Position numbers and translations under genes: made by a program
Shown: one piece after another, positions 1 to 49,070 of the stretch
How the letters are laid out: each line of letters starts with the position of its first letter
How positions within the stretch are numbered: the first letter of the stretch is position 1
Notes under the pieces: generated by a model
What the model was told of the DNA's origin: nothing
Databases searched by the model: none
Seen by the model: only the letters and a program-made list of their open reading frames with translations
Source: an uncultured Lachnospiraceae bacterium
GTDB lineage: Bacteria > Bacillota > Clostridia > Lachnospirales > Lachnospiraceae
Length of the DNA stretch: 49,070 nucleotides
Reading direction: 5' to 3'
NCBI GenBank assembly: GCA_902781895.1
Contig: CACZLA010000017.1
Location: 1-49,070 of the forward strand

Positions 1-394
1 CGCTGTCAACCTTCTCGATTTCAAGCTTTGAAAGGTCTCCAAGCTCTACAGGCGGCTTTGTTGCAACCTTAGCCTTATAGATGAACTCCTTACCCTTCTC
101 GATCTGGAATACTGAGATATCAGGATTTGATACAATATCAAGCTCACAATCCTTTATCTCATTAAAATATGTCTTATTGATAAGGTCGTTTGCTGCATCC
201 TCAAAGAATACTGCAGGACCATATGTCTTCTCGATGAAAGCCATAGGAACATGACCTTTACGGAATCCGTCAAACTGGAACTTGTGCTTTGACTTGTTAA
301 AAGCTTCTACAAGAGCCTTCTTAAAATCCTCAGCAGAAACTGTGATTGTAAGCTCTGCCATATTTCCTTCTAATTTCTCAAAAGTTAAACTCAT
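1..394 (-). CDS. tig: Trigger factor, N-terminal part (runs off window)
   Basis: Ribosome-associated folding chaperone with peptidyl-prolyl isomerase activity. The N-terminal ribosome-docking signature GFRKGHVP is visible near residue 43, inside a typical N-terminal trigger-factor domain starting MSLTFEKLEGN. Only about 131 codons are present; the isomerase and C-terminal domains lie beyond position 1. The ATG at 392-394 is chosen over the internal ATG at 359-361 because AAGGAGG lies 7-8 bases upstream of it. A promoter precedes the gene, so it is probably transcribed on its own as well as by read-through from the nucleosidase genes. Confidence 0.93.
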   Translation of the reverse strand, partial: MSLTFEKLEGNMAELTITVSAEDFKKALVEAFNKSKHKFQFDGFRKGHVPMAFIEKTYGPAVFFEDAANDLINKTYFNEIKDCELDIVSNPDISVFQIEKGKEFIYKAKVATKPPVELGDLSKLEIEKVDS

Positions 395-479
395 TTTTTA
401 TTTCCTCCTTATGGCCTCCGGGCCTTGATATTCTTTAGATTTTATCAGTGCAAAAGCAAAAATACGCACTAACCGTGAC

Positions 480-508
480 ATTATAGCACAAGTTTTTTAA
501 GACGTCCA
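480..508 (-). promoter_or_regulatory. Sigma-A type promoter for trigger factor
   Basis: On the minus strand a -35 box TGGACG (503-508) is followed after 17 bases by a perfect -10 box TATAAT (480-485). The transcript would carry a leader of about 80 bases containing a short GGCC-CGGA-GGCC hairpin just before the ribosome site. No terminator separates it from the upstream nucleosidase gene. Confidence 0.6.
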
Positions 509-516
509 TTATTTAT

Positions 517-1224
517 TTACATTGTATCATCCATCTTTGCCACTTGCTCCATTATGGTATCTGCTGCAATAAGGCATTTTAATGATGCACTTTGAAGCTC
601 TGCATAGAAGCCTTCAGCGCCATCTGCCAGTCCATCGGAAACAGCCTTCAGCAGGAGGCACGGAATTCCGTTCGCTTCACTGGCAAGAACTATTCCGGCA
701 GATTCCATATCGCATATGTCACCATCGAACTTGTCACGGATAAGCTTTTTCTCCTCTTCCGTTGCAACAAACTTATCACCTGAACAACAGGTTGCCAGAG
801 AGAGTCCTTCCATTACCGAACCGGCTATTTCTACCAGTTTTTCACTCGGTTTCAGATAAATGGAATCGTGGCCGTCCACCTGTCCCACCTCAAGATCCAT
901 AAACTCCGAACAGTCATATTTATAATGAACAACCCTGTCCACGAGACATATCTTCTGTTTCTTCATATCCTCTGAGAGTCCGCCGACAACACCAAAGTTT
1001 ATGATGCAGCTGACATCATATTTTGCTGCCAGATACTGGACTCCACAGGATGCAGCTACGAGGCCCATTCCTGATCTGATTATATAAATATCATATGTAT
1101 CCCTCTCTACAAGAAACACCTTAAAACCCGGAGGTGCATCTATCTCTTTAAGATTTTCATAGTGCTCAAGTATTGCATCCAATTCAATTGCTGCAATAAG
1201 ACCCATTCTTTTTTTGCAAGTCAT
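517..1224 (-). CDS. MTA/SAH nucleosidase-like phosphorylase-superfamily protein
   Basis: A 235-residue protein of the nucleoside phosphorylase/nucleosidase superfamily (PNP_UDP_1 fold). Visible motifs are an N-terminal Glu in IAAIELDAI, the ribose-binding Glu in CDMESAG and the catalytic Asp in KAVSDGLAD, so an N-ribosidic hydrolase or phosphorylase activity is likely. It is a divergent paralog of the mtnN gene immediately upstream, so the exact substrate (methylthioadenosine, S-adenosylhomocysteine or another nucleoside) cannot be read from the sequence. The ATG at 1222-1224 follows AAGGAG by 7 bases; that ribosome site lies inside the last codons of the acidic repeat frame described at 1228-1410. 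Confidence 0.8.
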   Translation of the reverse strand: MTCKKRMGLIAAIELDAILEHYENLKEIDAPPGFKVFLVERDTYDIYIIRSGMGLVAASCGVQYLAAKYDVSCIINFGVVGGLSEDMKKQKICLVDRVVHYKYDCSEFMDLEVGQVDGHDSIYLKPSEKLVEIAGSVMEGLSLATCCSGDKFVATEEEKKLIRDKFDGDICDMESAGIVLASEANGIPCLLLKAVSDGLADGAEGFYAELQSASLKCLIAADTIMEQVAKMDDTM

Positions 1225-1242
1225 CTCTTATCTCCTTAATTC

Positions 1243-1410
1243 GACATCTATATCTACATCATCCCCATCCGTAGCTTCATCAACAACATACGTAGTTATA
1301 TCATCGACATCCGTAATCACATCATCTACATCTATAGCTTCATCATCTACATCCGTAATCACATCATCTACATCCGTAATTACATCATCTACATCCGTAA
1401 TTACATCATC
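1243..1410 (-). repeat. Eight 21-bp tandem units encoding an acidic heptad, one frame off mtnN
   Basis: Eight consecutive 21-base units follow the mtnN catalytic domain. In the -1 frame relative to mtnN they read as heptads of the type DDVITDV (three near-perfect copies, then DDEAIDV, DDVITDV, DDITTYV, VDEATDG, DDVDIDV), then ELRR and a TAA at 1228-1230, three bases before the next gene's ATG. The frame is open throughout, although the annotated mtnN frame stops at 1401-1403 at the start of the array. Unit length is a multiple of three, so copy-number change would not alter frame. Confidence 0.85.
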
Positions 1411-2099
1411 CCCATCATCTCGGTAACGATCTTGACGGAATTCTCAACAGCCATTTTCTGGAATGTAGGATAATCCATATCAGCACTGTCATCTGCTTTA
1501 TCAGAAATAGCTCTTATTACAAGATAAGGTATCTGATTGAGCCATGCTGTATGCGCTATAGCTGCTCCTTCCATCTCAACGCAAAGGCCTCCGAACAGCT
1601 CCACCATTTCATCCTTTATCTCAGGATCGGAAATGAACTGGTCACCGCTCAGAACTCTTCCTTCAAATACCCCGATATACGGGCAGGCCTTTTCGCAGGC
1701 CTCTTTTGCTATTTTTCTCAGCTCAGGGTCGGCAGTATATATGCTTTCCGGCTGGTCGGGATTGATTCCCTTTTTAAATCCGAATGTAGTCTGATCTATA
1801 TCATGCTCTATAGCATCTGTCGAAAGCACTACATCACCTATATTAATATCTTTATTAAGACTTCCCGCAATACCGGTATTGATTATCGCATCGACCTTAA
1901 AAATACCGGCAAGTATCTCTGCTGCAACAGCTGCATTTACTTTTCCCGTTCCCGAACGAACAACAACAACATTCTTTCCCGAAAGCTTTCCGGAATAATA
2001 ATCCATAGAAGCATGACTTTCAATATTCACGTCTGTCATTTTTTCTTTAAGGAAATTGGCCTCTTTATTCATTGCACATATAATTCCGATTAAGTCCAT
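1401..2099 (-). CDS. mtnN: 5'-methylthioadenosine/S-adenosylhomocysteine nucleosidase
   Basis: A 232-residue enzyme of the usual length for this family. It hydrolyses SAH to S-ribosylhomocysteine plus adenine, and MTA to methylthioribose plus adenine; the first product feeds LuxS, encoded at 21591-22115. Catalytic landmarks are present: Glu in ICAMNKEANFL, the VEMEGAAIAH motif (ribose-binding Glu) and the Asp in RAISDKADDSADMDYP. The start ATG (2097-2099) follows GGGAGAG. The gene lies 21 bases downstream of the PQQ-propeller gene and is probably cotranscribed with it. The frame ends MMGMM-stop at a G4 run; slipping one base there opens a 60-residue acidic repeat tail, so the stop may be a recent mutation, a sequencing error or a frameshift point. 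Confidence 0.93.
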   Translation of the reverse strand: MDLIGIICAMNKEANFLKEKMTDVNIESHASMDYYSGKLSGKNVVVVRSGTGKVNAAVAAEILAGIFKVDAIINTGIAGSLNKDINIGDVVLSTDAIEHDIDQTTFGFKKGINPDQPESIYTADPELRKIAKEACEKACPYIGVFEGRVLSGDQFISDPEIKDEMVELFGGLCVEMEGAAIAHTAWLNQIPYLVIRAISDKADDSADMDYPTFQKMAVENSVKIVTEMMGMM

Positions 2100-2120
2100 T
2101 TCATCTCTCCCAATATAAAT

Positions 2121-3953
2121 TTACTCAAGCTTAATTCCGCAGATCTTTCCTGATCTGGTACCTATAACAAGATAATTCTCATAAACTGCAGGCGACGCCT
2201 CTATATTTCCATCAGAGATTGAAAGGTGACTCTTCTCATCACCATTGATTCCATTATGAACTCTCAGTCTTCCGTCACTTGTTCCGAATATCAGCTCCCC
2301 ATCACCTTCTTCGTTATAAACACAGACTGGTGAAGACCAGGTATAAGGAGTTTCAATCTCCCACTTTTTCGAACCATCTGCCTTATTAAGAGCAACCGTG
2401 GTTCCGATACCCGTTCCGTTTGTCATGGCAACAGTACAATATACATAATCATTCAGATTTGATCTTCCAACTGCTATAGTGGACTGAACACCACCGGATA
2501 CTCCTTCCAGAGAGCTGCAGGTATATTCGGTCTGCCATACATATTCTCCTGTTTCAGCATCTATCTTCCATATAGGAATATTTGCAGTAGAGCTGCTTCT
2601 CCATCCAAGATGGAAGGATGTACTGATATACAGATACAAATGTCCATCCTCTATGGAAAGAACAGGTGTTGAGTTTGAATCATCCAGTATATCCTGAACC
2701 CATACAGTTTCGAGGGTTTTAAGATTTATGCAGAACAGGTTTGCACCATTATCCGCCACAAACAGATAATGCTTATATATAGCCGCACTGGTTTCCATTC
2801 CCGGCCAGTAAGCTGCTGTAGTTGTTCTTTTTCCCGTATATCTCCACTTTACAACCTTGTCCAGAGCCAGACTCAGCGTTCCGCTCGCTTCATCATAGGT
2901 TGTTCCAAGATGTATCAGATACAGGATTCCGTTTTCTCCCGGATAAATAAGTGTGTCCGTTTCGGCATCCACAACTGCAGAGGAATCAAAAAAGCTGAGT
3001 GCACCTCTGAGTGAAAATGGATCCATTTCGCCAAATGTATACATAACGGAACAATCCAGAAGATTGATTATAAAGGACTTAGCCTTACCCTGATCACTGT
3101 CATATCCCGCTCCAACATACATGATCGGATATCCACGGGGATCAAGTGCTCCGGAGCCCTTAAATGTATAACCCAGCCAGAGCTTTTCCCTGGTAGGCTC
3201 TCCGGTCTTAAGATCCAGGAAATAGATATATCCATCCATACATGCATATATTACTTCAACCAGATCATCATCCTCTTTTGCAAAGTCAAACATATTCATA
3301 TGAGCTTTTGCTTCTCTTGACCAGCGTCTCATAAGAGGCTGGCCGGTCCATCCGCTTCCGCTCCACATGGCATCACCATGTGACAGAGAACCGGTAGTAT
3401 GGTTCCATATAAGCTCCATAGAGCCGTATTTAAAATCAGCTGTTCCGTAGGTAGGATTATCACGGAAATTGTTTCCACGGAAAGTAAATACTCCCTCTTC
3501 CTTCGTGTATTTACTTCCTGTTTCAAACTCAATATCACCAAGACTGTAGGTTGATGCATACTGAGACTTATCCTCAAGAACAGTACCATCAACTGCTATC
3601 TCAGTTGAGACAAGCAGATTTGTAGGCTGGGTCGACTCCACAGCGTGAGGTTCAAAATCTATCTCGGGATATCCGAATATCCCCGTATCCTCCTCTGCCA
3701 CCGCATCGGCAGGCGTTGCCTCCTCAGCAGTATCGGGAGATGCTTCTTCTATGGCCTCACCACTGGCTAGAAGCACCGTATTATCAGAATCCAGTCCGGA
3801 CACCTTATCGGTTATACCACTGGCTGACTCTGTGGTTTTTTCTTCTTTTTTTTCATTATCCTTTATCAGATAATTCATCGTAACAAAAATCAGTCCCCCG
3901 ACAACCAGGAGACCGATCAAAGTTATAAAAAATGCTTTAATTGCCGTCTTCAT
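2121..3953 (-). CDS. Membrane-anchored PQQ-like beta-propeller protein
   Basis: A 610-residue surface protein. Residues about 7-29 form one hydrophobic segment acting as signal or membrane anchor; an Asp/Glu/Ala-rich linker follows to about residue 110. The rest consists of propeller blades of the PQQ/WD40-like type, seen as repeated patterns such as GYIYFLDLKTGEP, NLFCINLKTLETVWVQD, IWKIDAETGEYVWQTEY and VALNKADGSKKWEIETP. The repeats fit the PQQ propeller superfamily (as in BamB), used mostly for protein or ligand binding; no quinoprotein active site is claimed. It sits between two small membrane proteins and mtnN, spaced 76 and 21 bases, in the long minus-strand train. The exact role is unknown. 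Confidence 0.75.
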   Translation of the reverse strand: MKTAIKAFFITLIGLLVVGGLIFVTMNYLIKDNEKKEEKTTESASGITDKVSGLDSDNTVLLASGEAIEEASPDTAEEATPADAVAEEDTGIFGYPEIDFEPHAVESTQPTNLLVSTEIAVDGTVLEDKSQYASTYSLGDIEFETGSKYTKEEGVFTFRGNNFRDNPTYGTADFKYGSMELIWNHTTGSLSHGDAMWSGSGWTGQPLMRRWSREAKAHMNMFDFAKEDDDLVEVIYACMDGYIYFLDLKTGEPTREKLWLGYTFKGSGALDPRGYPIMYVGAGYDSDQGKAKSFIINLLDCSVMYTFGEMDPFSLRGALSFFDSSAVVDAETDTLIYPGENGILYLIHLGTTYDEASGTLSLALDKVVKWRYTGKRTTTAAYWPGMETSAAIYKHYLFVADNGANLFCINLKTLETVWVQDILDDSNSTPVLSIEDGHLYLYISTSFHLGWRSSSTANIPIWKIDAETGEYVWQTEYTCSSLEGVSGGVQSTIAVGRSNLNDYVYCTVAMTNGTGIGTTVALNKADGSKKWEIETPYTWSSPVCVYNEEGDGELIFGTSDGRLRVHNGINGDEKSHLSISDGNIEASPAVYENYLVIGTRSGKICGIKLE

Positions 3954-4029
3954 TACTTTTTCCTTAATTTGAGAATTATTGTGCCATAAAAATATGATTT
4001 ATAAATCCATTTTGACACAGTGTGATATA

Positions 4030-4536
4030 TCACTCCGGAAGTGTATCAAAATCCTTATCCGGATGTGTAAGTCTATAGAAGAATCTTGTGCCAAGAGTAA
4101 ACATAAACTGTATAAGTCCTCCTAACACATAGAAAATAGAAGGGAAATGCTCTCCCATTTTTTCTACCATAAAGAAATATACTACTGTTGAAAACGCTGT
4201 AACAAACAGAAGTCTTCTTGCCTCACGAACACCCACTCTACTGTAATGGTCGGGATAAAGTCCTACAATAAATAATAATACTATAACTCCCAGTGCATAA
4301 AATGGTGTTATTGTTACAACCGAACTGAGATACGTGAGCGATGCAAGATAGAAATCAACCTCTGAAAGAAACATGAGTGACAGCAGGTAAGCCAGTATTA
4401 TTGCACAGTAATCAAGAAATAAAACCAGGATATTCTTTATATCTATTTTTCCCTTCTTTTTTTCAGTTGCCTCTGTGCCCTCTGCCACATCGTTTACATC
4501 TTTTACTTCTGCTTCGGATACTTTCTCTTTACTCAT
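4030..4536 (-). CDS. Four-helix membrane protein resembling N-terminal domain of sugar transferases
   Basis: 168 residues. A charged Lys/Glu-rich cytoplasmic N-terminus (about 30 residues) precedes four predicted membrane helices (about 35-57, 75-95, 108-128, 136-155). The pattern LDYCAIILAYLLSLM followed by FIVGLYPDHYSRVGVREARRLLFV resembles the membrane-anchor domain of FlaA1/CapD epimerases and WbaP-type polyprenyl sugar transferases, but no catalytic domain follows. It could be a stand-alone subunit or a degenerate relic. The gene lies between an MscS-like protein and the PQQ propeller gene. Family placement is by eye only. Confidence 0.5.
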   Translation of the reverse strand: MSKEKVSEAEVKDVNDVAEGTEATEKKKGKIDIKNILVLFLDYCAIILAYLLSLMFLSEVDFYLASLTYLSSVVTITPFYALGVIVLLFIVGLYPDHYSRVGVREARRLLFVTAFSTVVYFFMVEKMGEHFPSIFYVLGGLIQFMFTLGTRFFYRLTHPDKDFDTLPE

Positions 4537-4656
4537 TGAAAACTCCTTAATAATATATCATTTTATTGATAAAAAACACATCCATTCCACAGTTTAATTC
4601 ATAGACTATAAAATGTAAAGAAATTTTATAGCCAAAGCTGATAAGTAAATATCAGC

Positions 4657-5736
4657 TCAGTGCTGCATATCCTCCGGAGCAAGAGCCTCCATGGCCTTTC
4701 CATAATCGGAAATATATGTAAGGCTGACAATTCTGTTTGACTTATCATTAACAGTCATAGCAATACCGTTATTCCTTACCGAGCTATAGTAATAATAAGT
4801 CTTCGACGTACCACCCAGAAAATCATCCAGCAAAAATCCGGTTCCATCATATAAAAATGATGTATGTTTTACCGCCTCAATCTCAGGCTCATTTATCATG
4901 ATATTATAAAGACCGTATTTCCTGCTGGAGGTATTTATTGCAACTCTCTTTCCATCAACATATACAAGATTTACCCGTCCATCGGTTCTGACAGAAACAC
5001 TTCCTTCGGGATGAATAGGTATATCGATGGCTAATGCATCATTATCCTTAAATGTGGTACCCAGTTCCTTCTCCAGCTTCGGCTCTGAGTAACCGGTGAA
5101 GGGAGTAAGATCTCTTCCTTCAGCATCGATGGTATACTTAATTCCCATATAACAAAGATAAACAATAAGTACCGCAATGGCTATACCCGCCAGCTTAAAT
5201 ATATAAGCCATAAAAGCCCGGGTAAATTTACCCACCTTTGTGGCACGGAGGAAATCCGGTTTGGTAATGACCGTCGAATCGGAATAAACTACGGCATCAT
5301 CACCCTTAAAAGCCTTGACGACAAAGTGTATTCCCTTCGTAATACCTTTCACAAGCTTTCCCTGAAGGACAATCAGGATAAGTATCACAGCTGATGCTGT
5401 TATGGTAGCCAGTGGATCAGCCTCTACTATATTCAGCTGAACGGCTATAATATAAATAACGTATATAAGTATCAGACTTTGAATCAGATCAAAAAACAGT
5501 CTTACGAACAGATGTCCCGTGTCCTTATTTCCAAAGGAACTATTCAGTTTTCCGAAAAACTTTTTTACGATATCGGCAACGATGATATAAGCCATCATAC
5601 CGATAAGTATCTTTAAAAAGTATTCCACCAGCGGAACGTTATTATTATGAAGCCAGAGTTTAAGCTCACTCCATGTCATTCCGAGGAAATTTCCTATCTT
5701 TTCAACCATAATTAGTATTCGCTCCGGGGAATACAC
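4657..5736 (-). CDS. Membrane protein with MscS-like N-terminal helices and unknown C-terminal domain
   Basis: 359 residues when started at GTG (5734-5736), or 350 from the internal ATG at 5707-5709. Helices at about 38-58, 78-100, 105-125 and 180-200 include a segment like MscS-family channels (LFVRLFFDLIQSLILIYVIY...LATITASAVILILIVLQGKLV). The last 150 residues form a soluble, probably extracellular domain with no family I recognise. GTG is supported by AGGAG about 9 bases upstream; the ATG has only a weak GGAG 14 bases away. A perfect 8-bp inverted repeat encloses the GTG. Channel activity is not shown. Confidence 0.55.
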   Translation of the reverse strand: MYSPERILIMVEKIGNFLGMTWSELKLWLHNNNVPLVEYFLKILIGMMAYIIVADIVKKFFGKLNSSFGNKDTGHLFVRLFFDLIQSLILIYVIYIIAVQLNIVEADPLATITASAVILILIVLQGKLVKGITKGIHFVVKAFKGDDAVVYSDSTVITKPDFLRATKVGKFTRAFMAYIFKLAGIAIAVLIVYLCYMGIKYTIDAEGRDLTPFTGYSEPKLEKELGTTFKDNDALAIDIPIHPEGSVSVRTDGRVNLVYVDGKRVAINTSSRKYGLYNIMINEPEIEAVKHTSFLYDGTGFLLDDFLGGTSKTYYYYSSVRNNGIAMTVNDKSNRIVSLTYISDYGKAMEALAPEDMQH

Positions 5737-5743
5737 CCCGGAG
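5722..5743 (-). promoter_or_regulatory. Inverted repeat enclosing the GTG start of the MscS-like gene
   Basis: CTCCGGGG and CCCCGGAG pair perfectly over a 6-base loop containing the GTG start codon. No T-run follows, so it is not a classical terminator for the upstream gene that ends at 5790. It may limit translation initiation or mark the true start as the downstream ATG at 5707-5709. Confidence 0.5.
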
Positions 5744-5789
5744 CCTCTCCTGAATTGTTAATATATAACAACTATATCTGTCGGATAAC

Positions 5790-7886
5790 TTAGCGGCATA
5801 CACCGTCAGCATCTATCCAGTAACCTTCAACATACTGATTTGTAACCATATATCCGTTTGAGCCAAAGTAGTACCAGCATCCGTCTATTCTCTGCCACTG
5901 ACTGGCAGCATACCAGCCCGAGGTATCTGCAAACCACCAGCCTGAAGCATCAGACTTCCAGCTTCCGACACCACCATATGTACAGGATCCGTCAGCATTC
6001 AGCCAATATCCCTCATACCACTCACCGGCTGCCATATATCCTGCAGCATTAAAGTAATACCAGATACCGTCTATCTTCATCCACTGACTTATAGGGTACC
6101 AGCCCTTAGAGTCCTCAACCCACCAGCCTGTGCTGTTCTGCTTCCACATAAGTGTTCCGTCATAATCACATATACCCTGTGCGTTATACCATTTACCGTC
6201 TACCCACTCATTTCTGTAGCTTGTAGCCTTAGCCTGTGAGTTACCGTTCTGGCCGCTTCCCGAACCGTTTGATGCATTATTCTGACCTGGTGTTTCACCT
6301 GATGATTCATCTGTCAGCTTCGGAATAATGATCTGAGCCTTAAGAACCGTGCCGCAAGTTGCGCAGTGACTTCCTGCTGTAAGTCCCGTTGAAGTTTTTG
6401 TAGGAGAAACTGCTTTGTCAACAACAACCTTGTGACCTGTTGCAGGTATCACCTCAATCTTTGTCATAGAACAACCCTCATCAGTACATCTGAGACGCTG
6501 CTCTCCATCTGAGGTACAGGTTGCTTCCAGTAATACCTCATCAACAACCCAGTTATGAGCCGGCTTCCATTTTGCAAGCATTACAGTATCCTGTGTAGGA
6601 TAAAATGCCTTTCCGTCAAGGCCGTAATTAAGATTTCTGGTTGTCCACTCTTCACCTGTTGACTGATCAACCCAGCAATCAAATACATAATCATCATATC
6701 CGCTCATACTCGGAGAACCATAAGCAGGACCGCCTTCTCCGAATCTTGAGCCCTGACGACATTTTCTGACTACCTGTACAGTATTCTTATTACCACCTAT
6801 ATATCCTTCTTCAGATCTGAAGGTTATTTTGTATATCTGATCCCACTCTGCTGTAAACGTTGCATCGTTTTCCGGCTGATAATTATATATGGAACCTGCC
6901 TCATAAAGAATATCATCAACGCTGCATCTCCATCCGAGGAAGTAAAGATTATCATTTTCCGCACTTACTCCTCCGCCGAGAGTATTTCCCTTTGCCACTC
7001 CGAATTTTAATGAAGTATTATTATCATTTGAGATCAGATTTGCTTTAAGTGCATCAGCATATGATATGGTACCTGACTCAGTGATAAATGTAAGAGTTAC
7101 CATATCCTCCCAGACAGCAGTAACAGTTATATCAGTATTAACAGGTATACTTCCAACCCACTTTCTTCCGGGAACTACTGTATGATAATAAATATCCCCT
7201 TCACCGTTTATCTGCCATCCCACAAATATTTTCTCGTTATTCGGATAGGACGGATTTATGTTTTTCAGAACATCAGCTCCTATAGTACTTCCTTCTTTTA
7301 TAGATTCATCTTTCTCAGTAATAAACGAAGGATCAGTATCATCTCCGATTATCTGTGTTCCCACATATCCGCCGTTACCATCAAATGTAACCGTATGAAG
7401 TACAGAAGAATCAAAGTAAGTAATAGGAATAGTAACCTTTCCCACTACATTTGTGGGTGAAGCCTTTTCAACTATACTTACTACCATATTACCGGATTTT
7501 GCCCCTGTGTTAAACTGGGTATTACCTCTGAACTCAAGAACCGTCATATTCTTATCAGCATCATTAATCTCATTAAACAGTGTCCATGACATATCACCAA
7601 CAACACCGTTAATTCCCGGCATATACTGTGATTCATCGATCATTGGAGTTACATCAACTCTTAAAAGAACCGAATTTCCGTCATCATAGTAAGCCATCTG
7701 ATAATCATAAACATGTGTTTTTTCTTCCGGAACAAGCTGGAACAGATAGTCATCCTCTGAACCACCGGGAGCCGCATTTACTCCCCTGCCTAAGCTTCCG
7801 GGAATACTGAGCAATGCGAAAGCCATAACAAATGTCAGAAAATATGTAACGATTCTTCTGCTTCTTTTACCTAAACATGCCTTCAT
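5790..7886 (-). CDS. Secreted InlB/Flg_new-repeat protein with C-terminal wall-binding repeats
   Basis: 698 residues from the ATG at 7884-7886, chosen over an upstream TTG because AGGAGAG lies about 10 bases before it and a classical signal peptide follows at once (MKACLGKRSRR then a hydrophobic stretch ending near VNAAP). The middle contains several beta-grasp repeats of the Listeria-Bacteroides (Flg_new) kind, recognisable by VTFDGNGGYVG, DITVTAVW and TFTAEW, followed by a Cys-containing ATC...C repeat pair. The last 150 residues are aromatic cell-wall-binding repeats (GWWVEDSKGWYP, IDGIWYYF, GYWLNADG). It probably attaches non-covalently to wall glycan and presents the repeats outward. It follows the lipoprotein gene after 80 bases. 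Similar modules occur at 22200-23489 and 46024-48159. Confidence 0.8.
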   Translation of the reverse strand: MKACLGKRSRRIVTYFLTFVMAFALLSIPGSLGRGVNAAPGGSEDDYLFQLVPEEKTHVYDYQMAYYDDGNSVLLRVDVTPMIDESQYMPGINGVVGDMSWTLFNEINDADKNMTVLEFRGNTQFNTGAKSGNMVVSIVEKASPTNVVGKVTIPITYFDSSVLHTVTFDGNGGYVGTQIIGDDTDPSFITEKDESIKEGSTIGADVLKNINPSYPNNEKIFVGWQINGEGDIYYHTVVPGRKWVGSIPVNTDITVTAVWEDMVTLTFITESGTISYADALKANLISNDNNTSLKFGVAKGNTLGGGVSAENDNLYFLGWRCSVDDILYEAGSIYNYQPENDATFTAEWDQIYKITFRSEEGYIGGNKNTVQVVRKCRQGSRFGEGGPAYGSPSMSGYDDYVFDCWVDQSTGEEWTTRNLNYGLDGKAFYPTQDTVMLAKWKPAHNWVVDEVLLEATCTSDGEQRLRCTDEGCSMTKIEVIPATGHKVVVDKAVSPTKTSTGLTAGSHCATCGTVLKAQIIIPKLTDESSGETPGQNNASNGSGSGQNGNSQAKATSYRNEWVDGKWYNAQGICDYDGTLMWKQNSTGWWVEDSKGWYPISQWMKIDGIWYYFNAAGYMAAGEWYEGYWLNADGSCTYGGVGSWKSDASGWWFADTSGWYAASQWQRIDGCWYYFGSNGYMVTNQYVEGYWIDADGVCR

Positions 7887-7966
7887 CTTTCCAATCTCTC
7901 CTTTTCTTAACAATACCCTTTACATTACCATTTTTCTTTCTGCCGCGTCAGAATGCTTATTTCTTA

Positions 7967-9334
7967 TCACTCACTTATCCAGCTGAGATCGACACCCTCG
8001 GGAGCAACCGTATAATACTTCACATAGGTTCCGGCATTATACACATAATCACTTTCCCATTCATATCCCATCATCTCTTCCTTATCAGTATCCAATGTAT
8101 CATACTGATAATCTGCATAAGTTGTATAATCCTCAGTTACTCCTATCTTATTAAACTCTTCTCTGGTGAATTCATAATCACCCGTTATCGGATACATTAC
8201 CTTCCAATGCCCCACTTTACATCCGTAGGTCGTCATGTTGATGTCCTTATAATCAAAATAGGTTGTATCATCTACAGTCACTTCATATTGAACCTTTTCA
8301 ACCGCTGTGGTGCTCCAAATGGCACTGCAGTTTTTACAATATGTATATCCCGGAAATGTTGAAGTCAGATCCGTATTTGTTCCGTAGAGTCCGTCACTGT
8401 AATATTTCTCAGTTGCAAATCCCTCATCGTCATATACAATATCATCTCTGTGACTTGCATCGATGCAGTAATTCGTCAGATAAAAATCCATAGTTATGTA
8501 AACTATATCCAGCTCATAAGGAACCTGACAATAATACTTGCCGTATGTAACCATTGCGTTATAAATACCGGGTTCATAAGGTTCAAATGTTGTCGTTCCC
8601 TGAGAGCCTGTATGTATGGTTTCAGAAAAAGTGACAAGCTCCGGATAATCCATGGTTATTTCATAATCCGTTATCTCTTTTCTTCCGCCTTCAGCCGTAT
8701 AATATATATGGATATTGGATGTATCGGCATCCTCTCCCCAGATATATCTTCCCAGGTCACCTTCATATTCAAGTCCGTAGGCCTTTGGTGTCTTAGCGGG
8801 TTCTTCCTTCTTCTTATCATCACCCGAGCCGGATTTTCCATTTCCTTTTCCGTTATCTCCGGTTCCACCTGAGCCATTATCTCCGGTTCCGCCTTCGCCT
8901 CCGGACCCCTCACCTCCGGATCCGTCACCGGCATCTGCATATCCGGAATCACCTGCTCCTCCGGAAGAACTGTTATCAGATGTATCCTCATAACTGTTTG
9001 TATCAGTCCCGGCATTACTTGTACGAGAACCCGGATTTCTCCAGGAATTTCTCGGATCATTGGGATCATCTATAGGTCTGTCAGGAGATATCTGCCAGTC
9101 ATCTCCGCCTTCAGGGGACTCTACCTCAGCAGTAAACTCATCCTCCAGCGGATCATCTGTTGACTCGCTGTAATCTCTTTTCGTCTCCTGTATATCAGTA
9201 TAGGAAAACACTGTTTCAACCTTATAGTCTGACAGCTGCTTATCACAGCCTGTCAGGACAAATGTAAGACCTGCCATGAGACTGACAAATATATATTTTT
9301 CAATTTTCTTTTTACCGATCTTAGTAAATAACAT
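7967..9334 (-). CDS. Lipoprotein with Gly/Ser/Asp-rich linker
   Basis: 455 residues with a lipoprotein signal: basic N-terminus, hydrophobic stretch and lipobox LTGC with the acylated Cys at residue 30. Residues about 85-178 are a flexible linker rich in Gly, Ser and Asp. The folded C-terminal part (from about 180) has two Cys-x-x-Cys-like pairs and many Tyr but matches no family I recognise. The start codon lies 14 bases inside the upstream transglutaminase-like gene, implying translational coupling and a shared role at the outer face of the membrane. Confidence 0.75.
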   Translation of the reverse strand: MLFTKIGKKKIEKYIFVSLMAGLTFVLTGCDKQLSDYKVETVFSYTDIQETKRDYSESTDDPLEDEFTAEVESPEGGDDWQISPDRPIDDPNDPRNSWRNPGSRTSNAGTDTNSYEDTSDNSSSGGAGDSGYADAGDGSGGEGSGGEGGTGDNGSGGTGDNGKGNGKSGSGDDKKKEEPAKTPKAYGLEYEGDLGRYIWGEDADTSNIHIYYTAEGGRKEITDYEITMDYPELVTFSETIHTGSQGTTTFEPYEPGIYNAMVTYGKYYCQVPYELDIVYITMDFYLTNYCIDASHRDDIVYDDEGFATEKYYSDGLYGTNTDLTSTFPGYTYCKNCSAIWSTTAVEKVQYEVTVDDTTYFDYKDINMTTYGCKVGHWKVMYPITGDYEFTREEFNKIGVTEDYTTYADYQYDTLDTDKEEMMGYEWESDYVYNAGTYVKYYTVAPEGVDLSWISE

Positions 9335-11528
9335 ATATCAGCCTCCACATCAGTTTTTTCACTGCACTGAGCCTGCCGCTCACTGTACCTGAAAGAACCT
9401 CATAATAGTTCTTAACAACTTCATAATCAGGCTGCTGTATATCTTTTCCGGAGTATCTCGCCTTCATAAATATATCATCTATGGATCTGTAATGAGGCAG
9501 CGAACTATCCTCCAGAGTCTTATCTATCTGAGATGCATATCTGACAGGAAGTCCCCTGTCAACTGAAAGTCCTGTCTTCCCGAGAATATACCATATCCTT
9601 CCGGCCATGAACAGAACTGCATCATTCAGATTTTCTCCGTTAATTTTTTTCTTTATCTGATTATCTATCACTATCATTCTGATAATGACTACCATAAAAA
9701 TAATCATAACAAATAACAGGATAAAAAGCATGATTTTTTTCAGCTTTCCTCCACTTTTTTCAGCTTCCAAGTCCTTATCCTCATCAGACTGTGACTGATC
9801 ACTGTCATTTACATTATCATATCCTGATTCGGGAGACATTTCAGCTATGCTTTCTTCGTCTTCATAGAAGCCGGGAGTAACATCGATAGGCACCCATCCC
9901 ATACCGTAACGGTATACCTCAACCCAGGCATGGGCACTTTTAGCGGTAATGGTATTCTGCCCTTCTTTAAGCTCGCATCTGTAACCCTCAACATATCTTG
10001 CAGGAACACCATAATATCTGTACATAAGTGTTGCCTTGGAAGCATAGTCGGGACTGTAATCAGAAGTAATATTCTCCTTCACATAGGCTCTGATTGAATC
10101 AGTTATCAGTTCAACACCGATATCTGTACTGAGCGGCTCAGCCTCCGCATCCAGAGTGCTGCGGACTTCATCAGGTATAACGGTATAATATTCATCCACA
10201 TAATTTCTGTATGCCTGTTCCAGAGCATAATGCTTAACCTCAATATCATTCATTCCGTAGGCCGCTCTGTTCATGATATCATTTAGCACACCATTATCGT
10301 ACAGAGATACCATCTGGTTTTCATCTGTATTTCCGCAGACAAATTTATACTCCTTCTTGATATCCGAAACAGGATTCATGACACACTGATCCTTGTATAC
10401 ATTATCGTATAACTCAAAGGATTCTTTTATGCAGAAATAAGGAGTATAGATATATTTATCCGAAGCTCCTATATTTTTGACCTTCAGTGTCTCCTCATCA
10501 AATTTATAAGTTCCCTCATAAAAATTATTACTTATAGTAAGAAATGAACCAAGGAGCGTAAGGGATGTATCCTTCTTTTCTATCATATATTGAAGAAGGT
10601 CTTTATTAGTATCACTATAAGCTTCCTTATCCAGCTCCTGCCAGTTTCCGTCATTATAAGCACAGCCGGTGTATCCCTTCAGATACATCAGCCCCTCCTC
10701 CTCAGCTTCCACACTGAGACGGGGTTCATCGCCAAGCTGCTTTGGACCTGACTCAGCCAGTCTGCCCTCCGGAAGATCCGATACTCCGTAAATCTTGGTC
10801 TCTATATATTTTAATGTCTTCTCTCTGTATGTATCCAGTCGTGAAGTTGGTATCTTTCTGCAAAGAAGATATGAAGTACCTGCTATAACAAGAACTGACG
10901 CAGCAATAATAACCGGAAAAATGATCCTTGTTCTGTCAGATCCCGAATGTGATGCAGAATAAGATAAAACCACGAGAGCTACTGCCGTCATTATGAACAT
11001 CATATATCCCTTTGCCTCGGCGGATGTGAGCATATAGTAAATAAATCCCATATATAGGAAAAGAAGCACGGGAACAAAGGCTTTATAATATACTGCCGTA
11101 TTGATAAGTGCGGCTATAAGCAGAGCGATCAGAACAACTATTATGGCCCTTATAACACGACTGTCTTCGGTTTGGGATACAAAAAGCTGATAGATAGTAC
11201 CCTTCCTTATATTCCAGTTATTGATAAGTTCATTCAGATATATGGTTATACCGCTTATTATCTGCCTGCTGAGTAATGCAAAACAGAAAAGAAATCCCGC
11301 TCCCATCATGGAAGTGGATATGGCAGGTTTCACCTTTTCCGAAATAAGTGTAAAGACAAATGAATAAACTCCCGCCAGCACTGAACCAAGGAGAAGCATC
11401 TTCCACCATCTCACCGCTCCGAAAACAAAGAACAGCATGAAGGCGCAGAAAATCGACGAAGCTATAAAATCATACAGCTTCGTTGTCTTTTTTCCCGTAC
11501 TTTGTTGTTCAAGTCTTATTACGCTCAT
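9321..11528 (-). CDS. Transglutaminase-like membrane protein (TgpA/DUF3488 type) with Ser in place of catalytic Cys
   Basis: 735 residues: about seven membrane helices (20-225), an extracellular region with a transglutaminase-like core (about 470-560), one further helix (about 600-622) and a DUF4129-like cytoplasmic C-terminus. The core has the hallmark GVPARYVEGY, the His in SAHAWVEVY (H533) and the Asp in VPIDVTPG (D549), but the residue 15 before the GVPAR glycine, Cys in active members, is Ser492 (codon AGT). This suggests a pseudoenzyme or altered chemistry. It overlaps the DUF58 gene by 4 bases and the lipoprotein gene by 14, the classic MoxR-DUF58-transglutaminase arrangement. Confidence 0.85.
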   Translation of the reverse strand: MSVIRLEQQSTGKKTTKLYDFIASSIFCAFMLFFVFGAVRWWKMLLLGSVLAGVYSFVFTLISEKVKPAISTSMMGAGFLFCFALLSRQIISGITIYLNELINNWNIRKGTIYQLFVSQTEDSRVIRAIIVVLIALLIAALINTAVYYKAFVPVLLFLYMGFIYYMLTSAEAKGYMMFIMTAVALVVLSYSASHSGSDRTRIIFPVIIAASVLVIAGTSYLLCRKIPTSRLDTYREKTLKYIETKIYGVSDLPEGRLAESGPKQLGDEPRLSVEAEEEGLMYLKGYTGCAYNDGNWQELDKEAYSDTNKDLLQYMIEKKDTSLTLLGSFLTISNNFYEGTYKFDEETLKVKNIGASDKYIYTPYFCIKESFELYDNVYKDQCVMNPVSDIKKEYKFVCGNTDENQMVSLYDNGVLNDIMNRAAYGMNDIEVKHYALEQAYRNYVDEYYTVIPDEVRSTLDAEAEPLSTDIGVELITDSIRAYVKENITSDYSPDYASKATLMYRYYGVPARYVEGYRCELKEGQNTITAKSAHAWVEVYRYGMGWVPIDVTPGFYEDEESIAEMSPESGYDNVNDSDQSQSDEDKDLEAEKSGGKLKKIMLFILLFVMIIFMVVIIRMIVIDNQIKKKINGENLNDAVLFMAGRIWYILGKTGLSVDRGLPVRYASQIDKTLEDSSLPHYRSIDDIFMKARYSGKDIQQPDYEVVKNYYEVLSGTVSGRLSAVKKLMWRLIYVIY

Positions 11529-12583
11529 GAAACCTCGTCCAGTATTACAGGCTCAACATTGTCGTGAAGAACAAACTCTCTGGTCATAATATCGTCCTGT
11601 TTATTAGTTATGTAAACCACTTTTGCATATTTCGAAAGCACACCGCTTTTCAGAAGATACATCATTCCTGAGGTATCCTCACCCTTATCATCATCAAAAA
11701 TCATCTTCATGGTCTCATAGAGATCCGCAGATGCAAACATATTCATAAATGCCGTACCCTTATTCCCACGGTACCATCCCACCTGATGGAAAATACCATT
11801 CTTCAGATATGCCGTGGATACAGACATAAGAGTACTGAACACCATATTCTTGGTCTTAAGATTATCATTAGTGATATCAAAGGTTATCAGCACCTGATTA
11901 TCCGTGGGTGTATCAAACTCACGAACCAGAAGCTCATCATATCTGTCGGAAAGCTTCCAGTTAATATGTCTCAGATTGTCGCCCGGCTGATACTCTCTGT
12001 ACTGGAGAATCTCACTGAGCACGGGACTCTTCCTGTTACTGAAGTATCTCTCCTTCTCATAATTAACTCTTCTGACCTCGGTAACCTTATCATAGGGCTT
12101 AAATGCCGGATACAGATAAACGGACTTTACGTATTTTTTCACCGCATTTTTATAAGAAAGACCGAGAAGATCATAGATACGGACATGATCGATATTTACA
12201 TCAAACCTTCCGCAATAATCACTTCCGAGTTCAAATACCAGACTGGAAGTACCACTGCCGGCAGTGAATTTTTTGACAAATGTATCCTTGACTCCAAATC
12301 CGGGATTGGAAACTCTGAACTTGATGATTCCATTTGTTATGGGAAGAGGTGAAGGATTTGAAATATCAATATTAATAAGCATATTTTTATTTGACACAGA
12401 GCTGTTCTTCATGGAGATATCTATCTGAAGGCTCTTTGTCAGGATTATATTGTAGATAAGAACCACGGCAAAAAACACCAGCAAGAGAATCGCGAGTCCA
12501 AGCAGAAATACTTCACCGGTGTGTACAAATGCAATAAATAAAGTTAAGAATGCCAATAAGGCGCTGATTATATGACTTATCAT
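11525..12583 (-). CDS. DUF58 family protein
   Basis: 352 residues. Two N-terminal hydrophobic helices (about 5-22 and 27-47) anchor the protein; the family signature appears as EILQYREYQPGDNLRHINWKLSDRYDELLVREFD (split here only for description: YREYQPGD, then HINWKLS). The C-terminus has a degenerate von Willebrand A-like pattern (LITFDITND). DUF58 proteins accompany MoxR ATPases and transglutaminase-like proteins in envelope-related operons. The start overlaps the moxR stop by one base and the end overlaps the next gene by four, so the three are translationally coupled. Confidence 0.88.
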   Translation of the reverse strand: MISHIISALLAFLTLFIAFVHTGEVFLLGLAILLLVFFAVVLIYNIILTKSLQIDISMKNSSVSNKNMLINIDISNPSPLPITNGIIKFRVSNPGFGVKDTFVKKFTAGSGTSSLVFELGSDYCGRFDVNIDHVRIYDLLGLSYKNAVKKYVKSVYLYPAFKPYDKVTEVRRVNYEKERYFSNRKSPVLSEILQYREYQPGDNLRHINWKLSDRYDELLVREFDTPTDNQVLITFDITNDNLKTKNMVFSTLMSVSTAYLKNGIFHQVGWYRGNKGTAFMNMFASADLYETMKMIFDDDKGEDTSGMMYLLKSGVLSKYAKVVYITNKQDDIMTREFVLHDNVEPVILDEVS

Positions 12584-13530
12584 TATTTTGCAATATCAGG
12601 GGCTTTAACCTTGTTATCCAGAATATCGGTTAAAACTGAAACCTCATTTTCTCCTTCCATTCTTGCCTGTGAACTAAGCACTATCCTGTGACTGCATACA
12701 TCAAGGAAGATATCATATACATCATTTGGAGTTATATAATCCCTGCCGTTGAAGTAAGCATTTGCACATGCCATTCTCTTAAGGGCAACAGAACCTCTGG
12801 TGCTGACACCAACCTCAATAAAATCATTATGCCTGGTCTCATCACAGAGTCTGCAGATATAGTCGATAACCTCTTCATCTGCACGGATATTCTTATCAAC
12901 AGCCTCTCTGATCTTCTGAAGCTCCTTAACGGAAAGCTTTGTGGAAAGCTTCTCGGTTATATCATTTACAGAAGTATTCATAAGGATACTGACCTCATCA
13001 TTAAGACTTGGATATCCCATAGACAGCTTCACCATAAAACGGTCGCACTGTGAATCCGGAAGTGGCTGTGTACCGAGACTGGTAACCGGATTCTGAGTAG
13101 CTATAAGGATAAATGGCTTCGGCAGAGATTTAGTGGACCCCTCAAGAGTAACAGTCCCCTCCTCCATAGGTTCAAGAAGAGCTGACTGAGTCTTGGCTGA
13201 AGTTCTGTTTATCTCGTCACCAAGAAGAAGATTACACTGCACCGCTCCGGGCACATAATTCATCTTTCTGGTATCTCTGTCCATATAATAATAACCCGTT
13301 ATATCACTGGGCATGGTATCCGGTGTAAACTGAAGTCTCTTAAATTCAAGACCTATTACCTTTGAAAATGCTTTCGCAAGTGTAGTCTTTCCGGAACCCG
13401 GATTGTCCTCAAGAAGAATATGACCTGAAGCACATATGGTCATGAATACCTTCTCTATGATCTCTCTTTTTCCTTTTATTACCTTTTCAATTTCATCAAC
13501 TACTTCTGTAAGATTCTTATTCTCGCTCAT
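12583..13530 (-). CDS. MoxR-family AAA+ ATPase
   Basis: 315 residues from the ATG at 13528-13530, which follows AAGGAAAT; a longer reading from 13590 lacks a ribosome site. Walker A is DNPGSGKTTLAKAF (about 40-50), Walker B LLLGDEINR, sensor 1 ATQNP, with the MoxR insertion LEPMEEGTVTLEG. MoxR ATPases act as chaperone-like motors that help mature or regulate partner protein complexes, usually DUF58 partners. The DUF58 gene follows with one base of overlap. Confidence 0.92.
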   Translation of the reverse strand: MSENKNLTEVVDEIEKVIKGKREIIEKVFMTICASGHILLEDNPGSGKTTLAKAFSKVIGLEFKRLQFTPDTMPSDITGYYYMDRDTRKMNYVPGAVQCNLLLGDEINRTSAKTQSALLEPMEEGTVTLEGSTKSLPKPFILIATQNPVTSLGTQPLPDSQCDRFMVKLSMGYPSLNDEVSILMNTSVNDITEKLSTKLSVKELQKIREAVDKNIRADEEVIDYICRLCDETRHNDFIEVGVSTRGSVALKRMACANAYFNGRDYITPNDVYDIFLDVCSHRIVLSSQARMEGENEVSVLTDILDNKVKAPDIAK

Positions 13531-13568
13531 TTTTATTTCCTTTTTTGATTTATTGATGTCGTTATACT

Positions 13569-13586
13569 GTTCCTGCAAGCAGGAAC
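13569..13586. promoter_or_regulatory. 8-bp inverted repeat upstream of moxR
   Basis: GTTCCTGC and GCAGGAAC pair around a 2-base centre, 39 bases upstream of the moxR start. There is no T-run. A 12-base piece of it (TTCCTGCTTGCA on the minus strand) recurs at 17044-17055, at nearly the same distance upstream of the aminotransferase gene, so it may be a protein or RNA signal. Confidence 0.4.
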
Positions 13587-13610
13587 ACATTGTAACTTTT
13601 TACACTTATG

Positions 13611-14954
13611 TCATTTTATTATCTCTGCCCAATCCGCAAAAGAGTCCGGTTTAGATGTGAAACAGATGGTATAAAAACCATCTTTAGCTTCGATAACCTT
13701 TGCATAAAGATCTCCGCCTATGTCGATCATTATATTCGATCGTTCCGGCATATTTTTGCATGTCATAAGCTTTGCAAATCGTTCATCCGCTGAAAGGCTT
13801 TCTATCCTTCCGCTAAATGGATCTTCTCCCACATACTTTCCGTCTACTTCGAAAAATGTAATATCTACAGGTCTGCATCCGCTGAGCCAGTTGATTTTAT
13901 TACTCCTGTCAATATGATAATTACCGATGCCGCTTATATCAAAAATACTAATCTCTGTCCTGGCGCCCTTCGGAAGCATGCTCTGCACTCCCTCTATAAC
14001 AAGGTCTTCCCTGATCAGCTTCTTAGTGGACTCTGAAATGTAAATCTGTCCGCCGATGGTATAGGTCTCAACACGTCCGGCAATATTTACGGCCTCACCT
14101 ATACATCCATACTTCATCTTTTTCTCTGAACCGATATTTCCTACTACTGTAATGCCGGAATTTATTCCAACCCCCATCTGGAGTTCATCATATCCATGAC
14201 TGCGATTCCATTTGTTTGCGGCCACTACGGCATTTTGCATTTCTATGGCACATTTTACTGCATTGGTTGCATGATCCGGATCATCCTTCGGAGCACCAAA
14301 CAAAACAAAAATACCATCCCCTAGAAACTCTATGACAGAACCATGGTGTTTCTCAATGACTTCAACCATTTTTTCAAAATAATTATTCAGGATTTTTATA
14401 AGATCGGACGGACTCTTTTTTGTACTGAGAGCCGTGAAGCCGCGAATATCACTCATAAGGATCGTTACTTCCTTTGAGACACCTCCGCGTTTTTCTCCTT
14501 CCGGAGTATTCAGAACAAAGTCAGCTATTTCAGTAGAGGTATATCTTTCAAAAGCAGAGCTGATCCTGAAAAGCTCGGTAAGGTTAGTGATAACTATAAT
14601 AAACAGTTCACTCTCTTCCTGAGAATAGGTAATGCTGACACGAAGCTTACACACACTTCCATCATTCTTTTCATATTCAACTATATCGTGAAATGTACTC
14701 TCCTTAGCCGCTATGGCATCTATAAAAAGCTGTATCAGATTATCATTTCTTTCAACATACGGAATAACCGACCATATTTTTATTTCTTTATCAGCTGCAT
14801 TTTCCTTTATACTGAAAAGATTTTTTGCAGCATTGTTATAATAGCTCAGCACACCTGTCTTTGTAGTTACACAGACCGAATCATCCATATTTCTGAAGAC
14901 ATATTCAAGCTGGCTGCTATTCAAATTCTGTTCCATGATATGGTGCATCACCAT
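13611..14954 (-). CDS. PAS-domain class III adenylate/guanylate cyclase
   Basis: 447 residues: N-terminal PAS sensor (about 12-130), class III nucleotide cyclase domain (about 160-320), and a C-terminal 120-residue part of unknown type. Metal-binding Asp169 (MSDIRGFT) and Asp213 (FLGDGIFVLFGAP) are present, as are the transition-state Asn290 and Arg294 (GEAVNIAGR), so catalysis is plausible. The base-selecting positions are unusual: Glu209 stands where adenylate cyclases have Lys, and Gly283 where they have Asp/Thr, so the product (cAMP, cGMP or other) is uncertain. No membrane segment is seen. AAGGAG lies about 20 bases before the ATG; a nearer non-ATG start (ATT or CTG) cannot be excluded. 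It starts 31 bases after the isomerase gene. Confidence 0.85.
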   Translation of the reverse strand: MVMHHIMEQNLNSSQLEYVFRNMDDSVCVTTKTGVLSYYNNAAKNLFSIKENAADKEIKIWSVIPYVERNDNLIQLFIDAIAAKESTFHDIVEYEKNDGSVCKLRVSITYSQEESELFIIVITNLTELFRISSAFERYTSTEIADFVLNTPEGEKRGGVSKEVTILMSDIRGFTALSTKKSPSDLIKILNNYFEKMVEVIEKHHGSVIEFLGDGIFVLFGAPKDDPDHATNAVKCAIEMQNAVVAANKWNRSHGYDELQMGVGINSGITVVGNIGSEKKMKYGCIGEAVNIAGRVETYTIGGQIYISESTKKLIREDLVIEGVQSMLPKGARTEISIFDISGIGNYHIDRSNKINWLSGCRPVDITFFEVDGKYVGEDPFSGRIESLSADERFAKLMTCKNMPERSNIMIDIGGDLYAKVIEAKDGFYTICFTSKPDSFADWAEIIK

Positions 14955-14985
14955 TTTTCGCAGGGTAATGCAAACTCCTTTACTA

Positions 14986-15771
14986 TTATTTTTCCATTAA
15001 TTTGAAAACTGTTTCGATATCTTCCATCAGCTGCTCGCCGTGATACTCAGGTCTTACATACTCTATAACGAAATCAGCATTTGGAGCCTTATTTAATATA
15101 TGTCCGAAGAGATCGGGGAAATCTATGGTTCCGTCTAATATCCTTCTATGCTGATCATTCTGTCCGTCATTATTATGAAGGTGAAATATCTTTACCTGGG
15201 AAGCCAGATCATCAACCAGCTTATATATATCCCAGGAATTGGCATTTGCATGTCCGATATCTATAACAACTCCAAACTTCTTATCCCTGCAGAGGTCAGT
15301 GAATTCAGCCTGATCAAGAAGTATGTTCTGCTGTACGGCGGTTCCCACATTTTCCACAAGGATATCCACATCGGGAAATATATCTCTCATTTCTTCCAGA
15401 TTCTCCAGAGAGGTTGCCAGCATTTCATCCTTCTTCTCCGGAATGACTACTCCGTTATTCACATGATATACCATGGATTTTGGCTTAAGGATATCGGCAT
15501 ACTTCTTTGTGAGATTTATATGATACATACTCTCTTCATATTCAGAGGTTCCTTTTTTTGCAGTATGCTCCACACAAAAAACAGGCTCATGGAAGTCAAG
15601 AGGACACTCCATGAAAACATCAAGATTTTCCTTCAGATTCGCCTCAAACTCCGCCATATCAAACATGGGAAGAAACTCAAAGCCCAGTCTGCTTCCAAAT
15701 CTTTCCCTATATATTTTTGCTGTTTCCATCCTGCACCGCGGCAGGACACAGGTATCTACATATACATTCAC
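14986..15771 (-). CDS. Sugar phosphate isomerase/epimerase-like TIM-barrel protein
   Basis: 261 residues with the AP-endonuclease-2/xylose isomerase-like barrel pattern: VENVG (metal Glu), VIDIGHANAN (metal Asp and His), FHLHNNDGQNDQHR and a terminal FVIEYVRPEYH. These provide the usual divalent-metal site on barrel strand ends. Substrate is unknown; members act on sugars, inositols or hydroxypyruvate. The GTG start (15769-15771) follows AAAGGAG by 7 bases. It lies between the sugar aminotransferase and the cyclase, suggesting a role in making or recycling a modified sugar. Confidence 0.75.
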   Translation of the reverse strand: MNVYVDTCVLPRCRMETAKIYRERFGSRLGFEFLPMFDMAEFEANLKENLDVFMECPLDFHEPVFCVEHTAKKGTSEYEESMYHINLTKKYADILKPKSMVYHVNNGVVIPEKKDEMLATSLENLEEMRDIFPDVDILVENVGTAVQQNILLDQAEFTDLCRDKKFGVVIDIGHANANSWDIYKLVDDLASQVKIFHLHNNDGQNDQHRRILDGTIDFPDLFGHILNKAPNADFVIEYVRPEYHGEQLMEDIETVFKLMEK

Positions 15772-15806
15772 TCTAAATCTCCTTTAAATAGTACATAAAA
15801 CGAACT

Positions 15807-15870
15807 CTATAATTCCTTTATGTTCCGGAAATAACACACTATAGTTCTTTTATATTCCGGGAAACGTACT
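15807..15870. repeat. Imperfect 32-bp tandem duplication over the aminotransferase stop codon
   Basis: Two adjacent 32-base copies (15807-15838 and 15839-15870) share the pattern CTATAnTTCnTTTATnTTCC. The second copy contains the last codons and stop of the aminotransferase gene; the first lies in the intergenic gap. It is a short local duplication at a gene end. Confidence 0.55.
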
Positions 15871-17002
15871 CTATCTCTTCTTCTGTCAGACTCACATCAG
15901 ATGGAATGTTAAGGATACATGAAGCATAAAACGGTGCCTTCTCAAGCTTAAAAGCATACTCATTCACATAGGGAGTCTGTTCATTTATAAGTCCCCAAAC
16001 AAGACGTGTCTGAATACCTTTTTCTTCAAGGGCTTCAACTATTTCACGGGGAGTCATCTTTATCTGATCCATATCCATTTCCAGGGCATAAAGCCATCTG
16101 TTGGAATCAGTTCCCTCTCTGAACTCCTTAAGACGCGCCTTTTCATATCCGTCAAATACATTCTTATAAATCTCATAATTCACATTCTTACGTCTTATGA
16201 ATTCAGGAAGCTCCTCAAGCTGAGCCACACCAAGCGCCGCCTGAAGATTTGTCATCCTGTAATTATAACCTACTTCATTATGAAGATAAAACTTTGCATC
16301 ATCCTTCGCCTGTGTGGAAAGATATCTTATATGATCCACTCTGCTGCTGTCCTTTGCAGTAACAGCTCCGCCACCGCCGGTGGTTATTATCTTATTTCCG
16401 TTAAAGCTGTATGCACCGTAGTCGCCGATGGTTCCCGCAAACTTCCCGGCTACAGATGTCTCAGGGGCTGTGTAAGCTGTTCCGAGAGCCTCAGTCGCAT
16501 CCTCAATAACCGTAATTCCGTAACGATGAGCTATATCTACTATACGCTCCATATCAGCAGCATTTCCGAAAACATGAACTACTATTACTGCTTTTACAGG
16601 CTTTGACCTGAAACAGAGGACACCATTTTCCTCTTTACATTCTATGGAAAGAAACTCCTCCAGCTTATCCGGATCCATACACAGACTGTCATCGCAGTCC
16701 ATAAATACAGGAGTTGCAAACTGATATCTCACCGGATTTACAGCCGCGATAAATGTAAGTGCCGGAACGATAACCACATCCTCCGGCCCTACTCCTGCAT
16801 CAACTAATGCCAGATGTATAGCTGCACTTCCGCTCTGACAGGCAGCCACATTATCAACACGCAAAAACCGCGCCAGATCCTGTTCAAGCCTTGTAATATA
16901 GGCTCCGCCGGTTGAAACCCACCCTTGATCCAGCGCGTCGTCTACATATTTTCTTTCGTTCCCTTCAAAATTCGGGATCGACAGCGGAATAAAACTTCTC
17001 AT
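15839..17002 (-). CDS. LegC-like PLP-dependent sugar aminotransferase (DegT/DnrJ/EryC1 family)
   Basis: About 387 residues. The N-terminal FIPLSIPNFEGNERKYV and the motif FNGNKIITTGGGG, with the Schiff-base Lys, match the LegC/NHT subfamily of aminotransferases that convert UDP-4-keto-6-deoxy-HexNAc to the 4-amino sugar on the way to legionaminic, pseudaminic or bacillosamine-type sugars. Supporting motifs are SGSAAIHLAL, VPALTFIAAVNPVRY and EDATEALG. The ATG at 17000-17002 is preferred over one six codons upstream because GGAGAG precedes only the former at proper distance. No dehydratase or NeuB-like synthase is in the window, so the rest of the pathway must lie elsewhere. Confidence 0.82.
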   Translation of the reverse strand: MRSFIPLSIPNFEGNERKYVDDALDQGWVSTGGAYITRLEQDLARFLRVDNVAACQSGSAAIHLALVDAGVGPEDVVIVPALTFIAAVNPVRYQFATPVFMDCDDSLCMDPDKLEEFLSIECKEENGVLCFRSKPVKAVIVVHVFGNAADMERIVDIAHRYGITVIEDATEALGTAYTAPETSVAGKFAGTIGDYGAYSFNGNKIITTGGGGAVTAKDSSRVDHIRYLSTQAKDDAKFYLHNEVGYNYRMTNLQAALGVAQLEELPEFIRRKNVNYEIYKNVFDGYEKARLKEFREGTDSNRWLYALEMDMDQIKMTPREIVEALEEKGIQTRLVWGLINEQTPYVNEYAFKLEKAPFYASCILNIPSDVSLTEEEIEYVSRNIKEL

Positions 17003-17056
17003 TGAAAATACGCTCTCCATTTTAATACTTTTTTTACTTCAATTGCAAGCAGGAAT

Positions 17057-17102
17057 GAACTATTACTCTCCTGTTTTTCGAACTATTGCTCTCCTGTTTT
17101 TC
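17057..17102. repeat. 23-bp tandem duplication over the stop codon of the Asp/Ser-rich anchor protein
   Basis: Two adjacent 23-base copies (17057-17079 and 17080-17102) differ at one base. The second copy carries the last codons and TAG stop of the gene at 17083-17820; the first is intergenic. Each minus-strand copy contains ACAGGAGAG, a Shine-Dalgarno-like word. Confidence 0.75.
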
Positions 17103-17820
17103 TGAAAAGCAGTGCGGTAGACGCAAGCAGCATAACCACCACAACACCGATCAGGATATATATCATCACACCACTGTCCGATGATTTTTTCTCTACCACC
17201 TCGGGCTCATAAATCAGCTGTATATAAGGTGACTTATCAAGCAAATACTTTGGCTTGTTATTGAATATCTGTTCTCCCAGATCGGCAGCTGTAAGCTCAT
17301 GCTTTTCCTGCATCATATCAATAACTTCCATGACGTTTACATCCTCGTCCGAAGAGTCATTTTTTGCAACGGTTCCGCCTCCTGAGGTATCCTCACCGGA
17401 ATCGTTATCCTCTGAAGCCTCTGTACTATCCGAACCATTATCAGAAGTGTTTGTATTATTCTGATTTCCTGAATCTTTGTTTGAATCCTCTTTATCAAGT
17501 CCCTTGTATTTACGAACTGCCGGATCGTCATCAAATTTTCCGTTCAGATAATCCTGATAAGCCATAGCAGCTCCGGCTCGTGTGGGAGGATAACCATGGG
17601 CAGATAACCAGGCCTTAGCCGCATTCTTCTGCTCTTCGGTATAGCCGTCTCCATCCTCGCCTTCTGCATTAACCGTGTAAGGCAGGTTACTATTAAAAAT
17701 AATAGTACTGGTTTTGGTTAACATAACTACAGAAACTACAACGGCTAATAATATTTTAAAAACATGTTTTTGTGGATTTTTTAATATATGCTTTTTCTTT
17801 AAGTTTCGTTTATTTATCAT
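17083..17820 (-). CDS. Membrane-anchored Asp/Ser-rich protein next to the cellulose synthase fusion
   Basis: 245 residues with a basic N-terminus and hydrophobic segment (about 19-42), a small helical motif (EEQKNAAKAWLSAHGYPPTRAG, here given as EEQKNAAKAWL then HGYPPTRAG), a long Asn/Ser/Asp linker (about 110-155), a second short region (VIDMMQEKHELTAADLG) and a C-terminal membrane helix (about 218-238) with a short basic tail. The topology is signal or anchor, exposed linker, stop-transfer helix. No family is recognised. Its place directly after the synthase suggests an accessory export or anchoring subunit. Three 22-bp repeats form its 5' untranslated region. Confidence 0.6.
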   Translation of the reverse strand: MINKRNLKKKHILKNPQKHVFKILLAVVVSVVMLTKTSTIIFNSNLPYTVNAEGEDGDGYTEEQKNAAKAWLSAHGYPPTRAGAAMAYQDYLNGKFDDDPAVRKYKGLDKEDSNKDSGNQNNTNTSDNGSDSTEASEDNDSGEDTSGGGTVAKNDSSDEDVNVMEVIDMMQEKHELTAADLGEQIFNNKPKYLLDKSPYIQLIYEPEVVEKKSSDSGVMIYILIGVVVVMLLASTALLFRKTGEQ

Positions 17821-17884
17821 ATTTTTCCTGTTTACTGTTTATATTTTTCCTGTTTACTGTTTATATTTTTCCTGTTTACTGTTT
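17819..17884. repeat. Three perfect 22-bp tandem repeats in a 5' untranslated region
   Basis: Three identical 22-base copies (17819-17840, 17841-17862, 17863-17884) and a partial fourth to about 17900 fill the gap between the synthase fusion and the next gene. On the minus strand each copy contains ACAGGAAAAAT; the last copy places AGGA about 6 bases before the ATG at 17818-17820, so the repeat multiplies the ribosome-binding word. Confidence 0.9.
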
Positions 17885-17929
17885 ATATTTTTACTGTTTT
17901 ATGTTTTTTATTCTTTTGATTTACATTCT

Positions 17930-20900
17930 CTATATTCTTCGTGCTACCCTGCACACAATATTTCTCCATAATAATGAAAGAATTCCGAAATCTTTTTTCA
18001 GTGACTGAGGAAGTGTAGGTACTCTGTCATAGAGAATCTCCAGATATTCAAATTCATTTTCCTCAGAACCGAAATCAAGTATCTCAATGGTGATCATATA
18101 ATGATTGGAATGGTTGAGATGTACCTCTTTTGTTACAACACCCTTTACAGTAAGCTGAATCTCCTTTGACATGATAGTAAGTTCAGCCATATCACCGATC
18201 CTTATATCATTTCCCTCATCCAGGAAGATCTGAACATTATGCTCCGTTAATCTTGAAGTGATACCATCATGAACAACCGGAACATCACTATTCTCATTAT
18301 AATCCTGATCATATTTCCTCTTGTAACTGTTTCTGCTGATAATGTCATTTTCAATCTTCTTAACGCTTACCATTTCACCGTCTTTAACGATAACCGTTTC
18401 TTCATCAGTATTTGAATTCCTTCCATTTATCAGGAACAGAACCATAATCATACCATAAAGATTCCTTATAAGCCAGAAAAGAATTACTACCATTCCAAAT
18501 GAGTTATCTGCTTTAAGAATATATATCACTCTGAAGATACCAAATACGGAAAGAATGATTAATATAATAAATGGCATCATAGTCTTCAGGTTCTTTTCCT
18601 TCTTTTTAGCACCCTTACCGGATTTGTCGGTAACCTGGAATTTTTTAAGGGAAATACCGATACTCTCCTTAATAATCGGAATCAGCAGATAAGGCATTAC
18701 GCTCATCTCATATATACAGCTCCACTTAAGTGAGGTTTTATTACCTCCCACAAATCTGAGGCAGATATCCTGAAATGCAAACATAGGGAGCCAGAAAACA
18801 AGAAGCTCCAGCCAGTTACATTTGAATACAGGTATCATAAATGTCGCAAACATAAGGGGTGATAATACATATATAAAATTCTTAACAGGTGAAAACCAGT
18901 AAATATAAGAACTCCAGTAACTCAGCTTCTGGCTGAGATTCAGTTCCTTTCTTCTGAATATTTTCAGTTTCTTAGCAGTGTTAATAACTCCACGTCCCCA
19001 TCTGGTACGTTGCTTGATATGTTCCTTAAAGGTATGAGGTGTCTGACCGCTGGCAAGAGGTTCAGGAATTCCCAGAGACAGATATCCTGCCGACTCAATA
19101 AGAAGACCTGTTGCAAAGTCCTCGGTTATTGTCTCTGTATAGAATCCGCCAATATCAAGAAGTGCCTGTCTTGAAAGAACAGTATTTGAACCGCCGTAAA
19201 TAACGCTGTTGGTTGTGGTCTTTCCTACCTCTATACTCCTATAAAAGAAGTCCTGCTCATTAGGTATATTGTTCTCGGAATAAAGCGCATGCTGGAAAAC
19301 ATCCGCATCATAAAAGCACTGCGGACTCTGAAGAAGTCCCAGATGACGCTTTTGATTCTCCTTAACATTCTGATTACATTTCTCTACATAAACAAAGTAT
19401 GGAATGGTCTTTAACAGAAAATCGCTCTTTACTATCATGTCCGCATCAAGAGTAACCACATAAGGAGCACTGGTCTGTTTCAGAGCATTATTCAGATTTC
19501 CGGCTTTGGCTCCCTTGTTATCGGGACGGTCGAAATAACCGATACCCATTGATTCGGCAAGTTCTCTCATGTATGCACGACGGTTATCATCACAAAGCCA
19601 GATATGAACCTTTGATTTATCCGGATACTTCAGATGCTTGCAGCCGTTAATGGTCTTCCTCAGAAGCTCTGCGGGCTCATTATAGGAGGCGATAAAAATA
19701 TCAACTTCAGGATATTCATCATCTTCAATCTCCGGAAGGGGATGATTCTTAAGGTTTGCTATATTTCTGTAGTGTATGCAGGATTCCACAAAGCCCAGTG
19801 TCTCTACAATAAGAAGCAGAACATTGCAGACGATAGCCAGCACACCGGCCCCGGTATTTATGGAATACAGCAGACGCCAGCAAAGATATATAAATGTAAG
19901 GAAAAGCGAAATGGATATAACCGCTTTCTTCAGATAATAACTGGCAAGCTCTTTCGCCGGCATCTTCACCTTATTACAAAGAGCTATCAGATCATCATAG
20001 GTTCTTACCTTCCTTCTCGAAAGCACATGTGTCATTATATAATTAAATAGAATTATCAAAAATACAACCACTGTAACAAGCGCTATCTTCCACCAGTTAT
20101 TTACAGCAGCTAATCCTTCATCTCCAAGTGCATGTATCTGAATACTGAAATAATCCCAGACAGAATACTTTATCTGAGTTGCTCCTTTTTTTATCTTTTT
20201 GGGATCCTGTCCCTGAATAAGAGCCTTAACCCATTTTCCGGAATCAGTAAGATCATCATCAGTAAGATGCTTATCCTCTCCGGTGGTAGCTTTTATAAAT
20301 GATGATGATTCATTCTTATTTGACAGATTCCAGATAACATAGCTTATATTATTCTCATGAAGGTAATTGAACCATTTAACTGCATTTCCATAATCTATCA
20401 AACCATTTCCGTCTGCCTCAGTGATTCCGCACTCTGAAATAAAAACAGGCAAATTGGCTTTATGAGCAGCTTCGAGTTTTTCAAACATTTCATCATAATG
20501 AGAAGCTGTATAGAAATGGAATACATACATTATATTATCGAAATCCAGCGGCTTCTTTTTGGGGGATTCAAGATCCTGATCATAATCGGGTGTACCCACA
20601 ACGATGATAGAATTCGGACTGTTTTTTCTGATTATCGGAATAATCTGATTTGCATATTCATAGATATCATCCCAGGTTGTGTTTCCATTTGGCTCATTAC
20701 ATATCTCATAAATGATATTCGGGGAATTAGCATACTCAGCAGAAATATCATCAAAGAATTTCTCTGCCTGTTTCAGATGATCCAGAGGATTATTGTCGGT
20801 AAGTATATGCCAGTCAACAAGAACATACATATCTGACTTAATGGCTGCTTCAATACCTCTGTGGAGTATCTTCAGATTCTCTTTCTTATTCTTTACATAA

Positions 20901-21184
20901 TCTGCAGAATACATGGGAAGGCGCACGAAATTACAGTTCCACTCAGTGGATATCTGAGAGAACAGTTTATCATTGATATAATCCGGGTACCAGGTAAGAC
21001 CATGGGTGCTTATACCACGTAGTGTTACGGCTTCTCCATTTTCATTTACTATCTGTGATCCTTCGACAGACAGCCATCCGTCTTTTCCCGGACGGGCATC
21101 CTTTTGTCCACCTGCAAAGGATGCAAATATAAAGATGGAAAAAAACATCACTGTGCATAAGAATGTTTTCTTTAGAATCTTCAT
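17930..21184 (-). CDS. Fusion: secreted GH5 endoglucanase + cellulose-synthase-like GT2 + PilZ-like domain
   Basis: 1084 residues. After a signal peptide (1-24), residues about 33-325 form a GH5 glycosidase with acid/base Glu164 (ICNEPNG) and nucleophile Glu251 (FISECGIT). Helices near 365-388, 420-440 and 446-468 lead into a BcsA-type GT2 with CDD (532), DAD (580-582), TED (687-689) and QRTRW (725-729), all intact, then about five more helices and a C-terminal PilZ-like beta domain (about 940-1055). The enzyme would polymerise UDP-glucose or a similar donor into a beta-glucan inside, export it and trim it outside with the same chain. In clostridial ccs operons the synthase and a GH5 (CcsZ) are separate genes; here they are one. 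The DxSxxG and RxxxR c-di-GMP residues of PilZ are not recognisable. The ATG at 21182-21184 follows GGGAG by 8 bases. Confidence 0.9.
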   Translation of the reverse strand: MKILKKTFLCTVMFFSIFIFASFAGGQKDARPGKDGWLSVEGSQIVNENGEAVTLRGISTHGLTWYPDYINDKLFSQISTEWNCNFVRLPMYSADYVKNKKENLKILHRGIEAAIKSDMYVLVDWHILTDNNPLDHLKQAEKFFDDISAEYANSPNIIYEICNEPNGNTTWDDIYEYANQIIPIIRKNSPNSIIVVGTPDYDQDLESPKKKPLDFDNIMYVFHFYTASHYDEMFEKLEAAHKANLPVFISECGITEADGNGLIDYGNAVKWFNYLHENNISYVIWNLSNKNESSSFIKATTGEDKHLTDDDLTDSGKWVKALIQGQDPKKIKKGATQIKYSVWDYFSIQIHALGDEGLAAVNNWWKIALVTVVVFLIILFNYIMTHVLSRRKVRTYDDLIALCNKVKMPAKELASYYLKKAVISISLFLTFIYLCWRLLYSINTGAGVLAIVCNVLLLIVETLGFVESCIHYRNIANLKNHPLPEIEDDEYPEVDIFIASYNEPAELLRKTINGCKHLKYPDKSKVHIWLCDDNRRAYMRELAESMGIGYFDRPDNKGAKAGNLNNALKQTSAPYVVTLDADMIVKSDFLLKTIPYFVYVEKCNQNVKENQKRHLGLLQSPQCFYDADVFQHALYSENNIPNEQDFFYRSIEVGKTTTNSVIYGGSNTVLSRQALLDIGGFYTETITEDFATGLLIESAGYLSLGIPEPLASGQTPHTFKEHIKQRTRWGRGVINTAKKLKIFRRKELNLSQKLSYWSSYIYWFSPVKNFIYVLSPLMFATFMIPVFKCNWLELLVFWLPMFAFQDICLRFVGGNKTSLKWSCIYEMSVMPYLLIPIIKESIGISLKKFQVTDKSGKGAKKKEKNLKTMMPFIILIILSVFGIFRVIYILKADNSFGMVVILFWLIRNLYGMIMVLFLINGRNSNTDEETVIVKDGEMVSVKKIENDIISRNSYKRKYDQDYNENSDVPVVHDGITSRLTEHNVQIFLDEGNDIRIGDMAELTIMSKEIQLTVKGVVTKEVHLNHSNHYMITIEILDFGSEENEFEYLEILYDRVPTLPQSLKKDFGILSLLWRNIVCRVARRI

Positions 21185-21298
21185 AGATACGCTCCCATAT
21201 ATCATTTTACTGCATTTTAACCTTATCCTTTATTGTACCACTTTAATATTGTTATTGCATTTTTTTTATTATGTAATAATGTCATACGCCTCGCTTCT

Positions 21299-21442
21299 GA
21301 CATAATGCTTTTATCGACATCGCTTCCGCTCAGTACGGGATTACCCCTAGCGGCCGCTTCGCTTGCTAAGCTCTCACTTCGCACTTTGTGCTCGCGAATC
21401 GCTAAGCACCGAGACCCGTAATGGTCTCAAAAAGCATTTGTC
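21299..21442. repeat. About 144-bp imperfect palindromic island, MITE-like or structured RNA
   Basis: The ends are inverted copies (GACATAATGCTTTT at 21299-21312 against AAAAAGCATTTGTC at 21429-21442). Inside are a second inverted pair (TACGGG/CCCGTA), a 10-base palindrome AGCGGCCGCT and further small hairpins. It is much richer in G and C than its flanks and carries no ORF. It could be a small non-autonomous mobile element. Confidence 0.45.
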
Positions 21443-21513
21443 AATTGCTCGGCTATCCATAATAAACCGCCTATAATATGAAATAACGATTATTTGAAAT
21501 ATCACAGTTTGTG

Positions 21514-21550
21514 TTGATTTTACAATATATACAAGGTAGACTATATAAGG
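21514..21550 (+). promoter_or_regulatory. Probable luxS promoter
   Basis: On the plus strand TTGATT or TTTACA is followed after about 17 bases by TAGACT or TATATA, about 45-60 bases before the luxS ATG. Two overlapping readings are possible, so the exact boxes are uncertain. Confidence 0.4.
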
Positions 21551-21590
21551 CTATATTGAATTATAAATAAAAAAAAAGGGAGTAAAGAAA

Positions 21591-22115
21591 ATGGATCTTA
21601 TACCAAGCTTTTCGGTTGACCATACTCTGATCATACCGGGTATTTTTGTCAGCAGGATTGATACGATAGATGACAAAATGATCACAACATATGATGTAAG
21701 GGTTACAAAACCGAATGTTGAACCCGCTGTAGATGTTGCTGCTATGCACTCTCTCGAGCACCTCATAGCTACATATCTCAGAAACAATGATGAGTGGAAG
21801 GATGAAGTAATATACTGGGGGCCTATGGGATGCCTCACGGGCTTCTATCTAATTCTTAAAGGAAACCGTGCACCGAAGGATATTTGTGAGCTACTGATCA
21901 ATGCATTTGAATCAGTTAAGGATTATGACGAAGTTCCGGGAACTTCACCGGAAAACTGCGGAAATTATCTCATGCACAACCTGAATATGGCCAAATATCA
22001 CGCTGCAAAATTCGCCGCATATCTGAAGGACAACTCAGATAATCCGAATATCTTTGAATATCCAAAGACTGAACGACTGGTTACTGACGACGGCAGACAA
22101 TTCTTCGATTCATGA
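21591..22115 (+). CDS. luxS: S-ribosylhomocysteine lyase (autoinducer-2 synthase)
   Basis: 174 residues, the usual length. LuxS cleaves S-ribosylhomocysteine, produced by the nucleosidase at 1401-2099, to homocysteine and the AI-2 precursor DPD. The metal site HSLEH (His54-x-x-x-His58) and the Cys of CGNYLMHNL are present, with the catalytic Cys in GPMGCLTGFYLIL. The ATG follows a purine-rich AAAGGGAG. It is the only complete plus-strand gene of the window and stands alone; its stop codon lies inside the left arm of a GGGGACGG palindrome that probably ends the transcript. Confidence 0.97.
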   Translation: MDLIPSFSVDHTLIIPGIFVSRIDTIDDKMITTYDVRVTKPNVEPAVDVAAMHSLEHLIATYLRNNDEWKDEVIYWGPMGCLTGFYLILKGNRAPKDICELLINAFESVKDYDEVPGTSPENCGNYLMHNLNMAKYHAAKFAAYLKDNSDNPNIFEYPKTERLVTDDGRQFFDS

Positions 22116-22167
22116 TACAATGGGGACGGTTCTTCTATGTAACATAGAACCGTCCCCACTGTATCAT
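22112..22167. repeat. GGGGACGG palindromic (REP/MITE-like) element at the 3' end of luxS
   Basis: A 56-base near-perfect inverted repeat: ATGATACA, GGGGACGGTTCT and CTATG pair with the matching right arm ending GTATCAT. The luxS TGA is part of the left arm. Related elements lie at 24288-24349 and 43872-44154. It can act as a bidirectional terminator-like hairpin, though no T-run follows. Confidence 0.85.
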
Positions 22168-22199
22168 ATACAAATTATGTCTCGTGTTATCGATATTTT

Positions 22200-23489
22200 T
22201 TAATAACAAACTCCATCGGCACTGATCCACCATCCATCAACATACTGGTTTGTAACCATGTATCCGGATGCATCGAAGTAATACCAGTAACCATCTATCT
22301 TGAGCCAGCTGCTTGCAGGCCACCAACCTGATTTATCCTCAACCCACCAGCCGGTATCATTACTCTTCCAACTCAGGAAATACTTCTCATCCCATGAACC
22401 ATCTTTATTGAACCAATATCCGTTATAGTATTCATTAGACGCCATATATCCATCAGGCTTAAAGAAGTACCATGTGCCATCTATCTTCTGCCACTGTGAT
22501 TTAGGATACCAGCCTGAGCTGTCCTCTACCCACCAACCGGAAGCGTCACTCTTCCATGAAAGTGTACCTGTATAGGTCTGGGAGCCATCTGCATCGTACC
22601 ACTTGCCACCTGCCCATTCGTTGGAATATCCTTTTGAAGAATTTCCTGAAGATGAACCGGATTCGCTTTCATCAGATGAAGAGGATTTTTTTGCTATCTT
22701 AACATGCTTTGCATATGATCCGTCACTGTTACATATTACACTTTCACCATAGCTGTTCTGCTTTATAACCGCATTTTCAGGCTCAACTATTCCCATTCCA
22801 TCTCCAAGATTAATCTTATTATAGACTATACATCCATATTCATCCTTACTTGCATTAGAAGCGGTTATATCAATAGAACCACTGCTTATATTAATATCAT
22901 GTACTGAGAGACCGCATGAACCCTTCGTATTTATAACGAGATTAACTCCATCCACATACAGATCTGATGCACAATAAAGTCCCATCATACTGCTGTCCCC
23001 TATTTCAAGTGAAAGAGTTCCGTTTCCTTTCAGTTTCAATACAGATGCATAAGCAAGGAAGGGTTCTTCACTTCCTCTTAAATTATCATCTTTAATTGTT
23101 AATAACACTGATTTTGTCAGATTTAAGGTAAATGGATTTGTTGCTCCAGTCTCGGAGTTCATGAATTCGAAATGATTATTCGGAGTCGCACAAATCTCTC
23201 CGTTTCCTTCATCTCCATTATAGCCCTCAAAAGTAGCTTCATCTCCCTTAAATATAATATCATCAGCATAACAACATCCGCCATAACGTGTATCAACATT
23301 TGAACCTTTTTCAAAATAAAGCGTGGTCTTATCTCCCATCATAATATCACCAAGGGTTGGTGTATGTATTGAAAACCTTTCATTATCGCCATAAGAACTA
23401 TAAGCAGCCTCACTTCTGAATGAGAACAACCCTACCGACAATATGATTGCCAAATTTAAAGCTATTACTTTTCTAACCCACTTCTTCAT
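22200..23489 (-). CDS. Secreted beta-helix-like protein with C-terminal wall-binding repeats
   Basis: 429 residues from the ATG at 23487-23489, which follows GGAGGTG; the longer upstream reading has no support. A signal peptide (MKKWVRKVIALNLAIIL..., cleaved near SEAA) leads to a Gly/Asp/Ser-rich region with short repeating strands (LKLKGNGTLSLEIGD, LYVDGVNLVINTKG, ISSGSIDITAS) suggesting a right-handed beta-helix, as in Cthe_2159-like carbohydrate-binding domains. After a Ser linker come aromatic repeats (GWWVEDSSGWYP, IDGTWYFF, GYMASNEY). It likely binds wall or secreted glycan. Confidence 0.78.
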   Translation of the reverse strand: MKKWVRKVIALNLAIILSVGLFSFRSEAAYSSYGDNERFSIHTPTLGDIMMGDKTTLYFEKGSNVDTRYGGCCYADDIIFKGDEATFEGYNGDEGNGEICATPNNHFEFMNSETGATNPFTLNLTKSVLLTIKDDNLRGSEEPFLAYASVLKLKGNGTLSLEIGDSSMMGLYCASDLYVDGVNLVINTKGSCGLSVHDINISSGSIDITASNASKDEYGCIVYNKINLGDGMGIVEPENAVIKQNSYGESVICNSDGSYAKHVKIAKKSSSSDESESGSSSGNSSKGYSNEWAGGKWYDADGSQTYTGTLSWKSDASGWWVEDSSGWYPKSQWQKIDGTWYFFKPDGYMASNEYYNGYWFNKDGSWDEKYFLSWKSNDTGWWVEDKSGWWPASSWLKIDGYWYYFDASGYMVTNQYVDGWWISADGVCY

Positions 23490-23637
23490 GATGCACCTCC
23501 AATTAAATAATTTTTTATTAATTTTATCATTGTCACAACCACTGGTCAAGTTTACATAACCCAAGACCATATTGTCTGACTTTTCACAAATCAGATAACA
23601 AGGTCTTGTTGTTAATACTCTTTTCAGTTGATATTCA

Positions 23638-24075
23638 TCAATCAATAATTCCGTACTCCTTCATCAGCTGACATTGAAGATCTTTATCTTGAGTTGATTT
23701 TTTTAAATCATCAAATCGATTATCATCAATCAGCTTTTGAATTAATTGATTGATTCTTTCCGTTGCATCTTCCGCTGCTTCTTCTCTCTGAATCCTGATA
23801 TCCGCATCACGATCATATTCTGCAAATAACCAGTTTTCCACCTCATCACCCTCTTCCGTTAGAAAATCAACCAGAATACCTTTTTTTATACAAAGCTTAA
23901 TTGCTTCGTGGGCTGGTCTTGAGTCTCCATCATTAACAAATCCTTTAAATATCTCAACCAACTCACTATACTCTTTTAACACCTTACATTTATCAAGAAG
24001 ATCAGATCCACCTTTACATTTAGGATTTATATTAACCACTTTGACCGTTAAATCCAAAGAAAAATCCGATTTTAA
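23638..24075 (-). pseudogene. C-terminal remnant of an Rpn/PD-(D/E)XK transposase-like nuclease
   Basis: The frame EFYIELKSDFSLDLTVKVVNIN...LLDKCKVLKEYSELVEIFKGF...AIKLCIKKGILVDFL (abbreviated) matches the C-terminal half of Rpn-family recombination-promoting nucleases / PD-(D/E)XK transposase-like proteins. An in-frame TAA sits just upstream of EFYIEL and the only start codon is a TTG without ribosome site, so the N-terminal nuclease half is missing. It is therefore a degraded gene. It overlaps nothing and sits between the wall-binding protein and a palindromic element. Confidence 0.75.
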
Positions 24076-24287
24076 CTCAATATAAAATTCAGTTTTTTAT
24101 GAACCTCGAAGAAGATACTGAACATCATAAAAGCGTAATAGAATTACTGCTTTCTTCTCATTTATAACGAACCTCTTCCTGCCTCTTTATCGCGTGTAAA
24201 TAAACGATAAATCAGAGAAGAATACTTTTCAAGTAATAATAAGAGTTTATTGAAATGTTGGAAGTTCACATATAATCCAATTATCCC
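24076..24287. other. Non-coding stretch, probable decayed DNA
   Basis: AT-rich sequence between the Rpn remnant and the palindromic element at gltD. A 61-codon minus-strand frame exists but has no ribosome site and no clear similarity; it may be decayed sequence of the nuclease gene. I see no promoter or RNA structure. Confidence 0.4.
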
Positions 24288-24349
24288 AAAATGATACAAT
24301 GGGGACGGATCTATGTTACATAGAAGAACCGTCCCCATTTGACACATTT
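24288..24349. repeat. GGGGACGG palindromic element at the 3' end of gltD
   Basis: A 62-base inverted repeat with arms AAATGATACAATGGGGACGG and its imperfect complement, loop around CTATGTTACATAG. It begins three bases after the gltD stop codon and is the same family as the element after luxS. Confidence 0.85.
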
Positions 24350-24352
24350 GAA

Positions 24353-25930
24353 TTACAGATTGGTATAACCCATCATATCTCTGTCTACTTCACGTGCAGC
24401 ACTTCGGCCTTCTGCGATGGCCCATACTACAAGTGACTGGCCACGATGCATATCGCCGGCCGTGTATATTTTAGCCTTATCTGTTGATTTGCTTTTATTA
24501 TCTTTCTTTATTTCTGCTGCATGATGTCCCGGCTCGGTCTTTACATTTGTCCTGCCGTCCACTTCTACTCCGAAGCCTTCTGTTACATAGCTTTCGCTTC
24601 CAAGGAAGCCTGCTGCGATAAGCACCAGCTGTGCCGGCAGTGTCTTCTCACTTCCTTCAACGGGAACCATATTCATACGGCCTGTTTTTTCATCTCTCTC
24701 AGGCTTCAGAGAAATGATTTCCACTGCGCTGAGCTTTCCTTTTTCATCCTTTATAAACTGCTTTACGGTTGTCTGATAAATACGCGGATCATGTCCGAAC
24801 TTATAGATGGACTCCTCCTGACCATAGTCTGTTTTAAGGACACGGGGCCACTCCGGCCATGGATTTGAGTCAAGTCGCTCTGAAGGCGGACATGGCATCA
24901 TCTCAAGCTGTGTCACTGACTTTGCTCCGAGACGTATACTTGTTCCGACACAGTCATTTCCCGTATCACCACCACCGATAACTATAACGTCCTTTCCTTT
25001 TACCTCACTATAAGGAAATGCTTTCACATCCGGCTTTTCCAGAATCCCAAAGCTGCTGTCCAGAAGACTCTTCGTAACTCTTCCCAGAAAATCCACAGCA
25101 AAATAGATTCCCTCAGCATCTCTTCCGGGCGCCTTGATATCCCTGGGATTTGATGCTCCGCAGGCAAGGATAACAGCGTCATACTCCTTCATGAGTTCCT
25201 TCGCACTGACTTTGTTATCTGCCTTATCATTTATACCATGAGATCCATCACCGCACACATCAGTATTTACAACAAATTTTATTCCGGCTTCCTCCATCAG
25301 CTTTACACGCCTGTCGATCACTGACTTATCAAGCTTCATGTTAGGAATACCGTAACGAAGCAGACCGCCGACCCTGTCACTGCGCTCGAAAACAGTGACT
25401 AAGTGGCCTCTCCGATTGAGAAGCTGAGCGGCTGCAAGCCCCGACGGACCGCTTCCTACTACGGCAACTTTTTTTCCTGTTCTATTTTCAGGAGCTATTT
25501 CCTTAACAAGTCCATTTTCAAAGGCATACTCGATAACAGATTTTTCATTTTCCTTTGTAGCAACGCTCTCCTGATGAAGTCCGCATGTACATGCATTCTC
25601 GCAAAGAGCCGGACATACACGGGAAGTAAACTCCGGAAAGCTGTGTGTCATAGACAGTCTTTCAAATGCTTTTCCCAGATCACCTCTGTATACCAGATCA
25701 TTTATTTCCGGCACAAGATTGTGAAGCGGGCAGCCGGAAGCCATTCCCGCGATCATCATACCCGCCTGGCAAAATGGAACACCACAATCCATACATCGTG
25801 CGGCCTGCTCCTGCTGTTCCTCCTGGGTCAGACGGCCGTGGAACTCGAGGAAATTCTTAAGTCTTTCCTCCTCCGAAACCACCGGACCATCCTTTCTTTC
25901 ATATTCTAAAAAACCTGTTATCTTTCCCAT
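24353..25930 (-). CDS. gltD: Glutamate synthase (NADPH) small subunit
   Basis: 525 residues. It supplies electrons from NAD(P)H to the large subunit for glutamate synthesis from glutamine and 2-oxoglutarate. The N-terminal Cys clusters for [4Fe-4S] centres are present (CMDCGVPFC; CPALCENACTCG), as is the first dinucleotide site VAVVGSGPSGLAAAQLL and a second, VIVIGGGDTGNDC. The C-terminal FAD motif is AKIYTAGDMHRGQSLVVWAI. It starts 13 bases after gltB and is surely cotranscribed. A palindromic element directly follows the stop. Confidence 0.97.
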   Translation of the reverse strand: MGKITGFLEYERKDGPVVSEEERLKNFLEFHGRLTQEEQQEQAARCMDCGVPFCQAGMMIAGMASGCPLHNLVPEINDLVYRGDLGKAFERLSMTHSFPEFTSRVCPALCENACTCGLHQESVATKENEKSVIEYAFENGLVKEIAPENRTGKKVAVVGSGPSGLAAAQLLNRRGHLVTVFERSDRVGGLLRYGIPNMKLDKSVIDRRVKLMEEAGIKFVVNTDVCGDGSHGINDKADNKVSAKELMKEYDAVILACGASNPRDIKAPGRDAEGIYFAVDFLGRVTKSLLDSSFGILEKPDVKAFPYSEVKGKDVIVIGGGDTGNDCVGTSIRLGAKSVTQLEMMPCPPSERLDSNPWPEWPRVLKTDYGQEESIYKFGHDPRIYQTTVKQFIKDEKGKLSAVEIISLKPERDEKTGRMNMVPVEGSEKTLPAQLVLIAAGFLGSESYVTEGFGVEVDGRTNVKTEPGHHAAEIKKDNKSKSTDKAKIYTAGDMHRGQSLVVWAIAEGRSAAREVDRDMMGYTNL

Positions 25931-25943
25931 ATTATTATCCTCA

Positions 25944-28900
25944 TTATCCTACCAGTTTTGTAAATGCTTCTATCTGTGCCTGCTCATGGTTCATACCCTG
26001 CTCTTCGCACTCAGCTGTAAGCCTGAGCATCTCCTTATAATCTGAAGGAATTATCTTCTTGAAATGCTCTATATTTTCTTCAAAGTTATCAAGTATAGCC
26101 TGACCCTTCTTTGAACCTGTGTACTCAACATGTCTCTCAATAATACGTCTCAGCTCTTCGATATCATTCTTATACTCAAGCTTCTCCATATTTACCAGCT
26201 GCTTATTCAGGTTCTTGTACAGGGTATTATGCTCATCATATACGTAAGCGATTCCGCCGCTCATACCTGCAGCAAAGTTCTTTCCTGTAGGTCCGAGAAT
26301 GACTGCACGTCCACCTGTCATATATTCGCATCCGTGCTCTCCGACACCTTCAACAACTGCAGTTGCTCCTGAGTTTCTGATACAGAATCTCTCACCGGCC
26401 ATACCTGCTATATAAGCCTCACCTGAAGTTGCTCCGTACAGCGCAACGTTACCGATGATTATATTTTCTTCCGGATCGTACTTAGCTTCAGCAGGAGCCT
26501 TAACGATAAGCTTTCCGCCTGAAAGTCCCTTTCCGAAGTAGTCGTTGCTGTCTCCCTCAAGATTAAGTGTAAGTCCCTTCGGGATAAATGCACCGTAGCT
26601 CTGTCCGCCTGATCCCGTACAGTTGATCCAGATCGTATCCTCAGGAAGTCCCTCAGGACACTGTCTCGTAATCTCTGCACCGAGAAGTGTACCAAATGTT
26701 CTGTCAACATTTGTAAGCTTCAGGCTGAGACTGCATTCATCGGATTTATCATTTCCCGAAGCAGCATTAGATACATTCTTCAGGATATCCTTTACCTTCT
26801 TTGACTTAAGAAGTACTGATTCATCCTTTGTATTCTCAAGCTTGAAATCATATTTAAGCTCAGGATGGAAGGTCTGAAGTTCTCTGTCTACACCTGACAT
26901 ATCATACAGAACCTTATCAAGACAGATACGTGACTCCTGATCATCAAGTCCTTCCTTAACCTTCAGCAGGTCTGTTCTACCTACCAGCTCTTCTACTGTT
27001 CTGACACCGAGCCGTGCCATATATTCACGAAGCTCTCTAGCTATAAAGAGCATGAAGTTTTCAACGTACTCCGGCTTACCTCTGAAACGCTTTCTGAGTT
27101 CCGGATTCTGAGTTGCAACACCCATAGGACAGGTATCATTCTGGCAGACTCTCATCATTACACAGCCCATAGTTACCAGCGGAGCTGTTGCAAATCCGAA
27201 TTCCTCTGCACCCAGTATTGCAGCTATAGCCACATCACGGCCGCTCATGAGCTTACCGTCTGTCTCGATAACAACCTGGTTTCTGAGTCCATTTGCAACA
27301 AGTGTCTGATGCGTCTCTGCAAGTCCCATTTCCCATGGAAGTCCTGCATTATGGATAGAACTGAGAGGTGCAGCACCTGTTCCACCGTCATAGCCTGATA
27401 CAAGCACGACCTCTGCTCCGGCCTTGGCAACACCTGCTGCAACCGTACCGACACCCGCCTCCGAAACAAGCTTTACGGATATACGTGCATATTTGTTTGC
27501 ATTTTTCAGATCATATATAAGCTGAGCCAGATCCTCGATAGAATAAATATCATGATGAGGCGGAGGTGATATAAGGCTCACACCCGGAGTTGAATGACGT
27601 GTCTTTGCAATCCATGGATAAACCTTTCTTCCAGGAAGGTGACCGCCCTCACCCGGCTTGGCACCCTGTGCCATTTTTATCTGTATCTCTCTTGCGCTGA
27701 CAAGATATTTGCTTGTAACACCGAAACGTCCACTGGCTACCTGCTTGATAGCTGAGCTTCTGTCATTATCCGTACCGGCTGAAGCGATTCTCTCGTCACT
27801 CTCGCCACCCTCACCGCTGTTGGATTTACCATGGAGGTGATTCATGGCGATGGCAAGTGTCTGATGAGCCTCCTCGGAAATGGATCCGTAGGACATAGCT
27901 CCTGTCTTAAATCTCTGAACTATTGACTCCTCACTCTCAACCTCTTCAAGAGGAACTCCTGCCTCGGGATACTCAAAATCAATAAGACTTCTGAGATAAC
28001 CTGTCTTCTCGGCATCAACCATGGCAGTGTACTCTTTAAACTTGTCGTACTTTCCTTCTCTGGTTGAAAGCTGAAGCATATGTATAGTCTGAGGATTGTA
28101 TCTGTGATTTTCTCCCTGACTTCTGAACTTATGACGTCCCAGAGCATCCAGCTCAAGATCAACCGGAAGTCCCAGTGGATCAAATGCTCTGCTGTGCTGG
28201 ATATCCTGATTACGTCCGATATCCTCAAGTGTGATACCACCGACTCTGCTGACAGTTCCCGGGAAGTATTCATTTATAACATCCTCTGAGATACCGATGG
28301 CCTCAAATATCTTCGAACCCTGATATGACTTGATAGTCGAGATACCCATTTTAGAAGCTATCTTTACGATACCGCTGAGAACTGCACTGTCGTAGTCCTC
28401 AACTGCTGCATAATAATCCTTGTCCAGAAGTCCGTCATCTATAAGCTCCTGTATCGTGCTGTGTGCAAGATAAGGATTTACTGCTGAAGCACCGTATCCA
28501 AGAAGAGTTGCAAAATGGTGTACCTCACGAGGCTCACCTGACTCAAGAATAAGAGACATTGCAGTACATTTCTTTGTCTCAACCAGATGCTTATGAACTG
28601 CCGAAACAGCCAGCAGTGAAGGAATTGCAACATGGTTCTCATCCACTCCACGGTCGGAAAGAATAAGTATGCTTGCTCCCTCTCTATATGCCTTATCAAC
28701 CTCAACGAACAGGTGATCAAGTACTCTCTTCATCGGTGTACTCTTATAATACAGAAGAGAAACCTCTGCGGACTTGATGCCGTCCTTATCGAGATGCTTT
28801 ATCTTAAGCATATCCAGATCAGTAAGGATCGGATTATGGATTCTGAGAACATGGCAGTTCTCCGGCTTTTCCTCAAGGAGATTTCCGTTCTTACCAACAT

Positions 28901-30524
28901 AAACTGTTCTTGAAGTTACTATCTTCTCTCTCTCGGCATCGATAGGAGGATTTGTAACCTGTGCGAAAAGCTGCTTGAAATAGTAGAACAGCGGCTGGTT
29001 CTGCTTTGAAAGAGCGGCTATAGGAGTATCAACACCCATCGAACCGATCTTCTCGGAACCATTTAATGCCATAGTTCTGATACCCTCATGATAGTTCTCA
29101 TATGTATAGCCAAATGCTTTCTGCAGCTTCTTTCTGTCATTACCCATTATTGAAGGAACCTTCTCATTAGGAATCTTGATATCCTTCAGCTCAAGAAGAT
29201 TCATATTCAGCCACTCACCGTATGGCTCTCTGTGAGCGTATTTCTCTTTTATCTCCTCATCACCGTAGAGCTTGCCCTCCTTAGTATCAACAAGGAGCAT
29301 CTTTCCGGGATGAAGTCTTTCCTTCATAATTATGTGCTTCTCATCCAGAGGAAGTACACCAACCTCAGAAGAAAGTATGAGGCGTCTGTCATCCATTACA
29401 TAGTAACGTGAAGGTCTGAGTCCATTTCTGTCAAGGATGGCACCCATAACATCACCGTCTGAGAAAAGGATGGATGCCGGGCCGTCCCATGGCTCCATCA
29501 TAGTTGCATAGTACTGATAGAAGTCTCTCTCTTCCTGTGAAAGAACTTCGTTATGAGCCCATGGCTCAGGAATAGTTATCATAGCTGCCAGTGGCAGATC
29601 CATTCCACTCATTACAAGGAACTCAAGTGTGTTATCCAGCATAGCTGAATCCGAACCGCTTGATGAAATGACAGGAAGCACCTTTGTCATATCCTCTGAA
29701 GAGAAAAGCTTTGAATGCATAGTCTCCTCACGGGCAAGCATCTTGTCTACATTTCCCTTGATGGTATTTATCTCACCGTTATGAACCATGAAACGGTTAG
29801 GATGAGCTCTGTTCCAGCTAGGATTTGTGTTGGTTGAGAATCTTGAATGAACCATGGCGATGGCTGATTCAAAGTCCTCAGCAGTCAGATCCTCGAAAAA
29901 TGTTCTGAGCTGACCAACCAGGAACATACCCTTATAAACTATAGTTCTGCATGAAAGAGACGGAACGTAGGTATTGATATTACTCTGCTCAAACTCACGA
30001 CGGATGATATACAGCTGACGGTCGTAATCAAGATCAGTTGCATAACCCTCAGGTCTGCTGATGAACACCTGCTCGATAGCCGGCATACACTCTCTGGCCT
30101 TTGTACCAAGTACATTTGGATGAATATCAACCTCTCTCCATCCGAGGATGCTCATTCCCGCTTTCTTAGTAATGATCTCGAACATAGACTTAGCCTGTCT
30201 TCTCTCCAGATCACTGTCAGGGAAGAAAAACATACCGACACCGTACTGTCTTCTCTCAGGAAGCTCTACTCCCTGTTCCTTCATCTTTCTGACAAAGAAC
30301 TTATGAGGAATCTGAGTCAGGATACCAACACCGTCGCCGGTTTTACCTTCGGCGTCTTTTCCTGCACGATGTTCCAGATTCTCAACTATGCTGAGAGCGT
30401 CAGCAACAAGCTGATGGCTAACCTTGCCGTCCATCTGGATGACTGCGCCGATACCGCAGTTATCATGCTCAAATGAAGCATCATATAAACCCTTTCTTCT
30501 GATTTCCTCTAATGAACTATTCAT
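25944..30524 (-). CDS. gltB: Glutamate synthase large subunit
   Basis: 1526 residues, full length. The N-terminal glutamine amidotransferase has its nucleophile Cys23 (DNCGIGAV) after a short propeptide. The central and FMN-binding synthase domains follow, including GEGGESDERIASAGTD and AQGAKPGEGGHLPG, and the 3Fe-4S Cys motif in MGCVMMRVCQNDTCPMG. The C-terminal GXGXG beta-helix domain ends the protein. The ATG follows AAAGGAGG, which directly abuts a 7-bp inverted repeat (TTAGTCA/TGACTAA). The long structured leader and promoter at 30525-30728 belong to this gene. Confidence 0.97.
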   Translation of the reverse strand: MNSSLEEIRRKGLYDASFEHDNCGIGAVIQMDGKVSHQLVADALSIVENLEHRAGKDAEGKTGDGVGILTQIPHKFFVRKMKEQGVELPERRQYGVGMFFFPDSDLERRQAKSMFEIITKKAGMSILGWREVDIHPNVLGTKARECMPAIEQVFISRPEGYATDLDYDRQLYIIRREFEQSNINTYVPSLSCRTIVYKGMFLVGQLRTFFEDLTAEDFESAIAMVHSRFSTNTNPSWNRAHPNRFMVHNGEINTIKGNVDKMLAREETMHSKLFSSEDMTKVLPVISSSGSDSAMLDNTLEFLVMSGMDLPLAAMITIPEPWAHNEVLSQEERDFYQYYATMMEPWDGPASILFSDGDVMGAILDRNGLRPSRYYVMDDRRLILSSEVGVLPLDEKHIIMKERLHPGKMLLVDTKEGKLYGDEEIKEKYAHREPYGEWLNMNLLELKDIKIPNEKVPSIMGNDRKKLQKAFGYTYENYHEGIRTMALNGSEKIGSMGVDTPIAALSKQNQPLFYYFKQLFAQVTNPPIDAEREKIVTSRTVYVGKNGNLLEEKPENCHVLRIHNPILTDLDMLKIKHLDKDGIKSAEVSLLYYKSTPMKRVLDHLFVEVDKAYREGASILILSDRGVDENHVAIPSLLAVSAVHKHLVETKKCTAMSLILESGEPREVHHFATLLGYGASAVNPYLAHSTIQELIDDGLLDKDYYAAVEDYDSAVLSGIVKIASKMGISTIKSYQGSKIFEAIGISEDVINEYFPGTVSRVGGITLEDIGRNQDIQHSRAFDPLGLPVDLELDALGRHKFRSQGENHRYNPQTIHMLQLSTREGKYDKFKEYTAMVDAEKTGYLRSLIDFEYPEAGVPLEEVESEESIVQRFKTGAMSYGSISEEAHQTLAIAMNHLHGKSNSGEGGESDERIASAGTDNDRSSAIKQVASGRFGVTSKYLVSAREIQIKMAQGAKPGEGGHLPGRKVYPWIAKTRHSTPGVSLISPPPHHDIYSIEDLAQLIYDLKNANKYARISVKLVSEAGVGTVAAGVAKAGAEVVLVSGYDGGTGAAPLSSIHNAGLPWEMGLAETHQTLVANGLRNQVVIETDGKLMSGRDVAIAAILGAEEFGFATAPLVTMGCVMMRVCQNDTCPMGVATQNPELRKRFRGKPEYVENFMLFIARELREYMARLGVRTVEELVGRTDLLKVKEGLDDQESRICLDKVLYDMSGVDRELQTFHPELKYDFKLENTKDESVLLKSKKVKDILKNVSNAASGNDKSDECSLSLKLTNVDRTFGTLLGAEITRQCPEGLPEDTIWINCTGSGGQSYGAFIPKGLTLNLEGDSNDYFGKGLSGGKLIVKAPAEAKYDPEENIIIGNVALYGATSGEAYIAGMAGERFCIRNSGATAVVEGVGEHGCEYMTGGRAVILGPTGKNFAAGMSGGIAYVYDEHNTLYKNLNKQLVNMEKLEYKNDIEELRRIIERHVEYTGSKKGQAILDNFEENIEHFKKIIPSDYKEMLRLTAECEEQGMNHEQAQIEAFTKLVG

Positions 30525-30533
30525 GATATATTC

Positions 30534-30550
30534 CTCCTTTAGTCAACTGA
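30534..30550 (-). promoter_or_regulatory. Hairpin touching the gltB ribosome-binding site
   Basis: TTAGTCA and TGACTAA pair over two bases immediately before AAGGAGG, the last arm ending in the first A residues of the ribosome site. A folded hairpin could reduce or set gltB translation. Confidence 0.45.
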
Positions 30551-30555
30551 CTAAT

Positions 30556-30622
30556 GCATTCATAAGTCACTTCGTGACTTATTTCATGTCGCGATTCTCG
30601 CCATATACATATGTGCTACGCA
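30556..30622 (-). repeat. 67-bp leader block shared with purF
   Basis: This stretch matches 34660-34726 at 64 of 67 positions. In the transcript it contains a perfect 9-bp hairpin (AUAAGUCAC over GAA) and a second hairpin-prone part around CAUAUGUAUAUGGCGA. In both genes it lies just upstream of the ribosome site. Confidence 0.9.
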
Positions 30623-30664
30623 AAGAAGGCGCTCTGAACCTATGGTTCAAAGCGCCTTTGCTTC
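30623..30664 (-). promoter_or_regulatory. GGCG leader hairpin of gltB
   Basis: In the transcript, AAGCAAAGGCGC begins a hairpin whose stem AGGCGCU..GAACC pairs with GGUUC..AGCGCCU over a 3-base loop. It starts about 40 bases after the predicted transcription start. Similar hairpins occur in the leaders of purF, amt and glnN. On the plus strand it is followed by TTTTTTT, so it could also stop transcripts coming from the left. Confidence 0.75.
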
Positions 30665-30700
30665 TTTTTTTATATCTGTAAAATTTTCAAAACTAATAAT

Positions 30701-30728
30701 AGTATATAACTTTATTTTCAAAAGTCAA
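30701..30728 (-). promoter_or_regulatory. gltB promoter
   Basis: TTGACT (30723-30728), 16-base spacer, TATACT (30701-30706) on the minus strand. The leader would be about 165 bases. The esterase stop codon lies only nine bases upstream of the -35 box. Confidence 0.75.
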
Positions 30729-30736
30729 GAACAAAT

Positions 30737-31606
30737 TTACTTAATTTTATTAACAAAGAAATTCATCTGTTTTGTGTTGGCTTCGTCACTGTACTCATCT
30801 CTCATATTAACGTGAAATACATGACCTGTTTTCTCAGTTCCGAATATCTCGTACTCACATTCCACGCCCTTTGACTTCAGATATTCAGCCATAGTTTCGC
30901 AGTTCTTCAGCAGAAAATCACCCTTAGAACTAAACATATAAACCGGCGGATAGTTCTCGTCAATATGCTCCAGTATATCCAGCTTTTCACCATAGCTAAA
31001 TGGTTTCGAAGTCAGATAATCCTTCATAAGCCCCCTGCAGCCGTTTTCTTCTAAATCCTTCTTCAGGTCATATAAACCGCAGCATAAGCCTAAAGCTCTG
31101 ATACTTATCTTCGGCTTCCTGAAGCCCATTATCTTTCTGTATTCCTTATTAGAATAAATAACCCCATACTGGCTGGCCAGCTGAGCCCCGGCCGAGTCTC
31201 CCACAAGAAAAACATTATCCAGATCTACGGGATAATCCTCCTTATGCTTCATCATCCATTTTATTACTGCAGTTAAGTCCTCAAGGGGTGCAGGAAAATG
31301 GTACTTCGGAGCAAGTCTGTAATTGAAATTGATAACAGTGAAGCCTCTCTGGGCAAGACTTGCCACATAAAACTGATATACTTCCTTGCTTCCATAAACA
31401 TACCCACCGCCATGAATACTGATTATAACAGGAAGCTTTTCGGTCTTCCCCTTAGGCCAGCATATATCAAGTGTATGATATTTTATATTTCTTCCGTATC
31501 TTATATCCCGAACGTATTCAATATCTTCAGGAATCATCAGCCCCTCATCTCTTTTTGCATCTGACTTTTGGCACAGTTTACAAAACATAAAACTACTTAA
31601 TGACAT
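30737..31606 (-). CDS. Alpha/beta-hydrolase (HSL-like esterase)
   Basis: 289 residues. Oxyanion-hole motif HGGGYVYGS, nucleophile elbow GDSAGAQLA, Asp in FSSKGDFLLKN and His in GHVFHVNM make a complete triad of the hormone-sensitive-lipase/acetyl-esterase group. It likely hydrolyses short acyl esters in the cytoplasm; no signal peptide is seen. The ATG follows AGGAGGG, which overlaps the hipA stop codon region (15-base gap), so it is the third gene of the hipBA operon, an uncommon companion. Confidence 0.85.
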   Translation of the reverse strand: MSLSSFMFCKLCQKSDAKRDEGLMIPEDIEYVRDIRYGRNIKYHTLDICWPKGKTEKLPVIISIHGGGYVYGSKEVYQFYVASLAQRGFTVINFNYRLAPKYHFPAPLEDLTAVIKWMMKHKEDYPVDLDNVFLVGDSAGAQLASQYGVIYSNKEYRKIMGFRKPKISIRALGLCCGLYDLKKDLEENGCRGLMKDYLTSKPFSYGEKLDILEHIDENYPPVYMFSSKGDFLLKNCETMAEYLKSKGVECEYEIFGTEKTGHVFHVNMRDEYSDEANTKQMNFFVNKIK

Positions 31607-31621
31607 ACTACACCCTCCTGA

Positions 31622-32731
31622 TCACTCTTCAATCATCAAAATATTAGACTTTATTTCACCAATTATTTCTTTACATTTGTTCTGCTTTAATCCGGCATCG
31701 GTTCCTACCTTTAATAAATCCTCGTCAGATATTCCCTGTCCTTTTCCATTTACCGATGTAGTATGCTCTCCAAAATATGTATCACTATATGTCAGATCAT
31801 ATGCAGGAGCCAGACTCCATTTATTATCCTGTCTTATAAAAGAGAAGTTTTTAGTATGATCATCCAGATTATGTGCATATATATTAAAACACATCACCCT
31901 GAACATCTGATCCAGCTGTTTATTATCTTCTTTAGTAAGGATATTTACTAACTTCATATAAGTTGAATAGTCACACGATGGAGCTCTAAAATCCGCCTCC
32001 AGAATTCCGGCAAATGTAATGCTGAATATCTTTTCTCCATCTTTCCTGTCAAATCTCTCGGTTTTAAAATAACCCTCACATATTTTTGATGGAACAAGTT
32101 TTGTTTCTGTCATTAAAATCCCACATTTTTTAGCACAAAGTGAGTAGTCATACTCTCTTCTGCCGCTGTTTTTAGGATCTCTGCTTGAAGGAAATTTGAT
32201 GATCCATTCTTTATTATTATCACTGATAAGAATCTTCGGTCTGGTTCCACCGCTTGACCCTCCCAAATTATATAGAATGTCCAGTTTATCAGAAGGCTTT
32301 GAAGAAAGAATCTTATCACATTCTTTTGCTATCATATCATAATCAATTCCATCAAATGAAAAATCAGAATTCTTTGAAGGATAATATTCCAGAGCACCCA
32401 TTCCGGAACTTCCCACATATGCAAGCCTGTCGAGAGAACCTATTTCTTCTCTTCTGATTCCATTTTTAAGAAGTATTCTATCAAGAAGAAGCTCTCCCCA
32501 GCTATCGGGAAGACTATCAGCAAACACACCAAACATTCCTCTGAAATACTCTCTGGAATCCATCGAAGGAACGAAGACATCTGACTTTAAAGGCAGCGAA
32601 AAAGGGCTGATTGAAAACCCATCATTCAGCCAATCATCACTATATTGAAATGCCACCCTTCTATCTGCTGTTTCGGCAAGAGTACCAACTATCCTGCCTT
32701 TATAAAAAACATCGAGGGATTTAACGCTCAT
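31622..32731 (-). CDS. hipA: HipA-type Ser/Thr kinase toxin
   Basis: 369 residues. The N-terminal subdomain (VFYKGRIVGTLAET), the Gly-rich loop GGSSGGTRPK (where family members autophosphorylate), the nucleotide-binding Lys in WIIKFPS and the catalytic segment HNLDDHTKNFSFI followed by APAYDLTYSD are intact. HipA kinases phosphorylate translation factors such as GltX and induce dormancy unless held by HipB. The start overlaps hipB by 11 bases. The kinase appears functional. Confidence 0.92.
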   Translation of the reverse strand: MSVKSLDVFYKGRIVGTLAETADRRVAFQYSDDWLNDGFSISPFSLPLKSDVFVPSMDSREYFRGMFGVFADSLPDSWGELLLDRILLKNGIRREEIGSLDRLAYVGSSGMGALEYYPSKNSDFSFDGIDYDMIAKECDKILSSKPSDKLDILYNLGGSSGGTRPKILISDNNKEWIIKFPSSRDPKNSGRREYDYSLCAKKCGILMTETKLVPSKICEGYFKTERFDRKDGEKIFSITFAGILEADFRAPSCDYSTYMKLVNILTKEDNKQLDQMFRVMCFNIYAHNLDDHTKNFSFIRQDNKWSLAPAYDLTYSDTYFGEHTTSVNGKGQGISDEDLLKVGTDAGLKQNKCKEIIGEIKSNILMIEE

Positions 32732-32999
32732 TAATAACCTCCTCTATGCTGCCATATGGTATTCCGGAAAAAAGTGATTTTAGTTCGTTGATCACACCAA
32801 GTTCAATCGCTATTTTAGTAAGTGATTTCAGGGAAATGTCCCCTGTCTGCTCAAATTTTTTGAGAGAACCATAACTGACATTTGAGCGATCAGATAATTC
32901 TTTTTGTGTGATCTTTTTTCTTTTTCTTATTGATTTTATTCTCTTTGCTATTTCCAGATCAATTTCCGTAGGTGTTTCCCAAATATAATTCGCATCCAT
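32721..32999 (-). CDS. hipB: HipB-like Xre-family antitoxin
   Basis: 92 residues with a helix-turn-helix (KKITQKELSDRSNVSYGSLKKFEQTG, i.e. TQKELSDRSNVSYGSLKKFE core). It should bind HipA and repress the operon. The start follows GGAGGG by about 7 bases. It overlaps hipA by 11 bases. Three operator-like sites lie directly upstream. Confidence 0.9.
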   Translation of the reverse strand: MDANYIWETPTEIDLEIAKRIKSIRKRKKITQKELSDRSNVSYGSLKKFEQTGDISLKSLTKIAIELGVINELKSLFSGIPYGSIEEVINER

Positions 33000-33013
33000 A
33001 CATCATCCCTCCG

Positions 33014-33095
33014 TTGCTACTATTATAGCAATTTTAACCAGAAATTGCAAATATTGATAAAATAGTAGCAATAACACTTGATAAAATAAGAGCAA
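33014..33095 (-). promoter_or_regulatory. hipBA promoter with three HipB operator-like sites
   Basis: Three similar 18-base sites occur: 33014-33031 (TTGCTACTATTATAGCAA, a palindrome), 33054-33071 (TTGATAAAATAGTAGCAA) and 33078-33095 (TTGATAAAATAAGAGCAA). The first is centred on the -10 box TATAAT, with TTGCAA as -35 after 17 bases. This fits autoregulation by HipB. Confidence 0.75.
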
Positions 33096-33118
33096 TATCA
33101 TTTTATAAAATGTGGTAA

Positions 33119-33168
33119 TAAAAACACCACCTGACTCACAACTAAAATCGCAAGTTCAGATGGTATTT
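33119..33168 (-). terminator. Terminator after purF
   Basis: In the minus-strand transcript ACCATCTGA pairs with TCAGGTGGT across a long loop, followed by GTTTTTATT. It lies 27 bases after the purF stop and just upstream of the hipBA promoter. Confidence 0.65.
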
Positions 33169-33194
33169 ATCAAAAATCAGAAAAACATATATCC

Positions 33195-34643
33195 TTATAC
33201 CGGATATTCATTGGTAAAGCATGCCGTACATATAGGCAGATCACCAACCATACTCTTAAAATCCTCTATACCAAGATACTCCAGTGAATCGGCACCTACG
33301 CTTCTGCACACCTCTTCACTTGAATGACGTGAGGCAATAAGCTGCTTCGATGTCGGAACATCGGTTCCGTAGTAGCATGGATACAGGAACGGCGGCGAGC
33401 TGATCCTGACATGAACAGACCTGGCACCTGCTGCACGAAGCATTTCGATCAGCTGCCTCATAGTCGTACCACGAACTATGGAATCGTCAATAATGACGAT
33501 ATTCTTATCCTTAACAACGCTGTTTAGAACACTCAGCTTCATGTGTACAGCGGTCTGTCTCTCCTTATCGGTAGGCTTAATAAAGCTCCTGCCTATATAA
33601 CTGTTTTTGTGAAATGCATGAGCAAACGGTATGCCTGATTCAAGAGCATATCCCTCCGCTGCAGCAATTCCTGACTCAGGAACTCCCACTACGATATCCG
33701 CATCAACCTTTGATTTTCTCGCAAGTGCTCTTCCGGCATTAACACGTGCCTCATGCACCTCGATTCCATCCATCACAGAATCATTTCTTGCAAAATAGAT
33801 ATATTCAAAGATACAGTGTGCCCGCTTCTCCTGACAGAGACTCCTGTCAGATGCAACACCTTCCTTAGTTATGGAGATAACCTCTCCCGGCTCCACATCT
33901 CTAATTACCTCGCCACCAACTGAAGTAATAGCAGCACTTTCAGAAGCGAGGATGTATGAATAAAGTTCGCGCACTGCTGTCTTCTCTTCGTTTCCATCAA
34001 GGATGCTTCTATCTATACTGTGATTCAGCTTTCTTCCCAGCACAAGCGGCTTTATTCCGAAGGGATCTCTGATTCCGATCAGCTTCCTCGGACTGTTTAC
34101 CACAACTGCATAACCACCACGGAGCTTTGCAGCTGCATTTTTGATAGCATCCTCTATTGTACCGGTCTTAACTCTCTCTCCGATTATCTCATAGGCGAGT
34201 ACCTCTGTATCCGAGGTAGTATAGTGAGCGAGACCGCGATACATCTGCTCCTCCTTAAGCTCGGAGGCATTTACTATATTGCCATTATGAACCAGAGAAA
34301 GTGTTCCCTTGATATAGTTCATCGCAAAGGGCTGAGCATTTTCGACTACACTTCCGCCTGTAGTCGAGTACCTGACATGACCGACACCGATATTACCCTT
34401 CAGCTTTTCCAGATCACCCGCATGGAACACCTCACTCACAAGTCCCATATCCTTCTTGAGGTTGAGATTCCCCATCGGACCTTCTGTATCAGACACAGCT
34501 ATTCCCGCCGCCTCCTGGCCTCTATGCTGAAGTGCTATCAGACCATAATAAATATCCTGAGCAACATCCTCTCCGGACAGAGAATAGATTCCGAAGACAC
34601 CGCATTCCTCGTGGAGTTTATCATCTGTAAAGTTGTTAGACAT
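33195..34643 (-). CDS. purF: Amidophosphoribosyltransferase
   Basis: 482 residues from the ATG at 34641-34643, which follows AAGGAG by 7 bases; an upstream in-frame ATG lacks this. First committed step of purine synthesis: glutamine plus PRPP to phosphoribosylamine. A short propeptide precedes the nucleophile Cys (EECGVFGIYS); the PRPP loop is VIIDDSIVRGTT. C-terminal Cys residues (ICTACFTNEYP) fit the Fe-S form. The gene is isolated from other pur genes here and carries an unusually long structured leader related to that of gltB. Confidence 0.97.
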   Translation of the reverse strand: MSNNFTDDKLHEECGVFGIYSLSGEDVAQDIYYGLIALQHRGQEAAGIAVSDTEGPMGNLNLKKDMGLVSEVFHAGDLEKLKGNIGVGHVRYSTTGGSVVENAQPFAMNYIKGTLSLVHNGNIVNASELKEEQMYRGLAHYTTSDTEVLAYEIIGERVKTGTIEDAIKNAAAKLRGGYAVVVNSPRKLIGIRDPFGIKPLVLGRKLNHSIDRSILDGNEEKTAVRELYSYILASESAAITSVGGEVIRDVEPGEVISITKEGVASDRSLCQEKRAHCIFEYIYFARNDSVMDGIEVHEARVNAGRALARKSKVDADIVVGVPESGIAAAEGYALESGIPFAHAFHKNSYIGRSFIKPTDKERQTAVHMKLSVLNSVVKDKNIVIIDDSIVRGTTMRQLIEMLRAAGARSVHVRISSPPFLYPCYYGTDVPTSKQLIASRHSSEEVCRSVGADSLEYLGIEDFKSMVGDLPICTACFTNEYPV

Positions 34644-34659
34644 AGTTTTCTCCTTATTC

Positions 34660-34726
34660 GCATTCATAAGTCACTTCGTGACTTATTTCATGTCGTGCTT
34701 TTCGCCATATACATATGTGCTACGCA
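34660..34726 (-). repeat. 67-bp leader block shared with gltB
   Basis: Direct counterpart of 30556-30622, with three mismatches, ending 10 bases from the purF ribosome site. It contains the same 9-bp hairpin and the same CAUAUGUAUAUGGCG segment. Confidence 0.9.
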
Positions 34727-34822
34727 CATATAATAGAATCCGAGATTATCATCTTTGCGTGCAAGCACGCAGATATAATCTCGTATTCTACACATATGCT
34801 TTGCATATGTGCATGGCTCAAA
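34727..34822 (-). promoter_or_regulatory. Large hairpins inserted in the purF leader
   Basis: A long imperfect hairpin of about 60 bases (arms around AGAAT, CGAGATTAT, GCGTGC over a short loop) is followed by a perfect CACATATG/CATATGTG hairpin over five bases. They separate the GGCG hairpin from the 67-bp block and are absent from the gltB leader. Confidence 0.7.
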
Positions 34823-34837
34823 GAAACGCGCAAAAAG

Positions 34838-34869
34838 AGGCACTTCGAGCCATAAAGCTCGAAGCGCCT
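34838..34869 (-). promoter_or_regulatory. GGCG leader hairpin of purF
   Basis: Stem AGGCGCUUCGAGC pairs with GCUCGAAGUGCCU over the 6-base loop UUUAUG. It is preceded by GAAGCAA, as in gltB. It starts about 25 bases after the predicted transcription start. Confidence 0.75.
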
Positions 34870-34900
34870 TTGCTTCACATTCATTATTAAATACAGATTC

Positions 34901-34928
34901 ATTATAATACCGATTGAGAAAAAATCAA
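34901..34928 (-). promoter_or_regulatory. purF promoter
   Basis: TTGATT (34923-34928), 16-base spacer, TATAAT (34901-34906). The resulting leader is about 250 bases, with at least four hairpins. Confidence 0.75.
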
Positions 34929-34978
34929 GTATTTATTCGAAATGCTGTTTATTTATTGACGTGATATTTGATTGTGAT

Positions 34979-35109
34979 AGATAGGCATAAGAAAAACCGC
35001 CATAGCCGTCCAAAGCATTAGCGGTTTATTCTTATAAACTATTTTGTCAGGACTAACCGTCTATCGGTAAACCTACAGGAGGCCAGTAGTTACAGCTATT
35101 GGTCTCTTG
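34979..35109 (-). ncRNA. Candidate small RNA or attenuated leader between the HAD gene and purF
   Basis: A promoter TTGACA (35138-35143), 16-base spacer, TATTAT (35116-35121) points to a start near 35109. The transcript would end about 130 bases later at a terminator hairpin AAACCGC...GCGGTTTTTCTT (about 34988-35032). In between are small hairpin-prone words (CUAC/GUAG, CCG-AUAGA-CGG) and no ORF with a ribosome site. I could not match it to a known riboswitch or small RNA. The purF promoter lies downstream of its terminator, so it seems a separate unit. Confidence 0.5.
34988..35032 (-). terminator. Terminator hairpin of the candidate small RNA
   Basis: AAACCGC pairs with GCGGTTT, followed by TTTCTTAT, on the minus strand. 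The inner region can pair further (UAGC-like). A weaker mirrored reading exists on the plus strand. Confidence 0.7.
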
Positions 35110-35161
35110 TTAATTATAATAACACTTTTCAGCCTATTGTCAAGAAATACGCTTCTTAATC

Positions 35162-36262
35162 TCATTTCTTCTCTGTATCATAAATAGTTGTCCAGTCGTT
35201 CTTCATGGATATCGGTGTCCATCCATTCTCGGCACAGCTCTGATACATTTTATCAGCCTTATCCAGGTTTCCGTTCTCACGTACTGTATCATCACAGCAA
35301 AGCATAAATGCCTGACTTCTGTACTTATTATTTGTTATAACGTACTCTGCCATACTATAGTCGCCGGCACTGTTTCCAAAGGAAAGAACAGGCTGCTGAC
35401 CGATTTCCTTCATGATGTTACTTACCTTGTTCATCTTAAGATCCTTCTCAAGGAATGTACCACCGAGGATCAGATCATCATCACTTGTATAGATATACTC
35501 CATTCCGTCTTCAGTTCCCTGATGCCTTGCAATTATCGACTCATCCGAACCAATGATATGATCAGGACGAACATCCAGTGGAGAATTCTTAATGATTCCT
35601 CTGAGGATCAGACGATCCGTTCCTGAAATAACATATATGGTAAACTGGTTTTCCTGAAGATATTTTACTACCTCAAGCATAGGAAGATAGAAGCCTTCAC
35701 CGTAGGTCAGATCATAGCTCGGCATCTTATGAGTCTTGAACTCCTGAATATAATCTGAAAACTCATCCAGAGTCATTCCCGAAAATGCTGAAGCAACCGC
35801 TTTACCATGGTCTACCTCAAGTCCCTTTGCAGACTCTCCTGTCTCATTCATGGTAATGATCTTCTGAGCAACCTCTTTCTCAGCATCAGATGCCTTATCC
35901 TTATAATCCGGATCCTCTGTTACCCTGTATAAAAGCAGGTTATAATCAAAATAGTTCGGATCTGTTTCACAGAATAAAGTACCGTCAAAATCAAATACCG
36001 CTATACGGTCCTCTACAGGAATAAAGTCGGGACTTCCTTCATCCGTGACAGCCTCAACATAGTCGATGATATCATTTCTCGGAACGCTTTCGCCGGTCCA
36101 GAGAGATAAGGACGCCTTTCCCGAAGCCTCTGTCTTGTCACCCTTTTCGTTTTTTTCTACGAAAACCATAACAACAATACAGGCAACAAATGCAAGACAA
36201 AGAAGCAAAGCTATGACATCACCGGTTTTTACATTTACTTTTTCTTTTTTCTTTTCTTCCAT
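35162..36262 (-). CDS. Membrane-anchored HAD-superfamily phosphatase
   Basis: 366 residues. A charged N-terminus and one helix (about 14-36) anchor the protein, with the catalytic domain probably outside. HAD motif I is AVFDFDGTLFCETDP, motif II YVISGTDR, motif III the Lys-rich segment and motif IV SFGNSAGDYSMAEY. The arrangement is like HAD-IB acid phosphatases or phosphoserine-phosphatase relatives; substrate unknown. The ribosome site is GGTGATG. It stands alone upstream of the candidate small RNA. Confidence 0.82.
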   Translation of the reverse strand: MEEKKKEKVNVKTGDVIALLLCLAFVACIVVMVFVEKNEKGDKTEASGKASLSLWTGESVPRNDIIDYVEAVTDEGSPDFIPVEDRIAVFDFDGTLFCETDPNYFDYNLLLYRVTEDPDYKDKASDAEKEVAQKIITMNETGESAKGLEVDHGKAVASAFSGMTLDEFSDYIQEFKTHKMPSYDLTYGEGFYLPMLEVVKYLQENQFTIYVISGTDRLILRGIIKNSPLDVRPDHIIGSDESIIARHQGTEDGMEYIYTSDDDLILGGTFLEKDLKMNKVSNIMKEIGQQPVLSFGNSAGDYSMAEYVITNNKYRSQAFMLCCDDTVRENGNLDKADKMYQSCAENGWTPISMKNDWTTIYDTEKK

Positions 36263-36335
36263 ACTTTCATCACCTTTCCGGCCTGATTTTGCAGACCATT
36301 TATAATAACAACATAGGTGATAAAAATCAAGTGTT

Positions 36336-37166
36336 TTATGCTATCGGAAATGCAACGTCTACCTTGAAAAGGTCTCCATCAACTGTTATCTCAAACCTTC
36401 CGCCCTGGAGCTCGGTTAGATTCCTTGCGATTGAAAGTCCAAGTCCTGAGCCTTCTGTATTTCTGGAACGATCTCCTCTAACGAATCTCTCAGCCAGCTC
36501 ATCCGCACTGATGTTAAGCATCTCCTTGCTGGTATTCTTCAGACTGAGGATGAGCTCGTCATCCCTTTTTACAAGATCAAGAAAAACTCTTGTTCCCGGC
36601 TGAGCATACTTAACAGCATTGTTCAGAATATTATCTATGATACGAAATACTCTTCTTCCGTCAACATTAATAAGCGCGCCTTCATCGTTAATGTTTTTAA
36701 CCAGTTCAAGCCCGGCCTCTGCAAATTTATCTTCGTATTCAGCACTGCACTGGTTTACAAGCTCCGAAAAGCTTATCTTCATATACTCAAGCTCTATGTT
36801 TCCCGTGCTTGTTTTAGATGCCTCAATAAGATCCATAATAAGCATCTTAAGCCTATCCGCTTTTTTCTCCAGAACATCTATATACTCTTTCGCCTTTTCA
36901 TTATCGATATCCTCTTTTTTAAGAAGATCCACGTAGTTTATTATTGAGGTAAGCGGAGTCTTTATATCGTGCGATACATTTGTGATAAGCTCTGCTTTTG
37001 TTCTCTCGTCTCTGAGTGAAGACTCAACCGCTTTAGAAAGTCCATCTCCAAGACTGTTCAGGCTTTCACCCATTTCCTTCATATCGAAGCTAAGCTCATT
37101 TACATCTACCTTCGCATCCAGATCACCGCCTTCTATTCTCCTACTCGTCTCAAGAAGCGTATTCAC
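36336..37166 (-). pseudogene. Histidine kinase, catalytic half (split from its sensor half by a -1 frameshift)
   Basis: 276 residues: HAMP-like linker, dimerisation box NVSHDIKTPLTSIINYVDLL with phospho-acceptor His, N-box IDNILNNAVKYA and G-boxes EGSGLGLSIARNL. All kinase motifs are intact. The only available start is a GTG without a ribosome site. In the same -1 frame the sequence continues upstream as FRKLQRIIAKIFRYRTDVN until a TAA, overlapping the end of the sensor gene; restoring one A in the AAA run there gives a continuous ...GSFKRIIAKIF.... So this and 37196-38206 were one gene. Confidence 0.8.
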
Positions 37167-37195
37167 ATCCGTTCTGTATCTGAAGATTTTTGCAA

Positions 37196-38206
37196 TTATT
37201 CTTTGAAGCTTCCGAAATACTTCTTAACAAGTCTGTTGGTTATAAATCCGTCCCAGAATTTCTGACATTTGATTCGCCTTACTACATGCATAACACAGGC
37301 AGCTGTTGACAGGTAAAAAACAAGTATTCCGAGTCCCATGAGAGCTAAAACCGAATCATTTTCATCGCCAACCAGAACATAACCCTTTGACGTTCTAAAC
37401 ACAATATCCTCAGCCGTAAGAATTAACAAACCCAGCAGCATTATTATTCCGCCGTAGAAGGCACCCCAAATAATGTAAGGAAATCTATCAACATTGATAA
37501 GCTTAGAAGGCGCACTCCATATGATAAGAATTACACAAAGTATGAAAAGAATCGCTCCTATAACCAGACCTGCAACCGGCTGGTCAAATGTATCACAGTA
37601 GGAGTATCCCCATCTTTGCATAGAATAGACACGGCAGTCCCTACCACTTATTCCATAAACATAGTCGGCCTTAGCACCATTTGTCAGCTCTGTCAGTTCA
37701 GCACTATCTATATATTCAAAATCAACTTTTTCTCCATACTCATCCTTATACCACTGAGTAAGCTTGCCGGTCTTTGAATCATAGCTGACAAAAACTGTCG
37801 ATTCCTTTTCGATCTTGCTGTAGACGTATTTGTAAGATGATGCATTTACATCCATAGTCCAGTCCGCATAACCTCGATCTGTATAGTACTGCCAGCCATC
37901 ATATACATTTTCACCATCAATGCTGCTTGCAGCACTGCAGCCGTTTATGAACTGATTATGAAAGTTTTTATCCTTAAGATCTTCATTCACAGTCCTGTCA
38001 TGTATAAGTATCAGCCCATTAAACACTAAGTCACTCAGCTGATCAGACTCCTCATAACAGCCGGAAAAATTATTTCCATCATAATTCCCCTCAAACACCA
38101 CGTATCTCAGGTAGATACCAAGGGTAGACAACGCCATTAAAAGCGCACCAAAGAATCCTAATACATATAGACAAAATCTTGCCCATTTTTTTCTAATAAG
38201 TTTCAT
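37196..38206 (-). pseudogene. Histidine kinase, sensor half
   Basis: 336 residues: N-terminal helix (about 10-33), extracellular sensing region (about 34-200), then three further helices (about 212-232, 245-265, 287-310) and a basic cytoplasmic tail that stops at GSFKE. It lacks any kinase motif. The 21-base gap to the response-regulator gene and the kinase half immediately downstream in the -1 frame identify it as the sensor part of the cognate kinase. The ATG follows a GAAGAGG-like purine stretch. Confidence 0.78.
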
Positions 38207-38227
38207 CCTTCCATCCTCTTCTTTATA

Positions 38228-38926
38228 TCAAAGCTTTTCGATCTTATAACCCTGACCCCATACAACCTTCAGGTATCTGGGTTCCTTAGGATTAATCTCT
38301 ATTTTTTCTCTGATATGTCTGATATGAACAGCAATGATGTTGTCGGACGCTATGCTGTCCTCCTCCCACACTGCTTCGTAGATCTGAGCTGTCGTATAAA
38401 CTCTTCCTCTGTTCTCTGTAAGGAACTTCAGGATATTGTACTCTAAAGGAGTGAGTCTTACTTCGTCACCATCAACCGTTACAGACTTTGCACTGTCATT
38501 TATAACAAGCCCGCCATTTTTGATCAGTCTGTCATCAGTGTTCTCCTCTGCCACTCCACTAAACTCCGTATATCTCCTTATCTGAGACTTAACCCTTGCC
38601 ACGAGTTCCAGCGGATTAAATGGCTTCGTCACATAATCATCTGCTCCAACATCCAGACCCAGTATCTTATCAGCATCCTCAGACTTTGCAGAGAGGAAAA
38701 TTACCGGCACATGGCTCTCTTCACGAATCTTTCTCGTCGCCCTTATGCCATCCATATTTGGCATCATTATGTCTATGATAATCAGATGAATCTCTGACTC
38801 ATTCATACATTTCAGAGCTTCAAATCCATCATACGCTTTTATGACATTATATCCGGCAGTCTCCAGATAAATCGAAATCGCCTCAACTATGTCCTTATCA
38901 TCATCACATACCAAAATGTTATACAT
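38228..38926 (-). CDS. OmpR/PhoB-family response regulator
   Basis: 232 residues from the ATG at 38924-38926, which follows GGAGAG. Receiver domain with acidic pocket CDDDKD, phospho-acceptor Asp in LIIIDIMMPNMDG, Thr/Ser in FLSAKSED and Lys in DYVTKPFNPLEL; winged-helix output domain ending VWGQGYKIEKL. It should bind DNA when phosphorylated by the kinase downstream. A 20-bp perfect palindrome lies 35 bases upstream of its start. Confidence 0.95.
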   Translation of the reverse strand: MYNILVCDDDKDIVEAISIYLETAGYNVIKAYDGFEALKCMNESEIHLIIIDIMMPNMDGIRATRKIREESHVPVIFLSAKSEDADKILGLDVGADDYVTKPFNPLELVARVKSQIRRYTEFSGVAEENTDDRLIKNGGLVINDSAKSVTVDGDEVRLTPLEYNILKFLTENRGRVYTTAQIYEAVWEEDSIASDNIIAVHIRHIREKIEINPKEPRYLKVVWGQGYKIEKL

Positions 38927-38961
38927 CTTTCTCTCCACTTCCTTAATCAACTTGATCGATC

Positions 38962-38981
38962 CTCATAAAACGTTTTATGAG
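38962..38981. promoter_or_regulatory. Perfect 20-bp palindrome upstream of the response regulator
   Basis: CTCATAAAACGTTTTATGAG lies between a -10-like TATTATAG and the ribosome site of the response regulator. Its position just downstream of the likely transcription start fits an operator or an mRNA hairpin. Confidence 0.5.
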
Positions 38982-39064
38982 ACTATAATAAATAAAACTT
39001 ATTAAAACAAAACTATGTAAAATCTTAAGAATTTATGAAGGTATCATTTTAAATCCGTACGCAC

Positions 39065-39116
39065 AAAAAAAGTTTAACACACATCTGTCATTAAACCAAC
39101 AAAATGTGTGTTAAAC
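39065..39116 (-). terminator. Strong terminator after amt
   Basis: A 13-bp perfect stem GTTTAACACACAT / ATGTGTGTTAAAC followed by TTTTTTT on the minus strand, 23 bases after the amt stop codon. It separates amt from the two-component genes. Confidence 0.92.
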
Positions 39117-39139
39117 AATTTCATAGAAGAAAAACTATG

Positions 39140-40906
39140 CTATTCAACGTCCTGAAGTGCGTCGTAATTCTCTTCACCTGTTCTGATCTTAACAACACGA
39201 CTTACAGGATAAACGAAGATCTTTCCATCACCGATCTTACCGGTGTAAAGAGTCTTCTTAGCTGTTTCGATAACGCTGTCTACAGGAATCTTGCTTACTA
39301 CTACTTCAAGCTTGATCTTTGGAAGGAGCGTTACGTCCATCTCAACTCCACGATACTTCTCGCCGGTACCCTTCTGGATACCGCATCCACTTACCTGAGT
39401 TACTGTAATACCTGTAACTCCGAGACTGTTGAGTGCCTTCTTGATCTTGTCGTAACGTGAAAGCTTTGTGATAATTACTACCTTGTTGATTCCTGTATCG
39501 GAAACCATACCAACCTTTGCCATCTCTGCTGATGCATTTACTACAGGTACTGAAGCATTCTTCTGAGCCTCGCTTGCATTATCATATTCTGAAACTCCAA
39601 GACTTGTGTTTTCGTTTTCAACCATCATTGCACTTGACATATCAACGATACTGAATCCTGAATATGCAGATGCAAGACCATGCTCTGTAGAATCAAGGCC
39701 TTCAAGCTCTTCCTCTTCTGAAACTCTGAGTCCGAAGATAGCCTTGATTATAGAGAATACTATTATCATCATTACTACTGTCCAGCATGCTACTGATGCA
39801 AAACCTATTAACTGTTTTCCGAGAAGATCGAAACCTCCGCCGTAGAAAAGACCTTCAAGTGTGTCATTTCCGGGTGCTGATGTAGTTGCGAAAAGACCAA
39901 CTGCGATAGTTCCCCAGATACCGTTCATCATATGAACTGCTACTGCACCAACAGGGTCATCTATATGAAGCTTGAAATCAAGAAGCCATACACCGAATAC
40001 TACCAGAAGTCCAGCTACAGCTCCGATAATTATTGAACCGGTTGCATCTGTTACATCACAAGGTGCTGTAATTGCTACAAGACCTGCAAGTGAAGCGTTG
40101 AGACACATAGAAACATCAGGTTTACCATACTTGATCCATGTAAAGATCATACATACTACAGTTGCGATTGAAGGTGCGATAGTTGTTGTTACGAATACTG
40201 ATGCAAGCTGATCTGTTGATGTACAAGCTGCACCGTTGAATCCGTACCATCCAAGCCAGAGGATAAATACACCGAGTGCACCGATAACGATGTTGTGACC
40301 TGGGAATGCATTTACTTTAGTTACTTTTCCGTTCTCATCTCTCTCAAATTTACCTATACGTGCTCCTACCATCTTAGCACCAACGAGTGCTGAGATACCA
40401 CCTACCATGTGAATTGCACATGATCCTGCAAAATCGTGGAATCCCATTTCTGCGAGCCATCCGCCGCCCCAGATCCAGTGAGCTTCTACAGGGTAGATAA
40501 GTGCTGAAATAACTGCTGAATATACACAGTAGCTGAGGAACTTTGTTCTCTCTGCCATAGCTCCTGATACGATAGTTGCTGTTGTTGCACAGAATACCAG
40601 GTTAAATACGAAGTTTGACCAATCAAAGTCTTTATATGCTGTAAAGATATCAAATCCGGGCTTTCCGATAAGTCCTACCATATCCTCACCAAGTAACAAG
40701 CTGAATCCTATAAGGATGAATACGCAGCATCCGATACAGAAGTCCATCAGGTTCTTCATGATGATGTTACCTGCGTTCTTAGCTCTTGTGAAACCGGTCT
40801 CTACCATAGCGAATCCGGCCTGCATCCAGAATACCAGTGCCGCTCCTATAAGGAACCATACTGCAAATATATTTTCATTTAATACGCTCATGATTTCGTC
40901 TGTCAT
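39140..40906 (-). CDS. amt: Ammonium transporter fused to a C-terminal PII domain
   Basis: 588 residues. Residues 1 to about 405 are an Amt channel of 11 helices with family motifs (DFAGSCAIHMVGG with the first pore His; VAVHMMNGIWG with the second). A 60-residue linker leads to a PII (GlnB/GlnK) domain, about 470-585, with the T-loop GCGIQKGTGEKYRGVEMDVTLLPK (short: IQKG, YRGVEM, LLPK) and the signature YTGKIGDGKIFVYPV. The ligand residues Gln39 and Lys58 equivalents are kept, but the uridylylated Tyr51 is Met. The tethered PII probably gates the channel by sensing ATP/ADP and 2-oxoglutarate. glnN lies upstream, with a 134-base gap holding a GGCG hairpin. Confidence 0.95.
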   Translation of the reverse strand: MTDEIMSVLNENIFAVWFLIGAALVFWMQAGFAMVETGFTRAKNAGNIIMKNLMDFCIGCCVFILIGFSLLLGEDMVGLIGKPGFDIFTAYKDFDWSNFVFNLVFCATTATIVSGAMAERTKFLSYCVYSAVISALIYPVEAHWIWGGGWLAEMGFHDFAGSCAIHMVGGISALVGAKMVGARIGKFERDENGKVTKVNAFPGHNIVIGALGVFILWLGWYGFNGAACTSTDQLASVFVTTTIAPSIATVVCMIFTWIKYGKPDVSMCLNASLAGLVAITAPCDVTDATGSIIIGAVAGLLVVFGVWLLDFKLHIDDPVGAVAVHMMNGIWGTIAVGLFATTSAPGNDTLEGLFYGGGFDLLGKQLIGFASVACWTVVMMIIVFSIIKAIFGLRVSEEEELEGLDSTEHGLASAYSGFSIVDMSSAMMVENENTSLGVSEYDNASEAQKNASVPVVNASAEMAKVGMVSDTGINKVVIITKLSRYDKIKKALNSLGVTGITVTQVSGCGIQKGTGEKYRGVEMDVTLLPKIKLEVVVSKIPVDSVIETAKKTLYTGKIGDGKIFVYPVSRVVKIRTGEENYDALQDVE

Positions 40907-40930
40907 AATTATTCAACTCCTTTAATCAGA

Positions 40931-40970
40931 AATGGCGCCCCAGCCTTCATACGAAAACCAAGACGCCATT
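40931..40970 (-). promoter_or_regulatory. GGCG leader hairpin of amt
   Basis: In the transcript AAUGGCGUC pairs with GGCGCCAUU across an internal imperfect stem (UUUC/GAAG region). It lies shortly before the AAAGGAG ribosome site. It resembles the gltB, purF and glnN hairpins (GGCAAUGGCGUCUU against GACAAAGGCGUCUU in glnN). No strong promoter is seen between glnN and amt, so it may act inside a glnN-amt transcript. Confidence 0.6.
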
Positions 40971-41040
40971 GCCTTATTTATTACTACTTTATTTCTTATA
41001 TAAATATATTTAATACTAAATAACTATTAAATATAAATGC

Positions 41041-43143
41041 TTATTTAACTGAGAACAGCAGCTGTCCATAGCTTGGGAACGGCCAGTCGTTCTGTGATGT
41101 AAGCATTTCTGCTTCGTCTACGTAACCACGAAGTGTTTCCATGGAAGGAAGCATCTCGTCTCTTACGAATGCTGATGACTCAAATACGTCATCCAGTGCC
41201 TTGAACTTATCGAGGTCTGCTTCCAGTGCCTTTACTGAATCCAGGATGCTGTCTGTAAGCTCTGACAGTCTCTCCATGGTTGTAACCTCGTAGTTGCACT
41301 TAACCTTATCACTTACCTGTCTCATAAGAGATGTTGTCTCGGCAAGTCTGAAAAGGTATCTCTCTATAGCAGGCAGATAGTTCTTACGAACCATATCTAC
41401 CATTGTTGTTCCTTCTATATTTACTGTCTTTACATAGTTCTCGAGCATTATCTCACAACGTGACTGAAGCTCTGCCTCTGTAAATACCTTATGCTCCATG
41501 AGCATCTTCTTGTTCTTCTCATCCAGAAGGTGTGGCATAGCATCTGCAGTAGTCTTAAGATTTGAAAGACCTCTTACCTCAGTTGCTTCCTTGATCCACT
41601 CCTCGCCGTATCCATTTCCGTCGAAGAGGATTCTCTGATGCTCTGTAATAACTCTCTTTATAAGCTCATGCAGTGAACCTTCAAAGTCTGAAGCTCCCTC
41701 AAGCTCATCAGCATACTGCTTTAAGCTCTCTGCTACTGCTGCATTCAGCATGATATTGCAGCATGCGATACTATTTGATGAACCAAGTGATCTGAACTCG
41801 AACTTGTTACCTGTGAAGGCAAATGGTGATGTTCTGTTACGATCTGTTGTATCTCTGCTGAAGCTTGGAAGTGAATGTACCCCCAGCTTCATAACTACAT
41901 CCGGTGTACCCTCGTAAGGCTTATCCTCCATGATAGCCTTAAGGATAGCTGAAAGCTCATCACCAAGGAATACTGAAATGATTGCAGGAGGTGCTTCGTT
42001 AGCTCCAAGTCTGTGATCATTTCCTGCAGTTGCAACTGAAAGTCTCAGGAGATCCTGATAATCATCAACTGCCTGAATAACTGCACAAAGGAAAAGGAGG
42101 AATTGTGCATTTTCATAAGGTGTCTTTCCGGGTGACAGGAGGTTGATTCCTGTATCAGTTCCGATGGACCAGTTGTTATGCTTACCTGATCCGTTAACTC
42201 CTGCGAATGGCTTCTCATGAAGGAGACAAACCATACCATGACGAGAAGCAACCTTCTTCATTATCTCCATAGTCAGCTGATTTGAATCAGTTGCTACATT
42301 AGTAGTTGAATAGATAGGTGCCAGCTCGTGCTGTGCAGGGGCAACCTCGTTATGCTCTGTCTTAGCAAGGATTCCCAGCTTCCAGAGTTCATTGTTCAGA
42401 TCCTCCATGAATTCATTTACACGAGGCTTGATAACTCCGAAGTAATGGTCATCCATTTCCTGTCCTCTTGGTGGCATAGCACCGAAAAGTGTTCTTCCTG
42501 TATATATAAGGTCAGGTCTTTCGTTATATACCTTTTGATCTATAAGGAAATATTCCTGCTCAGGTCCAACGCTTGTTCTTACATATTTAACGTTGTCATT
42601 TCCGAAGAGCTTCAGAACTCTCTTTGCCTGGCGGTTGATAGCCTGCATCGATCTGAGAAGCGGTGTCTTCTTATCAAGTGCTTCACCTGAATATGAGCAG
42701 AAGGCTGTAGGAATGCAAAGTGTGTGATCCTTGATAAATGCAAATGATGTAGGATCCCATGCTGTATATCCTCTTGCCTCAAATGTAGCTCTGAGTCCTC
42801 CTGATGGGAAGGATGAAGCATCCGGCTCACCCTTGATCAGCTCCTTGCCCGAGAACTCCATCAGCACTCCGCCGTCCGGTGAAGGTGATATGAAGCTGTC
42901 ATGTTTCTCAGCAGTAACACCTGTAAGAGGTTGGAACCAGTGAGTGAAATGTGTTGCTCCATTTTCAATAGCCCAGTTCTTCATTTCTTCTGCAACTGCA
43001 TCAGCAACTTCATCGTCGAGTCTTACATTTTCATCGATGGTCTTCTTGAGTTTTGCATAAACATCATCTGAGAGTCTTGATCTCATAACTCTCTCATCAA
43101 ATACCATTGATCCAAAAAGCTCAGGTACATTTGTCTTTTCCAT
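41041..43143 (-). CDS. glnN: Glutamine synthetase type III
   Basis: 700 residues, the length of GSIII rather than the 440-470 of GSI. Characteristic N-terminal [12 protein letters not shown] and [16 protein letters not shown], glutamate/ATP site motifs [21 protein letters not shown] and the C-terminal helical extension are present. It makes glutamine from glutamate, ATP and ammonia, the substrate imported by the Amt-PII protein downstream and the product used by gltBD and purF. It has its own promoter and GGCG-hairpin leader. The ATG follows AAAGGAG. Confidence 0.96.
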
Positions 43144-43181
43144 AGTTTTTCTCCTTTTCTATTTTTTTCGAAAAAACAGAG

Positions 43182-43215
43182 AAGGCGCCTTAGAGAAATA
43201 ACTCTAAGACGCCTT
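43182..43215 (-). promoter_or_regulatory. GGCG leader hairpin of glnN
   Basis: Stem AGGCGUCUUAGAG pairs with CUCUAAGGCGCCU over a 6-base loop UUAUUU; GAAGACAA precedes it. It lies about 25 bases after the predicted transcription start and 38 bases before the ATG. Confidence 0.8.
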
Positions 43216-43247
43216 TGTCTTCAAAAACATATTCTTTATGTTTTCAC

Positions 43248-43275
43248 ATTATACACTTCAAAATTCATTTGTCAA
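43248..43275 (-). promoter_or_regulatory. glnN promoter
   Basis: Consensus -35 TTGACA (43270-43275), 16-base spacer, consensus -10 TATAAT (43248-43253) on the minus strand. The leader is about 100 bases. Confidence 0.88.
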
Positions 43276-43309
43276 ATACTTTTTTTAATTTTTTTCAAAA
43301 ACTTTTTTA

Positions 43310-43849
43310 TCAGATGACACTATCCCCCAATACATCCTTCATTGCATGCTCATATGCCTCGTAGGTTCTGTCATCGAAAAGAACGAACTTTATAACATCC
43401 AGCTTTCCCGGATACTTGCTGATAAAATGATGTATTTCCTCCAGCGCAACCCTTGATGCTTCCTCTACAGGATATCCGTATACACCTGTTGATATAGACG
43501 GAAAAGCAACACTCTTGATTCCATTTTCCACCGCAAGCTTCAGGCAGGAATCATAACAGGATCTCAGCAGCTCAGCCTCATGACTGTCTCCTCCTCTCCA
43601 GATAGGTCCCGGAGTATGAATGATATATTTACATGGAAGTCTGTAGGCTCCCGTAATCTTCGCCTTACCTGTATCGCATCCATCAAGCAGCCGGCACTCA
43701 TCCAGCAGCTCTTCACCTGCAGCTCTGTGAATAGCCCCATCTACTCCACCACCACCGAGAAGCGTAGTGTTAGCTGCATTAACAATTGCTTCCACATTAT
43801 GATTCTTTGTGATATCTCCCTTTTCCAATACAATTGTCTTATGCTCCAT
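43310..43849 (-). CDS. Macro-domain ADP-ribose hydrolase-like protein
   Basis: 179 residues of the MacroD/YmdB type. The binding motifs [27 protein letters not shown] and [20 protein letters not shown] are typical of enzymes that remove ADP-ribose from proteins or nucleic acids or deacetylate O-acetyl-ADP-ribose. Asn and Asp of the catalytic loop (NAAN, GVDGAIH) are present. Cytoplasmic. The ATG follows AAGGAGGGG. It lies downstream of an array of palindromic elements and just upstream of the glnN promoter. Confidence 0.92.
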
Positions 43850-43871
43850 AAAACCCCCCTCCTTGAATGTT

Positions 43872-44154
43872 CCATATGGGGACGGTTCTTCTACGGCACA
43901 TAGATCTGTCCCTTCTGTAACTTAGAACTGTCCCTTTTGTAACATATACACTGTTATAATTATAATAACTAATTATAACAATATGAAGACGGTTCTACAA
44001 GTTTTCTATGTACCATATGGGGACGGTTCTTCTACGGCACATAGATATGTCCCTTCTGTAGCATAGATCTGTCCCTTTTTGAATGACACTTTCTTTAATC
44101 TGTAAGCCAAATGGGGACGGTTCTACGTTACATAGAAGAACCGTCCCCGTATGG
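43872..44154. repeat. Array of GGGGACGG elements
   Basis: Two direct copies of about 67 bases (43872-43938 and 44012-44079), each holding GGGGACGGTTCTTCTACGGC, GTCCCTTCTGTA and GTCCCTTTT, and a compact palindromic copy (44107-44154). The AT-rich spacer 43939-44011 has no gene. The elements belong to the same family as those after luxS and gltD. No transposase is nearby. Confidence 0.85.
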
Positions 44155-44364
44155 CATACTCAGAGTCTTGCAGAGCTCGAACCCCGACGAATCCCCCAGA
44201 TTGATATCCAGCAGGATCAGGCTCGTTGTATTGTCACGTAAAAAACTGATAGCCTCCTCTGCGGTATATACAGCATATGTCTTTACGTCAAACATATTGA
44301 AGTATTCCGCAGTTGAGTCTGCCAGTTCCTTTTCATCATCAATTATAAGTACACTGTAGTCCAT
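44128..44364 (-). pseudogene. Response-regulator receiver truncated by a GGGGACGG element
   Basis: 78 residues from the ATG at 44362-44364. The receiver start is clear (VLIIDDEKELADS acidic pocket; LILLDINLGDSSGFELCK with phospho-acceptor Asp), but after KTLS the frame runs into the palindromic element, which supplies the last nine codons and stop (MPYGDGSSM). Helix 4 to helix 5, the conserved Lys and any output domain are lost. It follows the DUF975-like gene by 35 bases and was probably cotranscribed with it. Confidence 0.82.
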
Positions 44365-44399
44365 AGATTTTAACTCATATATATTAAAGTTATCAATAA

Positions 44400-45971
44400 T
44401 CAGCAACCAAACATACTACTCAGTAACGCAAACTTCTCTCCGATACCTGCACCGCTGTTCGGTCCGAATATCTTACAGCAGATCATGTCGATGACAAATG
44501 CAGTCACCAGAACCGTACACAGTATCTTAGTCCTTTTCTTTCCAAGCCGTTCAACCCACCGTTTTATCATAGGACCCAGAATGTAGATTCCCAGGAAGCC
44601 GCCGAAGGCAAATGCAAGAAGACCTGCAAGGCAGACTCTTCCATTTAGATTTGCGAACATATCGTTATAATCCCAGTACTTCGAGTTATTGAAAAACTCC
44701 AGGAAGAAGCTGGTTGCGTACTCCAGGATTCCGCAAAGAACCATAGTAAGCACGAAAAGCTTCGGTTTATTATTCTTGAAACGGCTGAGGAATACTATGA
44801 TTCCCGCACCACCGGCTCCGTATATAGGAAGCCAAGGACCGTACATAGTTCCACGGTTAACGAAAACATGATCTTCATAGACATGTATTCCAACCTCCCA
44901 CAGCCATCCAACAAAGGAGAACAGGAAGAACATAATTATGAATTCGGTAACCTTATACTTATCATTTTCATCGAAGCTGGAGCCCTTGATGCTGACATCC
45001 TTCATCACGTACTCCGGATGGATGTCCACAGCTGCTTCACCCGCAGCTCTTCTGTCTACATACGCCTCATTATCAAAGCCTGTCTCGATCAAAAGACTCC
45101 TGTCTATATCTTTACGCTGTCTGAGCAGGAAATACAGTTCGATGGAAATACCTGTCTCTAAAGGAGTAGCCAGGAAAAGTCTGATAAATGGAAGAAAAGC
45201 CCCCGGTATATCCAGGTAAATATATGAAAGCTCCGTAAGGAACATCTTCCACTTGTAGCCCTTGGTCATGGATTTTGACAGATCCCGGGCCTGCTTCCAG
45301 GTAACATCCGGATTTTCCGCAAGAATATGGGGAACGAAATAATACTGATAATACTTTATAAATCCACCGACTATGGTCAGATACCAGAGTCCCAGATAGA
45401 AGTTGTACCAGAAGTCCGTCTTAAATATATTCCAGTATTTTCCCCCGGCAAAGGGTGCGACGATTCGCCGGATCTTCACATCCTTCTGAAACCGGCTTTC
45501 CATCATATACCGGTAAAATCCGATCATGAAGGGTCGGATCAGCATGAATATTATAATATCAATTAGCACAAAGGCTATGATGATAAATGCAACCATCTCG
45601 CCTACATTTCTCTCGGCATATCCACGGTTCTTGCCCAGAAATCCCAGTATCCATGTATGGTCTGTGGCAAGCATGAATACACCGCCTTTGACATAGCCTT
45701 CCTTGATGGACTCCGGCAGACTCCTTACAATGGGCATTTTTACAACATAATCCTGAATAGCTTCGATATCCTCTACCTGGACATCACCTACACCAAAATG
45801 TTGATCCAGATACTCGATCTCTTTTGTTGCAGCCGAATTGATAATCTTCAAAAATGAAAATGCGAAAATAACTAAGATCAAAACTATGTATGGCTTGAAG
45901 CCCTTTTTGAAAATCGTATCGCTGTTGCGTCTTCTTAATTCTCTGATTTTCAGTACTACTTTATCATCCAA
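44400..45971 (-). CDS. DUF975-like/CmpB (putative ABC-transporter type IV) fusion membrane protein
   Basis: 523 residues. The first half (helices near 25-45, 123-148, 188-210, 250-275) resembles DUF975 membrane proteins, with a basic start MDDKVVLKIRELRRRN; the second half (about 345-510) matches the CmpB / putative ABC-transporter type IV family (FVGWLWEVGIHVYEDHVFVNRG, MYGPWLPIYGAGG). No ATPase or transport motif is visible. Function unknown; the pairing of both families in one chain is notable. It follows the wall-binding protein by 52 bases. Confidence 0.72.
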   Translation of the reverse strand: MDDKVVLKIRELRRRNSDTIFKKGFKPYIVLILVIFAFSFLKIINSAATKEIEYLDQHFGVGDVQVEDIEAIQDYVVKMPIVRSLPESIKEGYVKGGVFMLATDHTWILGFLGKNRGYAERNVGEMVAFIIIAFVLIDIIIFMLIRPFMIGFYRYMMESRFQKDVKIRRIVAPFAGGKYWNIFKTDFWYNFYLGLWYLTIVGGFIKYYQYYFVPHILAENPDVTWKQARDLSKSMTKGYKWKMFLTELSYIYLDIPGAFLPFIRLFLATPLETGISIELYFLLRQRKDIDRSLLIETGFDNEAYVDRRAAGEAAVDIHPEYVMKDVSIKGSSFDENDKYKVTEFIIMFFLFSFVGWLWEVGIHVYEDHVFVNRGTMYGPWLPIYGAGGAGIIVFLSRFKNNKPKLFVLTMVLCGILEYATSFFLEFFNNSKYWDYNDMFANLNGRVCLAGLLAFAFGGFLGIYILGPMIKRWVERLGKKRTKILCTVLVTAFVIDMICCKIFGPNSGAGIGEKFALLSSMFGC

Positions 45972-46023
45972 TTCTTAAATACTCCATTCTTGTATATCTT
46001 TAAACATATCTGTTCAAGCACAG

Positions 46024-48159
46024 CTAATGGGACTTGCCCGGTGTTTCAGTTCCGTCGTAGTTTACATAATGTGACGGTATGATATTTGTATTTTTATCAA
46101 TGTTCATAGCCTTTACCTCCTGACGGGTAAGGGTACATTCATTAACAAAAGTACTGTCCGTTATAGGCAGATAGTCTCTGGTAGCCACATCAAAATAGAA
46201 GGACTGCTCATAAATCTCTGCCACCCAGGCATCCTTTGATGCATCATAATTATAATACATATATTTATCCCAAACACCGGTACCTGAGTCGTACATGCCT
46301 ACATCCTCAATATTCTGGTACTGATAGGAATAGTTTTCACCCTTAGGGAAATGTATTACAGGATTCTTAACAACTATAGAAGCCTTTCCTGTATCTATAT
46401 CATGAATCTCACTCTTTTCTCCAAACTTTATTCCCTGTTCGAAGTATTCTCTTATATTGTAATATCTGCCATCATACCACGCATTTGACAAATATCCAAC
46501 TATAGGATATAAATAGTCACCATCACCTTGGGAACCATCGTCATACATATATGCATAGTAATAATCCGGCTTATCCTCATCACCTAACCCTTTAAGGTTA
46601 GCAACCCTTACAGAGCTTCCTGTTCCCACAGTCTTTCTCACATCGCTCCAGGTGAACTTTCCGGAAGTTTCTGTAGCATCAGGCACATTCAGCTTTCCAT
46701 ATTCATTATTCATATTTTTAAGATTTGATAAAGAAATGCTGTTACAGGCATCATCGGCTGAACTATCAAACTTAAACCAGTACTTGATCATGTTTCTATT
46801 GATTGACTGACCGCCGCCGGTTCCCTGTCCGCCGTAAAATCTGGTCTCTCCATTATAGGTAAAGCTTCTATGTGCATGATCACCAGCCGGACCACTCTCA
46901 GCACTCGGCTCTATCCTCTCCGAAATAGTCTCCAGTTTTCCCGGATAACCAACCGAATCATAAATAAATGGATACAGATAAGTAACCATCATTCTGTCAG
47001 TTGCATACTGCTCCAACGGACTAAAAATATAAAAACTCTGGTCATCATGAATAGCAATACTTATATAATAATTCGATCTGAGACTATCTGCCTTTACTTC
47101 AGTGTTCACACTTGTTCCGCTATAAATACTATATTCCTCCATGGCTTGAGCAACTGCATCCATTTTGTCAAAATAAGATGATTTACCTGCCGCAAATGTA
47201 TTTATTAAATAATCTGTACTGTCCATCAGATTATCTACAGTAACCGATACACTTGTATCTGTGTAACTTCCATTTGATAAATCCTGAAGAGTCAGGGTTC
47301 CGCCATCAGTCAGATTGCCAAAAGCCAAGTATCCGCCATTTACTCTAAGGGCATTTGCATCCTCATAAACAACGTCTTCAAAGGCGTAGATAGCCGGCTC
47401 AACTTTTCCTTCCATAATAATCCCACCGGGACCGGTATAATTATACTTTGAAGTATGATCAACAAAGCGGAATGATTTACAGTCCGGATTGTCCGTTTTT
47501 ATATAATAACACGTGTTAAATGGTTTAAGAAGCGGAACTATTTCATAAGAATATCTTGTAACATCGGAAGACTTTCTCCTTTCGGACTCAGCCTTATCCC
47601 AGTAACCGTTTCCATCGAACCAGTAATAATCTCCGTCTATCCAGAGACCCTGATTCACAGGATACCAGCCATTATCATCGAACCACCAGCCATTACCATC
47701 CTGATTCCATGTACCATTTGAGTAATTCGGATTATACGCACCATCAGAATCCAGCCAGCATCCGTCTCTGTAACAGTTATGCTCCATATATCCATCACTG
47801 CCAAAGTAGTAGCATTTTCCGTCTATCCACAGCCACTGACTTACGGGATACCAGCTGCCATCCTCATACCACCAGCCCACAGTGTTGGATTTCCATTTCC
47901 CATCAGTGTAGGACATATTGCAGACACCGCTGGAATCCAGCCAGCAACCGCCCCTGTACTCTGAATAGTCCATATATCCGTCGGAAGTGAAATAATACCA
48001 GCTGCCGTCGATACGTTCCCACTGATTCGCGTAATATGAACCTCCGTTTTCATACCACCAGCCTCTGGAATCACTGTTCCAACCTGCGGCATGGGAAGGA
48101 AATGAGATAGTGCTTACGATCAGTAAGCAGGCAAGTATTGATGCTGTAATCCTCTTCAT
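46024..48159 (-). CDS. Secreted protein with N-terminal wall-binding repeats and a large unknown domain
   Basis: 711 residues. Signal peptide (MKRITASILACLLIVSTISFPSHAA, about 25 residues) followed at once by about six aromatic repeats (GWWYENGGSYY, IDGSWYYF, GYMEHNCYRDG) to residue 190, the same module as at 5790-7886 and 22200-23489 but here at the N-terminus. The remaining 520 residues, with many Tyr, Asp and Gly and a His-containing AHRSFTYNGETRFYGGQG segment, match no family I recognise; an enzymatic or adhesive role outside the cell is possible. The ATG follows AGAGGAG and overlaps the stop of an upstream 18-codon ORF. Confidence 0.78.
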   Translation of the reverse strand: MKRITASILACLLIVSTISFPSHAAGWNSDSRGWWYENGGSYYANQWERIDGSWYYFTSDGYMDYSEYRGGCWLDSSGVCNMSYTDGKWKSNTVGWWYEDGSWYPVSQWLWIDGKCYYFGSDGYMEHNCYRDGCWLDSDGAYNPNYSNGTWNQDGNGWWFDDNGWYPVNQGLWIDGDYYWFDGNGYWDKAESERRKSSDVTRYSYEIVPLLKPFNTCYYIKTDNPDCKSFRFVDHTSKYNYTGPGGIIMEGKVEPAIYAFEDVVYEDANALRVNGGYLAFGNLTDGGTLTLQDLSNGSYTDTSVSVTVDNLMDSTDYLINTFAAGKSSYFDKMDAVAQAMEEYSIYSGTSVNTEVKADSLRSNYYISIAIHDDQSFYIFSPLEQYATDRMMVTYLYPFIYDSVGYPGKLETISERIEPSAESGPAGDHAHRSFTYNGETRFYGGQGTGGGQSINRNMIKYWFKFDSSADDACNSISLSNLKNMNNEYGKLNVPDATETSGKFTWSDVRKTVGTGSSVRVANLKGLGDEDKPDYYYAYMYDDGSQGDGDYLYPIVGYLSNAWYDGRYYNIREYFEQGIKFGEKSEIHDIDTGKASIVVKNPVIHFPKGENYSYQYQNIEDVGMYDSGTGVWDKYMYYNYDASKDAWVAEIYEQSFYFDVATRDYLPITDSTFVNECTLTRQEVKAMNIDKNTNIIPSHYVNYDGTETPGKSH

Positions 48160-48212
48160 TGTGTTTCTCCTCTTGTTCCATTTATTGAAATGATTTTGAT
48201 AATGCTTGGCAT
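48156..48212 (-). CDS. 18-residue upstream ORF coupled to the wall-binding protein
   Basis: Peptide MPSIIKIISINGTRGETQ, with AGAGGAG about 8 bases before its ATG. Its TGA overlaps the ATG of the 711-residue protein (ATGA), and its last codons contain that gene's ribosome site. It is likely a translational-coupling leader; the peptide itself has no known match. Confidence 0.5.
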   Translation of the reverse strand: MPSIIKIISINGTRGETQ

Positions 48213-48227
48213 TTTATCACTCCTCTT

Positions 48228-48782
48228 TTATGACTTCGAATTCACCTTATTATTAATCCACCTCAAGAGGCACGCCACCGCAAAGTTCAGCAGCACAACA
48301 AATGCAAAAATCCCGATTCCAACCGGATAGCCCCAGTTGAGGAACCCGTACCAGTCATTCGTATCAGGCCACTCACCCTTCCCGTTGATCAGGATATTTC
48401 CCAGATAATATATTCCGTACACGAAGGAAAGCACCGCCGATATTGTAGCATACTTCAGCGGAATTTTACTATCGTTTTTCAATAAAACAAATTCCACCAT
48501 ACCCGTCAGCGGAACTATCAAATGGAACCAGAAATTTCCGCCCTCATACAGATTCAGGCTTGGATACATTGGCGCAAGGAAAAATGCAATAATAACAAAT
48601 GTAAGTCCCACCGCCGCTGCCGCCATCAGCGCGGTCCGGCCGTCCTTGTCTTGGGCATGCAAGTCGGCGCCGAAGGCCAACAGAGTTTTGACCGCTTCGG
48701 GGTTCCGGTTCTCCGCTGCCGCCGCCATCAGCGCGGTGCTGATCATATTACTGCTCACAGTCGCCAAGGCCTGTCCGTCCAT
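48228..48782 (-). other. Chimeric frame: ankyrin fragment joined to a clostridial membrane protein
   Basis: A single open frame of 184 codons joins two unlike parts. Codons 1-57 (48612-48782) are GC-rich and give ankyrin consensus (NPEAVKTLLAFGADLHAQDKD, short: GADLHAQDKDGRTALMAAAA). Codons about 58-184 are AT-rich and give a four-to-five helix membrane protein of unknown function (IVPLTGMVEFVLLKND, FVYGIYYLGNILINGKGEWPD), whose normal N-terminus is missing. No ribosome site precedes the ATG. The AT-rich part is probably a real native gene, 3' part only; the fusion may be an assembly join or a recombination. Confidence 0.6.
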
Positions 48783-49070
48783 GATTGAGACAGCTGCAGG
48801 CGGCGGATGTCATATGAGCTGCCATTACACAGTCAGAGCCGGCATCCTGCTGGCCGCCATTACGGCAGTATTTGCCATCGAGGCTGCTGTACGGCAGAAA
48901 CTCTTTGCCGTCACAGGCATTGTTTTTGGCGTTGCCATTTTGCTGCTTCCTGCAATTCTGGGCATCTGCCCGCAGGGCATGGCCTGCCATACATCTGCCC
49001 TGTGCATGCGCATCGCCGGCGCCTTGATCGGCATCATCGGAATTATTCAGCTGTTGGCAAAAGGAGAGAA
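48736..49070 (+). CDS. DUF4418-like membrane protein, partial, GC-rich
   Basis: An open plus-strand frame reads VLIILLLTVAKACPSMIETAAGG, then CHMSCHYTVRAGILLAAITAVFA, and later GICPQGMACHTSALCMRIAGALIGIIG, the pattern of DUF4418 proteins (helix, Cys-rich loop with CHYT, two helices, MxCHT). The true start is not visible because the frame merges into the ankyrin fragment on its left; the end is beyond the window. Base composition is far richer in G and C than the rest of the window, so it probably comes from a different genome or a misjoined contig. Confidence 0.55.
   Translation, partial: MLIILLLTVAKACPSMIETAAGGGCHMSCHYTVRAGILLAAITAVFAIEAAVRQKLFAVTGIVFGVAILLLPAILGICPQGMACHTSALCMRIAGALIGIIGIIQLLAKGE

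Follow-up and report, generated by a model that had tools for sequence, protein, structure and literature searches.

The RNA targets of ANTAR-domain regulators follow a hexaloop rule (Ramesh 2012, PMC3369931; Walshe 2022, PMC8934654), and EutV-type antitermination requires two hexaloops (PMC3369931, PMC8934654). It has been reported from structure and SPR that a EutV dimer contacts one hexaloop, and the same authors ask how far natural single-hexaloop sites exist (Walshe et al. 2022, PMC8934654). In Clostridium saccharobutylicum, NitR (Stutz et al. 2007) is summarised as an ANTAR regulator of glutamine synthetase (GS)/GOGAT genes, which acts by antitermination and induces under nitrogen limitation (PMC6316151, PMC4676874).

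The window analysed here is a stretch of 49,070 nucleotides from an uncultured Lachnospiraceae bacterium of rumen type, with four nitrogen genes whose features are denoted in Table 1. The gene identities given by a previous, sequence-only reading (gltB, purF, amt and glnN) have Pfam/NCBIfam support (GltB, PurF, Amt-PII fusion and type III GS, respectively). The four hairpins which it placed at 30623-30664, 34838-34869, 40931-40970 and 43182-43215 are present there on the minus strand, and they fold much better than their dinucleotide shuffles (z -6.4, -4.8, -4.7 and -6.7, with no shuffle equalling any of the four). They fall into a single MAFFT register with a 15-bp stem in common, and the predicted terminator energies of the four leaders are -23 to -25 kcal/mol. 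The earlier description omitted the U-rich tract after the hairpin, as well as an alternative fold. Its TTGA(C/T)-16-TAtAnT promoters of gltB, purF and glnN were also found, the -10 box ending 36, 24 and 26 nt, respectively, before the 5' arm of the element. For amt, there is only a weaker promoter-like site (TTAATA-16-TATATT) within AT-rich DNA, and the hairpin starts about 60 nt past the glnN stop codon, i.e., between glnN and amt. Promoters and predicted RNA starts were throughout assigned by consensus scoring only.

Table 1. Genes, promoters and alternative hairpins of the four leaders in the window.
Feature	Position	Strand	Basis
gltD, downstream of gltB	24353-25930	-	
gltB, glutamate synthase large subunit	25944..30524	-	Pfam
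gltB leader terminator hairpin, 15 bp, then UUCUUU (30627-30622)	30626..30658	-	about -24.5 kcal/mol
gltB mini-hairpin GAAGC-[AAAGGC]-GCUUU, A1/G4 hexaloop	30649..30664	-	sequence, covariation; about -3.3 kcal/mol alone
gltB promoter TTGACT-16-TATACT	30701..30728	-	sequence and consensus scoring
purF, amidophosphoribosyltransferase	33195..34667	-	NCBIfam TIGR01134, 488 bits vs cut-off 350
purF leader terminator hairpin, then UCUUUUU overlapping last hairpin base	34838..34869	-	folding, covariation
purF mini-hairpin GAAGC-[AAAGGC]-GCUUC	34861..34876	-	sequence, covariation
purF promoter TTGATT-16-TATAAT	34901..34928	-	sequence and consensus scoring
amt, ammonium transporter with fused C-terminal PII domain	39140..40906	-	Pfam
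amt leader terminator hairpin, then AUUUCU overlapping last hairpin bases	40931..40970	-	folding, covariation
amt mini-hairpin AAGGC-[AAUGGC]-GUCUU	40960..40975	-	sequence, covariation
glnN, type III glutamine synthetase	41041..43143	-	Pfam
glnN leader terminator hairpin, then UUCUCUGUUUUUU overlapping last hairpin bases	43182..43215	-	folding, covariation
glnN mini-hairpin AAGAC-[AAAGGC]-GUCUU	43206..43221	-	sequence, covariation
glnN promoter TTGACA-16-TATAAT	43248..43275	-	sequence and consensus scoring

The 5' arm of the terminator, together with its lead, can fold alternatively into a 5-bp mini-hairpin with the loop AANGGC (A1, G4) and a C-G closing pair, for which the predicted energies alone are -2.6 to -4.9 kcal/mol in the four leaders. 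The segment GGCGYYUY is common to both folds and the two are mutually exclusive, and in the structure prediction the hexaloop hairpin shares bases with an intrinsic terminator and precludes it, as is demanded of an ANTAR target. The shared hairpin is real, and what had been taken for a loose 'GA(A/U)G' lead is in fact the 5' arm of the hexaloop hairpin. The opinion that the element is unlike ANTAR targets is not supported, since this 5' arm forms an ANTAR-type hexaloop and ANTAR genes accompany the element; all that it lacks is the second hexaloop of the canonical targets.

Base-pair covariation in homologous leaders, by which the earlier reading proposed to judge the element, was found in both the mini-hairpin and the terminator stems. 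Among 139 distinct matches of at least 30 bits (the training four included) to a model without the mini-hairpin stem, all four loop-side pairs are formed in 131, compared with a mean of 74 and a maximum of 90 when the 3' arms were shuffled 1000 times, and A1 and G4 stand at their fixed loop positions in 138. In a curated alignment of 122 rows, 98.4% of mini-hairpin cells are paired (the rows were pre-filtered for the hairpin), with 135 both-side-changed cells against 52 in shuffles and a covariation score of 0.623 against 0.339; the number of mini-hairpin pairs with a both-side change, equal to 4, does not stand out in this alignment (3.4 in shuffles, 244 of 500 shuffles being as high). To obtain this alignment, six of 127 non-redundant rows were omitted (three amt leaders, one each of glnN and purF, and an aminotransferase leader whose hairpin is much longer), and the purF leader of the window, earlier dropped as redundant, was put back. 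The stems found include AAGAC/GUCUU, GAAGC/GCUUC, AGAAC/GUUCU, GAAAC/GUUUC, AUAGC/GCUAU and ACAGC/GCUGU. In the terminator stem of relatives, 94.1% of cells are paired and both-side changes occur at 11 of the 15 pairs, and at least 5 T within 8 nt past the stem were found in 133/152 elements. Folding predicts that the GGCG hairpin described earlier serves as the intrinsic terminator in a transcription-attenuation switch and not as its recognition element, and we are rather confident that each leader of the window is such a switch of the ANTAR type with one hexaloop.

A simpler explanation, that these are ordinary terminators of upstream genes or DNA operators with no regulation of the leader, draws on several hairpins of which either strand matches the model, and on generic terminators that weakly match the first model (22 of its 179 matches have no mini-hairpin, and most of these look like ordinary terminators). 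We consider it extremely improbable, as the gltB, purF and glnN hairpins lie between a strong promoter and the gene, and the covarying 5' arm (GAAGC, etc.) is largely beyond the terminator stem, so that termination leaves it unexplained. For the same reason, a generic terminator alone was rejected; a DNA operator was rejected because the spacing of the arms is variable and the arms covary.

The set of four is no product of chance: in the 2.35-Mb genome of the bacterium, the covariance model of the four window hairpins found three more sites of at least 30 bits, all on other contigs. The mini-hairpin is present at two of these, upstream of pyrG and of a PPDK_N-type gene, and absent from the third. 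The plain pattern AANGGCGYCTT was uninformative, with 4 matches in this genome compared with 6 for the reversed control, and the element hairpins were not among the repeats reported for the gltB and purF leaders with exact 9-base seeds. Congeners have clusters of matches to the four-hairpin model. Enrichment before nitrogen genes over unrelated ones was likewise borne out, as 53 of 66 score-selected elements from this genome and its relatives lie upstream of nitrogen/glutamine genes; these 66 were chosen from matches with roughly E ≤ 1e-3, not every such match being taken, and at least one false element remains. Another 8 of the 66 form a subfamily with the same hexaloop before genes not obviously related to nitrogen. 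Loci L102-L166 were selected for glnN and are excluded from the gene-theme count; in the order set, L174 and L178 (both to glnN) and L188 (to amt) were moved on visual inspection out of the script's 'other' category, genes at the class level were identified from a visual reading of their first residues, one ORF with masked bases was counted as 'other', and the amt totals include tandem elements upstream of a single gene. The targets include pyrG, carA, asnA, asnB and purF. Judged by sequence, similar switches are present in many related Clostridia of the gut, and the shared covarying element before nitrogen genes is most likely a protein-binding, nitrogen-responsive one.

As the theme of the regulon is a metabolite, a protein-free riboswitch that binds glutamine, 2-oxoglutarate or a similar ligand could be imagined. 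The conserved antiterminator is only about 16 nt, with a conserved 6-nt loop and a covarying stem, which leaves little for a binding pocket, and Rfam release 15 (4227 families) gives no match in the window at the gathering threshold; for 20 other loci, the one match obtained (TwoAYGGAY, L181:515-679) is not on an element. We regard this explanation as very unlikely, and a known riboswitch or Rfam family was rejected on the Rfam results. Below the threshold, mir-290 (E 4.3) scored best of the families that overlap an element when 30500-43400 was scanned. Of the open-licence papers listed in literature searches on ANTAR and nitrogen control, none describes the element in its title or abstract opening, and some sites may be in the supplement tables of Ramesh 2012.

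The genome itself encodes an ANTAR-domain protein (PF03861, E 2.8e-14) composed of a pseudo-receiver, a coiled coil and the ANTAR domain, and the structure closest to its predicted model is RNA-bound EutV (6ww6), followed by Rv1626, EutV and AmiR. As read from the alignment with EutV, the RNA-contact residues Lys149, Glu160 and Met172 are kept, Tyr164 is replaced by His (as in AmiR), and Arg142, Arg168, Arg175 and Arg177 differ. At the level of the order, PF03861 was found in 94/97 element-positive genomes versus 149/197 without an element match (Fisher p 1e-6, kinship ignored), and at the level of the class in 56/60 versus 98/233 (p 5e-14, kinship ignored), in cross-tables compiled by hand. 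Part of this association is shared ancestry, because ANTAR is common in the clade (243/294), and the element negatives are soft because the filters were stricter in searches that covered over 40 genomes, with at most 19 candidates scored per genome. In at least 23 of the 56 double-positive class genomes, an element lies no more than 10 kb from the ANTAR gene (positions picked by eye).

A GS gene adjoins the ANTAR gene in 30 of 31 genomes, which were chosen for the best ANTAR matches and for contigs bearing both ANTAR and element; one further such contig (G249), with an ANTAR gene unrecognised in the blast step, is not counted. In five congeners, the element is directly downstream of the ANTAR-GS pair. 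The phosphoacceptor Asp is absent from all 30 GS-associated receivers (alignment inspected by eye), the protein of this genome has Asn in its place, and among the aligned ANTAR proteins only L218 retains it. The protein is thus not a phosphorylated EutV-type response regulator as judged by its receiver Asp, and it has the features listed for NitR in review summaries, though not taken from NitR itself: a receiver-like domain, a coiled coil, an ANTAR domain and, for proteins of its kind, a gene next to GS/GOGAT genes (GS in 30 of the 31 genomes). Considering co-occurrence, adjacency and the motif, the ANTAR protein of the genome probably reads the hexaloop.

It may be argued that in the same switch a different RNA-binding protein holds the hexaloop, or that the mini-hairpin does no more than govern how fast the terminator folds, since a few element-bearing genomes are without a detected ANTAR gene. 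These are three in the order (G283, G297 and G270) and four in the class (G343, G487, G546 and G562); G283 and G297 have convincing elements before asnA and glnN, while G270 has a long inverted repeat with no recognised gene after it. The loop chemistry (A1, G4 and the C-G closing pair) fits ANTAR targets, and the co-occurrence and closeness to ANTAR-GS pairs are strong, which makes this option decidedly unlikely.

More weight has to be given to the canonical arrangement, in which the P1 hexaloop is degenerate or farther upstream than the region searched: ANTAR antiterminators in the cited literature possess both P1 and P2, and in most scored gltB-, pyrG- and purF-type leaders (11/17, 8/10 and 8/10) the -10 box and the hairpin lie 22-38 nt apart, i.e., with room for P1. 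In the window leaders, 24-36 nt separate the two, and upstream in the glnN leader lies a small hairpin (ACAUA-AAGAA-UAUGU) whose five-base loop could belong to a degenerate P1. A search of the upstream sequence for A1/G4 hexaloops on stems of 3 bp or more found them in 12/149 leaders within 30 nt and in 21/149 within 45 nt, compared with 12.5 and 19.7 in shuffles. In addition, the gap from the -10 box to the hairpin arm is only 10-12 nt in 29/39 glnN leaders, and 9-12 nt in 51/108 scored leaders and in 34/49 scored leaders of a second set, which comprises 60 leaders from order members and congeners. In most leaders of glnN and asnB, and in many of amt, the hairpin starts within the first few predicted RNA nucleotides. 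In many leaders, a hairpin start only 9-12 nt past the -10 box leaves P1 no space. The canonical dual hexaloop was rejected, P1 being no commoner than chance, and we regard a hidden P1 as unlikely. The element would work as an ANTAR antiterminator does and yet fails the dual-hexaloop definition; it is a single-hexaloop variant without an Rfam match.

For the single-hexaloop switch, we propose that the leader RNA would adopt one of two exclusive folds, the mini-hairpin or the long GC-rich hairpin with its U-rich tract, and because the mini-hairpin alone is weaker than the terminator, transcription would by default stop before the gene. The ANTAR protein would bind the hexaloop as the RNA exits the polymerase and stabilise the mini-hairpin, which, when held, would block the terminator so that the nitrogen/glutamine genes are transcribed. 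A hexaloop at the very 5' end of the RNA may substitute for the P1 'recruitment' hairpin. More speculatively, as the receivers are without the phosphoacceptor Asp, the adjacent GS would be the likely partner reporting glutamine status, a role modelled on AmiC for AmiR and NasS for NasT. Antitermination might be expected under nitrogen limitation, which is also more speculative, and the sign of control is uncertain because the regulon mixes makers and users of glutamine. To hypothesize, there could be a widespread clostridial nitrogen/glutamine regulon of 5'-end single-hexaloop ANTAR antiterminators, in which promoter-proximal timing replaces P1 and a dedicated GS homologue senses glutamine for an ANTAR protein that cannot be phosphorylated; we put this forward tentatively, our own judgement being nearly balanced with a slight lean to doubt. 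If true, it would explain the control of ammonia assimilation and glutamine use in many rumen and gut Clostridia, and GS would act as sensor for a regulator that binds RNA, comparable at the RNA level to the control of TnrA by GS in Bacillus (PMC6316151). With a large candidate set, a clear gene theme and strong covariation, the question of natural single-hexaloop sites raised in PMC8934654 becomes directly testable, and as the motif has no Rfam match, annotators would gain a usable model.

Compared with known systems, the element shares the A1/G4 hexaloop, the short stem, the C-G closing pair and the overlap with an intrinsic terminator with the dual-hexaloop antiterminators of EutV/eut, NasR/nasF and AmiR/amiE (PMC3369931). 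Their regulons are likewise nitrogen-themed, with glutamate synthase, ammonium transporters and PII (PMC3369931), to which the commentary PMC3369936 adds glutamine synthetase and associated regulators. The analogy fails at a defining point, because EutV-type antitermination needs two hexaloops, both being necessary in eut leaders (PMC8934654), whereas here there is no P1 and the one hexaloop is often at the predicted 5' end of the RNA. Unlike in the dual-hexaloop targets, the loop is nearly always AANGGC and forms the base of the terminator stem, and pyrG, carA, asnA, asnB and purF are among the genes. AmiC-AmiR (PMC8934654), where AmiR has a pseudo-receiver, and NasS-NasT (PMC3795266) are alike in that a partner sensor regulates the ANTAR protein, while the putative partner here would be the neighbouring GS homologue. 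NitR, compared by regulator and genes and not by RNA target, is like the present system a clostridial ANTAR protein associated with the genes of GS and GOGAT.

All four hairpins that the sequence-only reading had placed before gltB, purF, amt and glnN were found at its positions; their folding is much more stable than that of shuffled sequences (z -4.7 to -6.7) and align in a single common register. The sigma-70-type promoters that it had seen are likewise present upstream of gltB, purF and glnN, while amt has a weaker promoter-like site only, and its hairpin, located between glnN and amt, could serve as an attenuator within a glnN-amt transcript. The lead (GAAGC, AAGAC or AAGGC) and the five bases that follow AANGGC pair into a 5-bp mini-hairpin with the loop AAAGGC, AAUGGC or AAGGGC. 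The mini-hairpin and the longer terminator hairpin have bases in common and are mutually exclusive folds, with predicted energies of -2.6 to -4.9 versus -23 to -25 kcal/mol, so the mini-hairpin would need help. Coordinates of the window and of related sites are collected in the table.

Features of the window and related sites (G, genome, with G000 the window's own assembly; C, contig; L, locus taken from these genomes; GS, glutamine synthetase)
Feature	Location	Strand	Remark
gltD-gltB, purF, amt-PII fusion, glnN (type III GS)	window	minus	
67-base repeat, 96% identical	window 30556-30622 and 34660-34726		past the switch in the gltB and purF leaders; no further copies found in own genome
Weak resemblance to Clostridiales-1 RNA (RF01699)	window 34655-34796		E 3e-4, below gathering score
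HipA-like gene and HTH gene	window 31622-32999		between gltB and purF; resembles a HipBA toxin-antitoxin module
Extended promoter sequence, like TTGACTTTTnAAAAnTAAAGTnATATACT...TTGTTTAnAAAATTAA	e.g. L114:6188, L107:14301		common to many gltB/pyrG/purF/gltD leaders (read by eye), not noticed before glnN; another regulator may bind here
GS gene adjoining ANTAR gene	L101 (G000:C67) 3148-5025	minus	267 bits versus curated GlnA cut-off of 429
Tandem switches before amt	L108, L114, L115, L079, L063, L046, L051, L053, L043		whole switch, copies about 55-100 nt apart (also in the next two rows)
Tandem switches before glnN	L181		
Three switches in a row	G361:C5:49291-49508		
TwoAYGGAY RNA (RF01731)	L181:515-679		93 bits; about 800 nt from the tandem switches
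AUC...GAU subfamily	L099:499-549, L055, L065, L071, L057, L092, L093, L193, L230, L238		one copy in own genome

A covariance model (R1) was built from the four window hairpins with the terminator stem only. In the window's own genome it gave three more sites that reach 30 bits, all on other contigs: one before pyrG (L098) and one before a PPDK_N-type gene (L099) have the full motif, which the third (L100) lacks. Each of the 20 relatives searched has some match at E ≤0.1, the strongest coming from the 12 congeners, where stretches of 10-50 kb often contain several. The search set was widened with 65 loci around glnN (mostly rumen Lachnospiraceae, e.g., Eubacterium ruminantium) and stretches from relatives, and the combined searches gave 251 matches, or 179 once opposite-strand duplicates were dropped. 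A mini-hairpin of at least 4 bp with A1 and G4 in its loop is present in 157 of these, and most of the other 22 resemble ordinary terminators. Because this count itself looks for the hairpin, all 139 distinct matches of at least 30 bits (four training sequences included) were recounted at fixed positions, using a model without the mini-hairpin stem: A1 and G4 are present in 138, and the four loop-side pairs are all formed in 131 (1000 shuffles of the 3' arms averaged 74 and never exceeded 90). In a curated, pre-filtered alignment of 122 rows, 98.4% of mini-hairpin cells are paired and 135 are changed on both sides (52 in shuffles); pairs with both-side change number four of five, which is not above shuffles (244/500 as high), the fifth being an invariant C-G closing pair. 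The terminator stem covaries (94.1% paired; both-side changes in 11 of 15 pairs, no shuffle as high), and at least five T occur among the eight bases after it in 133/152.

The nitrogen theme proposed from the window extends beyond it, the elements not occurring equally before unrelated genes. In a score-selected set of 66 elements, drawn from the own genome and its relatives, 53 stand before nitrogen or glutamine genes (amt 17, counting tandem copies, gltB 11, glnN 6, purF 6, pyrG 5, carA 4, asnB-like 2, gltD 1, another glutamine synthetase 1); two more are cut by contig ends, and 11 precede other genes. Among top-scoring loci of the order, 28 of 31 elements lie before glnN, amt, gltB, asnB or asnA (three reassigned by eye), and the 26 class-search loci listed, whose genes were read by eye, gave 15 glnN, 4 asnA, 3 amt, 1 purF and 3 others. 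Eight of the 11 exceptions belong to one subfamily, which shares the hexaloop of the main set and whose stems extend by AUC...GAU beyond the 3' arm. The genes downstream code for a PPDK_N protein, RelA/SpoT-like proteins and an AMP-ligase-like protein or are transporter-like, and the subfamily may form another branch of the same regulon or a different system.

Hexaloops with A1 and G4 that overlap terminators are described, in PMC3369931 and PMC8934654, as the mark of targets of ANTAR, the RNA-binding domain (PF03861) of antiterminators such as EutV and AmiR. A single ANTAR match occurs in the own genome, which is 92% complete; the gene order is carB - glutamine synthetase - ANTAR, and the 192-aa protein has a predicted structure (pLDDT 91) that best matches RNA-bound EutV, then Rv1626, EutV and AmiR. 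In cross-tables counted by hand, with statistics that ignore ancestry and sets that have some genomes in common, an ANTAR domain is present in 94/97 element-positive genomes of the order versus 149/197 without an element match (Fisher p 1e-6), and in 56/60 versus 98/233 of the class Clostridia (Fisher p 5e-14). By positions picked by eye, no more than 10 kb separates element and ANTAR gene in at least 23 of the 56 class genomes, and of the 94 order genomes at least 24 have the two within 26 kb (13 of them within 10 kb); uniform placement would put less than 1% per element within 10 kb. In 30 of 31 genomes examined the ANTAR gene comes directly after a co-oriented glutamine-synthetase gene, and in five (G001, G005, G007, G008 and G009) an element is next downstream, followed by glnN where the stretch is long enough. 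The exception without an adjoining synthetase (L218) has a EutV-like receiver that keeps the phosphoacceptor Asp, which the other ANTAR proteins have lost (alignment, by eye). The synthetase of L101 may be a divergent, possibly sensory, enzyme.

With co-occurrence, adjacency, loop identity and the shared-arm design observed, we infer that the ANTAR protein binds the element. The best reading is that transcription would terminate in the leader by default, and that capture of the hexaloop by the ANTAR protein would permit read-through. As for the signal, we propose, by analogy with AmiC-AmiR, NasS-NasT and the NitR system, that the adjacent glutamine synthetase would sense glutamine and control the ANTAR protein; NitR is said, in PMC6316151 and PMC4676874, to switch on GS/GOGAT genes when nitrogen is limiting. 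A point against this sensor role is that a gene for glutamine synthesis stands in the regulon alongside many whose products use glutamine.

Known ANTAR targets carry two hexaloops, both needed for EutV antitermination according to PMC3369931 and PMC8934654, and later surveys, as described in PMC8164766, also demanded a dual stem-loop, whereas the elements here have one. Upstream hexaloops are no commoner than chance, within 30 nt (12/149 versus 12.5 in shuffles) or 45 nt (21/149 versus 19.7). Of 39 glnN leaders, 29 have 10-12 nt between the end of the -10 box and the hairpin arm; of the 149 elements curated, 108 reach a promoter score of 9.5 or more, with a gap of 9-12 nt in 51 and 22-36 nt in 42, and a second set of 60 leaders has a 9-12 nt gap in 34 of 49 scored. 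With a transcription start taken at about 7 nt past the -10 box, perhaps 3-6 bases would remain before the hairpin in short-gap leaders. Most gltB, pyrG and purF leaders are long-gap, as are all the window's own (24-36 nt), and there the small upstream hairpin of the glnN leader, with its five-base loop, might conceivably be a degenerate P1 (the upstream hexaloop hairpin of dual targets).

Rfam has no family matching the elements, and our literature search found no description of the single-hexaloop architecture, of GS-ANTAR pairing as a rule, or of the present regulon. ANTAR regulons with dual hairpins are already on record for other bacteria, covering glutamate synthase, ammonium transporters and PII (PMC3369931), so the kind of system is known. 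We therefore call the element set a variant, kept apart from the dual-hexaloop ANTAR family, in which the single hexaloop, the GS-ANTAR pairing and the regulon are apparently new.
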